A stretch of DNA of 64,000 nt, from the NCBI GenBank assembly GCA_026545225.1, contig CM048845.1, positions 103,288,033 through 103,352,032 on the forward strand, given 5' to 3'. Below, one piece after another: positions 1 through 64,000 of the stretch (within the stretch, counting starts at the first letter, position 1; every line of letters starts with the position of its first letter). Source of the DNA: Cornus controversa. Lineage: Eukaryota > Streptophyta > Magnoliopsida > Cornales > Cornaceae. The position numbers and the translations under genes were made by a program. The notes under the pieces were generated by a model, which had not been told where the DNA came from, did not search any database, and worked only from the letters and a program-made list of their open reading frames with translations.

Positions 1-375
1 AACTTTACAATCCTAAATACTTGTTTGATTGATCTCATTCTGTGTAAATGATGAAAAAAAGTATGGGCACAAACTAAAAATGTTTGAGAACCAGATCGAG
101 CCTTTATACCCAAGGCTAGCATGTTCAGAAGAGGATATGAAAAATATAAAGATAAAGATAACTATGGAGAATATAATTCCCTCTATAAAGATGACCGTAA
201 TTTGGATTGAGAGAGCTAGAAATATAATTGAAGAATGATGAAAAAAAATACTAATTTCTAATGAATTTACCATCGCCACAGGTTTTGAGACGGTTATCAT
301 TGCAAAAACAGATAAATTCGTCGTTATAAGAACCACAGCGCCCACCACTTCTCTCACAGTTGCTAAACTACGACA
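1..375 (-). pseudogene. Truncated duplicate of an LRK10L-type ectodomain exon end
   Basis: This stretch is a near copy of 800-1168. It contains only the last part of a WAK_assoc coding region (about 262-366, minus strand), with the Cys-rich SGGRCG block, the exon-end splice donor (minus strand, about 265-270) and the downstream flank. Similarity stops abruptly near 366-375, so the signal peptide and GUB_WAK_bind part are missing. A few bases are lost compared with the intact copy near 290, which breaks the frame. It is a dead remnant of a tandem duplication. Whether further exons lie to the left cannot be seen. Confidence 0.75.
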
Positions 376-799
376 ACAATATTCATATCTTTTTCTGCAG
401 ATTAAAAAAATCTAATCTAGAATGAGGCCATGTGAAGGACCAAAATGTTACACCCCACCATGGCTAGAACATGGGTGAAAACTCTAGGCGACATGACGCA
501 TATAGCATAAGTAGTGCTAATCACTTTTGCTTAAGAAGTACAGATAAAACATGTAAAACAGCCATGGAAAAAAGTCCAGAGAGAAAGACGTATGGTTCTC
601 GTTTAATTGATGCCCAAAATCTTCTTCCGTTCAAGTAAACAACCTTCCATGGATCACATTTGACTTGATTGAATGCAGTTAGGTTGTCGAAGCTATGAAT
701 CATCTAAATGATATAGGCATAAAACAAATATGTAAAATAATAGAGGAAGGCCTTCTCACTCGGGCAGCCTTACCTATGTCATCTCCTAGGCAAAAACAA
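376..799. other. Spacer between duplicated exon ends
   Basis: This is unique sequence separating the truncated remnant from the intact copy. A 60-codon minus-strand open frame (521-703) shows no recognisable domain. I see no convincing gene here. Confidence 0.4.
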
Positions 800-1068
800 A
801 CTTTACAATCATAAATACTTGTTTGATTGATCTCATTCTGTGTATATGACGGAAAAAAGTATGGGCACAAACTAAAAATGTTTGAGAACGAGATCGAGCT
901 TTTATACCCAAGCCTAGCATGTTCAGAAGAGGGTATGAAAAAGATAAATGTAAAGATAACTATGGAGAATATAATTCCCTCTATAAAGATGACCGTAATT
1001 TGGATTGAGAGAGCTAGAATATATAATTGAAGAATGATGAAAAGAATACTAATTTCTAATGAATTTAC

Positions 1069-1831
1069 CATCACCACAGGTTTTGAGACGGGGTTTATTA
1101 TTGCAAAAACAGATAAATTCGTCGTTATAAGAACCACAGCGCCCACCACTTCTCTCACAGTTGCTACAATCAACTGCACTCCATTGCAAAACGAATCCCT
1201 CCTTCAAAACATCTGTGAAATTCATCTTCAACAATCTTTCAATATCTTCACCATCCACAGGCGCGTTAATCACAGACCGGCAAGCCTCTATTGAATAGTT
1301 CCTGAACTCCAAAACTTCCTTATGGAAAACAGCAAAAGAATGATGGGTAGCATTGCTAGCACAATCAACCGAATATGTGACGTAATCGTAAGCAGGTGAA
1401 GTGCAGTTGTAGAAGAAGAAGAGGTCCCAATAAGCAGGACCATGAATAAATGGAGTGTGATCAATGCTAAAGTTATGTTTAGGTGTTGGACATGTATTAG
1501 CACTATCATAGAGTGCAGTGTTGGCCAAGAGAATTGAATGATTTTTGTAAAAAATCTCTTTGATGAAATATTCATCATTGGAAATTTTTAGGACTGGGAC
1601 ATGGAGATTGCAGGTGATCTCGAATCCTGGGGCTCCACAGTAGGAGTCTTGTAGGTCAGGAATCCAAAAGGGGTAGCTTATAGTAGGTCCATAACCACAA
1701 TTTTGAGGCAGGCAATCCCCGAACTTCGAGTCTGAAGATAGAGTTTCAGCTTCTAAGGTGGTGAAGATGTTATTGATAATGAAAAAAATATAGAAAGATA
1801 TTTTGAATATGAAGAAGGTTTGAAGATTCAT
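1069..1831 (-). CDS. LRK10L-type receptor ectodomain exon 1 (copy 1)
   Basis: The exon encodes a signal peptide (residues 1 to about 28, starting MNLQTFFIFK) and then a GUB_WAK_bind domain with the diagnostic Cys pattern and ISYPFW. Several N-glycosylation sites and a C-terminal WAK_assoc block (CSNCERSGGRCG, then FICFC) follow. In the LRK10L family this exon is the extracellular, presumed wall- or carbohydrate-sensing part, and later exons add a transmembrane helix and Ser/Thr kinase. The frame runs through a splice donor (GTAAAT, after a Cys-Gly-Asp codon series) and stops 6 codons later. I therefore end the exon at 1069. No kinase exon is visible down to position 1. The locus may continue outside the window, or it may make a short secreted protein. 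Confidence 0.8.
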
Positions 1832-2436
1832 TTGGGTTGTAGGAATGAGGAAGGCAGAGGAAAACAGGGAAGGAGAAGAGAGGGCTGGAGTTGGAGTTGG
1901 AGTTGGAGGGAAGCATTAGGAGAAAATTTCAATGTAGTTGGTAAGAGTTAGCCTTTCAGTCCATGTATATCCTTTAAATCTACCTTTGTTTTGTTTGGGT
2001 ATAATATAAATAGAGTTTTGGAAAAAGAGTACTTACCCACATAACAGACAAACAATGGTTCAAGCAACATCAAAGAAGTTTCCTTTGAGCTGCCTTTTAA
2101 GTGAGCCATGGCTTCAATCAATTATAAAGCCAGAACAAAATCACGATATAAGTGGAATCTATAGATTATACTAGTGAGATTTTTTCAAACTAACCTGATT
2201 ATGCTTTTGATATTGGGAACATGCACTAGTCTCGTGAATAAAAATATATGTATATATATATATATGTAAATAACTAGAATGCATCATCACTTGTAATGAT
2301 GACATAATGGTTCGAATTTGAATGGCGAAACTGCCCTTTTTTTGGGACGCAAACTAAAGACAAATGGGAGAATTTCTTAGGGAAAAAGACATAGAGGAGG
2401 ACCATATACAGCAACCTCTAATAGACGTACACTAGA

Positions 2437-2477
<41 letters not shown>

Positions 2478-3268
2478 GAAATTGAGTGATGATGGGTAAG
2501 TATTGACTTTTGGAATACTACATACTGAGATTGGGTTGGTTGAACCGAAAGTGTAGAAAAGAGAGACCTCTTTTTTCTCATGTGTTGAAAGCAGAAGCAA
2601 AGGAAAATATGAACCCTCTCCATAAATTCACATTTGTAGACATAACTAATCTAATTTGGAGATGTTTTAGGCTTACCTGAACTTGAAGAGAAATATTCCA
2701 CACGCATATATATTTGATATTTCATTGACCGTTGACATGTTCAATGGTAGACGTGTAACACTAGTAATACACATCTTCTGGGTCCCCACCAATAATTCAA
2801 AAGTTTCACACAAGAATGGATTGAAGTCATTTCCTGATTGTTCATCCAGTTTGAGTCTTTTTACTTTTTATGGTCAAAGAAAGGGTTAAGCCTAAACTTC
2901 ATTTGACATTAATGGTGACCGGCCATAGTTTTATCAACTTTCAACCAGCAATAATCACATAGTGCAGAAACATTGCATGTATGAGCTTCTTAATTGGTTA
3001 CTTAAAAAATCAAGGAATCATCTTGCCCACATTTCAACCCGACCGTTTCTTAAAACAATGAAATGGAGTATTAAAAAGGTAAAAATTAAACATGATAGGC
3101 TGTCCAAACTCTAAACTCACATCCTCTATGGACAACAAATAAATAATTATCTAAAAGATAATTACTGAATGTTGGTTCTATCGATCAATACCTAATAATG
3201 GAAGCTAGAAATCGATATGCATGCTAACATAAAAATGTAGTGAACCTGAAAATCAAAGGGTTGCGTAC
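1832..3268. other. Intergenic spacer with (AT)n
   Basis: This AT-rich spacer contains a microsatellite of (AT) units at about 2440-2475 and a short one near 2250. Short open frames around 2418-2623 are translations of the repeat. There is no transmembrane or kinase exon for the next ectodomain exon, which would have to lie here if that gene were complete. Confidence 0.6.
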
Positions 3269-4082
3269 CATGGTCTCCACAAGTTAGATGACGAGGGTGA
3301 TCGTGACAAAGGCAGACAAATCCGAGCGTCTTCGGATCGGATCCACAAGTCCCACCGGAGGCCTCACACCTTGAGCATTCGCTTGCATTATACACAACCT
3401 CAAACCCTAAATTCAAAGCGTCCTGCAGCGTCACATTCCGATTCCAAAGTTTGTCCAAACTTGTCTTGAGAACCGGAACTTCAATGCCAACTTGGCAGGA
3501 GGTCATGTTGGGAAGCTGAATCCTCAAGAATGACTCGTCTGCGTAAAAGCCACCACTCTCTCTTCCACACGTAAAGTTGTTCCTGAAGTCTATAGTAAAA
3601 TTTGAGTCTCTAGTATGATTTGAGGTGCAATTGTAGAATATATACAGGATTCGGACAGTTGAAACATTGCCAAAGAAGAAGGCGTTGTTCAAAGTTATAT
3701 TACTGAATGTCTGAGGACAGTAATCATCCCATAGGTCTAACCGTGCCATAGTCATCCTGTAACTGGGTGGCGAGTTGATCCTTAGTATACGGAACATATG
3801 ATCATCGATATTTAAAACCGGGTAGTCATTTATTTGGCACTTGAGCTCGAACCTTGGATGGCCACAGTAGTCGGGTCGACCATCACCCCAAAAAGGGTAC
3901 CCTATGCCTTTAATGTCTTGGCCACAGTTGTAGGTATGATTTTTGCACGTCGAGAACATTTCATGGTCTACACAGAGAGATGTTGAGAAGGTGGTGATGA
4001 TGAAGAATAATATGAAGATGGTGGAGTTGTGAGAGAGGGATAAAGAGAAGAGTAGGGCATACATTTGTAAAAGATCGACCAT
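3269..4082 (-). CDS. LRK10L-type receptor ectodomain exon 1 (copy 2)
   Basis: The open frame begins at 4250, but I place the start at Met57 (4082), which opens a hydrophobic signal sequence (MVDLLQMYALLFSLSL). Downstream come the GUB_WAK_bind signature (NCG, GIGYPFWGDGRPDYCGHPRF), many Asn-X-Ser/Thr sites, and the WAK_assoc block ECSRCEASGGTCG with VCLCHDHPRHLTCGD. The exon ends at a donor GTACGC just after CGDH. Read-through would add about 25 unrelated residues. The predicted product is an apoplastic or plasma-membrane ectodomain. No transmembrane or kinase coding follows within the 1.4 kb before copy 1. Possible explanations are a solitary ectodomain gene, an exon with decayed partners, or an alternative first exon. 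Confidence 0.78.
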
Positions 4083-4250
4083 GAATGGACAAGAGAGAGA
4101 ATTAATTTTGGTGAGAGAGGTGTGGTTTAATTGGTGGTTATTGATGTTAAGGACAACTTTCAAATCAAGGAACAAAGAGATGGGAAGGTTCTCTCCTAAA
4201 GTAATGTAAACAGATAAGCCAGCCCATTTGTTTTGACAAAGAAAACTCAT

Positions 4251-6240
4251 CTTATTTTATTATAATTTTCAGAGACAGAGACAGGTGGCTGCTGACATCC
4301 ATGACTGTTTCACTGTTACTTGATATTTTGAATTCATGGCACGCTGTTGACATGACGAAATTCTCCACCGTGGGCGGCTTTTTTTTTATTTTTTTTCTTT
4401 TTTTCTGATTTTCAGTAATTAATTCGGTGGCCTCTCCTTTCCACCAAATTATTAGATCTTTCGCAACTACATGTTTTCGGTCAATTACAGACACATCATT
4501 GATTACATGATTCCAATTAATTATAGGCGACTACATAATCTCGACCAATTACAGAGAGACTGGATACAAAATATAAGTCTATCTCCTCTAATACCCTCCC
4601 ATAACACTTAGTGATAAAAAGTTATATCATGTTATATATGCCACTCATTAATATTACCTCCTTGGATTGATTTACTTATGGGTTAAGTGCAAAAAAACAT
4701 TCTTGCTATATACAAACTGCAAAAAAAATACCCTGCAAGTTTAGTATGTTCATATAATCTCCTACTAGTTATCTTCGATGAGCAAATATCCTCCTCTGAC
4801 GAATTTTCTTTTAACTATTGACGGTCATTTAAAAAAAAATCAAAATTACAATTTGCACTTTATCTTATAAAGTGCAAAAAAATCTATCGCTATATAAAAA
4901 ATGTACAAATAGTCTCTTGTTGTTCGAAAAATCCTTATCTATTTCGGACATTTTACATATTTTCATTTTTTAATTAATATTGTAAAGAAATTTTTTTATT
5001 TTTTAATTTCAGTACCCGCAAATTGATGATTTGTTTTTATTTACACAATTTAAAAAGGGTAAGAGATTAATTAAATATGAGAATATTTGTGCATTTCGTA
5101 TATAGTGTGGGAATTTTTTTTTTTCACTTAACCCATACTAGAAGCACTATTAATTAAACTAGTTCTAAGTCAAGCCCGGCCATCTACATCCAAAATTATA
5201 TTGTAATATGGTCCCTTTAAATCATAAGAATGGTCCAGAGTTTTACTATTAAAAAGAATGGAAATTATATTCCAAACCAGCTAGTCTATAATAAAGCTGA
5301 TCTCCAGCTAATTAATTCTGACCTTGATATCGCAAGTACGTACAATTGACTTTTCTATATATACTCTTAAATCCGAGGGGGAAACATACTTTTCTCATTT
5401 GCAGAAAAAAAAGAAACCAACTTTTCTTATTGTATGGCTTCGAAGAACAATACTCAATCACTTTGTTCACGTCACTCCGACCAGTTCATCATGTGTGGGC
5501 GTCGTCAATATAATCTTTCTAAATCCAATTGTTAAATTTCCTCATATTAAGGAGGGAAAAGAATTAAGAAACTGTTAAGTAAGCTGACAATTCAGCCAAA
5601 CGTGTTTAAATTAAGACCAAATATGAACCAAAATTAAAACATCAAGGATCATTTCTGACAACCCTTCCGTCCAGTTTTATCATTTTTTTCTCTTTAGTTT
5701 CTATTTTTTATTTATTTCATATTCCTAATTATAATATTTTATACTAAACAAATTGTTATATTTAAAGTAGAAAACCAACCTCCAAACCATGTGATCTAAG
5801 AAACGCAGTCCAATATTTTATGAAAGGGGGGCTATCAATGTTAGGAAGGTGTTTTGTGCTATCTGGTCTATGAAATTATATATGAAGGCCAATAGGAAAA
5901 AAAATAAAAAATAAAAAATAAAAAAGGAAAAAGAAGATTAATTTGGAGGAAAAGAAATAGTCACTGTTGACAACTAAGGGAGGGGACATTGCTAGGTAAT
6001 TTCCTAGTCAACCTAGGTGGGGACACTGCTAGCTAGCTACGTATCTGACCAAGTCAATTAAGCTTTGTTAATTAACATAGGAAGTTACCATCTAATTTCA
6101 TCTTTCATTGAATGATACTACTTTTAACTTCTTCTTGAAACTAGTATGATCTGTTGTAAGACCTACCCAGCACCCAGAAAGAATAAAAAAATATCGGAAA
6201 ATGAAGGGAGAGGCACATATATATATATATATATAGATAG
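4251..6240. other. Intergenic spacer, AT-rich
   Basis: The spacer contains a TIR element at 4679-5135 (separate entry) and otherwise A/T-rich noncoding DNA. Short frames such as 5324-5578 have no recognisable domain. A short (AT)n tract lies at about 6216-6234. No kinase exon is seen. Confidence 0.5.
4679..5135. mobile_element. Non-autonomous TIR DNA element, about 457 bp
   Basis: The ends are inverted copies of one another. The left end starts TGGGTTAAGTG followed by an A run and a CTATATAC-like block. The right end is the reverse complement and closes with CACTTAACCCA. Similarity between the arms extends about 45 bp with mismatches. The interior is AT-rich and noncoding. No clean target duplication is seen beyond a possible TA, so the superfamily is uncertain. 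Confidence 0.6.
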
Positions 6241-6248
6241 ATACGTAC

Positions 6249-7017
6249 TCGGCGAATTGTTGCTGACCGGTGAAGTTGGTCGAATTACCGGAGGAGTTGG
6301 GCACCTTCTATTGTAAGTTTGGTTATCAGGACAGAAGCAAGATGATTCATCCAAAGTCCAGTTATATCCACAAAACCAACCTGAGTTCATACAATCTCTA
6401 CATGGCCTTTGGTCAACCATCCATCGAACCTCAAAACCCATGCTCAAAATAATACTAATATTCGATGAATTACTGAAAAGGTCCGGAAGAATTGGAACCA
6501 CAACACTCACTTTACAACTCTTGGTGAGTTCATTTGGCAAGTTTGTATCATTCACAAAGTAACCGTAGCGAACATCATTGCTTGTTGTCTGACAAGAAAT
6601 GTTAGGAATTAGTCCCATGCTTTGGGAGCAATCGTAAAACAACGTGGCGTTTTCATCATTGGGAGTGTAATCAAAGAGAGTGAAATTCAAGGTGGTGTTG
6701 ACGAATTGATCGTGACAAATATTATCTAGGAAATCGGTTTTAGCAATGTTTAGGATTTGAGTGTTGAAATCTATATGGAGGACACTGAAGGTTTGTGACA
6801 TGATTTGTATAGTAGCATCATCTTCTTGGCAATCAAGCTTGAATTGTGGATGCCCACAATAGTTTGGAAGGCCATTTCCCCAGAAAGGGTAACCAATTCC
6901 TTTCAACTTTCCGCAGTCGAAGGAAGTGCAATTTGAATATGATTTTGGGAGGAGAATGGAAAAGAGGAGGAAGATCACTAAGAAGAGAGGAAAAGATGGA
7001 AATATGTTGAGATCCAT
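6249..7017 (-). CDS. LRK10L-type receptor ectodomain exon 1 (copy 3, divergent)
   Basis: The long frame starts at 7266, but the upstream part is a translation of a GA repeat. I place the start at Met84 (7017), which opens a strong signal peptide (MDLNIFPSFPLFLVIFLLFS). The GUB_WAK_bind part has DCGKLKGIGYPFWGNGLPNYCG. The WAK_assoc-like part has RPCRDCMNSGWFCGYNW and SSCFCPDNQ, where the usual SGG is replaced by SGW. A Pro/Ser/Thr-rich linker (PTPPVIRPTSPVSNNSP) follows, ending at a donor GTACGT. This linker is absent from the other copies, so copy 3 belongs to a different subclass. No kinase coding is seen before copy 2. Confidence 0.75.
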
Positions 7018-7109
7018 TAGGACAAACTCAGTGAACTGATCCAAGTGAATGATAAAGAATATGGTGGAGGGGAATTCACTGAAGAATGACTCTCTGCGCG
7101 AGCACAAGG

Positions 7110-7113
<4 letters not shown>

Positions 7114-7144
<31 letters not shown>
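7114..7144. repeat. (GA)n microsatellite in 5-prime flank of copy 3
   Basis: An uninterrupted GA run lies about 100 bp upstream of the chosen start codon of ectodomain copy 3. On the transcribed strand it is a (CT)n tract, the kind common in plant 5-prime leaders. Confidence 0.8.
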
Positions 7145-7147
<3 letters not shown>

Positions 7148-7536
7148 TCAATGAAGGATAATTCCACGAATCTACATATGCTAACCAGCAAGAATACCAG
7201 TCTTACAAGCAATTGACTTGGAAGAGTTGATAAGTCGACTGAATTGCCAATTACCAACACAAACACACAAAAAGAGGAGTTGACCTTAAACTCACAGAAT
7301 AATTACTGGTTAGTCTTATTTTTAAACTTTAAACGCCAATAAATCCTAAGAAATTTTACAAGGACGATAAAACCCTACTTTTAATAAATAAAAAAATTCT
7401 ATTAACAATGTGTTGTTTCAATATTACGCTTTCTATTTGAAATTCCTTTAATTTTTATTTTTATTTTTTTTAAATACTAGCTATACCCTTTATAATGTTT
7501 AATTAGTACAAATATACAATAACAATGAAATGTAGT

Positions 7537-8121
7537 TTTCCCGACCAAATTATCAATTTTGTGAAAAATTTGCACGGTTATTTAAATTTTACCAACCGTA
7601 ACAAAAACAAATAAAATGCAAGTTCAAATAGTTCCATAATTTTTCACATGAAGTAGATTCATATGTACAATTAATGATAAATTTAAATTCTTCTTTTATT
7701 TTATATATATTTTTTAAAAGTATATATGTAATTTCAAGTATTAAAAATAAGTTCATGTAAAGTTAAACTATGTTATATATATGTAAAAAAATAAAAAGTG
7801 AATCAAGGTAGTATAAATTTATCTTTCAAATTTTTTATATAAGAAAATGATATTAATGATATTTCAATAGAAAGGGCAATAGAGGAAAAATACAATGTTA
7901 GTAAAATTATGACCATAGTTAAAAATATTTATTAGAAGTATCACTTAGTTGTCCAAAAATATCTTAATAGCACATATTAGTCCTTATATTTGAAAGTAGG
8001 TGATTTTTCCTAAATTAATGTATAAAAAGGTAACAAAGAAGTGCAGTATATTTTTTTTCAAGACGAAAGTTCAAGTCTTCCTAGAAACAGGAAACAGAGG
8101 GTGTGTGACACAGGTTATTGC

Positions 8122-8176
<55 letters not shown>

Positions 8177-9885
8177 ACCTGGTAAACATTGCGCATGTCA
8201 TTTGTGTGAATCGGAGGCTTCGAGCTTAAAAGTAGTCACTTTCTGAAATATCCAAATAAAATTTCCTCCTACAATCCTACGGTAGGAAGACCATGTCTGA
8301 GCTTAAATATTGACTTGGTAAATTAATGCAGTTTTATGAATAAGTGGTGTAAGGCTTCTGTTTTTCATTGATTTAATAGACATCAGAACTTGAATATACG
8401 ATTTTTTTTTTTTTTTAAAAAAAAACATAAATCAGGAACAAACCACAGCGTCAATAGATTATGACTTGCTGACGGTCCCTTGTGGTTGGATGAACCATCC
8501 AATCCGTGTTTTTATAATTAAAAAATCTTCAAAAAAAAAAATATATATATATATATAGATGGCTAATATGGGTACATCCATTTAATCAACATATACCCAT
8601 TAATCAAACATTATATATATAGTGTATAAAATAGAATGAAAAGAAGGAACCTTTTTTGCAGTGTTGTTTTTTTGTGGTGCCATCGGGGCAAAAGCACAAC
8701 TGTTTATCCACTTTGTTGTAGCCACAGCGCCCATGAGACCACTCACACGCGCTGCACTCACTCAGCGACGGCCTCCAGTCGAGCACAAAACCATCGTTCA
8801 TACCAAACCCACTGATCAAATCCGGTATGATGTTCTCCCTACGCAACACCTTTGCCACCACTTTGTCCTCACACAACCAATCAGCACCGACCGGTTCTGT
8901 CCCCGCCTCAAAAACATAGGACTCCTTCACACCCGATCTCAAGCACAATATAGGAGGAGCACGAATACGGTAATCAGTGCAATTAAAGTAAAAAGTGAGG
9001 TTCAAATCTAATTGGGAGTGAAACAATTGAACACTATTTGTGTCAAGAGTAAGGTTGTTACGCGCCCTGGGGCACCTTTGGTCGCCGGTAACATTGATGT
9101 TGACGAGGGTGAGGTTTTTATGGTCATAACTTATATTTGTAACGCTGTAAGGGTTGTTGAAGAGGTCGAGGATGACCTGGTCGGTGCTCGAGGAGCATTC
9201 AAGGCCCAGGCCCGGGTAACCGCAGTACTTAGACGTCGATGTTGTGGTGTCTATTCGCCAAAACGGGTAGCTAATGTTAACTTCACCACACATGGACGAA
9301 GGACAGTTTCCGGCGAATGGATCTTTGTCGTCACCGTAACAGCTGATCAGGAAGAAGAAGGAGAAGAAGAGGGAGGAAGCAAGGAGGAAGAGAGGGTGTG
9401 ACATGGTGGAAATGTTTGCACTTGTATTTCCAAAGAGGAATACATTTGTGCTCTTCCTATATTATATATATATATATTATATATATACCTGTAATATGGG
9501 ATTGGACTTTCTGGAATTACTAAACTGCCCCTTCACAATTATTCACATTTTCCAACTTAAATGAGATGTACTTGCGTGCTAAAGACCGCCTGGGTTCCTG
9601 TCTCTATCCTTTATACTGATAACTCTACTCCTCTGTCCCAAAATTCATTTGGTTTGTAAATTGTTAAGGAGACATATATGCACTAGTTGATGTCTTTATT
9701 TGAAATTTTAGAACTATTCATTTAAAGTTTAAATTTTCATATTATTAGTTTATGAAAGTTTTCAAAAGTTATAGATTAACTTTCAAATCCAACATGAATT
9801 TTCGGACAATTAAAAATAAAAATAAATAAATAGATATATATTTTTGAATGGAGGGAGTCCCTGATTGAGAATTATGTGCAGAGGT
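7537..9885. repeat. Segmental duplication, copy A (contains ectodomain copy 4)
   Basis: Sequence from TTTCCCGACCAAATTATC onward is recognisably repeated at 10716. The match continues through the 3-prime flank, the ectodomain exon, the promoter and about 480 bp of upstream flank. Copy A carries a private segment of roughly 285 bp near 8045-8328, including a long (AT)n tract at about 8127-8174, which copy B lacks. Confidence 0.8.
8651..9404 (-). CDS. LRK10L-type receptor ectodomain exon 1 (copy 4)
   Basis: A signal peptide (MSHPLFLLASSLFFSFFFLI) is followed by a GUB_WAK_bind domain (NCPSSMCGEVNISYPFW, YCGYPGLGLEC), N-glycosylation sites and a WAK_assoc block (ECSACEWSHGRCGYN, LCFCPDG). The coding part ends in CKK at a weak donor (GTTCCT); read-through adds about 15 residues. 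The start at 9404 is the first Met and opens the hydrophobic core directly. It is very similar to copy 5 and lies on the same duplicated unit. No transmembrane or kinase exon occurs in the 1.6 kb before copy 3. Plus-strand open frames over this exon are shadows. Confidence 0.78.
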
Positions 9886-11915
9886 GTCATTACATGTATA
9901 ATAAGATTAATGATACATGCATGCGTAAAAACACTCGTGAGAAGAAGATTGATTCACATTTAGGTAAGAGACAAAGATAACGATTAAAACTAACATGAAA
10001 TGAAGTGACAAAATATGATTTCAAAAAATTAAATTTAGTAGAATATATAACTTATGATAAAAAAAAAATAAGTGGCATTCCTCGGGTCAATCTTTCTGAA
10101 GGTAGCAGGTCTATTAATATAGCAGTCCATTAGGTTCCTTCAGCTCTCAAAAAGGAAAAATTCCAAAAAGTTTGGTCATGGCTTCCTCTGTATCTCAGTG
10201 CTTTCAGGACTTTCAGTGAGTAGAAGTTGAGTAGTTTTGGTTTGTTTTCTTCTTATATTTTTTTCTTTTTGAATATCAAAATCAAACAAATATATATATA
10301 TATATATATATAAAATTCAATTCAAATCTTTAGTAAATTATAGTGTCAGAGAGACAACTGAAGAGGCATTAGGTTTTTATAATGATTAAGGTGTTAGAAG
10401 TGTTGCTATGTTAGTATCTTAGAAATATAGAGAACTTGTATGGTGCAACAACCTTCATACATGGGAGTTCTAAGACTTCCTCTGTCTGCTAAAAATACGG
10501 AACTTATATGGTGCAAAAAACTGCATATACATGGCCTTCAAGATTTGATTGCCATGAGAAAGTAACCTTATCATGATATGTTCTGCTAAATTTGTTAGCA
10601 ACGACAAGACAAAATGGATGATAAATAATTTTAACAATAAATTAAAACATCAGTCATGTAGTACAAGAATCTGCATCTGATCTTGAAGGGGAATATAAGT
10701 AGGGTCTGGGTGGAATTTCCCGACCAAATTATCAATTTTGTGAAAAATTTGCACGTTATTTAAATTTTACCAAGTGTAAAAAAAAACAAATATAATGCAA
10801 GTTCAAAATAGTTCCATAATTTTTCACATGAAGTAGATTCATATGTACAATTAATTATAAATTTAAATTCTTCTTTTACTTTATATATATATTTTAAAAG
10901 TATATATGTAATTTCAAGTATTAAAAATAAGTTCATGTAAAGTTAAACTATGTTATATATCTGTAAAAAAAAAAAAAAGTGAATCAAGGTAGTATAAATT
11001 TATCTTTCAAATTTTTTATATAAGAAAATGATATTTCAATAGAAAGGGCAATACAGGAAAAATACAATGTTAGTGAAATTATGACCATACTTAAAAATAT
11101 TTATTAAAAGTATCACTTTTCCTAAAATATTTTTGTAGCACATATTAGTCCTTATATTTGAAAGTAGGTGATTTTTCCTAAATTAATGTATAAAAATGGT
11201 AACAAAGTAACGCAGTTTTATGAATAAGTGGTGCAAGGGTCCAAGCTCTTAAAGGGCTCTGCTTTTCATTTATTTAATAGACATCAAAACTTGAATATAC
11301 GAATTTTATAAATAGAGCAATGCTACACGTCACGAAAATATTTCATGAATTTTTATCTTGAATGATGTGGCAATTAAATGGTGAGTTAGAATTGGTGGGA
11401 TTCCCCTCATACACGGAATGTCAATGGTATTATCACTTGCCACATCATTCATGAAGGCAATTCATGATAAAATTTAATGACGTTTAGCATTTCCCTTAAA
11501 TAAAGGATAAATCAGGAACAAAACCATAGCCTCTATAGATTATGACTTCCTGACGGTCCCTTGTGGATGAACTTTCAAAGCAATAACACTATTTACCGCA
11601 AAGCTACAAACTGTTACACATATTACCACAAATTTAAATCTATTTTCCTAACCATATTACTAACTCCTGCTTCTTTAACCAGAGTTGAGTAGTAATTGAA
11701 GGGCCAATGTGTGTGTGTGTATATATATATATATATAGTTTGAGTTTGCACTAACCTTTTGCTCCACCTATTAGCATTATGTTGCATATTCTATGGTCAT
11801 TTATGGGCTACTAGGTCCTATATAATTAAATTAAAACGAGGCAGCTGTTTATCATTCATTCATTAGATGATAACCATCCAATCCGTGTTTTTATAATTAA
11901 AAAATCTTCACAATA

Positions 11916-11948
<33 letters not shown>

Positions 11949-11964
11949 GGGTCCATCCTTTTAA
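9405..11964. other. Spacer upstream of ectodomain copy 4
   Basis: Around 9460-9490 there is an imperfect (AT)n tract about 55-85 bp upstream of copy 4, likely containing its TATA region. The remainder to 10715 is unique AT-rich DNA with short (AT)n and A-rich tracts. From 10716 it is segmental copy B. No exon encoding a kinase or membrane helix is seen. Confidence 0.5.
11315..11495. mobile_element. Foldback MITE, family B, copy 1
   Basis: This is a 181-bp element with inverted ends: the left end GAGCAATGCTACACGTCA matches the reverse complement of the right end at 15 of 18 positions. It interrupts a block that is continuous in segmental copy A, so it inserted after the duplication. The flanks TTATAAATA and TTAAATAAA are only partly alike, so a 9-bp target duplication is possible but degraded. 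Confidence 0.7.
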
Positions 11965-12011
11965 TCAAACATTATATATATAGTGTATAAAAGAGAACGA
12001 AAAGAAGGAAC

Positions 12012-12777
12012 CTTTTTTGCAGTGTTGTTTTTTTGTGGTGCCATCGGGGCAAAAGCACAACAACTGTTTATCCACTTTGTTGTAGCCACAGCGCCCATCA
12101 GACGACTCACACGCGCCGCACTCAGTCAGCCACCCCCAATCGAGTAGAAAGCCCTTGTTCATGGCCACACCAAAGGCATTGATCAAATCATAAGATGTGG
12201 TCATATTCATCTCCCTATGCAACACCTTTGTCACCACTTTCTCCTCACAGGAATCGTACAACCAATCAGCACCAACCGGCTCTGTCCCCGCCACAAAAAC
12301 AAAGGACTCGTTCACACCCGATTTCAAGCACGGTATAGGAGGTATTGGAGGGTAATCAGTGCAATTAAAGTAAAAACTGATATTCAAATCCAATTGGGAG
12401 TGAAAAAACGGAACAGTGTCAAGAGTAAGGTTGTGACGCGCCCTGGGGCACGTTTGGTTGGTGGTAACATCGATGTCGACCAAGCTGAGGGTTTTATCGT
12501 CATAGCTTATACTTCTAACCGAGTAATTGTCGTTGGGGAGGTAGAGGATGAGGTCGCCGGTGCTCGAGCAGTTCAGGCCAAGCCCACGGTAACCGCAGTA
12601 CTCAGTTGAGGTTGTGGTGTCCATTTTCCAAAACGGGTAGCTAATGTTAACCTTGCCACACATGTACCAAGGGCACTTTGCGGCCAATGAATCTATCTTG
12701 TCGCCATAGGAGCTGAGAAAGAAGGAGAAGAAGAGAGAGGAAGCAAGGAGGAAGAGAGGTTGTGAGGTCTGTGACAT
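12012..12777 (-). CDS. LRK10L-type receptor ectodomain exon 1 (copy 5)
   Basis: The frame opens at 12795. I prefer the Met at 12777 (MSQTSQPLFLLASSLFFSFF) because it aligns with the start of copy 4 and opens the signal peptide. The domains are GUB_WAK_bind (KCPWYMCGKVNISYPFW, YCGYRGLGLNC) and WAK_assoc (ECGACESSDGRCGYN, LCFCPDG), ending in CKK at the same weak donor GTTCCT as copy 4. The product is probably secreted or tethered at the cell surface. No downstream kinase exon is visible before copy 4. Both close duplicates keep intact frames, which argues against simple decay. Confidence 0.78.
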
Positions 12778-12808
12778 GTTTGTAGTAGAATTCAAATGTG
12801 TGCGCTCT

Positions 12809-12813
<5 letters not shown>

Positions 12814-12852
<39 letters not shown>
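12814..12852. repeat. (AT)n microsatellite at the promoter of ectodomain copy 5
   Basis: A run of about 19 AT units lies 37-75 bp upstream of the start codon, where a TATA box would be expected. Copy 4 has an imperfect AT tract at the equivalent place, so the repeat may serve as the TATA region. Confidence 0.7.
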
Positions 12853-12855
<3 letters not shown>

Positions 12856-13765
12856 AATGCATGTATGTGTAACACGGGATCGGACTTTTTGTAATTACTA
12901 AACTGCCCTTGACAAGTAATCAGATTTTGTAACTTACCTACCTGGGATGTAACCTACATGGGATGTAACTGTGAGCATCAAGACTGCTTGGATTTTGTAA
13001 CTTACCTACCCAGTGAGATCAAACTGGTAAAAATTTGCTCTTCTGTCTCAAAATTCTTATGTTTTTTAATATTTTAAAGAGATGCACTCATGTATGTATT
13101 TGTCCTTTTTTGAAATTTCAAAACTTTTCATTTATTTTAAAAATTCATATTGCTAGTTTACAGGGAGTAAAAGTTTTTAAAAGTTAAAAATATATTTTGA
13201 GAAGCATAAAATCTTTATGCATTAACTTTCAGACAGAGATAGAGATGAATTTTGGGACACTCAAAAATAAATAAATAAGAGAAAAATATTTTGGAGCAGA
13301 GGAGAAGTACGTGATTGAGGATTATGCGTACAAGTAATATACAATTATACATGCACCTAGCAAGCAATTATTTGGTGATTACCATTTTGCTCAACTAATC
13401 CCCTAGAAACTCATTATTCTTATAATAAAAGTAAATAAATAAATAAATTATTTGTTTTCTGAACTCTAAATAACCAAAATAAAGAAAAGACAAGTCCAAT
13501 TAAAATGTTGATTTTTTTTTATATTTTTAAAAGTAGATTCTCTTTATAACCAAAAAAAAAAAAAAAAAGACTTACCAAACATTTTGGACAGTTCTGATAT
13601 TTCACAAAGTTATTTGTCTTTATAAATGATGAAAAAGATGTGCTGCATCATGCCTCTGAATAAAAAATGTAAAATATCACAAATCACGTAGGAAACGAAT
13701 CTCTTCTACAATAAACCACGCGGCTAGTTGTTGACTAACATAATCAACACGGGTACAACTATATA

Positions 13766-13946
13766 CAGAAATGGTAAACGTTATAAAATTTTATCATGAA
13801 TTGTCTTCATGAATAATGTGACAAGTAATAATACCATTGATATTCTGTGTATGGGAGGAATCCCACCAATACTAACTCACCATTTAATTGCCACATCATT
13901 CAAGATAAAAATTCATAAAATATTTTCATGACGTGTAGTATTGCTC
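13766..13946. mobile_element. Foldback MITE, family B, copy 2 (inverted)
   Basis: Same element as 11315-11495 in the opposite orientation, colinear over its whole length: the TTATCATGAATTG block, the CACCATTTAATTGCCACATC block and the end TGACGTGTAGTATTGCTC. The ends have diverged and no clear target duplication is seen. Confidence 0.7.
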
Positions 13947-14054
13947 ATCAATTTTTAAAGTCGTTAGCTAATCTAACCGGTAATTGTACCCACAAATTTC
14001 GAGTTCAAAGTCTAAGAACCAAATACGTACTTAAATGTTCAGTTATATTGATAA

Positions 14055-14226
14055 GGGTAATGCTACTCAGGCATAATTTTTAGGCAGAATTCGTAGGCAG
14101 AAATATTTACATCCATTAGATGTATGTGGTAGACCCCACCACATATACTCACCACATGCATCCAATGGATGTAAATGTTTCTGCCTACGAATTATGTCTA
14201 AGAATTCTGCCTGAGTAGCATTACCC
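14055..14226. mobile_element. Foldback MITE, family A, copy 1, with 9-bp TSD
   Basis: This is a 172-bp, almost wholly palindromic element whose ends are GGGTAATGCTACTCAGGCA and its inverse. It is flanked by a perfect 9-bp direct repeat TATTGATAA (14046-14054 and 14227-14235). A 9-bp target duplication is typical of Mutator-like elements, so this looks like a MULE-derived MITE. Confidence 0.85.
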
Positions 14227-15236
14227 TATTGATAATCAAGAAATGAGTACAATCTTTGTGGCTGATTATTTTACAATTAATAATCTTTCTCTTATTAGAT
14301 TTCTTTAGACTGTTGGGGGATACAAAAAGTCTTATCTTGAATTGGTGGTTAAAAGTTATTCAAGTTTTTCAAAGTTAAACAAGACTTGAATGGATTTTCA
14401 AATGAAGACCAGTGAAATTTTGTCTTGAATGGTGCATTGAAGGTCTTCAAAGAAGAACGGCTTTCATCTTCAGTAACTTCTAAGTATTAGATGTGTTGGA
14501 GATTCGGTATTGAATAAATTATCTCCTTTGATAGGATTCAAAAAAAAAAAAAAACAATATACTACCTAAGAAAAAAACATGAGCCAAAAATAGGTTTATT
14601 TCAGTTGAAAAATAAAATAAAATTCAAGAAAAAAATTATCTCTTTTGACAGGATCCAAAAAATAATAATAATTCACTAAAGGAAATAAAGAAGGTAAAAA
14701 AAAGTTAAAGTTAACTAGGAAAAAAAATTAAATTTTATAGTATAAAGGGTAGTTATTGTATTATAAAATAAAGAATGATACATTAATGAGTTTAAGAGTC
14801 TTATTGTCATTTTCTTTTTAAAAAAAAAAAAGACAAATGGAGTTCAATTATAGAAAAGTGGAATATGAATATCACCTCCCTTATACAAATGTGAAGATCC
14901 ATAATGTAAGCGCGTAATTTTCTTATTTATTTGATTTAATATAATTATCAATTAATTTTTGATTTGGACAACCTAACTTAAAATAGTTCAAGTACCTAAT
15001 AAAAAGCAAGTTTCTTTCCTTAATTTTTTATTATTGCAAGGGAGGGCTTTTTAAGCTTGTCTCTTAGGCCCAGTGGTGTTCTTTCCCACTTTATTGTAAT
15101 TATCACACATTAATACATTTTGCTTTAATTTCCAAAAAAAAAAAAAAATTGTCAAGTCCTAATTAATTTGACTTGTTGAAAAATTCTTAATAGTATTCCT
15201 TGAAGATGACTGTAAGAGGAATGTGAGATATTAGAG

Positions 15237-15591
15237 TAGGGGTGGCAATTCATGTTTCCATTTTACTAAACAACTCAATCTTAGCCGGACCCATTGATCC
15301 TTGCGTTTTATGCCTACATCAGTCCTATAAACAAACAAATAGATTACAAACAATTGCAATATATATAACTATGTATATATAATTTTGTATACAACCATTA
15401 TATATGAATAACTCATGTCGTAATCGTGTTGTAATTGTGTCGTAATCGTATCACAGGTTAGACAGTTTAAATCCAAATCCAACCCAATTTTTGCGTGTCG
15501 TATTCGTGTTGGCCCATTTATTAAACGTGTTGGCTTACCTCAAATCCAAACCCGATTAAAGTGTGTCGTGTCAGTGTCCAATTTTGCCTAC
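15237..15591. mobile_element. hAT-like non-autonomous relic (uncertain)
   Basis: The left end TAGGGGTGGCAA is the typical terminal sequence of many plant hAT elements. The right end TTTTGCCTAC is a degraded inverse. Flanking octamers ATATTAGA and ATATTCCT share five positions. The interior has repeated GTGTCGTAATCGTGT-like words. It is probably an old hAT insertion. Confidence 0.45.
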
Positions 15592-16044
15592 ATATTCCTA
15601 GAATATAAGAACACATTTGAATTTGTTTTGATTTGTATAATTATACTATTACTTAAATGTACAGAATTTATTTTTTCAATTTGTATGAAAATCTTGCTTG
15701 ATATAAAAATTCATTGAGAACAATTGTAAATGTAATAAAAGAAAATATTATCAATTAAAACTAATGAAGCTTTTATATTTATTTTTTTGTTCAATAAATT
15801 TTTATCTTATTATTCTTCAACCTCAATTGAAATTCTAGAGGTAAGGGCTCCATGCATAATTTTTTTTTGGAATATCAATAAAAAGTTGTATCAGAGTGCA
15901 TTATCTTGTGTACAACATGTCCTTTGAATATTAACAATTTGATATATTAATTCCTAGGAATTGTAAGCTTCTCAGAAACTTCTTCAAAGTAAGATTTTGT
16001 GAAACATTCAGATGAATGTAACCTAAAGTTCATATATGCTCAAT

Positions 16045-16412
16045 TTGACCGGAGAAAGCATCTGTAATTAGTTCAGGAATATTAAAACTTCTTAGAGCTT
16101 TTTTTCTAGCTAATACTAGTTAATTATCTCATTCAAGTTGCAATAAAATATAAAAGACGTGTGGCATCCACGTTCCATTCATTATTTTAGTACTTAATGG
16201 CTAGTTCAATGTTCTCTTCCTATATATATATATATATATTGACCGGAGAAAGCATCTGTAATTAGTTCAGGAATATTGAAACTTCTTAGAGCTTTCTTTC
16301 TAGCTAATACTAGTTAATTATCTCATTCAAGTTGAAATAAAATATAAAAGGCGTGTGGCCTCCACGTTCCATTGATTATTTTACTACTTAATGGCTAGTT
16401 CAATGTTCTCTT

Positions 16413-16432
<20 letters not shown>
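16045..16432. repeat. Tandem duplication, period 194 bp
   Basis: The block beginning TTGACCGGAGAAAGCATCTG at 16045 recurs at 16239 with only scattered differences. Each copy ends in an (AT)n tract, and the second tract has expanded to more than 50 bp. Confidence 0.9.
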
Positions 16433-16472
<40 letters not shown>

Positions 16473-17710
16473 GGGTGACTGGGAGGGTAAAGACTCTGAA
16501 ATTTTAGTCCATTTGGACTACTATGATTCCACCAACACGGTTTTGCAAGTATCTGAAGACTGAAAATAATGTTTATATCGACCTTCTACTTTTCATATTG
16601 TCATGGCCCATGGTATTTGATAGAATGTGATGTTGATGTAACTTTGGCATGCAATGCTTCACATCATGTTGCTTTGTCTCTTTATCCTTGCTTAGATTAA
16701 ATTAACAATAATTCAGAGGATTTTCAACTTAAGAGGATCATGTGAAAGAGTTTCATGTTAGAGAATTTTTAAAATCGTATATTCAATTCATTGATGCATT
16801 ATTTTTAGTTAATATATAGAGTATATAATATTAATACATAGAATATTAGAATATATATTAAATGATATATATCAAAGGATCGGTATAGAGCGGCTAGTGG
16901 GAATCCCTTGAATTATTGGCATTTTCCGATGCATCTCTTGGCTAGGAAGCAAAGACAACGTGATGGAGTCGTATCCACGTGGGATTCCCGATATTTCAAG
17001 CACAATAATTGTCTATATAACTTCATCTTTTAAATTATGCCAGATTAACTCTCAGGACTCATTTGGATTTATGAACTAATAAAGAAAAGAAAAGAAAAAA
17101 AGAAAAAGATAGTAGTTTTTGTGTTTGAATTGTTATTAGTAAGAGAAAAGAAAGGATTATGAGTGATTTAGATGGCCTCATATGCTATTCTTTCAAAAGT
17201 GGAAATATTTGGAGAAAAATGATAAGAATAAGTTAATCTTTCCCTTTCTTTTCTTTTCTTTCTAAGTTCATAAATCCAAACAAGTCATAATACCAAAAAT
17301 AACTCTAACATTTTAAAGAACAAAATTTAGAAGACATTTGGACTTATCTTGTAATATAAACACAAAAGGGCATGATAGTAAATTGATTAAAATAATTTTT
17401 TTTCTTTTCTCCCACCTACCTTTTCCAAACAAGAATGTAATTATTTCCTTTCTTTTCTTTCATAATTTATCCAAACATAAATACATATTATCCTCTCTTT
17501 TCTTTTCTTTTCTTTTCTCTCATAACTAATGTTATCATTTTTTTTCTTTTCTCTCATGTTTATCCAAACAAAGCCTTGTATAGAAATAAAAAATAAATTA
17601 AAATTTTATAAAAGTTTTATTCAATAGATGTATCTGACTCTTTTTTAAGATTTGATTGTCCCATGACACTGTCTACGCTACTTAGCTCTTGGAAATGGTA
17701 GCGTGGAAAA

Positions 17711-17989
17711 ATTAAACTTATATTACTGACATCTTCTGAGATTTAATGTATTGTCACGCGACTACAATTTTGTAAAATTTCGTCACCAACACTCCTGTAG
17801 TTTGTGTCATATATCACATACACCCCTTCTTGCCAAAAGTCACATACACTCTCTCTTGACAAAATTACATCATGTCAGAACACTTTTAACGGTGAAATGA
17901 CCATTGATTTTTGACCTAACTCTTTTGAATACTAAATTTACTCATTTAACCCAATGTAATGGACCAAAATACCCCCAACTATTCATCAT

Positions 17990-18024
<35 letters not shown>

Positions 18025-19220
18025 GTCGATGAGTACAATTGGTGAATCAATCTGTAAATTAGGTTATAAAATAAAGACTAAAATAAAGGTAGAGAGAAGA
18101 AACCAAGTATGATGTGGGTATATATATATATTATGTTGATGGGTATAATTGGTGAATTAACTTGTGAATCAGGTTATAAAATAAAGACTAAAATAAAGGT
18201 AGAGAGAAGAAACCAAGTATGGTGTGGGTCTACACTCTTAGAATATTTTCATACCATACCCACATGCAGATCAGTGGTGATGGCCAGGGAATGGCTGATC
18301 GGTGATTCACGAATCCATCAAAGATGGCTCACCAACAATCGGCCATCATAGCAAATGACCAGATCTAGTTCGGATTCGCGTCAGATCTGTAAACATCAAC
18401 ATCGGAATAGTGAGGCATTCCTTTATAGTTATTTCTTCTGATAAGAGATTGAACAATATTTCTTCCTCAAGCATTGATTTCGAACTCCCTCTCGTGGTTG
18501 CCTTTAGCCCAAATCTCCCCACTCAAAAATTCTATTCTTCGATACTTGTAATTGGTTTTCCAAATAAATAGAAGTTGAGGAGAATCTGAGATTGATCGAT
18601 TTGGTTTTAATGAAATTTTTATTTTCGATTTACTCTGTTCTGTGAATGATTGTTTAGTATTATTGTTGTTATAAGAATTCACAAATGGGTTTGATTTTCA
18701 TATTATGTTTGTGGTTACTTTAATCTGATTATACAATGAGATTCACAAATGGATTTGTCTTTCATGTATAATTTCTCTCGTTACATCACTGATTAGTTGG
18801 GCTTGTGATTGCTATCAATTTTTTTTTTTTTTAGAAGAGAATCAATTTGAATGTGCTTATGATTGCTATCCAATTATTTTATTTTATTTTTGGAAGAGAA
18901 TCACTTTGAAGGTGGCAGTGAGAGAATCAAACTAAAATCATAGCACATTCAATCCAAGTATCAAATGCATTAGTTGGCTTTAGAAAGAGAAAATTGTTTC
19001 AGAATTGTAGGGAAAGAGTGTCTTATAATCCATGGCCTTTTTGGTCATTCAACAATTATGATATTTTATACCATAAATTAATTAAATAATAAGGGGTAAT
19101 CTAGACATTTTACTGCATTATTAAATGAAAAAACTGATCGAGGGTGTTTATGACAAATTTTTACAAAGTTATAGTCGCGTGACAATACATCAAACCTTAG
19201 GGGATGTCAGTGATATTACC
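17711..19220. mobile_element. TIR DNA element, family C, about 1.5 kb
   Basis: The left end (TATTACTGACATCTTCTGAG, then ATGTATTGTCACGCGACTA) is the inverse of the right end near 19165-19220 (TAGTCGCGTGACAATACAT, then GATGTCAGTGATATTACC). The inverted arms run about 80 bp. The interior has no transposase, so the element is non-autonomous. A related arm occurs alone at 38183-38416. Exact borders and target duplication are not resolved. Confidence 0.65.
18021..18230. repeat. Tandem duplication, period 110 bp
   Basis: The block starting TTATGTCGATGAGTACAATT recurs at 18131 with few changes. An (AT)n tract separates the copies. It lies inside the family C TIR element. Confidence 0.85.
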
Positions 19221-19510
19221 TTATTTCTTAGTAAAGCCAAACATATTCTTAAAAGGAAAGGAAAAAAAAGGGTAAGGAAAGAAAATAAAATCTTGGATGA
19301 TCATCAAAGTACGATTATAAAAAAATGGGTCAACGATTAAAACAAATAATGCTATGATAAAAATGATTGAAAAATATAAAAGAATATTGTGAATTTCCAT
19401 TTCTATTGGACACAGAGGCGATATCTTCATATTGATTTGTTTGCAGTTCAATCGGATCATTAGCAAGATATAAAAAGGAGTGAAAATTGCCCTTAAGGCC
19501 AAAAACTAAA

Positions 19511-19668
19511 GGATAATGCTACTCAGGCAGAATTCGTAGATAGAAACTTTTACATCCATTGGATATATGTGGTGAGTGTATGTGGTGGGGCCTACCACAT
19601 GCATCCAATGGATGTAAAAGTTTCTGCTTATAAATTCTGCCTAAGAATTCTGCCTGAGTAGCATTATC
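19511..19668. mobile_element. Foldback MITE, family A, copy 2, with 9-bp TSD
   Basis: This 158-bp palindromic element has ends GGATAATGCTACTCAGGCAG and the inverse. It is flanked by a perfect 9-bp repeat AAAACTAAA (19502-19510 and 19669-19677). It is the same family as 14055-14226. Confidence 0.85.
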
Positions 19669-20010
19669 AAAACTAAATATTAATTTTTTAAAAAAAATTA
19701 TAGAAGAAAATTATTTTGTTAATTTAATTTCTACCTCATTGAGAGGGGTATTTTGGAGAACTCAATTTAAAATTTAGTTCATTTTAAGTTTTAAATTGGT
19801 CTAACCAAACACTAGAATGGTGATTATCATTTCATATTTGCAATCAAATAGTAGAATGTGAATAACCATTACATTCTATTCTAATTCTCATTCTCATTCT
19901 ATGGAATACTTGCATTTCATTATATTCCCACGTACAAAACGTAGCGTCAGAGAATATTTCAGCAATTACCAACCAAAAAGATGGTAATAACTACTATGAA
20001 TAATTTTTTG

Positions 20011-21516
20011 TGGGTTAAATACAATGACCTCCCCTGAAGTTTAGCCTAATTACACTCAAATGAGACTTTTCAAAAATCGTACATTGTGTTCCCTTGAAAT
20101 TTGCACACTTTTTACTAATACCCCCTTAGTCCATAAAAAATTCCATAATCTGACCAAAATACCCTCTATCCACGTGAAATGAGTTGTTAACCTATACAAT
20201 ATCATTTATTTACAAAAAATACCTAATTTATTAAGACAAAATTACCCTTGTACACTTCTTTCCCAATTTCAAACAGATCACCCTCTAAAGCTACTACGAA
20301 TCACAAAGACAAATTGTCAGAGGAGAAAATTTGATAATGGAATTAAGCGAGAAAAAAATGGATAAATTGAAAATTAAAGTCGTAGTGGTTGTCGGAGAAG
20401 TGATTAAAAGCCTTTATGGTGGACAGAAATAACTGGAAGGAGAGAGTTATGTTTCCTGCTGCTATCGTCGTCGTGAATGGAAGGTCGTGATACTCTCGCC
20501 GTTGACGTCGTCACTGGTGAGCTGTCCCGACTCGTCGCAGGTCGTGGTGTGTCTCATAAAGCTTCGTCGTTGAACACTTCCATTTCACAGTAAAGCTTCA
20601 ACATCAAATTCACATACCTCCATATTCCTCACCATCCCTTCCATATCCTTCACCAGAAACCTTCATAACTTCACATCAATTGTTGCACAATATATCCCCA
20701 TACATATGCTCAAAACCTCGCAATGTCGGTATTATACACTTCTTCCCCAACATGGAAACCACACTGGTGAGGTTGAGGAGGTAGGACTCATCGGAGGAAA
20801 CAAGGTTTGTCACACCCTCAGATTTCAAGGTCTGGTTCTTGATTTTTTTCAAAGGCTAAGACTTGCACGATTTGTATAAAATCAGTCTCTCTCTCTACAA
20901 TCAGATCATTTTCCAATCCCCAATTTCAAACAAACAGACAAAGCCCTAATAAGGTGGGGGTTCGGGGGAGGCTAGCGGTGGTGAGGCTGAGGACACCATC
21001 CACGGGGTAGTGAAAAATGGCTAAAAAAGTCAGGCCGCAGAGGAGGATGATGGTGAATCTTGTGGTGTACGATTGTAGTGCAGACCCGGTGGTGGTGTTG
21101 GTGATAAAATAATGATCCAGTAGTTGAGGATGGTACATACATATATGATAATTGGTGGTAGTTTTGATTTATTCACAACAAACCCAGAATAGCTAGGTCA
21201 TCAAAATAAATTAATGAGTCAATTATAAGTCTGTGTATATATATGTATATATGCATATATACATATACAAGACACAGAAGATCGGTGGATCTGTGCATCT
21301 TAGACGCTAGCTTCTTCTTTTTTTTAATAAAGTTGGGCAATTTAGTCATTTTACAAAAGCATATATTTTTTATTTTTTTAAGATTAAAATATCGAGGACA
21401 ATAAGGTAAAATCACACCAAAAAGTAAGTTGAGGGGAAATTAGTGCAAAATTTTTGAAAAGTTTTATTTGAGTGTAATTAGGCCAAACCTCAGAGGAGGT
21501 TATTGTATTTAACCCA
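20011..21516. mobile_element. TIR DNA element, family D, 1.5 kb
   Basis: The left arm starts TGGGTTAAATACAATGACCT and is the inverse of the right arm ending TATTGTATTTAACCCA. The arms stay similar for about 65 bp, including the shared word CCTAATTACACTCAAAT. The interior is more GC-rich around 20400-21100 but has no long frame or recognisable transposase. T-rich flanks hide any target duplication. Confidence 0.7.
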
Positions 21517-22780
21517 TTTTTTATGTAATCACCTCAAAGCCTGACTCAATAACTAAATTGTGGTCCATGTGGAGGTGGGGCTTAATGGGGGAGAGATGAG
21601 GCCCTAAGACATCTGGCCAGGGTTTAGTCAAGTTTTCCTCTATAAAGAAATTTGGACCAAGGTAATCCAAGTAATGAGGCTTTCGGGCCTAATTTATAAG
21701 AGGATATGCAATACTTTGGAGTACTTTCTATGTGGTATTCCTGACTAGTGTAAGTCTTCTATTTCTTTTGAAAATTATTTATTCCTCTAAAGATAAATTA
21801 TTTCGACCTCTGTTGAAGTTTGACTAAATTATCCACTTATGAATCTTTTAAAATAATTACTCTGACGCCTCCGGTTAGAGTTGACACCGTTAACATTATT
21901 AAAACTCATTGTGAAAGTCTTAAAGTACACTCAGATTTAAGAAATAAAGTTGTTGACCTCATGATGTCAGTGAATGAATTTTCATATTTACCTCTCTTAA
22001 AAAGTTTTGAATAGGTGATAGTGCGACTTTCAAGAAATATATTACATTGACTTTTAACTATTTTGGAACAACTAAAATTATGAAGGACTAGTTAATATGA
22101 GAAGTAATTTAGAATCTTAACCCTTCTATTTTATTTTAAATCGATTGATTCTCTTTTCCAAAGCTCGTGCGAACAAATATATGAGGATGCCAATCCTGAC
22201 CATATATGATAAGACTAAAAACCATTCCTGTGATTTTGTTTGCCATACATAAACTGAACTAGTTAAGTATTCAATCTTCACTTCTTTTCTTTCCTTTTTT
22301 TGCTGCTAGATGATAAGAATAAAACACCTCACATTGCATGTAAATTATATTAAAAAATAACTATAAAAGCCATGTTGAATGAAAAACTTGATATGTTAAA
22401 GAAAGTTGTAAATCAATTATTGAGATGCGCAGCGCACAGCCTAACTATGACTATGCATAAAGCTGGTACTCCCTCATGATCTAAATAAGAAAATAGAAAA
22501 GAAAATGTCAAATGATATACTGAAGACTTTGAGGCTACCTAAATTATATTTTCAAATGCTGGATGATCCATGTATATTTATGGAAAACCGCGGGGGTATC
22601 TTAGAAATTTACACTTCTTTTTTGTCTCCTTGTCGGGTGAGAACTAAGATATCGATAAAATAACCATTAAAACTTGAAAAACCGGCCCGCTTAATTCGGC
22701 GATAAATTGACGAAACGTACCTAAATTTGTATTTCACTCGTGAAAACAACGACAAAAAGCAAAAAAATACCTGAGAAAAT
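21517..22780. other. Spacer upstream of the kinesin gene
   Basis: No gene recognised. A 64-codon frame at 21820-22014 has no domain and resembles spacer. The last few hundred bases are presumably the kinesin promoter region. Confidence 0.5.
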
Positions 22781-22785
22781 GAACT

Positions 22786-22795
22786 AGCCGTTGGG
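22786..22795 (-). promoter_or_regulatory. MSA-like mitosis-specific activator element
   Basis: The minus strand reads CCCAACGGCT, which fits the MSA consensus YCYAACGGYY bound by three-repeat MYB (MYB3R) factors. It sits some 250 bp upstream of the 5-prime UTR splice donor. Known NACK1/HINKEL promoters use such elements for G2/M expression. The match is seen directly; function is inferred. Confidence 0.65.
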
Positions 22796-23037
22796 GCTCA
22801 AATTCAAAATCGATTGGTCACTCGCAGAGAGTCAGAGACAACCAGCCTATAGCTTTTTGTTTCCCCATCAAAACCCTAGAAATTAGAATTGAACTCCCTG
22901 TGAAACGCTCCTTCTTCTCTCTCTACAACATTCTGCTCCCTCTCTCTCTCTCTAAACCCTGAGGAGTCTTCACCGGTTCGTCAGATTTGATTGGATCCGA
23001 GTGTTCGTGGTTCGACTCTGATTCGAGGTTTTTGTGG

Positions 23038-24028
23038 GTATGTTCATTCCATTTTTAATTTTATTTGGAGTCAATTTCGTTATGTTTCCTTTTATGTTTA
23101 TGGTGAATTTTGATGCTGAAATGATTATAATGTGAAAGATAACCTTTTTTTTTTGGGAAAGTTTCCTTTCACGATTATTTGTTCCAAAATATATAGAAAT
23201 GAAAATTATATATGTCTATGTAGATATGCTCACCGTTTGATTCAGATCTAGGTGTTGATGCGTAAAAAGTGTAATAACTGAAAATACGATTATATGACTC
23301 AACGTTTATCAGTCTATCTTCACTTCACTTCGATCTTCCAAAATCAGAGAGAGAGAGAGAGAGTTGTTAAGGTTGATTTTGAATAAACTGATACTAATTG
23401 AGAATAATTTAGGAGATTTTCACCCTTTTTTGTTGTGTGTTGACTTTCGTTAATTCTCTATTTGTTTACTGAGAACACTGCAAATAAGAAAAGGAAACAT
23501 AGTTGTGAAAATGTTTTATTTTTATAAAACGAAGCCTTATCAGAGCTGCAATTATTATTGAACAAATAAACTATATATTTCAGTTTATTTGTTTGCATCA
23601 TTTGGAGGTAAGATCTTGGTCAAACAGAGGTTTAACGAGGCTCGCATGATACTTTAAGAGAAGTTCAAATCAAAATGTATTTATCAAAAAAAAAAAAAAT
23701 CAAAATGATATATGGGTTCAAATCAAAATGATATATGGGATATTTCATATACAAAGTTATGAAATTTGGCAATAAAAATAAAATAAAATTATTAGGACTC
23801 ATCTCATATACAAAAATTTGGCAACTTAATTGCAATAACTACTGATGCTTAGAGAAGAGTAACAAATACTAACTAAAGCTTAAACAGTATTTGATTAGTG
23901 AATAATTGGAGCCTCCTAGGTCTCAACTTTTTTTTTCCAAATATTTTTTGAATTCATTCATGTGAATTGCCAACTTTTTTAGATTGGCATTCTTCTATCG
24001 CATACTAATTTGTGATTACTTTTAACAG
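23038..24028 (+). other. 5-prime UTR intron of the kinesin gene
   Basis: A donor GTATGT at 23038 follows a CT-rich leader (about 22900-23037). An acceptor TTTTAACAG ends at 24028. The next exon carries 154 bases of leader without any ATG before the start at 24183. Intron placement is inferred from splice consensus and the absence of upstream start codons. Confidence 0.6.
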
Positions 24029-24182
24029 GTAAGCACCAGATAAGGAAGTACTATCATAATTCTTGCCGTTTTTGTTAGGAGTTTATTACTTTAGCCTCTT
24101 TCGAAAAAGGCCTTGACTGTACTTCTACAGAGTCTTCTTCGAAGTTCAACTGTCCAGAACTATACATCTACATATAGTAAAT

Positions 24183-27114
24183 ATGACAGTTAGAAATCCT
24201 GTTACACCATCTTCAAAAATAGACAGGACACCAGTATCCACCCCTGGTGGGCCTAAAGCTAGAGAAGAGAAGATTGTTGTGACAGTACGGTTAAGGCCTT
24301 TAAACAGAAGGGAGCAATCAACTAAAGACCAAGTAGCATGGGAGTGCATTGATGATCAAACAATTGTGTATAAACCACCACCGCAGGATCGTGCAGCACA
24401 ACCAGCCTCATTTACATTTGGTAACCAAGTGAAACCCATCTATTTTTCTTTTCATTTTTGGGTACTTAGATGCTTGTATTGTATTTGTTTTCGATTATAT
24501 AGAAATTAAGTGAGCAATGTTCCTTTCTCAGATAAAGTCTTTGGTCCTGCTTGTTTAACTGAATCTGTTTACGAGGAAGGAGTAAAGAAGGTCGCTTTGT
24601 CGGCTTTAATGGGCATCAACGGTAGTGCATATTCTCATAATAATCTACTTGTTTATGTTTCTTACTAGTATTTATTCCTATTCTTATATATACATTCTTA
24701 TTAAAGAATTCTTTATCTCGTCTATTGCAGCAACCATATTTGCGTATGGGCAAACTAGCAGTGGGAAGACTTACACAATGAGAGGAATTACAGAGAAAGC
24801 TGTTAATGATATCTATAATCATATAATTAATGTAAGCCTAAGCAGAACCTGCTGACATTGTTACTGTAGAATATGCTTGGTCATCAGAGTAGGGTATAAT
24901 AAATTCTCTCACTGAAAATGCAATAGAACTTAATATGAAAAAACTCTTATCTTTTGCACAAATTTTGTAGGTTGATCAAATTAGGGATCTAAATACTAAT
25001 ATTGAACAAACTGTTTTTTCATAACTGATCTTATGTTGTATGGCATCAAACAGACTCCAGAGAGAGATTTTAGAATTAGAATTTCTGGGCTAGAAATCTA
25101 CAATGAGAATGTTAGAGACCTGTTGAATTCTGAATCTGGTCGCAATCTCAAGCTTTTAGATGATCCAGAGGTAAATTCAGTGTAAAAGCATTAACATCTA
25201 TAGGTACTCAATAATTTTGCATTATTTCCTGATTTATACTGGATTTGTTGCGATTCCCTGCATGCAGAAAGGAACTGTGGTGGAGAAGTTGGTGGAGGAA
25301 ACAGCAAACAACGATCAACATTTAAGACATTTAATCAGTATTTGTGAGGGTAAAGACTAGGAGCTTCTGGCATGAATTGGCTTAGTTTCCTTTTATCTAT
25401 TGGTTAGAATTAAGCCATTTATAGTACTTGATTCTCTGTATATTTTGTAGCTCAAAGGCAAGTGGGTGAAACTGCCCTAAATGATACTAGCTCACGGTCA
25501 CACCAGATAATAAGGCTGGTGAGTCTTATTGCTTGTATTTATCTCGACTCTGCCCGATGAAAATGCAGCAAGTGATTATCAACTCATGTTAATATTTTTG
25601 GCTGACAATGCAGATAATAGAAAGTACTCTCCGAGAAAATTCAGATTGTGTGCGTTCTTTCGTTGCAAGTCTGGTAAAAAAAATTCTTTCATATATGTCC
25701 TAAATAGGTTGAAGAGCAAGAACTTTGTGACCATTACTTTTAACATTGATTTTCTGCAGAACTTTGTTGATCTAGCTGGAAGTGAAAGAGCCTCACAGAC
25801 AAATGCAGAAGGTGCTAGGCTTAGGGAAGGCTGTCATATTAACCTTAGCTTGATGACTCTCACAACTGTAATTAGGAAGCTCAGGTCAGGATTCATCAGT
25901 ATCATGATATCATTTTTGAGATAGCTAATATGCTGCTTTTAATCCTGGTTATGCTATTTTTATTTCAGTATTCCTCTACCTTATTTGGCTGTTCCTTTCC
26001 TCTCGAGTTTTACCTTTTTTGCAAAGGAAAAATCAGGATAGGTTAGGGTATCATGTTGTTACATATGAAGTATTAAATTCTAATCTAACAAGAGTTTGTG
26101 ATTATGGTCTGGCTGTGTCATTTCATACGCATTGTAACTAATGTCTTGAGAGCCTTTGAATGTTGTGGATTCTAACAGCTTATAAAGAATTTGCTACGTA
26201 TCTTATTGTCAAAAATAGATAAATCAATAAATGAATATAAAAATATAGAAAAAAACCACAACAACAACAACTTTTGAATCAGATGCAGAAGCACAGCTCA
26301 TTGTCACCTGAGTAGAACCTGCTGCACATGCTAATTTGAGTTCTGTTAATAATGGGCTTCATTAGCAATTGTTGAATCCTGCTGTCTTAAGTTTTGGAAA
26401 ATGTAAATGCTGCAGATTGCAGTGCCATTAAAAATTGCTGCTGTACATATTCCTCACAATGTCTTTATTTATCTGTCAATTCTTTCTGCTTGTGTGCAGT
26501 GTTGGAAAAAGAAGTGGTCATATACCCTACCGAGACTCAAAGCTTACACGCATACTGCAGCACTCACTTGGTGGAAATGCTCGTACTGCCATCATATGCA
26601 CTTTAAGTCCAGCATTGAGCCATGTTGAACAAACACGGAATACTCTCTTTTTTGCTACCAGAGCAAAGGAAGTGACAAATAATGCACAAGTAAACATGGT
26701 ACTGCTTCTTGGACACCCACTTCTCTTATTTTTCATTTTCTACTGTATTGAAACAAAATTGTAGCTGCTTTTTTCTTTATTTAAATACTTCTTTTCTCAA
26801 ATTTTTTTTTTTAAATTACCAGGTTGTTTCAGACAAGCAACTGGTAAAGCATTTGCAGAAGGAAGTAGCCAGACTGGAAGCAGAGCTACGTACTCCAGAT
26901 CCATCAAACGAAAAAGACATAAAAATTCAGCAGGTACACACCATCACTTAAGTCTGGCCTGCTGAATTATCTGAAACGGGATTGAAAAATTTGTGCTCAT
27001 CTGTCTTGTGACTCATTTTGTTTAGATGAAGATGGAAATGGAGGAATTGAGGCGTCAAAGAGATCTTGCACAATCACAAGTGGATGAGTTGCGTCGAAAA
27101 CTTCAGGATGAACA

Positions 27115-27208
<94 letters not shown>

Positions 27209-29092
27209 TCAATTCTATATAAGCCTTAAAATTTCTTTGATGTTGATAACTACTTCAGGATTTAAAGCCTTTTGAATCACCCGGCCCAGTGGTGAAGAAG
27301 TGTCTCTCTTTTTCTGGGACATTATCACCGAAACTAGAAGGCAAGCAGCCAGGATACGGTGATAGAACAGGAATTACAATGGTGAGGCAGTCCATGAGGC
27401 AATCTTCAACTGCTCCTTTCACACTAATGCATGAAATTCGGAAACTTGAACACCTCCAGGAGCAGCTTGGAGATGAAGCGAATCGAGCTCTAGAAGTACT
27501 CCAAAAGGAGGTAGCTTGCCATAGACAGGGTAACCAAGATGCTGCAGAAACTATTGCTAAGTTGCAAGCAGAAATAAGGGAAATGTGTGCTGTCCGACCT
27601 GCACCAAAAGAAGTTGAAGTTGGAAGTGTGGTTTCTGTTCATAAGAGTGTTAGTGCAAACCTCAAAGAAGAAATAACCAGACTTCATTCTCAAGGAAGCA
27701 CCATTGAAGAGCAGCTCGAAAATGTTCAGAAAACCATAGACAACTTGGTAATGTCTCTTCCAAGCAATAATGATCAGCAATTTAGTAATGAGGCAGCAGC
27801 TCCAAAGGCCAAGAATCAATCAAAGAGGAAGAAGTTGCTTCCTTTAGCTTCAAGCGACAGTGTCAACCGCCAAAAGTTCATAAGATCTCCATGCTCACCC
27901 CTATCATCTTCTCGGCAAGTGTTAGACTCTGAAAATAGAGCTCCTGATTATGACGACGCTGTGTCAACTGAAACTATGCCAGCATCTGAGAAAGAGACTC
28001 CAACAAAAAGTGAAGAAGGTGGAGATGTTTCATCAAAGGAAGGTACTCCATATCGACGATCAAGTTCTGTCAACATGAGGAAAATGCAGAAGATGTTTCA
28101 GAATGCAGCAGAGGAGAATGTAAGAAGCATAAGAGCATATGTAACAGAACTTAAAGAACGGGTGGCCAAGCTGCAATATCAAAAGCAGCTACTTGTTTGC
28201 CAGGTAAAGAAGAGGTTTTTTCACCTGCATCAGATCTCTCCCAAGTTCATTATAGAAGTGTGAAATTTGTTTCATTTGCATTTTTGTCTTTGTATTATAA
28301 ATTTTGTTCCATTTGCATGCATTATGCTGCTAGGTTCTTGAGCTTGAAGCAAATGAAGCAGATGGGTACAATTTAGAGAATGAAGACAACATACCTGAGA
28401 TACAAGAGGAACCTCAAGTTCCATGGCATGTGACTTTTAGGGAGCAAAGGCAGCAGATCATTGAGTTATGGGATTTATGTCATGTATCTATCATTCATAG
28501 GACACAGTTCTACCTGTTATTCAAGGGGGACACAGCTGATCAAATATACATGGAAGTTGAACTGAGGCGCTTGACTTGGTTGCAGCAGCACCTGGCAGAA
28601 CTTGGGAATGCAAGCCCAGCTTGTGTAGGAGACGAGCCTACAGTTTCTTTGTCATCAAGGTTATTTCCCCTCATTTTTAGGACTTACTAGTTGAATTGAT
28701 TACTTTCTTCATGTTCTTGTCAGAAAACTAACATTTGTATTGTATACCTTGTTCTGTAATGCAGTATTAGAGCATTGAAGCGTGAAAGGGAGTTCCTTGC
28801 CAAGAGGTTAACTACACGTTTGACTGCAGAGGAGAGAGATGCACTGTACATAAAATGGAACGTGGCATTAGACGGGAAGCAGAGGAAGATGCAGTTTGTA
28901 AGCAAGCTTTGGACAGATCCCCATGATGCCAAACATGTACAGGAGAGTGCTGGGATAGTGGCAAAGCTTGTCGGTTTCTGCGAAAGTGGAAATATGTCAA
29001 AGGAGATGTTTGAGCTTAACTTTGTGCTTCCTTCGGATAAGAGGTCATGGATTATGGGCTGGAATCCAATATCAAACCTTCTTCATTTGTGA
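24183..29092 (+). CDS. NACK1: NACK1/HINKEL-type cytokinesis kinesin (KIN-7), 14 coding exons
   Basis: Exons by splice consensus and family similarity: 24183-24420, 24532-24621, 24731-24831, 25054-25170, 25268-25349, 25451-25518, 25614-25673, 25760-25884, 26500-26698, 26823-26933, 27026-27118, 27259-28203, 28334-28659, 28765-29092. Joined, they give 960 residues with no stop, close to known NACK1 length. The N-terminal motor has P-loop GQTSSGKT (116-123), switch I NDTSSRSH (220-227), switch II DLAGSE (256-261) and YRDSKLTR. Neck and stalk coiled coils follow, then a conserved C-terminal domain. NACK1 moves to the phragmoplast midzone and binds and activates the MAPKKK NPK1 for cell-plate expansion. 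Two CDK-type sites are kept: Thr675 (KETPTK) and Thr691 (EGTPYRR). Resemblance is closer to NACK1/HIK than to NACK2/TES, from memory of the family. The gene looks fully intact. Confidence 0.93.
27119..27204. repeat. Compound (CT)n(AT)n microsatellite at a splice donor
   Basis: The repeat begins at the very donor of kinesin intron 11 (CAG, then GTCTCTCT). It has about 24 CT units followed by about 18 AT units, and fills more than half of the 140-bp intron. Confidence 0.9.
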
Positions 29093-29264
29093 GAAACTGC
29101 AAATTCACTGTAAGTACATCACATTTTCTCATCTTAATTACATGTATATGAATTTTGGAGTCCCCCTCCAAGATGTTCAATTCTTTTAATTTGGTGTGAC
29201 TAGTTGAGTGCGGATGGGCATGATGAGATTTGGGGGTATTTGCTATTGTAATTCTCAGTTTTTG

Positions 29265-29270
29265 AATAAA
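29265..29270 (+). terminator. Candidate poly(A) signal of the kinesin gene
   Basis: AATAAA lies 173 bp after the stop codon in a T-rich context, a plausible near-upstream polyadenylation element. Confidence 0.5.
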
Positions 29271-29989
29271 AAATCTAAATTATTTGTTGTTATCTAAATT
29301 AATCATTAACTTGTTCAATGTGTGCTTGATAAGAATGGAAACAACATTTTCCCCTGTACCCACAACAGAAGTTTCTCAAAGCCGGACCTTAAAAAAGAAA
29401 CAATGTGGATTCTAAAAGATCTTCATATAATAACTAATACCGAGACTGTAGCTAGTTAAGTCTGCGTAGATACCAACTGTTGTATTTGTTATATAACACA
29501 AAATTTGTCTCATAAAAAATTGCTAATTCCTGGCCTACAGATATTAGGAAGCCCATAGGCAATTATCATAACTAAGGCGCAGCAAACTCAATGGATTATC
29601 ATGATCACAACCAATAATCTGACATAATATTTTTATCTGTCTCTCTATTACACAAGCACTCTCCTATCAATCCAAAAATTGGCTTGAACCCCCATTTCAG
29701 AAATGGAGAGCAATAACCACTTGTCCAGTCCAGTTGCTCTTGTATTTTTTTAGGTTCTGAAGAAACAATTATTGCTCTTTTCCTCTCCATGAATACAGAT
29801 TATATCTTAAATTCATAAAAAAAAATGTTGTTGATCTTTTAGCTAATGAGTCTTGATGTCAATACATGGACTTGTGTTAGGCCACTCTGGTTAATGTTGT
29901 TTGAAGATCCCCAAACATTTCTTATGTGTCCTAATTTCGTTACACTTCATGACCATTTAGAATGGGGCATGGAGTGTTATTTTACTTTG

Positions 29990-30130
29990 TTATGAACAGA
30001 CAGAGAATTGCCCAAATACTCCAAGTCCGCACCAATTAGATAATGTAGCAAGAAGAGGGAAATATATAGCTAGATAACACTTTTATTTCCATAATAACTA
30101 CCGCCAAAAAAGCAACCATACACGATACAC
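29990..30130. repeat. Relic flank of a lost lipid-transfer gene copy
   Basis: This segment resembles the 3-prime flanks of both nsLTP genes. Shared words are ACATAGCTAGATAA-like, TTTATTTCCATAATAACTA and a GCAACAAGAGGGA-like block (compare about 31990-32080 and 33220-33290). No LTP-like coding sequence follows at the expected distance to the right. Confidence 0.5.
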
Positions 30131-31145
30131 CAGACATAGAGAAATTGTTTTCGATTTTAAATTCGTGAACGTATGGCCTCCAAGTCACAATGAAATAATC
30201 TTAGGTCAAGGCTCACCCTTTTAAAATTATTTATTATTATGCACTAAAATATCTAAGAATGAGAACAAGCAGTTTTGTGTAAATAATATTAGGTCTTTAT
30301 CCATTGCATTCGTGGCACCACCCTCATATTTCTTATATAGATAGTCAAGTAAGCTATGTAAGAAATAATAAGTATAATATAATGTTATTATGTTAGAAAT
30401 TATCCATGCGCTAGACATGCCAAATCCCAAAACAGACACCGACACTGCAAAATATTTATTTATTTTGTAGAGTAAAATGTTGTCTTTATGCAACTTAGTG
30501 TTTAATATATATAGGCATCTCAATCATTTTGAAGTAATAATATAATAAAATTGAATTTTTGAATATACTTTTTAGTTACATGTCCAACCAAAAGTGTCCG
30601 ATACATATTCCATACTCATGTCCAACTAATGCATGTCCAACACGAGTACTTTTCTATTTTTGAAGAGTTCATGTACCATATGATAGAACACAAAGATGCA
30701 ATTACTACCAACTAACACAATGTAAAATGTTTTTAAGAAGGAATATTGGCTAAGAACTCCAATTCTAAGATGAAATGACACTTACAAAAGAGAGTTGTAG
30801 AAACCGATAGAAATAACCACTTGTGTATTTCAAGATAAGAGGTATTCCCATATCTTACCGATAAGATTAATGAACATACGTAATATTTCACAAATCACAT
30901 GTACCGAACATATGTCTGAGGACTCAGCGTGAAGTGAAGAGAACTATTATAGGCAACAAACTATTGTTATTTTAAATTAATATATATATAGATATATATT
31001 TTGTATTTTATACAAATCTACATAAATTTAATAAACAATTATTTTGTCATGTCCTTGTGTTTCAGTACCCAAGGAAGCCTTAAGTAAAAGGCCCAAGCCC
31101 AAGCATAGTCTTAATTTGATTACGTACTGTTTAACCCTTCTTTTA

Positions 31146-31297
31146 GCTACTCAGGCAGAATTCATAGGCAGAAAGTTTTATATCCATTGGATGCATGTGG
31201 TAGGCCCCACCACATACACTCACCACATGCATCCAATGGATGTAAAACTTTCTGCCTATGAATTCTGCCTACGAAGTCTGCCTGAGTAGCATTACCC
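31146..31297. mobile_element. Foldback MITE, family A, copy 3
   Basis: Palindromic element as at 14055 and 19511, but the first seven bases of the left end are missing (it starts GCTACTCAGGCAG). The right end is complete (GAGTAGCATTACCC). The flanks CTTCTTTTA and TTTCTTTTA match at 8 of 9 positions, consistent with an eroded 9-bp target duplication. Confidence 0.8.
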
Positions 31298-32044
31298 TTT
31301 CTTTTATTATTTCTCATCTGCAAAACATATATTTTTGATTGATTCTGAAGAAGCAATTAGGCATAGCATTGTCAAGTTTTGTAACATAAAATAGAGGATT
31401 CTTTTGTTTAGGCTTTTTCCATAGTTATTTACACTATTCATTTATTTGTCAAAATAAATTATGTTGATCTTTTAGTACAAAAACTTTGACGTGCCATTCA
31501 GGTTGACCTTTTTTTTTCCCAGCAAATTAATTTCTTAAAGGGGAAAAACGAAAATGGACAAGGGGTGGGCCTAACAACCCAAGAAGGGCGAAGCCCAAAA
31601 CAAAGACTGACCCAACAAACAGAAGGGCAGAAAACAAGCTAATCTAAAAGCCCAGTAGAAATCACGAAGGGGCGGACAAACACCTGGTCACAGATTCAAA
31701 AACTTTTCCTCTAGGCACTTGAATCATCAATATTTTATTTGAAATATGTGGATATATGTTAGAGAGTCTTGTCCCAGATTCAAATGGATAAGAACTTGAC
31801 ATATAATAGTAGGTATGCAGTATTATCCAATAACTTAAATTTTTGAGTTAAACGACAAGCGCCCGACCCATAATAATATACCACTAGCTACATAAGAAAA
31901 AACTTTCCGATTGACCATTATTTCAAATCTGCCAATGCAGAGTAGACAACAGCAAATTTAGGATGAAATTAGAGTTTATTCCTCCACCATTTATATAATG
32001 CCAGCAACAAGAGGGACATAGCTAGATAATTAAAAGTGACAACA

Positions 32045-32050
32045 TTTATT
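32045..32050 (-). terminator. Candidate poly(A) signal of nsLTP copy 1
   Basis: AATAAA on the minus strand, 114 bp beyond the stop codon. Confidence 0.4.
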
Positions 32051-32163
32051 TCCATAATAACTAGTGACAATAAAGCAAATATAACAAAGAGGCTCTTCTC
32101 TCTCCACCCATTAGATTATGTAATAAGAAGCAGGAGAGAGAGTAGGTAGTCCCTTTTTATGCA

Positions 32164-32442
32164 TCAACACTTGGGAATAGGAACTCCACAAGTGGTAACA
32201 ACCTTCTTGGCATTAGGGGAGGCAAAATACTTCTTCAAACTTGGGTTATTGAGGTATTGGCAAAGGCAAGACTTCTGTTCCTTTATCTTACTGCAGCACA
32301 CTTTCGACGGTGGCTTCGACGTCGTGATTGCACTCAAGCAAGGGCTCAGCTCTGATGAGTTGCATGTTGCAGCCACTGTCAGCTGTGCTTCACCTAAGAC
32401 CAACACTAGCACAACACACACTGCAATGTATGATGCCCTCAT
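32164..32442 (-). CDS. Type-2 non-specific lipid-transfer protein, copy 1
   Basis: This single-exon gene encodes 92 residues. I chose the Met at 32442 (MRASYIAVCV) over the in-frame Met at 32484 because it opens the signal peptide and matches copy 2. A signal sequence of about 24 residues leaves a mature protein of about 68. The eight-cysteine pattern is C-X7-C-X13-CC-X8-CXC-X23-C-X6-C, the type-2 nsLTP spacing. The family carries fatty acids or lysolipids in the apoplast, with roles in cutin or suberin deposition and defence. Copy 2 lies 1.0 kb upstream on the same strand. A TATA box lies 121 bp before the start. The plus-strand frame over it is a shadow. Confidence 0.92.
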   Translation of the reverse strand: MRASYIAVCVVLVLVLGEAQLTVAATCNSSELSPCLSAITTSKPPSKVCCSKIKEQKSCLCQYLNNPSLKKYFASPNAKKVVTTCGVPIPKC

Positions 32443-32562
32443 TTTTTTGTTTTCCTCACTCACTAGAAAGACTGCTATGGCCACAACTAATTAATGAGAG
32501 AGAGACACACACATACACTCGGGGATGCGCTAGCTACATATATATGGCATAGGTCTCATCCC

Positions 32563-32570
32563 AATTTATA
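32563..32570 (-). promoter_or_regulatory. TATA box of nsLTP copy 1
   Basis: The minus strand reads TATAAATT within a block (CTCATCTATAAATTGGGATG) that is conserved at the same place before copy 2. Confidence 0.75.
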
Positions 32571-33065
32571 GATGAGAGATTGATAGAAAACCCACCCAAA
32601 TGGTATGGCTGAGCTGAGGAACAATCCAGTGTAATTAATAATTTTAGGTATGGGTCTATACTCATTTCAAATTAATTTATTTGGTCTAGTGGTGTCAAAA
32701 TTCCTACTCACACTTTAAATAATGTTACCATGAAATAATTGAATAGTACTAGTTTCTTATTTACCCTATATATATATCATACAAGAATACATTTTTCACA
32801 ATATTTATATAACATGTTAGGAGACAAGGCCTATACTCTCCTACTAAAAGACATCTGAGATTATAATCAGACCAGTTTAAGTTCAATCCTTATGATCTGT
32901 AAAAGAGAGCAAAACATGAAGCTTGAAGGCCCTTTCATGGAGAGGCAAAACCAATCCCTATCATCAAGAAATAGGAATTCCCTGTTATCAGAGGGGGTTT
33001 TTTTGTGATTATTTCTAGCATGGAATGAGTCAATCAACCACTTTGGTATCTTATTGAACAAAATT

Positions 33066-33068
<3 letters not shown>

Positions 33069-33136
<68 letters not shown>
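33069..33136. repeat. Compound (AT)n(AG)n microsatellite
   Basis: About 19 AT units run directly into about 15 AG units between the two nsLTP genes. Overlapping open frames are repeat translations. Confidence 0.9.
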
Positions 33137-33140
<4 letters not shown>

Positions 33141-33449
33141 CCCAAAATTATTATCTCCATTACAAGACAAGACTAGTGCCCATTACTACATGTGCACAAA
33201 CAGTACAGAGTAGACAACACCAATTTGATGATTAATGTAACGAAGAAGGGGAACATAGATAAGAGTGACATTATTTTCGTAATAACTAGTGCCCATACCT
33301 CGCCAGTATAATATAGAGATCACACGAGATAGATAGATATATGATAAACAGACTGATCTTAGTTCTCTCTACCCATTAGACTATATATGTAGAAAGAAGC
33401 ATGACAGAGTGAGAGTGTGCCCTTAAGGTTAGGGGGCTTAATTAGGCAC

Positions 33450-33728
33450 CTAACACTTGGGGGTAGGAACCCCACAAGTGCTAGCAACCTTCTTGGCATT
33501 AGGGGAGTTGACAAACTTCTTGAGATTTGGGTTCTTGAGGTACTGGCAAAGGCAAGGCTTTTGTTGCTTCAGCTTAGTGCAGCACAGCTTTGACGGTGGA
33601 GATGACGATGTGATCGCGCCCACGCAAGGGCTCAGCTCCGCGGGGCTGCATGTCACAGCTGCTGAGAGCTGTGCCTCAACCAAGAGCAACACTAGCACAC
33701 CACACACTGCAATGTATGATGCCTTCAT
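33450..33728 (-). CDS. Type-2 non-specific lipid-transfer protein, copy 2
   Basis: This is a 92-residue single-exon gene. The chosen start at 33728 (MKASYIAVCG) aligns with copy 1; an upstream in-frame Met lies at 33746. A signal peptide of about 24 residues precedes a mature domain with all eight cysteines at the same type-2 spacing as copy 1. The proteins are clearly recent tandem paralogues: the C-terminal SPNAKKV..TCGVP.PKC is shared, while the central Ser/Lys positions differ. The product is predicted to be secreted and to bind acyl lipids in the cell wall. The TATA-containing block is conserved 113 bp upstream of the start. Confidence 0.93.
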   Translation of the reverse strand: MKASYIAVCGVLVLLLVEAQLSAAVTCSPAELSPCVGAITSSSPPSKLCCTKLKQQKPCLCQYLKNPNLKKFVNSPNAKKVASTCGVPTPKC

Positions 33729-33840
33729 TTTTTTTCCTTCACTCACACTGGAATTGCTAAAACTAGCTTGATGAGAGAGAGGGAATGAGAGAGAAAGAGG
33801 GACTTGGGGATGAGGTGCATAAAGCTTGGGGTGTCATCCC

Positions 33841-33848
33841 AATTTATA
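33841..33848 (-). promoter_or_regulatory. TATA box of nsLTP copy 2
   Basis: The minus strand reads TATAAATT in the same sequence context as before copy 1, next to GGGATGACACC. Confidence 0.75.
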
Positions 33849-33849
33849 G

Positions 33850-34812
33850 GTGAGAGCTGGCCTAGTAAAGTTTAAGAAATTTACAGACTCGTTAACTTTA
33901 GGCACGAGTTCACTCCTTGTACCTACCTTTACAAAGGTCATAGAAAACAATTGAAGTTAAAATAAAAAGAAAGTAGTATGTTTGTTTTCCACAATAATTT
34001 CCAACTTGGCTTTGCTTCAATCTAGTCTTCTTTTACATCATTTCATCATGAAACAACTGAAGTGTGAACATATTTATTTTCCACAGTTTCTCCACCTTCA
34101 CTTGTTGAATTCTTATCCTTTTAGGTCAAGAATCTTCTCATTAACCATGATTTTTTCAAACTTCTATGGAAATTGGATTTCATAATTTCCCTTCCAAAAG
34201 ACTTCACTAATTAGACTACTTCAAGCATTTTTGACTCGCTTGTTTATGATGTCTTTAAACTACTTTTTATTTATTTATTTATAATTAATAGTCCTTTCAT
34301 TATAGATTTTAATTCATTTGGTACATAAGAATGGACGTAGGGTAATATTATCCTAAAATAAGATTGTTTGTGTATTGTATATATATATATATAGTTCTGT
34401 TCTTGCTAAAATGATCAATACCTTAAAGCACAAAATCTATAGGCATGATCTTAGTTTCTGAAATTTCTCAAGGTTATTAATGCATTAGATTCAGAGTTTT
34501 ACTTTTTCATGCTTAATTTTTTTATATTTTTCTCAAATTTGAAGAGTAGTGTTTTTATTAAACAAGTACCCTAACAGGGTGGATTTATTATCATCTTGGG
34601 CCTTAATATTACAAAATAAGCTTCTGTTATTAATCAACATTCTACATCTCTTAATTTATCATCAAAAAAACCAAAAAGTAAGAAAAGGTAGGAAACCAAT
34701 ATTTGAAATGCAACTTTAGTAAAACACAAAGCAGATATGAAGATTATAAAATATTGATATCTATAAGATACCCAAGATAATGTCAACCATCAAGTGGATA
34801 ATTTCAGGCCAC

Positions 34813-34843
<31 letters not shown>

Positions 34844-36780
34844 AGCTTGGTATAAGAAGGGCAAAAGTGACCCAAAAATCAATCATGTAGTCCAAAATGT
34901 CTTTTACTATCTACGATCTACAATCACTCTATCTAACAGTTACGAGTGCGAGTGAAAGATAATGCAGTAAATATTTTTTGAGTATTTTCAAATTTTAGCA
35001 TCCCATGAATTTATATATATATATATATATATAAGGTCTTCATAATATTGTGAATAAAAAAAATGGAATGGACTTCTTTCCACATGGATCACACATACAT
35101 GTCAATCATGAGTTGCAGAGGACTTGTGTGCATGAATAATCAAGTCCTGCACTCATGAGAAACTCATTATGAAATGGTTCCGTATCTTCGATCGATCTGA
35201 TTGCTATTCAAGGAAGTGTAGGGCCCTCCAATACTCTGCCGTCTACACCACCATGGCTGTGCCTTTCGGTGATGGGGATTTGAGCATGCACTTGTTATTA
35301 CATTTATCACAACTCAATTCTCATGCGGCATGTTTTCTCATCATTAATTTGATATGCCCCAAAATCATGTGTAATCATGTTCTCTCACCGACTAATAATA
35401 CTATTTGTGAAAAATATGAACTATAATACTTCATGTATCGGAATAATTTAGTTGTATGTACGCAATACGTATCTATCGTGAATTCTATCGTCGCTCATGC
35501 ACAATACATGTGTATTCTGAACTTCTGAAATTTATTATGTCCACCCCTGCATGTACAATATGTACTAACCATGAGTTTTACTGTATATGTTTGCATAAAT
35601 TTATGAGATTCATTATCTCCACCGGTGCATTGTAGTTGTTCTTGTGAAAACAGTCTTGTGAAATTTTGAGCCAATTTTTTCATAATTAGTGAGATCTATC
35701 ATGTAGCGACCGACAGAAATAACATGGCTCATGTAATTATTGTTTGTAATGATAACGTCAAAGGAGAGGTCATTGCTTGCTTGCTGCAAGGACTAATAAA
35801 AACTTGGGAGTTGAGAAGCATGAGAACAAATATTATTTGAGGTTAATAAGTGAAGAAATTTGTACAAAAATAATGTCCCAAAAGTTAGATTTAGATTTAG
35901 ATTTATTTTCTGTTGAAACCAACACCATGAATAATAGGGTGAATTGGCTTTGGGTCACTCGAATTTTTTATTTTTTATTTTAATTTGGGACCCATTTCAA
36001 AGTTTATTATCTTTTAATAGAAGAATTAACTTCTATTTGTGAAATGAGATCTTTTAATGTAAGACTTTGCAAACTGACCCATTATACCCTTCAACCTAAC
36101 AATTATATAAATTCTGCATGGGGGATATGTCCTACTCCTACTATTCAAACTGTACTGTACATATAAGAACCCAATGAGTGAATTTGCTCAAATATGCTAG
36201 GATTAGTATATTTTTAATGAGAAAAAGATAAAATTGGAAATTTAAATACTAAAAGAAAGATCATAATGGGCCATTTTATAAAGTCTAGCTATAAGATATT
36301 CTAATAAAAGATCATTAAATTTGTATGAGATTTAAAAATATGAATATTTTAACTTCAAGTTACTTAATGACAATTTTCCCTTAATAGTACAGCCTAAGGG
36401 AAGTTTATTTTGGGTAAATCATCAAAATTGATATTTAGACACATGACTAGGTATGTGTTACTTAAAATGCTCTTCCTGTTGGCAAGATCTTCAACTGGGC
36501 TCTATTTGAATTGGTGACAAATGAAATCACCTCAAGTCAACAAAATCTTTTTTTTCAATAACTTTGGGTAATGGGTGACACATGAGGTTCACCTAACTTG
36601 CTTTTACGTGACAACAAATTCGTGATTTTTTTTTTTAAATATGTAAAATGTCCTGATTGTTCCTGATTATTTAAATAATTTCTTATATTAAAATATCAAA
36701 CTGCTAAATTGACCAAAATAGCCTTCTAAAATACATTTTTTTCTTATTCCTCTTTTTCTTCTCTTCTCTCTCTACGACCA
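33850..36780. other. Gene-free spacer
   Basis: AT-rich sequence with short (AT)n tracts near 34380, 34820 and 35010. Open frames of 60-85 codons (for example 35169-35426) show no recognisable domain. Confidence 0.5.
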
Positions 36781-36786
36781 TCACCC

Positions 36787-37575
36787 ATGTCACCTCCTCC
36801 CACCATGGCAATGGCCATCGTCGCTGATGAATTTCTCGAAACTGGAGTGGATCAGTTTAATCGTACCCAGTGGCAAAGCCACCATCTACAAAGTTTCCAC
36901 CAACCTAAAGGGAAGTTCTACGCCTTAAGAGTGTTCAGTGGCAATTACGATGATTCTATCCACCGCCAGATCTACCAAGAGGTTGAGATCCTCTGTGATA
37001 TGGACCACCCCAACGTGGTCAAGTGTCACGATGTATTTGATAACGCCGACAAAATTCAGGTCCTCCTAGAATTATGGACGACGAATCTCTCAAAGGGGTC
37101 CACATCTTCGACGAACCTTCCCTCGCCGATGTGACTTGTCAGATCCTACTTGGTTCACACTTCCTTCATCGCAAAAAGATGGTACATAGAGATATTAAAC
37201 CTTCAAACCTATTAATCAACTCTCAACAGCAAGTGAAAATAGTCAATTTGGGAATATCAAGAATCTTGATGGAGACAACCATATCGATTGAATCATGCAC
37301 GATTGCATACATCAGTCCTGAAAGAATCAACACGAGTCTATGTCAAGTTGTGTAAGATGGGTACAAAGGCGATATATGGGATGTTGGTGTAACCACCATG
37401 GAGTTGTATTTGGGTAGATTTCTGTTTGTGATTGCTCAACAGAGCAATTGGGTGAGTCTTATAACCACAATCTTAAATCTTAGCTGAGATGCCTGAGGCA
37501 CCGCAGACGGGGTTGACAGGGTTTAGAGACTTCATTGCATGTTTGTAGAGAAACCCTGAAAAAAGATGGACAAAC
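36787..37575 (+). pseudogene. Group-C MAPKK (MKK4/5-like) pseudogene, intronless
   Basis: Fragments line up in order with an MKK4/MKK5-type kinase: YALRVFSGN (VAIK region, Lys replaced by Arg), EILCDMDHPNVVKCHDVFD, VHRDIKPSNLLIN (catalytic loop kept), VNLGISRIL (DFG changed to NLG), IAYISPERINT, GDIWDVG, ELYLGRF, and FRDFIACL before the C-terminal RNPEKRW. The frame shifts near 37065 and again near 37480. In-frame stops fall at 37353-37355 and in the C-terminal part (about 37545). The glycine-loop region also reads better in another frame (GKATIYKV near 36871). Plant group-C MAPKK genes are naturally intronless, so this may be a decayed duplicate rather than a retrocopy. It cannot make an active kinase. 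Confidence 0.88.
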
Positions 37576-37861
37576 TTCATTACTTGTTTTGGATTGTGCA
37601 ATTTTCATTTGGTGGGTGGTTTGATTTTGATTCCTAGAAATTAGAGAACTGGGATTATGTACTTTGAGGGCTTGTTTGGTTCAAAGTTTTTTTGATTCAC
37701 ATTTTCTATAGTCAATGGCATGAATGAATTTGGTTCATACTCAATAGAAAGGGGTTAAATTGGTTTTTCTGTAGTAAATGGCATGAAAAAGATGGTGGTT
37801 AGAGGTGGTGATCGATGGTGTTGTGTGTTGGGCTCAACCTTTTTATTTTATGTCATTTATG

Positions 37862-37864
<3 letters not shown>

Positions 37865-37900
<36 letters not shown>
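37865..37900. repeat. (AT)n microsatellite
   Basis: An AT run immediately left of the MITE at 37906. Confidence 0.85.
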
Positions 37901-37903
<3 letters not shown>

Positions 37904-37905
37904 AT

Positions 37906-38085
37906 GAGTAATGATCTCTTGTTCACCGATGAGCAAGAAATTCATTTACACCAAGCACATTAACCATTGAATGTGATTGATATAAAAAGGTAATTACCAA
38001 AAAAAACTTAGCAATCACATCTAACAGTTACTGTATTTGGTGTAAATGAATTTCTTGCTCATCGGTGTGTAATAGATCATTACTC
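37906..38085. mobile_element. MITE with about 45-bp TIRs and 5-bp TSD
   Basis: This 180-bp element has inverted arms starting GAGTAATGATCTCTTGTTCA (left) and ending in the inverse GATCATTACTC (right). They include the shared word GAGCAAGAAATTCATTTACA. GTTAT flanks both sides (37901-37905 and 38086-38090). It sits between two microsatellites. Confidence 0.75.
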
Positions 38086-38092
38086 GTTATGT

Positions 38093-38142
<50 letters not shown>
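38093..38142. repeat. Compound (AT)n(AG)n microsatellite
   Basis: A short AT tract runs into about 17 AG units. Overlapping open frames are repeat translations. Confidence 0.9.
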
Positions 38143-38146
<4 letters not shown>

Positions 38147-38182
38147 GAAAAGGAAATAGAGAGATACACATGCTATATTCAA

Positions 38183-38416
38183 AGAGGTATTTTAGTCCAT
38201 TACACAGTGTTAAATGTGTAAATTTACTATTCCAAAGGGTTAGGTTAAAAGTCAAAAAACACTAAGGTCATTTTACCATAAAAAAGTGCTGACTGGCAGG
38301 AGGGGTCTTAGGTGATATACGGCACAAACTACAAGGGGTGTTAGTGACGAAAAATCATGAAATTGTAGTCGCGTAAAATTAAGTCAAACCTCAGAAGTGT
38401 CAGTCATATTTACCCT
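38183..38416. mobile_element. Solo terminal segment of family C TIR element
   Basis: Colinear with the left end of 17711-19220 in inverse orientation: GTCCATTACA, GGTTAGGTTAAAAGTCAA, GGGGTGTTAGTGACGAAA, TTGTAGTCGCGT, and the end GTCAGTCATATTTACCC. The opposite end was not found nearby. Confidence 0.65.
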
Positions 38417-41400
38417 AATAATAATAAATAAATAAAAATTAGCCCTTGTCACAGTCTGTCTCACTTTGCACACTCTCCATGTTCATAATTTTCAATATCC
38501 GCCTACACATTTTTAAAACGCATTTACACAATGATGAAACAATCACACATACAACTCGCAGTACCTCTTTTTCAGTTGTGAGATTGTAAGGTTACTAATG
38601 GCCTATTTGATTTAAGTGCTCAAAGCAGAAATTTTGGTGGTTGACCTATTAAGTTCTCTGTATAATTGCCCAATTAGCCATTACTTAATTAAAAAATAAA
38701 TCTACCTTTAAAAAGGTTAAACTATAAGTAAGCTAAAGAGGCTTGAAAAAAAATTACCGAGACATGACTGTTCAATAGAAGTATGAACATGCTTATTGAA
38801 GGTGAATTTGAATATGATATTGGCAATCAAAAATTTTACAGATATATTGCCAAATGACAGAATTGAAAATGGATATGATATTTGAAATGTTCGATTATGC
38901 TCAAAAGAGACTTGCCCAAAGCATAATCATGTGAAAGGGCTTGTTCAGATTTGCAATACCTTTTTGACTTTGTAGGTGATTGTCGGTTGATCCTTCAGTT
39001 TTCCTTATAGATAATCTCAAAATTAACCTCAAACTTAGAGATCTTTAAGGTGCAATAGTTACCAACAAGTGCATTAGTACAAGGTACAAGACAAAAGCAA
39101 ATGTTTCCCAATTTCTAAAGTCAAGATCTCATTTTCCTTTTTCACATACAATGACTTCTATTTTTTTGGTTCAAGCCAATGCTAGCAAGTCCGGTTGGTT
39201 GATACTTGATAGTCATGTGCACTGAGTGTGTATATATTTGTGTATATACATGTGTGTATATATAAGCCAGAATATATCAAAATCGGTATGTTTAAGACTA
39301 AATGTATTTATTTAAGGTCAAAAATAGAGTGCTTCATGTTCTCATGGTAGGCCTATTGTATCATAGCAAATTCAACTTTTAATCTTCCCACTTGCTTGAC
39401 CAGTCAAGCTTGAACTACTTATTAACTTTATAACAAAGTGGTATTGATGCAATGATAAGCTCACTGAGCACAATAACCCAGCTTTCCTGCTATCACTCAC
39501 TCACCCACTCACCCACCACTGGTATCTATAATTGCTAGGCCATCAAATTGAGCATTACATATATATGATTTGAGTTGAGCATGCATATGCAGCAACTTTC
39601 CCAAGAAAGTGAAGGAAAACCATTCTCAAATAATCTTGAGGCTACAAATAAATTAAGAGACTTCAATTTATTTAACTCTAAAATTTGTTTTCAAATTTCA
39701 ACTTCAGATATTCAAGATCCCACTTCTGTCTTATCATTCAGAGGACTATTGAAGACAAAGACTGCCTCATGAGGAAGCTGTAAGTTCAATGTCCCCTAAC
39801 TACATAATTTAAACAGCCCCATCATAAGTGAATATCTGCAGTTACAAATTTTGTTACAACCACTACTTACAAATTGCCTCACATGATAATACGTTTAATC
39901 CCTGCATAAGCCTCTTTTCCCTTTCTGTTCATTTGTCAAAGCACCATGCAGAAACCAAACGCTAGCTAGTGTCTTATTAAACAAGAAGCATATTCACCGA
40001 GCAATATGATCTCATAAATGGTATGACTGCTTACATAGTGTAAACAACCCTGCTCATTATCTGCAGATAATGCGACATTGTTAGCAAAGATGAACTAAAA
40101 ATTACAAATATAATGCTAACGTACTCACTAGTTGAATTTAGAATACTAACCAAACATCCAATGGTAACAAATTTTCCTATATTCATATGATCATGTTCAA
40201 GTTCCTCATAGACACTAAGACACAGATGCATAAAGTATTGCTAAGTTTAATATGGTAGCATGTAAAGCAGGTTCTGAATCCTAATAATATGAAAAATAGC
40301 TTGTCCTGTTCAGTTCCAAGACAGTTGCATATTCTGTGAAGAAGAGAGTGTGCATGCAACATAGTTTAAACTCTAGCTAAAGGTGAATCCAACTTCCCAC
40401 ATTTCTCGGTTTCTGAGACTTGAAGAAAACATTGAGGAAAATAGAAGTAAACCCTCCTACTGAACCAAATGTTACCATATACTGAACCGAAGTAAAAAAA
40501 TTAATTTTAATTTAAATTTTTTTATAAGTAATTTTTTTAATTTAAATTTTAACACCTTTTCGCTTCAATAGGGTTCAACATTATGGATATCAGCAATTTC
40601 AGACCTATATCTCTATTTTATATTTTCCACTTCTTTTTATTTGTTATAAATTCATTTGCCAGTGTTTCTCAGCCCTAAGGTTATCTCCAGTGTCCACTCC
40701 CCAACAGGAAACTTAGAAAGCAAACCCAAGTTATACTCACTTACAGAACCCACTATGATGACTTCCAGATGGCTCATATCAGACCCACAGCCTCCAAATT
40801 TTATCATTATCATCCAGCAGCTATTGCAATTACTGATCAGTGCCAAGTCTGCTGACCACATTATAGTGGAGATCCTTAAATCTTGCCAAAAAATGAAAAG
40901 GTTGTTTCATCCAAAGTGCCAAAATCTAAGTTAAAATGCAAGAATAAAAAGAGAAGGGAAAAAAAATCCATAGGACAAAAGCTCCAATTTGTGTCGCATC
41001 CATTCCTACAACCACCTTTATGAAGCAGAAACCCAAAATGCTTCTTTGTGAGTTCTCCTCAACTACTGGCAAAGAGTGGTAGCCACATGAAATGAGTCAA
41101 GAGTTTAATTTATGTTATGCCCCTTGTTAGTTCAGCAAGTAAATAATGAAAATTTCAAATTTTCTAATAGATCAAACCTTCAACTAACAGGAATTTCACT
41201 CCAAAATTTTCATATTCACACAATAACAGTCCAAAAAGGAATCCGATCTGCTTTAAAATGTTTCCTTAGATCTAAATTAAGCCTGAAATCAATCTCCTCA
41301 ATAGATACAGACTCGTTCTGCCATTATATATTTGCACACATTTGATTCTTTGATCAAGCAGCTATAGAACAAGTACAGTACTGATATTGTGATAGAAAAG

Positions 41401-44100
41401 ATCTTTAAGCTGCATTTGGCAATATATGTGTGTGTGTACACACCCATTAATTCTGTAACTTTTGTACGCTTTGCATCATTGGAAAACTGGTATTTTTCTG
41501 AAACAATAATCTGAAGGCAGGGAACTATTTCCAGAATTTTAAATAGATCAGGGGTTATCTGTTAAAAACTAGTTCAAGGGGTCAGCTGTAAAAGATTGGA
41601 CAGTTCAGGGAGGTTTTTGTAACTTGTCTCTAGAATATTATCATATTATACTCCTAATTGAATATGTAACTTTTCTATAACCTGTCAAAATTGACTTTGG
41701 ACGTGTATGGACATGAAGCATAATGACAAGTGTCCACACAGATCACAGGGCAGAACTGTTTTACATATCATGTGATATTATTTAAATCAGATAATTTAAT
41801 CTGCATTAGCCATTTAGTAGTAACAGAAACAATGCAACAAAATGGTTTCTATTCAACAGAAGACAACTGGCAGTTGCAGCTCACTGGCATATGGGATAAA
41901 GGTATGATGGTGGTGGTGGTGGTGGCCTGGCCAATGCAGGGTGTTTGCTAAGTTCTAAGCGTGTTTTGGAAATATTCTAGTCTCAAATCATTATTTTTTA
42001 TCAATCAATGATCAATTAAACATCCTAAGTCTCTCTATGAGTTGCTTATTTTCTCATATTGTACACGATCAACAGCTTCCACTAGGATTTCATAACCAGG
42101 ATTTTCATTTATTCACTCCTCCTTAAGTAGTTCCACACCAGGGTTCTTTCATAAGGTGTTTCCTAACAAGAGCAAGAACACATTAACAGCCATTAATAAT
42201 ATACCACGGGGATACCTATTCTGAAAGCGCCTATACATACGTGTGCACATTGGATGCATGCATTCCTTCTCAATATATTTCAGGAATGAAGTGTCAAGCA
42301 TATTTTAGCTTCATTTGGAAAGAGCGATCAAAGCTGATCTGGTAGTTGATGAATCGAATTTCATGATTTGAGTATGTGTTTTCAAGTCATACAGATATTT
42401 TGAGGACAGATACATACATGGCACAGTATATCCATGTTTTTAAGATTCAAACCTGCAGATTGGGGGCAGATTTGCTCTCAGTCCATACACTCTGTGGATG
42501 TTGCTAATCTGCCACCTCTGTAGATGGATTAGGCAAGGCCCAAGGGGAAGTGGGAGAGTGGGACAATGAACAGAGAGGAGAGTCATATTAGCCCTCAGGC
42601 ATGGTACTTAGCATGGGAGGGAACTTGGTTTCCAGCCAAGGGATCTCAAGGATTTGGACCTGTTGAAATGACCCTTATTGGGCCTCTTTCAGGCATTCAG
42701 ATAAAATATAAACCCAGATGAACCCTAGGCCATTCAAGATTAAGATAAGGCAACCAGCCTTTGCCGCCTGGGTGCTTTGCTCGCTTGGTGGCTGAGGTGT
42801 CAATGCAACACGAGACATGTCAAAGGTGACAACTGCCTCCAGAATTGTGGTGTCTTTATGCCTCTCAAGTTTGGCAAAGGGTGAGCACTACCCTTTAGTA
42901 ATTGGAGACCAAGGATTCGCCATAAGCTCCCAGCGCAGTCACCAAAGAACTATAAGCTGTCTAGTGCATTCTAGCAGCAGTCAACAGGCTGGAAAGATCC
43001 TATTGCAGAAACGCACCTAACCAGCTCCCAGCCTAGGCAAAATTTAGACATCAGTGTGTTACACCTAGCGCCTTTGAGGGGTGTCCTGAGAACTCTTCAA
43101 TACTCTCTCTTAAGATACGCTTGCATACATGTGACCATCTGCCTTAGTGGCAACATCTTCATTTCAAGTAGGAAATGTTAGTTGAGGCAAGGATACATGA
43201 CTAAGGTGGGCAATGACCACCAGGCAGAATGGAATCGTTTAGTTATTGGAATCTTAGCCTAACGGTCCTAACTGTTTAGCCACATGTTGCATAGTGACTT
43301 TTTAACAGCCCAACCTTGATCAGGCCATGTTGTCCAATAGTTGGACTGTCCACATTTTCCTATGCGTAATAGCTTCAACATGATGATATAACCACTTATG
43401 AACAATATTATGGTTCATCTTCCATTTAAAAATTTTCTGAAGCGAGATATTATATTTGATAAAATCAAAAGGCCATCGTCCAATATGGTCTTGTTAGTTG
43501 TTAATTCAAGGTGCTGGTTGGGGAAGACTAGATACAAACCTAAATTTTGGCAATTTTTGCACAAAAGTCCTCACCCACATACAATCTGAACTTCCATCAC
43601 TGCAACAAGCAATATATGTTAAAGAAAGCTTCATGCTAGACTACCCATTTAGTGAAGACAAAAAGCTTATCAGTTCCACTTTTCACCGTCAAGATACTAA
43701 TGGCTGGAAACAAATTTGAAGAACCCAAAAGTCTATGTATAAATGGTCACTACTTTCTAGTAACTACAGCGACATCTCAGAGACAACTACCTACTAATTT
43801 TCTTCAACTAACAAATCTAAATTCAGACCAAATAAAAAAGTGGAATTAATCTGAAATGTTAAGATATAGACATTATTACTTATCAAAAAATATAAATACG
43901 TTTTGAGATCATGAAACTGTTTTAGGTCAAATATATTTGAACAGGCTGTTATAAAAAATAAAAATAAAAAAATGATCTTTGATCGATCGAAACCACTCCA
44001 GCAAGCTTTGAGCGATAGGTCAATAGATCAAGCAGGAAAATATTATTTTGAAAATTTACAGAAATAAGAGTTTCAATTGGTATAGAGCATATCAGTTGCA
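38417..44100. other. Long noncoding or unresolved stretch
   Basis: No complete gene recognised in 5.7 kb. Base composition is less AT-extreme than elsewhere and microsatellites are few, so this could be introns of an unrecognised gene or a noncoding RNA. Open frames are short and lack domains. Two minus-strand exon-like pieces near 40035-40214 are reported as a finding. Confidence 0.35.
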
Positions 44101-46404
44101 GAGTTTCTCAATTGGTATCAGAGTGGGTGCCTTAAGCAATTGGTAGATCCAATATAGGTGAATAGAAATTATGGCTTTAAAAATAATAAAAATAAAAAAC
44201 CAATTTAGAACTTTTAAAACTCAATGCGTTTTTTTTTACGATAACCGGGGTGTCCGGGACTTTACCCCGACTAATCCCCGGGACACCGTGCAAAGCGCCC
44301 CCTCCACATGGGTCGGGTAAAGCTCGACTTGCGCCGCGGGCGTGGCCCCTAAGGAATTGTTTGCACTCTAGATCTCAATGCGTTTGTTGATGAACCCATA
44401 TCTGAATTGTTTAATCCCCTTGTTGGATTTGAAACAATTTTGTTAGTTCAAAAACTAGTGAATTGTCGTATAATAATGATGGTTGTCAGAATGATTCAGA
44501 ATTTGATGACGGTAAGATGGAAAAAATATTAAGTGATTTTATCAAAGAGAAAATGAAAAATAAAAACTAGAGTAAAATACTTAAAATAACAAGATGACCT
44601 TAAACTAGAAGTTAAAAATTTTAACCTTAAGATCGCATGAACGTTCAAGTTAGAAACTCACACTTAGACGTATTGAACATGAACAGAATACTTTCAAACT
44701 TGAACTTGAAAAAGCTCTAACTTTAGTTGAACAATTAGAAACTGAAAAAGAATTTCTTCCAAGTATAGTGAAGTTTTTAGAAATTGAACTTGATCAGGTT
44801 ATAAATTTTAAAAAATCTCAAATTTAAGATTGAAAAACTTGCAATTGATTTAGAAGAATCTAAGGAGACTATTCAAAACTTTAGTGGAACTGAAATTAGA
44901 TAAATTGTCAGGAAAGGTTTCATGTTGTGGCATTTGAGCCGACAAAATGTGTCTTGGTCTACAATATTGTGTTACTACATGACAAGGCTCACATTGACGT
45001 TGAAACTGTAATTGTATTTTTAAGACTAATCCAAGATCGCATCGACATTTTCCTTCAAGCTTCTTCATGAACCACACAATTTAGAGCAGGCAAGTAACCA
45101 AAGGCCATAGAATTGGAATGATTAATTAATAATTAAGTCAATTAAAAGATCCCAATTGACCTTGAAATTTTGGTTAAAGTTGGTCTATAACAATTAGAAA
45201 ACCTGAATTGATTACGAATTCTTTTAGAATAAGTTTAAGCATAATTAAAATTTTAATATTGAATACGAATTAATTAAAAATGGAATTTGAAACTTTACTT
45301 TTGGTTTGGAAGCTTAGTTTTTGAGTTGGAGTTAAAATGCGATTAAAAGTTTTTACTTTAGTGAAGATTTCAAGTTGTTAAAACTAACCTTTGTGCAAAA
45401 AATCATTAAAAATAAAATACTTGAAAACTCATGATAAGCCTTATATATTCATAAAATAGACTTGATAAGCTTTCCAACAATATATCACATGCCTAATTTT
45501 GAGTCTGTTGACCCCTCAACGAAGCATATAAACTCAGGCTATGTGGAATCAAGTCCGGCAGAATAGTTTGATTGATCAAACTATCAATCGAAGATTGCTG
45601 GAGCGACCTGCCTTAGATCGAGTGAGCAGATGCCTAAAGTCTGTAAAACTCGTGTTTCCAAGTCAGAATTGATTCTAACTTTTCTAAAGCTTATTCAAAA
45701 CATTCTTAATCAATGTCTAATCACTCCAACACTATAAAAAGATGTTCTAGGTTTCTCTAAACATAAGAAACATAACTACACATGCAAAAGGGGATTGAGA
45801 GCTTTATTTTTAAAGCACAAGTAAGATTTTTCTTAGAATATCCTATAAAATTGTGGGATTGGGATTGAATTCAAAAGTAAGGAGATTCATTGGATACTTG
45901 AAAATTGATCAACCACAATATCTATCCACCAAAGAACTAGGAGTTCGAATGTGACTAGTCATGGAGGTCAAAACAAGGATTGAAAACCAAATCATGTGAG
46001 GAACAGATTTTCGTTGATTGGCATCAGTAGAGTTTGAGAGAACATCTGGTGTGAGTCTGAGTTTGAGATAACTAGAAGATTCTTGGGTTAGACTCTGGTA
46101 ATCTAGGTTAGTAAACTTATCTTCTGATGGTGGATTTGATCTTGCCAGACTCAGTTTTTTGGTGCTTTCACGCAAATCTCTGTCTCTGATTTACTTTGTT
46201 TTATTACTTTGTGGTTTGGATTGTTTGATTAGATGATGATTTGCATAAGCATGACTAATTAATTGGTTTAAATTGAAATTAAGGAAAAATAATAATTAAA
46301 TTGTGCAAAACGCCTATTCACTCCCCTCTAGTCTAATTTGGCATAGTGTACTATGATGTATCAGAGCCTTGGTAACAATCCTTTCCCTTAATTGGTAGCA
46401 GAGC
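44101..46404 (+). mobile_element. Degenerate LTR-retrotransposon remnants (probably Ty1/copia)
   Basis: Primer-binding-site-like words TGGTATCAGAG (44113) and TGGTAGCAGAGC (46393), plus GTATCAGAGCC (46358), resemble the tRNA-Met complement of plant retrotransposons. Upstream of the latter, CCTATTCACTCCCCTCTAG near 46310 looks like an LTR end. Between them is decayed Glu/Lys/Leu-rich coding sequence (for example ELEKALTLVEQLETEKEF at about 44700). No protease, integrase or reverse transcriptase is intact. Confidence 0.45.
44232..44373 (-). mobile_element. SINE-like insertion with poly(A) tail and 12-bp TSD
   Basis: A GC-rich 142-bp block in AT-rich DNA, flanked by the direct repeat CTCAATGCGTTT (44220-44231 and 44374-44385). 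A T run beside the left repeat is a poly(A) tail on the minus strand. The minus-strand body includes GTGTCCCGGGGATTAGTCGG and GACACCCCGGTTATC before the tail. Size, tail and TSD indicate a SINE. I cannot confirm tRNA-like A and B boxes by eye. Confidence 0.75.
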
Positions 46405-46848
46405 ATATCAATAACGGATTTCTACATTTCATAATGTTGTTATTTATGTTTCATTAGGTGTTTCCACACACATGCATGCATTTTAGAGTAGGATGCCTGA
46501 GTTTTGGGAAATTTTCAATATCCATGTCAGAACTCCATGGATATACATGTCCCATGCTCTTAAATACGGAATACACGACTTTTTTGGAAATGGTAAGAGA
46601 CTGGATGCAGGAAACACACCTCTGCAGCTTTCTAAGAGATCAACATTTAGGCACAACATTTAGGCACTCCAATACATATATAGATATATATATATGTAAA
46701 ATGTGTAAACACATTTTTGAACAAATAATTGACCTCAAATTTTAATCGAGCCCGCTAAAATAATAGGAAAGAAACAAAGAAAAAGGCATGAGCAAGAAAT
46801 AAACTTTTAACTATGACCACCACACCATAAAAGTGATGCGGTTATTGC

Positions 46849-47492
46849 TAGGGGTGCAACTTGGGTTGGGTAACCCAAACCCAACCCAAGCCCAGCCCGA
46901 TTTTTTACGAGCTTGGGCAACTATTTTTACAATCAGGGTTGAGCTTGGGTTGAAAAACCTCAATCCGAACTTAATTAGGGCTGGGCTTGGGTTGAGGTGC
47001 CAACAACCCGAGCCCAACCCGAATCCGAATTGTAATATTATTTTTATGCATATTTTTTATTTTAAATATATTATATATAATATTCAAATTATGATAACCT
47101 TTTTCTTTTCAATTTCCTTTATTTAAATCTTAATTTATTGTATGTTAACACTTTGGATAATTAATTTTCTAAAAATTTGTTCGTAATTTTTTAGAAATTT
47201 GCATTAAGTTCTTAATTTTTTTTGTGTTTAGGAATAATCTAATGTGAAACTTTTTAAAGATCACTTTAAATTTTCAACATGGAGATTAATGATACAGATA
47301 ACATGAATTAACCCGACTTTCTAACCCGAAATCTCAGCCCGAGTTGCAAACCTGAGTTTAAAAATTTAAGGATGGTTGGGCTAAGGTTGAGTAGTTAAGG
47401 TTGGAAGTAGGGTTAGGGTTGAACATTTCATATGTAGGGTTGAACCCGAGTTGTACCTCTAACCCGCCCAACCCTCCCAATTTGCAGCCCTA
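46849..47492. mobile_element. Non-autonomous hAT element with perfect 8-bp TSD
   Basis: The ends are TAGGGGTGCAACTTGGG on the left and TTGCAGCCCTA on the right, the hAT-type inverted termini. GTTATTGC flanks both sides (46841-46848 and 47493-47500). The 644-bp interior has repeated ACCCAACCC/GGGTTGGG words at both ends and no transposase. The minus- and plus-strand frames over its left part are not genes. Confidence 0.88.
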
Positions 47493-47648
47493 GTTATTGC
47501 TGCATTATAGATTATGAATAAGTCATAATAAATATTTTTTTAAATTTCTTCCCCTAAAAATAACTCAGAAGAGACCTAACCAATATTACTGTTTTCAAAA
47601 AGTGGATTGAAAATAAAAAACCAAACCTCAATGTCACAACTTAGTAAC

Positions 47649-50600
47649 TTACCATGCAATATCATCCCAATGAAGGAAACCACCATGGCCTCTAGCATTT
47701 GTGAACCTGTAAATGGGACCGGAGACTAACCACAGAAATGTTAACAGTCAAGCAATGCAAAAGATTAAAATTACAGAAACTACAAATACCAACTAAGGTA
47801 GCATTTAACACAGAAACAGTACTGTATGCCCTACAAAGTCAAAGAGTGGGGTGCAAAATACCTTCATATCCTTGAAGGACTGGATCTTCCGACAGCAGGA
47901 GAGGTGTATCTAGGTCAACAAATCTGTACATGAATTTACAGCATAGTTTAAGATCAGAACATGAAGTAGAAAATGGTCAACATGGATGGGAATTCATATA
48001 TGAATCAGCTTGTTGATACTTGGTAAAAGACAGTCATTCATGAAAGGAAAGGATTATGACAGTTACTGGGTTTCAATACTCTGAAATATTGAATTTATGA
48101 GGTAGCAAATGATCAGACATACAGAATATCGTATGTAGATAGACATTTTGATACTGGCAATTTTTTAAAAAAATAAAGCATTATGATGCTTACTTGAAAC
48201 ACCCAAGGCCAGCAGCAAGATGACCAGCAAAGCCCATGGCCAGTCTAGTCTCAACCATACCACCAATCATCAGATCCAATCCTGATGCCCTTGCCACCTC
48301 AATAATTTCAAGGGCCCCAAGGACCCCAACTTTGGCAAGTTTAATGTTAATGACGTTCGCAAGATTTCCTTCAACTATTTTCTTAACATCTAATAAACTC
48401 CTGCAGCTTTCATCAGCAGCAACAGATACCCCATATTTGTCTTTTGCTAGACGACTAACTTGACAAAGACCTGCCCAATCATCTCTATGAACTGGTTGTT
48501 CAAAAAGAACAGGAGTCACCTTCATTTCTGCAAGAAATGACATTTTAAAGATTTCCACGAGTTAGGCCATCATGTTTGTTCAAAATATTGAAATGAGGTA
48601 AAAGACTTGTGCACACAAGCAAGGTCTGCATTTTAAGAATAGTCATGTGCAAACAAAAAGGAATATCCTCTATGTTTGTTCTAATTTCTTTTCATTAATT
48701 AATGGGATGAACAATGATCACTTTATGATTTCACAAAACTTTACCATGCAATGTTTCAAGAACTTGAATAGCTTCTGCAGAAGTATAACCCTCATTAGCA
48801 TCTAGAATAAACAAGCAATTGGGGTGGACCACACGTATGGCTTGAAGCACTTCAATGTCTGCTTTCAGATTTTTACCCACCTTAAGTTTCAAGGTCTTGA
48901 ATCCTTGTTTGTGGTACTTTGAAGCCAATTCGGCAGCTTCAGCTGGGGAAACAATTGGAATCTACACATACGAGAATATTTGATGTTATTATTCACTGTA
49001 AAGCTTCGACTTATGGGTCATTGCCATACCCATCAGCCTAACAGATGAGATGGTGAAGTAAACTGAAAGAAACAACAACAACAACAACAACAACAACTAA
49101 GCCTTTTCCCAATTACTTGGGGTCGGCTGCATGAATCCGATGTTTCCATTCCGCTCTATTTAAGGTCATTTCCTCAGTTAATTCACATGCTATCATATCT
49201 TTCTTTACTACCTCTACCCATGTTAGTTTTGGTCTTCCTCTTCCCCTAACATTGTCCTCAATTTGGACTATGTCACTTTTCCTAATCGGCGCAGTTAAAG
49301 GTCTTCTTTGCACATGTCCAAACCATCTTAACCGATTTTCCCTCACTTTATCTCCAATTGGTGCTACACCAACCATCTCCCGAATGTGTTCATTTCGAAT
49401 TCTATCCTTTCTAGTCTTCCCGCATATCCATCTCAACATTCGCATTTCTGCTATATTCACTTTATGCAAATGTTGTTGCCTAGCTGCCCAACATTCGGTA
49501 CCATAAAGTATGGCTGGTCTAATAGCTGTTCGATAAAACTCTTCTTTCAATCGTAAGGGGATACGCCTATCACACAATATACTAGATACACCCCTCCATT
49601 TAACACATCCTACCTTGATACTATTATTAACGTCATCTCCAATTTCTCCCTGATTTTGAATAATTGAGCCCAAATAGCGAAAATGTTCACTTTTTTGTAC
49701 CTATTGATTCTCAATCATCACTACATCCTCATTTGTCCTTCTAGATTTACTAAAATTATACTCCATGTATTCAGTTTTATTTCGACTTATCTTAAACCCT
49801 TTTAGTTCTAAAGTTTCTCTCCAAACCTCCAATTTGGCATTAACTCCTCTAGTTTCATCAACTAAAACAATATCATCCGCAAACAACATACACCACGGAA
49901 TATCATCTTGGATGTGTCTTGTCAACTCATCCATCACTAAAGCAAAGAAGTATGGGCTTAATGCTGACTCTTGGTGTAAGCCTACAGTGATTGAGAATTC
50001 ACTTGTTTCCCCTACAGGCGTTCTCACTATAGTTACACACCCATCATACATGTCCTTAATTGTGTCGATGTATCCCTTCGTGACTCCTTTCTTTTCTAAA
50101 ACCCTCCATGTTAGGTCTCTAGATACCCTATCATAGGCTTTCTCCAAATCAATAAAAATAATATAGAAATCTCTCTTCTTCTCTGTATATCTTTCCATTC
50201 TCCTCAATAAGTGAATAGCCTCCATTATTGACCTACCCAGCATGAATCCAAATTGATTCTCCGACACTTCCGTCTCTCGTCTTAGGTGTTGTTCAATCAC
50301 TCTCTTCCAGAGTTTCATATCTGGGCTTGGGACCGGCTATGTCAAAAAAACACAGGCGGAGTTGAGTAAACTGAAAGAAAGTCAAAAAAAAGGAAAATTG
50401 TTACAATATGGAACTGAAAGAATGCGCATTTTTCCTTTAAGCATGTTCAAGTAGAGAGGAACTGAACTGTTATATCAGTAATAATGGTATTTGAAACTCC
50501 ACCAAATAGTCTCCACAAAGGTATGCCTGTGCTATTAGCAACTGCATCAATCAGTGCCATCTCAACTCCCGCCCTAACCTTCAATTGCAAAAGACAACTC

Positions 50601-53295
50601 AATCAGAAATAAAAAATCACTTAACTTATTAAATTTGAAAACCTGAAATTGAAGAATTAAATGTGCTTGGAAGAAAAAAGCATGCACATGTAAATAAACT
50701 TCCAAATATGTTTCTTTATTATTTGACTGCAGGTTACTCTTCCATCATAGGTATTAACTGCAAATACCACAGCTACCATGTTTATACACCATTATTGCTC
50801 TTCTACAGCAATGAAGAGAAAAAATGTCAAAAGATTGATAAATTAACAGATCAGTCATTACAAGATGGAAACATATTTATTCCTATAAAAAAGAGAATAG
50901 AACAAACAAAACAAAATAGAATTTGTGAAACTGTTAAAGTTCTTTTACAAATTGAAGAAGCATTTTAAGCATTAAGTATCAACCATTTTAGAAACAAGTT
51001 CATATCTTAACAGCCTAAAATCAGCAAATGTAACCACAAAAGGATGCAACATAAAACAAAAGGATTATTGTGGTTGATGAAATAGGGTGTGTCCACGGCA
51101 CAAGATGAACTGGCTTCACCAATACTGAAGATTACAATAGCATGGATTAATCCCCTAAAATGTACATAAAAAACCCAAAGTCATTCTATACCTAGGAGTC
51201 CACCCTCTCAAGAGTCCCATAGCAAGTTTCATATCTTTGCAAGCCTACTTGCGCTAAAGGCACACTAAAACCTCCAAAAACAATACACTACTTGACACGC
51301 GGAGCCACATTGGGTCCAGTGGGGGCAATTGCCCCCACGTGACTTTTCTGTCATTAGTATTTTTTATATAGAAATTTTAATAATTATAAAAGTGCCCCCT
51401 TTAACTCATTGGCCCAACAAGATTTTCAAAATTCAGAGAAGACCCATTCTTTTCTCCTCAAGTGGGTCCCACAAATTTTTAAGAATCAAAATTTAGAAAA
51501 GACCCCTCCTATGCTATTTATTATTTTGGTTCAAATTTTTTTATCATATTATTGTTAATGGTTGTCCCCTCTAAAGTAAATTCCTGGTTCCGCCACTGAT
51601 CCTTGAAATTCAAGGAACCCTTCCCCAGCTGACTGCATTTTTAAAAAGCTTCAACCCAAGGTGATAGCTGAATATGTATTGACAACTCTTTTTAGTTTTT
51701 AAAAAAGATTTTACAATCAAACAGATTCTGCTTTCTTGGCAAAATCATAAGCACCCCTCAACAGTAAATATCCATAAAACAACAATAAGAAATAACAAAG
51801 TCTATTAAAAAAAAAAAGCCTTTGCTAGACTTGAGAAGCAAGAGGATATCTTCGACTCTCTTCATTTGCTTGCTGCTAATTTCAATAGGTAAATTGAAAC
51901 TAATTGTGCAAGTTAAGGAACGAAAGCCAAATTTTATAGAAACTATAATCCTGTATTAATTTTTTACAAAACAAAGTCTAGATAAGATATAGTCTATGCC
52001 AAGCTCAACAGGCCTTCAGATCACTAGCCCAATTAGCTTCTCAACCCTTCATCAAGAAAATGCTTAACATATGATGATTACACTTGCCTACTTTATAAAA
52101 TATTCTTATACTACTCTGGCCCCAAACCTAGGACCAAAATGTAGGTGATTTACTATAGCATGGATTCTCTGCTCTTACGGCACCGTGCTGTAGGGTTTTA
52201 AAACACAATTAAATCGATTTTTCACACATTAAATCTATCTATTTCAGCCAGATTTAATGTGTTGAAAAACAGATTTAATGTGTGGAAAAACAGAACAAAT
52301 GTGTTGAAAAGCAGACTTAATGTGTGGAAAAATTACAGCACCCCTATAGCAGAGAATAATTATAGTAGAGGATCCAGACTCGATTACCTAACTTAGGAGG
52401 GGTGAGTAGTATAGTGTATAGAACTAACAAAATAGCTGCTATTGGCCTCAAACTGATGTTCTATCATTTGGCAGTCCGACAACAATGCACCCTTGACGCA
52501 TATTTCTATTCTGTGTAGTTATAATATGATAGATACTTTTATCAGTAAATATGATCCAATCTCAAAGAAACACAAGTAACAAAACGAAGGAAACACCAAT
52601 TATCGTACCGCTATGTTAAGTTGCATGGAATTGGAGTCTTGGATTTAGAACGGATGAAATTGGAGAAAATTTTGTTCATAAAATTTTTTGAATGATGAAC
52701 AAAATTTTCTCCAATTCCACCAATTTCAATTTCTAGGCTCCAATTTCAGCCTACAAGAATTTACATTTAAGAAGGAATAACAAAACCAAAAGAAAATTGA
52801 AAACTCCAAAAAGCTCACAGAAGCAAATTCATGGCCAGGTAGGATCCCACCAATCTCACCCAACGCCGAACCCAAAGTCATTGCCGGACACCGTCGCAGA
52901 AACTCGCAGGCCTCCGCTGCCTTCGCCAACGCCACCGGCTGATCCTCTGCAGTCACAAATGGAAGAATCGGAGCTTCACCCCACCCAACATACCCATTAC
53001 TCAATTCAATCCGAATCGCCACATTCTCGACCTTTTCAAGCCTCGACGACGCAATCGTAAAAGGGGCAATCAAAGGGACATTCAGTTGCCTCCCCTCTGC
53101 TCTCTGAACATCAACTGTTGTTTCCAACAAATTCTTGAAGCCAAAGCTTGTGGGTTTCTCAACCGCCATCTTTTTGCCGCCACCGGTGGCGAAAGTTGTG
53201 AAATTGCGTTGGGGTTTTGGGGGTTTAGGATTGTGGGTTTGTGAACAGAGCACGAGATGAGATGAATAGTATAGCGTGAACCCAGTTGGACCCAT
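47649..53295 (-). CDS. Enolase-superfamily epimerase (L-Ala-D/L-Glu epimerase-like), six exons
   Basis: Exons in transcript order: 52819-53295, 50468-50578, 48745-48961, 48194-48527, 47862-47923, 47649-47725, all in phase, 425 residues. The muconate-lactonizing/mandelate-racemase fold has its catalytic set: KxK at Lys221-Leu-Lys223, metal ligands Asp250 (DANEGY), Glu278 (FEQPV) and Asp307 (AADES), and Lys331 (NIKLAK). This is the dipeptide-epimerase-like pattern, so the enzyme likely interconverts the stereochemistry of an L-Ala-acidic-residue dipeptide; the plant substrate is inferred. The first Met (53295) adds 42 residues that could be a transit peptide; Met43 (53169) is the alternative start. 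Intron 2 has a weak donor (GTTCAG) and holds a LINE; intron 1 holds an hAT relic. The C-terminus GHGGFLHWDDIAW and its stop are intact. Confidence 0.92.
49073..50364 (-). mobile_element. 5-prime-truncated RTE-type LINE in epimerase intron 2
   Basis: Reverse-transcriptase motifs are clear on the minus strand: ENQFGFMLGRSIMEAIHLLR, FIDLEKAYDRV and the catalytic LFADDIVL. A downstream domain follows (RTAIRPAILYGTECW, MRMLRWICG, RLRWFGHVQRRP, GRGRPKLTW). A stop codon splits the frame at about 49698-49700. The endonuclease domain is absent, indicating 5-prime truncation. The 3-prime end is GGGAAAAGGC followed by a (TTG)n tail, typical of plant RTE LINEs. A perfect 16-bp target duplication, AGTAAACTGAAAGAAA, flanks it (49057-49072 and 50365-50380). 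It lies in the same orientation as the host gene. Confidence 0.93.
51296..51598. mobile_element. Tip100-like hAT relic in epimerase intron 1
   Basis: The right end GGTTCCGCCACTG is the inverse of the CAGTGGCGGAACC-type terminus. The left end CACGCGGAGCCAC is a decayed version. Internal GGGGGCAATTGCCCCCAC is characteristic of this group, as in the element at 60349. Flanking octamers CTACTTGA and ATCCTTGA match at 6 of 8 positions. Confidence 0.65.
52252..52335. repeat. Short tandem array, four units of about 21 bp
   Basis: Units follow the theme TTAATGTGTGGAAAAACAG with T/G variation. The array lies inside a weakly foldback block, 52150-52370, whose ends share GGATTCTCTGC and its inverse, so the whole may be an old MITE within epimerase intron 1. 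Confidence 0.65.
52659..52715. repeat. Perfect 21-bp inverted repeat with 15-bp loop
   Basis: The arms 52659-52679 and 52695-52715 are exact inverse copies centred on GAGAAAATTTTGTTC. It lies in epimerase intron 1 about 100 bp from the exon-1 donor and could form a hairpin in the pre-mRNA. Confidence 0.85.
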
Positions 53296-53342
53296 TTGAT
53301 GTGGAGTGAAGAGATAGGTGTTGTTCTGGGTGTTTTGATTGG

Positions 53343-53609
53343 GTTCGGAGAGTGATGTGAAGAATTGCCATTGCTAATTGCTCTTGATGAAAAATTGAAA
53401 ATGTGAATAGTGAGGAGATTATTTTATTCAGATTTCAATTTTAAATTCTTGGCCAGTGTTTCGATTCTCTTCGGTTTTGGGTAGGGAGTGATGCGAAGAA
53501 TTGCCATTGTCAATGACTCTTGATGTAAAATTTAATGTGAATAGAGGAGCTTATTTATTCAGATTTCAATTTTAAATTCTGGAGCCAGTGTTTTGATTCT
53601 CTTGGGTAT
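53343..53609. repeat. Tandem duplication in the epimerase 5-prime flank, period about 136 bp
   Basis: The block GAGTGATGTGAAGAATTGCC through CAGTGTTTCGATTCTCTT occurs twice (about 53343-53478 and 53479-53609) with minor differences. It sits 50-315 bp upstream of the first ATG, so it duplicates probable promoter or leader DNA. Confidence 0.85.
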
Positions 53610-55727
53610 TGGGTGCACGTGCTTGTCTTTTTTGTTGGGAAGAGTTGCTACAAGTTGATACCTGAACGAAAAGAAAGAAAGAAAGAAAAAGGGCCAAATG
53701 ATAGATTTACGACCATACAAAACCTAGAAAAAGCCGCCCAATATGTAACAATATTCTAATGGTTTTCCAAGTCTTCCATTGATATTAAATACTCTAAGAA
53801 TGTGCAGTCAAATCTAAGTTTTTTAAAAAAATTTGAATGACATGTTTTAAGTAACAGAATTATGTAAATTCATAATTTTAATAGATTTTTATTACAAATT
53901 TTTATTAATTTGTATAAACTTCTATTAGAGACTTTGATAAATTTTTATAAATTTGTATTGATTTTTTTAATATATTTTATTTATTTGTATTCTTTAATTA
54001 TATTTTTGAATACAAGTAAACCAACAGCTAAGGGATAGTTATAATACAAAATAAATAATCTATTATTTGATATATTATAAAAATTATTGTGTAGTGCAAA
54101 TATCTTAAGAAAGAGAAAGGATAATAAAGTAACAGACATTATGAAAAAAGAAAAAAAAATAGAGACTTTACTTATAGGATCTAGGTTAAATCATTAGATG
54201 AATTATTGGAGAAACTTAAACTTATGTTATATTGAATTTAATTGGACTTCATGATCAATACATGAGGCTTAAGGGATTAGAAGAAAAAAAACTAGAAACT
54301 TTACTTATAGAGTCTAAGTTAAATCATTAGATGGATAATGGGAGAAACTTGAACTTGGGTTATATTGAATTTAATTGGACTTCATGATCAATACATGTAG
54401 CTTAAGGGATTGAAGAAAAAAAAAACTTTACTTATAGGGTTTAGGTTAAATCATTAGATGGATAATTGGAGAAACTTGAACTAATGTTATATTGGATTAT
54501 TAATTGGACTTTATGATCAATCCATGTGGCTTAAGAGATTGATCCCTAATAGAGGGATTAATCCCTCCCATAGTGCGAAAGATTGATCAACTTGCCTAGA
54601 AACTCAAGTTTTACAAGTTTTTCTAATCCAATAGAAAGTGAGAATCTGAGAAGAGAGAAAAGAGAAACCAAGTGAGAAAAAAGGATGTACAGAGAAAGGC
54701 TCTTCGTATTCTATAGAAGAAGGAAAAAATCTTCCAAAATCTAAGCTTGGATTTATTATGGGCTTCAGTAATCCCCCAAAATCCACCGCTTAAATTCTTC
54801 CAAATCTATGACTTTTTGAATATACCTATACTTTTGTAGACTTTTTTAAAATTCTAATTGAATATAGTCATATTTGTATAGACTTTTTAAAAGTCTAGAT
54901 TGAATATACCCAAACTTTTAAAGTCTTTTAAAATCCTTTACAATCCTAATTGAATACACCCTCCTAAATTTATTTTTTTAAAAGACAAAACTATCATTTC
55001 ACCCATTTTCTTCACCTTTCTCTATATTAGTTACTCTAGAGAAGAGATTCTCAATCGATAGTTTGTGTCATGTTTTGTATTGCAAAAAAAATCTTTTTGG
55101 TGTCACCTAAAAGACTCAGTTGCATTGGAGTGAATGAATTTTTTAATTTTTTTTCTTTGTTTGTTGTCTTAAACTAATATTATATATAGTTAATATGACC
55201 CAAGGAAGAAAGAGAAGATTTTGAAAGTGTGTTATGCAACGGTAGATTTTAACATTTGAATGAGATTTGTTGGTGACACTGTAAAACATTCAAATTTTCA
55301 AACTAAAAACATTCAAACAAGTAGTTGGCGGTTTTGTTTTCAAATTTGGGTTTTCTGACAACGATTTGAACACACATATTCTGAAAATTTGTTGAAAAAA
55401 AATGAGGGTTGTTATAAGGATGAATTATGATAGGAAGAGGAAAAATGATCAATACTATAGAGAGAGGCGTACTAATTGGTTGGGGAAAAGATTTGGATAG
55501 GAAGAAGAGAAAGATGATCAATGGTGGGAGGGGTACTAATTGGTTGGAGAAACAGAGAGAGACGTCATATTTTGAAAATTTGAAAATATTTTAATCAAAA
55601 AAAATTTATGTTTTCAATGTCCTACAAAACTGAGCCATTTTAATATCACATCATCATTAAAAAAAACTTGGTTGATGTAGCATTACTCCAAAAAAAAAAA
55701 AAAAGTCACTTGAGGTTGTGCTTGCAT
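53610..55727. other. Gene-free spacer with a triple repeat
   Basis: Apart from the triple tandem repeat at 54165-54545 this is AT-rich DNA with short, domain-less open frames. Confidence 0.5.
54165..54545. repeat. Three-copy tandem repeat, period about 130 bp
   Basis: The unit starts ACTTTACTTATAG and contains GGTTAAATCATTAGATG and TTCATGATCAATACATG. Copies begin at 54165, 54298 and 54425. The array is noncoding and resembles the seed of a satellite. Confidence 0.9.
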
Positions 55728-56724
55728 TAGGGGTGGCAAACTGGGCGAATTGGGATCGAGTTGAATATGGGCGGGTTAAATATGAGTTGTGATCCATATT
55801 CAACCCGTTTGTAACGGGTCAAATATAGGCAGATTGAATATGGATCGGGTCAACCCATATTTGATCCGACGAGACATGACAGTGGCAAACGATATTTATG
55901 TTTAATGTACCACAACACCGACATGCTCAAAGATTTATGTATGTACCATGTATATTCACTTGTAATGTGTACAATCAAAATATATATAAAGTTTTGCATA
56001 ATTGTTCTTCTATATTAAATTCAGGATTCTTTTTGTTTTGTTTTGAATCTCAACCTTCACAAATTTATATAATATATTTACACACTTCACTATATTATAT
56101 ACTATTTAAAACTTAGAAGTAGTTAATTGAATCACATAATAATGTAATTTTTAAAAAACCCTTTTTAAATCAAACAAGCTTTCAGAATTTCTATTTAAGT
56201 AAAACCAGAATTTTTTTTAATTTTCAATTCAATTAAACATATATTTGCAAAAAAAGAAAAAAAAATCAATTAAAGATTATGGTTTATTGTAGAGATTGGT
56301 TTACTTTCAATTTAATATTTTATCTCAAATACTTTGATACAAAATTTTCTTCCAACTCAAATACTTTTTATCTTAATCACATACTTTTTTGTCCTTCAAG
56401 GTAAGCTTTCTATATTATGTAACTACTAATATGTTAAATTTTAAAGAAAATGGCAACTATGTCATTATAAGTATAAGACCAAACATTCTATCATGTAAGG
56501 ACTTTTGTGTAATTTGACTGTAAAGGAAAGAAGAATATCAGCTCCCTATTTAAATTGTAAATAATATCAACTTTTTATTTTACACATTCAATTTGCTTAA
56601 ACTTAAAAATAAAATAAAATATTTATATTTTTGTGAACTTTTATTTTTGACTGGGCTTAAAACAGGGGTATGTTCTCTTATTGGGCATAAATTGCTTTCA
56701 ATGAAAGAACATATTCCCGGTGTG

Positions 56725-56760
<36 letters not shown>

Positions 56761-57196
56761 CATACCCACATATATCTACATAGACAGAGAGAGAAAGAGA
56801 GATAGAGGCATATAGAAGAGTGAGAGTCGGAATTGAAGAGAGAGAGAGAGGTAGATCAATGAGAGAGAAAGGGGAAGACAGAGAGAGGTGGTATCGAACA
56901 GAGAGAAAGGGAAGAGAGAGAGAAGTGGAATAGATGAAGAGAGAGAGAGGTTGAATAGGAGAGAGAAACTTTAATCCACATTTTGTTCTATGGGTGGAAG
57001 ATGAATTGCATATTCAACCCAACTAACCTGTCAATTAATTGATCTATATTTATCCAATCTGTTTTTGACTCGCATAAAAAATCAAGTCTTCCATAATCTG
57101 TTTTTGACTCGCATAAAAAATCAAGTCTTCCGTATCCATTTTTGACAGATGAATACGAAGGAATTGATGAATTTGCACTCAATTTCCCACCCCCTA
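55728..57196. mobile_element. hAT-type non-autonomous element, about 1.47 kb
   Basis: The left end TAGGGGTGGCAAACTGGG and the right end TTTCCCACCCCCTA are hAT-type inverted termini. Flanking octamers GCTTGCAT and ACTTGCAC share six central bases. Subterminal words CATATTCAACCC and GGGTTAAATATG repeat on both sides. The interior holds (AT)n (56727-56759), GA-rich DNA and a 39-bp-period tandem duplication (57058-57131), but no transposase. Confidence 0.72.
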
Positions 57197-57204
57197 ACTT
57201 GCAC

Positions 57205-59620
57205 GGACATATATGCTTGAATTGCTTTATTGTTTGCCTTCAGAATTCTTTTTAGTTTCTACCTCCTAATTGGTCACTAGTGGTTAGAATCTTTCAGTAA
57301 GCAATGGGTAAATTTATTTCATATGTGCGTATAATATACATGCACACACCTCTAGAGACATATATTGCTTACTAGGCTACTAGCAGTTTCAATGGTTGAT
57401 AGCTGGCATTAGGATCATAATTTGCCGTAGCCTCAATTTGCGAGTGATCTTTCTTTGATTAAAGCATCCAAATATGGAACAGAGTAGACATCTTCCTTGA
57501 CATGGCAATGAGGTCACTCACGTCGTTGTCAATTGTCCAAGTCGCTTCTATCGTGTGTTACTGTGCTGCTGCTGGAGTGTTTCATTTGAAATCTTGAATC
57601 TTGCTTCTGTTGATTTTTTTATTTCTTTATTGTAATTTCCTATTGCCAAAAAAGAAAAAGAAAAAGAAAAAAAAAAGAGGTATTTACTTCTATTTTTTAC
57701 TATAGTTTTGTCGCATATAATTTTGTTGCACTTTTCCTAGTTGGAATAAATATCATACTCATTAAACACACTATAAATGAGGGCTAGGACATTAATATTA
57801 TTTTTAGACTAAGAAGTTTTATCTTTAAATTTATGAAAAAATTAGATTTTAATGACCAAAATTAAAAATAATAACTTTAAAATAAGTGGATAGTCATAAA
57901 CTTAATTCTCTTTAGTAACCGTCTTGCTGTTGGAACTTTGAAACAACACTGTTTGGCACCATAATTGAAATTGGGAGTATTCAACTAGTCATGTTGTGAA
58001 GCAACAAGGATGCTGAATGTGAATTCAATCTCTCTCAACAAAGACTGGACAAGGTGAATCAAGCAGAGAAGATGATCTTTAAAATGAGTATGGAACCTCA
58101 TTTAGGGAAGGAACTCAGAAATGATTCTTAAAGCGACTGTGTTGACAATGGTGTGATATGGCATTTGGGGAAAAAGAAAAGCTACCTTTTTTTATTTATA
58201 ATTGACTTCTTTCAGACTTAAAGTTCACCAATAGTTGTTGTGATTTGTGAAGCTCATTTGAGGAACAAGAACAAATGACATTATTGAAATCCAAACTTGC
58301 GTGGCCTGCCATGAGCCCATTCTCAATCAACCTCCAAAAACTAAAACTGCATTCTTTTAGTGAGTTTAATGTTCTGTTGTCAAATATGCTGGCTTTAACA
58401 GGATTCCACTTTGTCTAATTGAGTGCTAGCTTTATGAGCACTGATACAAGGATAAGATTACACTGGTTCCAGCCTACTCAAGTCAAATATTACACAAGGA
58501 CGTGTCAAATTATTGTATTTGATGAATGATTAGTTCAATGTTTGTTACTTGTTAGTGCTCACCCCACACATCTCATCAAAATGGCAAGATCAGAATTCAG
58601 CTGTCATCACATTAAAGGGCATATGACTGTCATAATAGCTTTCTCCCACCTCAGAATATTGGGAAGAGTGGGATCTGCATAGAACCAACCATCAAATTCA
58701 TAGTGGTTGAGTTGACCCACCATTTTAATGTCAGAACTTGGGGTACTGTACTGCCTGCCAATTTTGATGCAACTAAGAAGAATAACATAAAGATGAAGCA
58801 GAGAAGACTTTGATAGAGACAAAAAAAAGTGTTAGAAAATTTGAATGAAAATTAAATGTGAAACCGTCCGATTCACATTGAATAGACACTAAAAGTGTCT
58901 GTTAGTATCGAATAGACACCATTAGTATTGTTTAAAATTGAAACAGTACGAGTTGCAACCTTTTGCACCAAAGGACGTATCTCATGCCTATTCGGATACT
59001 TTTGAAAGGGTACTGGTACGCCATTTACTTTCATTTGTAAAGTATGTTTTTAAGACTTCTTCTCTCACTTTTGATAACCTAATATAGCCTAACCAACTTG
59101 TAATTCAATGAGTGTTTGTGGTCTAGTCTTCACCAACAGGTTAGGAAAGTCAGGTTCAAGAGAGTACGAACACATAGGTGGTTCGCAGAAGCTCAGTTGG
59201 TTTGTAGTGTTGCTACTGATTGAGATGAATATCGTTGTATCCTGAGAGACAGTCGCCAAGAGTCCGTTCAACACCATTGTGGGGCGATAATTGTCTTAAG
59301 GACATAGAATTTAACTCTAGCCTCGATCTACAAGTTCTTTAATATTTATATATTTTAAATTCTATTATATTTTCTATAGTTTATATAACATGTGATATAT
59401 ATACTATACTTAAGTTCAGTAGTCTAGATTATTACATGTCTTATAATCTTACTTGATATAGAAACTTATAAAAGGTTTTTATATATTGTGAAATGGTACG
59501 AAATTTTCTATTATGTTTATGTAATTTAAAGTGTTATTACAATTATTTTATATTTTAAATAGTAACATATAGGCATATATTTTTTCTAATAGCAAGAAGT
59601 CACTCTGAATCTGTACTTTA
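57205..59620. other. Gene-free spacer
   Basis: No recognisable gene. A 71-codon minus-strand frame at 58607-58822 has a protein-like composition but no domain I can name. Another at 59089-59277 is unconvincing. Confidence 0.4.
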
Positions 59621-59627
59621 CAGCTAG

Positions 59628-59635
59628 TATAAAAG
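59628..59635 (+). promoter_or_regulatory. TATA box of the small peptide locus
   Basis: TATAAAAG followed by GCAG lies 82 bp before the ATG at 59710, an ideal plant TATA sequence. A purine-rich leader with GAGAGA follows. Confidence 0.75.
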
Positions 59636-59709
59636 GCAGAGTTTATGGGTGCTGCTCTCAGTACTATCCAAGCAGAAAACACACAGGAGAGAGAAATAGA
59701 GAGAGAGAG

Positions 59710-59930
59710 ATGGTAAGGGAGTGGAAAGAGATGAATGCTAGGAATGGAGGTGGTGGTGAGACATATATAGTCTTCTGGGTAATCATTGTTACCTTTTCCC
59801 TCATCTCAGGCTCTCAGCCATAATCTTCTCTTGTGCAAATGGTGCATCCAGAGACAAAAATTCTGCAGGTGAGCCAAGTGCTTGCGGTGCAGAATGCGGG
59901 GCTGGGTGTGGTGGAGGCTGTGATGGATGA
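59710..59930 (+). pseudogene. Small membrane/Cys-Gly-rich peptide locus, frame broken by 8-bp duplication
   Basis: From the ATG at 59710 the frame reads MVREWKEMN, a Gly stretch and a hydrophobic segment (TYIVFWVIIVTFSLIS), then stops at about 59821. The next frame continues without gap as FSCANGASRDKNS and ends in a Cys/Gly-rich tail (CGAECGAGCGGGCDG) with a stop at 59928-59930. Between them sit two 8-bp words, TCTCAGGC and TCTCAGCC (59804-59819). Dropping one would put both halves in one frame, so a tandem 8-bp duplication probably caused the shift. A strong TATA box precedes it. The function is unknown; the layout suggests a secreted or membrane-anchored small peptide. Splicing or an assembly error could also explain the break. 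Confidence 0.6.
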
Positions 59931-60348
59931 CTTCAATCTTACCACTTCTCTTAACATAAAGCCAAGAACTAGAGGGCTCACAATCCACTGCCAAAAATGA
60001 GAGGAAGATCATTTCTAATTCAGATCATTCACCTAATTAAGCAGGTTTCAAAATAAATTTTGCTACCACTAGGAACCAGACGTGATTTCATGAGAGAACC
60101 ACAGTTATGAAATGTAAGCATTTTTGCACTGGTTAATTGACACCTTTGTATTGTAGTGGTTCATAAATTCTCATTTCAAAAATTTTATAGGAATTTTCTT
60201 CCCGGCTTTGTACACTATATTTTACATATATGCGAAGAATATGAGCTAGCATCCTTTAATTAACAAATGCAGTAAAGTGAAGAAACCAAATGATTAAATT
60301 TATTCAAAACTCATAAGCTATTGGTTTTAGACCAGCATTTCCAACAAC
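59931..60348. other. Spacer
   Basis: Noncoding flank between the small peptide locus and the Tip100-like element. Nothing recognised. Confidence 0.5.
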
Positions 60349-60955
60349 CAGGGACGGACCCATGAAGGGTCCAGTGGGGGCATATCCGCCCCCCCCCCCC
60401 CCCCCCCCCCCCCCGATTTTTTTTTCCCCTTTACTTATATACCTTTAATTTTCAAATTAAATACTTATATATAACACTTTGCCTCCCCTAAAATTACAAA
60501 AAAAACTCCACTAGGCCCCCTCTAATTTTTTTTTAATCTCTCTCTCTCTCTTTTCCCTTCTCTTTCTCTCTCTTCATCCCCTCTCTCTCCCCAATATTTC
60601 TCTCTCTATCCTTCTCTTTCCTTCTCTCTCTCTTTTTCCCTTTCTTTCTCTCTTTGTCCCCTCTCTCTATCCGATCTATTTCTCTCTTTTTTACCCCCTC
60701 TCTCTCTCTTTGAGTCTTTGTCCCCTCTCTCTATATTTATAAAAATAATTTAAATTAATAAATTTCATTTAATTTTTAATAGATAAATTAAAAAAATAAT
60801 GAAATAAATATTTTTTTTTGAAATTTTTTAATAATAAAGTAAATGTTATCAATGAACAATAATAAATTTATTCAATAAAATTATTATGATGGCTTGAAAA
60901 AAATTTTTAGTGTTAAAGGTTGCCCCCCTCACAAAAATTTCTGAGTCCGTCACTG
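60349..60955. mobile_element. Tip100-like hAT element with perfect 8-bp TSD and poly-C tract
   Basis: The left end CAGGGACGGACCCATG and right end GAGTCCGTCACTG are inverted termini of the Tip100-type hAT group. CCAACAAC flanks both sides exactly (60341-60348 and 60956-60963). The 607-bp interior has a run of 26 C (60389-60414), a long CT-rich tract and no coding capacity. Confidence 0.87.
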
Positions 60956-61177
60956 CCAACAACTATATTGTTTCTATTGATAAATTAATAGTCATATATA
61001 AGTATTTAGGGTACAGATCATCTATATATATACAGAGAATTTTTCAGCAATTAGCATTAGCGTTGTGCCATATCTAAGTGCTTATAGACTTCTGGCACAG
61101 CGCTCAATTACAACAGAGCTATACAATATTACAAATCATTTGTACAACAAAATATGTAATTGCTAGTTATAAGACTG

Positions 61178-61179
<2 letters not shown>

Positions 61180-61222
<43 letters not shown>
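61180..61222. repeat. (AT)n microsatellite
   Basis: About 21 uninterrupted AT units. Confidence 0.9.
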
Positions 61223-61224
<2 letters not shown>

Positions 61225-62075
61225 TTTAACAGTTTTTAAACCTCCAAAATTAAGACAAATTACCGTTCATGCTCTGGCTTGTACTTAACAAAGGTTAACC
61301 ATGATTAGGTATGATTAAGCCACATACATGAGTTCTAACTAGAGTTCACATATATAAGAAACTGTCGTTGTTGTTGATGAAGACTGGATATAGTACTGAC
61401 CATTCTGATATCTGAAAATGGTGTACATTTTTTGTCAATACAGAAGAAAATGTCAAACCATAATTTATGTGTTTGTGTGTAAAGTCCACTAATGAAATGT
61501 GCGAAGAAACATTCCCAACACGCACGGTATCGAAATTGTTGATCTCATTTCTCTATTTTTGTTAGTTAACGTAAGTTCACTAACAATAATCATAATGTTT
61601 ACATGTACTGTTTTCCTAATTTTTTAGTTGATGTTAAAGTACAGAAAAGTAGCAATAATGTTCTTTTATATATTTTATTTATGCTATTTAAAAATTAACT
61701 GCTCCCTCTCACCCACTTATTTTTTTTTTTCCGTGATAATATTCATTTCTCTTGCTTCTTATTTGTAATAATTTGGCAACAGAACAAATGTTTTTCATTT
61801 GTTCAGCCGAGAGTAATTTAAAAGCAAATATTTAGGAGAGAAAATAGAAAAGAGAAAAGAAACCTAGAACAAAGTACAAGGAAACCACACAAAAGAGAGA
61901 GAATGGGTTTTCAAACGTTTTATGTCATATTATACGTGTATATTTATATATATTTATATAATATATATACATGATCAAAGTGGGCTCTCTATTTGAGAAG
62001 ATGAAAAAACAGCGTTCTTAACCGAACAAATCTCAAATAAGGCAAAAACTCCTAAAATCTTCAACTTAAATCTGT

Positions 62076-63113
62076 AAATTTTACTACCCAACCCTTAAAT
62101 TAGGGTTATATATATCCATCTTTCAAAGTTAAAGTGGTGTATATGAGTGAAGATATTATTGTGCGTATACTAATTGATGTCCTAAGCCAAAGATAATGGT
62201 GGAAGGTCAAGATTGTCCAAAAACTCCCCATGCATTTATTGTTAAGAAATTAAAGACGTTTTTCTTTTTCTTTTTATACAAAGAAGTGAAAGACTATAAT
62301 CACATTCACACATGTATTAGGAATACCAGTAGAAATATTATCATATATATTAGGAATAACAGAAAGTAGAAATATATTATGAATACAGAAAGAAGTCATA
62401 TATATTAAGAATAACAGAAAGTAGAAATACAATTATATTATATGTATTAGGAATACAGAAAGAAGAACTATTATCAATTCTAAAACAGATAAATTAATAA
62501 CAAAAGAATAAAAAGTATAAGGAAAAGGTGTGGCCTGTGATATGGAGAGGCACGCAAAGCGCTGTCCTAAGCTGCTATTTCCTTCCTACGTGCAGGTGGT
62601 GATTACGGCTAAAGCAGCTCCAAGATACAACCCAATTGCTCTCAGCCATTACTCCTCTATCAGCACGTTGACACGAAGTATAGTAACAAGTCTTTCAATA
62701 GTTGCCCAAAATATAAACGAAATTAGAATAACCAGTAGCAGATGAAAGAGGAGAGAAGAAGAAACATTAAGAATATTTTTTCGTATTCTATATTTGTTTG
62801 GAGTGTTATCTCCTAATATTTATAGGCTGGGAATACAACGATTATGAGAAAATTCAGAAATTACGTTAATAAAAATCAGCCAAAATATTAGCAACGAGAA
62901 AAATCAGCTTTTGAATAGCTCTAGAGGTTGGGATACCTTAGTACGCGCAACAAATTTTACTACCCAACCCTTAAATTAGGGTTATATATATCCATCTTTC
63001 AAAGTTAAAGTGGTGTATATGAGTGAAGATATTATTGTGCGTATACTAATTGATGTCCTAAGCCAAAGATAATGGTGGAAGGTCAAGATTGTCCAAAAAC
63101 TCCCCATGCATTT
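62076..63113. repeat. Pair of 162-bp direct repeats
   Basis: 62076-62237 and 62952-63113 are near-identical blocks, both beginning AAATTTTACTACCCAACCC and ending CCCCATGCATTT, separated by about 714 bp. The sequence after the first copy has no primer-binding site and the repeat lacks TG...CA ends, so it is not a clear LTR pair. Confidence 0.85.
62310..62475. repeat. Irregular AT-rich tandem repeats
   Basis: Words such as TATTAGGAATAACAGAAAG and ATACAGAAAGAAG recur about every 40-60 bp within the spacer of the 162-bp repeat pair. Confidence 0.6.
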
Positions 63114-63172
63114 GGAAGCCAAAGATAGTGGTGGAAGGTCAAGATTATCCAAAAACTCCCCATGCATCTGGA
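63061..63172. repeat. Tandem duplication, period 56 bp
   Basis: AGCCAAAGATAATGGTGG through CCCCATGCATTTGGA occurs twice head to tail, the second copy with a few substitutions. It is the end of the second 162-bp repeat, duplicated locally. Confidence 0.9.
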
Positions 63173-63325
63173 ATTCAGTTAAACAAAGTGGATAGATGAA
63201 GGATTGGAATCTTGATGGTCTCCAAAGTCCATGTTTGTCAGCAAAGAATCAAGTTGAAACAAATAAAAGTTCTAATTTGCGTAAAACTACTTTGATCCGA
63301 GTATTCTCCTATACTTGAGGAGTTT

Positions 63326-63385
63326 GTTTAGGAACAAAATCTGCTACAAAGGCTTGAGTTTAGGAACAAAATCTGCTACAAAGGA
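63326..63385. repeat. Tandem duplication, period 32 bp
   Basis: GTTTAGGAACAAAATCTGCT plus CACAAAGG-like sequence occurs twice without differences in the core. Confidence 0.85.
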
Positions 63386-64000
63386 AAGAGAGTGAAGTTA
63401 GGAGTGGGGTAATTAAATAGTAAAAGTACGGTATCGTTTTGTGTGTTTGTGATATGAATCTTGAAAATTGTTTCGAGACATGTAGCACTGCTCTATAACA
63501 AGTGGGGAAATAAATAAAATATTCCTAATTAGACTAGTTGATTGGTATTAACAGTTAAACAATATGACTCGTAGGTGAATCACAGTATTATCAGAATGCA
63601 CACTTTTTGTTAGTAGAAGGTTTAAGTTTCTCAGCATGATATCATTCTATTGAATTTAGTTGACCATATCGGAGTTATGTAATGAAGGGCATGATATCAT
63701 CCGATTGAATTTTGTCCATTTTGTAGCATGTTGTCTGCGTAGCCAATTCATAACATCCACTAAGGTTCTAATGTACTTGACGTCAGTTGACATATTCACA
63801 CACTTAATCCCACCTTTGTTACTCACTACTGTTGCAGTGGTCTTTCCCCTCACTTGGCTTGCACACTCGCAAACTGGTCTAGTCGTGCTTAAACACTCAC
63901 ACGCAGCTCATGCCACTCACTACTGTTGGAGTGAACTCGTACTCACTCATTTTGGACACTCACTCACATTTGTGAACTTGGTGGACAGGAGGAAGAATAT

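Follow-up and report, generated by a model that had tools for sequence, protein, structure and literature searches.

The locus analysed here raises the question of how a row of receptor ectodomain exons could operate with no kinase exon between them. In this 64,000-nucleotide stretch of Cornus controversa DNA (the window), a first-pass annotation had described five intact minus-strand exons of LRK10L type, ending at 1069, 3269, 6249, 8651 and 12012. It had offered three readings of them without choosing, namely soluble or decoy ectodomains, variable first exons spliced to a shared kinase module to the left of the window, and repeated loss of kinase exons. Open reading frames were found at those places, and the features on which the argument draws are the following.

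1..365, minus strand: partial sixth copy, a repeat of the copy 1 tail (94.9% identity to 799-1166), truncated at the window edge
1069..1831, minus strand: copy 1, ectodomain exon (N-terminal hydrophobic stretch, GUB_WAK_bind, WAK_assoc); candidate donor GT at 1068, phase 1
3269..4082, minus strand: copy 2, ectodomain exon; ATG at 4082 or 4064 (our choice); candidate donor GT at 3268, phase 1
6249..7017, minus strand: copy 3, ectodomain exon; candidate donor GT at 6248, phase 1; higher-scoring GTs at 6288 and 6267 (phase 0) and 6166 (phase 2)
8651..9404, minus strand: copy 4, ectodomain exon; weak candidate donor GT at 8650, phase 1
12012..12777, minus strand: copy 5, ectodomain exon, nearest to copy 4 (74% amino-acid identity); weak candidate donor GT at 12011, phase 1
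7537..8038 and 10716-11207, minus strand: spacer block that follows copy 4 and recurs after copy 5 (96% identity ungapped, 93% gapped)
24183..29092 (ends approximate), plus strand: kinesin gene, divergent from the array; motor domain PF00225 and, in two exons, DUF3490 (PF11995)

All five copies were confirmed as intact minus-strand ectodomain exons, with a start-to-start spacing of 2.2 to 3.4 kb; these exons, their domains, frames, candidate donors and order are observed directly in the window. Counted from the first ATG, GTG or TTG, the open reading frames of copies 1 to 5 encode 260, 352, 367, 266 and 276 amino acids. In a window of 34% G+C, the longest stop-free run in any of six frames had a median of 112 and a maximum of 175 codons across 300 first-order Markov shuffles of bases 1-13000, and five runs of at least 250 codons are therefore not due to chance. 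As had been proposed from the first reading, both domains are encoded in every exon above the curated Pfam cut-offs, with E-values of 3.2e-17 to 9.6e-15 for GUB_WAK_bind (PF13947) and 3.1e-18 to 2.5e-12 for WAK_assoc (PF14380). Alignment of the five proteins yields 30 invariant columns, 13 of them cysteine, and each exon encodes 14 or 15 cysteines and 6 to 11 N-glycosylation sequons. The signal peptide claimed for each exon stands as a prediction: all five N-termini are hydrophobic and, judged by hydrophobicity alone, are candidate signal peptides. The partial sixth copy corresponds to the final 32 codons of copy 1 together with the donor and some 270 bases downstream, and at 12.8-24 kb no further ectodomain copy matched above 22 bits. 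An AlphaFold2 model of copy 1 (mean pLDDT 46.6) was too poor for fold comparison, and a profile of the five sequences identified no credible relative among PDB sequences (one match, E 0.34). Searches of two collections that are not of plants, and to which we give little weight, returned nine pattern matches with none confirmed (viral_contigs) and, with copy 5 alone as the query, eight matches with none confirmed (genome_contigs).

To the annotation, no kinase exon had been visible in the spacers. We searched the whole window by tblastn (E up to 10) with two plant receptor-kinase domains. The best match, at 47 bits, is a MAPKK-like stretch on the plus strand at 36.9-37.4 kb, the recovery of which serves as a positive control and indicates that the probes work; outside this stretch no probe match exceeded 23 bits anywhere in the window. 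Between the copies (bases 1-13000) the probes gave eight weak matches, the best at 22.3 bits. Six of these lie on the plus strand, and both minus-strand matches overlap exon sequence, that of copies 3 and 4; no kinase remnant was found. In agreement with the annotation, these two probes revealed no kinase exon between the copies, degraded exons included, and neither the transmembrane exon nor the kinase domain of an LRK10L gene anywhere in the window. Repeated loss of kinase exons is weakened by this result, since no remnant was found in any spacer, and more than one old loss without trace is possible.

Hydrophobic stretches are present in the AT-rich spacers, the most suggestive being the one after copy 1, where a hydrophobic frame in matching phase follows an AG 55 bases beyond the donor. 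We considered this frame as a transmembrane exon and rejected it, because the implied intron is very short and there is no coding constraint between the duplicates: by our reading nine codons differ from the duplicate, eight change the residue, one to a stop. The MAPKK-like stretch belongs to a pseudogene at 36733-37450 (plus strand; PF00069 at 29.2 bits, below the cut-off of 31.7) that has a frame change and inner stops and that we take to be nearest to MKK4/5. The idea that this piece is a syntenic MKK7 gene was dropped on account of the frame change, the inner stops and its closer resemblance to MKK4/5.

The neighbourhood of the array gives a clue to its identity. We take the adjoining kinesin to be NACK1/HINKEL-like, HINKEL presumably being At1g18370, and At1g18390, two numbers on, to be an LRK10L kinase gene that is its divergent neighbour in Arabidopsis. 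Because a NACK1-like kinesin adjoins the array, and given this Arabidopsis neighbourhood, the array probably sits at the locus corresponding to At1g18390, an assignment to which the MAPKK-like piece adds nothing. Several repeats and genes were also recorded in the surroundings. Copy 5 is flanked by a 179-base element in two inverted copies with 92% identity (11315-11493 and 13768-13946), and three places (14053-14227, 19518-19666 and 31146-31299) hold a self-complementary repeat, 145-175 bases long, that is likely a small mobile element of the inverted-repeat kind. Tandem pairs are found at 16045-16433 (195-base units, 96%) and 18009-18229 (111-base units, 92%), and a small intact lipid-transfer-type protein is encoded at 33450-33833 on the minus strand (PF00234, E 2.2e-10). 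An enolase-superfamily gene occupies 48190-53373 on the minus strand (PF13378 at 48193-48561), and LINE-type reverse-transcriptase-like frames, judged by eye, lie at 49113-50336, perhaps in an intron of this gene.

The LRK10L family offers published precedent for an arrangement in which ectodomain and kinase are separable. AT1G18390 is reported to have two isoforms, in transcript and in protein, that use alternative starts (PMC10337256), and Arabidopsis LRK10L3 is reported to have peptides for both isoforms, with alternative first exons that encode distinct extracellular domains and with identical transmembrane and kinase regions (PMC13136898). The latter report suggests that such modularity may permit diverse signals to be recognised. 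A further report describes an ectodomain first exon in cucumber that was duplicated and then joined to another kinase (PMC7649820). Given this precedent and the adjoining kinesin, together with five intact exons on the same strand that each carry both domains and have no kinase between them by two probes, we suggest with modest confidence that a single LRK10L receptor-kinase gene uses the five as alternative first exons, and that its kinase would lie to the left of the window. Among the three readings first offered, variable first exons on a shared kinase are thus the best supported. A point against such first exons is that the intron of copy 5 would exceed 12 kb, long for a plant. Long genes do exist in this family, since the melon LRK10L gene model 'isoform X1' spans about 9 kb (PMC8805612).

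The exon ends bear directly on this suggestion. A GT follows each of them, and all five leave phase 1. When every GT of the window is scored by approximate plant splice-site frequencies, the donors of copies 1 to 5 rank at the 96th, 97th, 91st, 89th and 89th percentiles, and the phase-1 GT is the top-scoring one in four of the five copies (1, 2, 4 and 5), in line with first exons that share a downstream kinase. The proposal that each exon ends at a possible donor therefore holds as to the presence and phase of the GT, but the quality is uneven: the donors of copies 4 and 5 are weak, and in copy 3 three GTs outscore the phase-1 site, two of them in phase 0 and one in phase 2. Both of these points count against first exons of a shared kinase, and the phase-1 pattern may be taken as support, not proof. 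In copies 4 and 5, TATA-like runs embedded in AT repeats precede the ATG by 40 to 83 bases; for copies 1-3 the 300 bases upstream of the ATG contain none. Runs that precede two of five copies, in AT-rich repeats, likewise count against the suggestion and give no clear support to separate promoters for each copy.

The same exon ends also bear on the main rival explanation, which we consider unlikely. Each copy, or at least the distal copies 3 to 5, would here be its own short gene for a secreted, kinase-less ectodomain (a receptor-like protein or decoy), with the reading running past the donor to a stop. In-frame stops indeed lie 6, 25, 28, 15 and 15 codons beyond the donors of copies 1 to 5, the weak donors of copies 4 and 5 would fit, and in a survey of legumes and other plants both domains are recorded for kinase-less receptor-like proteins in all 10 species (PMC7333395). 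However, such proteins would have no need of a phase-1 GT, which all five copies have, the tails beyond the donors are dissimilar except between copies 4 and 5, and no supported transmembrane segment follows.

Divergence among the copies was informative for one pair. Copies 4 and 5 are recently related: over 243 codons their proteins are 74% identical, and they have a dS of 0.26 and a dN of 0.16 (ratio 0.60), with pN below pS (z 2.2), which amounts to mild constraint and weighs against first exons in service of a shared kinase. A dN/dS comparison between copies had been suggested as a check, and it yields this one value: the remaining nine of ten pairs are 27 to 35% identical, with synonymous sites saturated, and so permit no estimate. 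Indels tell more about the frame of copies 4 and 5. At a gap opening of -14, 12 indels separate the two exons; 10 have lengths divisible by three, and the remaining two, of 11 and 2, lie on opposite sides and leave a net nine. Such multiples account for one of eight indels in the 5' flank, one of seven in the spacer block and three of five in the short 3' flank. When gaps are penalised less, they make up 9 of 15 indels in the exon, and 2 of 11 or 1 of 8 in the 5' flank. Since the exon indels are mostly multiples of three, unlike those of the 5' flank and the spacer block, the reading frame of copies 4 and 5 was under selection, at least until recently. This favours first exons of a shared kinase, against which the three of five in the 3' flank must be set. 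The earlier argument that kept frames speak against plain decay is borne out, by indels for copies 4 and 5, and by length and conserved cysteines for all five.

We note that the resemblance between copies 4 and 5 is a mosaic (extents 7537-9404 and 10716-12777). Computed without gaps, their identity is about 82% in the 5' flank, 86-87% in the exon, 96-100% across the exon end and donor, 89-95% in the 3' flank and 96% in the spacer block. The parts of high identity look as though they were homogenised later, possibly by gene conversion.

These comparisons also weigh on a quite improbable explanation, in which the array would be what unequal crossing-over left around one real LRK10L gene, the kinase-adjacent copy alone working and the others being recent or slowly dying duplicates. 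The clearly broken duplicate at 1-365, the mild 0.60 ratio of copies 4 and 5 and the uneven donors would all suit such leftovers; however, five frames of at least 250 codons are intact, 13 cysteines are invariant among copies with saturated synonymous sites, and the indels are frame-keeping. Finally, ATL20-22-type ubiquitin ligases have a RING-H2 part, and that the exons feed such a module and not a kinase is highly improbable, since no RING-H2 pattern was found in six frames of the window and the place beside a NACK1-like kinesin points to an LRK10L locus. In its favour, the ATL proteins listed for grapevine include one that carries GUB_WAK_bind and one that carries WAK_assoc (PMC5133618).

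Returning to alternative first exons of one LRK10L gene, we can outline how the array might operate. Each first exon would have its own transcription start, from a putative promoter of its own, and would carry its own signal peptide and an ectodomain of the presumed galacturonan-binding type. Its phase-1 donor would be spliced to common downstream exons, the transmembrane and kinase exons of one gene left of the window, such that one kinase would serve several sensors. As a tentative and rather doubtful extension, at least five divergent ectodomain first exons with their own promoters may serve one receptor kinase, in a set that would grow by exon-only tandem duplication and be reshaped by local gene conversion, with one signalling core reading several wall-derived ligands in a plant counterpart of the clustered protocadherin organisation. 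Should one kinase indeed serve all these exons, the plant would vary the sensor of one receptor through its choice of promoter instead of duplicating the whole gene, LRK10L receptor counts made from kinase domains would miss most sensors, and the locus would provide a testable case of how plants widen the sensing range of one wall receptor.

The clustered protocadherin and UGT1A genes of animals hold rows of variable first exons, and the window would resemble them in that such a row would share constant downstream exons; this is an analogy alone, with no kinship, and the constant part is inferred here. Kinase-less GUB_WAK_bind/WAK_assoc receptor-like proteins have the same two domains without a kinase, whereas the window copies have no supported transmembrane segment and their candidate donors point to further exons. 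In cucumber CsLRK10L1 and CsLRK10L2, the ectodomain first exon likewise duplicates as a unit apart from the kinase, but each cucumber ectodomain gained its own kinase. A literature search for receptor-like kinases with variable first exons gave no match, which does not show that larger arrays are unpublished. Arabidopsis LRK10L3 and AT1G18390 have the same ectodomain type as the window exons, and the neighbour gene would match; two isoforms are described there, whereas the window has five intact candidate first exons and a predicted kinase to its left. Alternative ectodomain first exons in the LRK10L family are already in print for Arabidopsis, and the five copies would be the new part.
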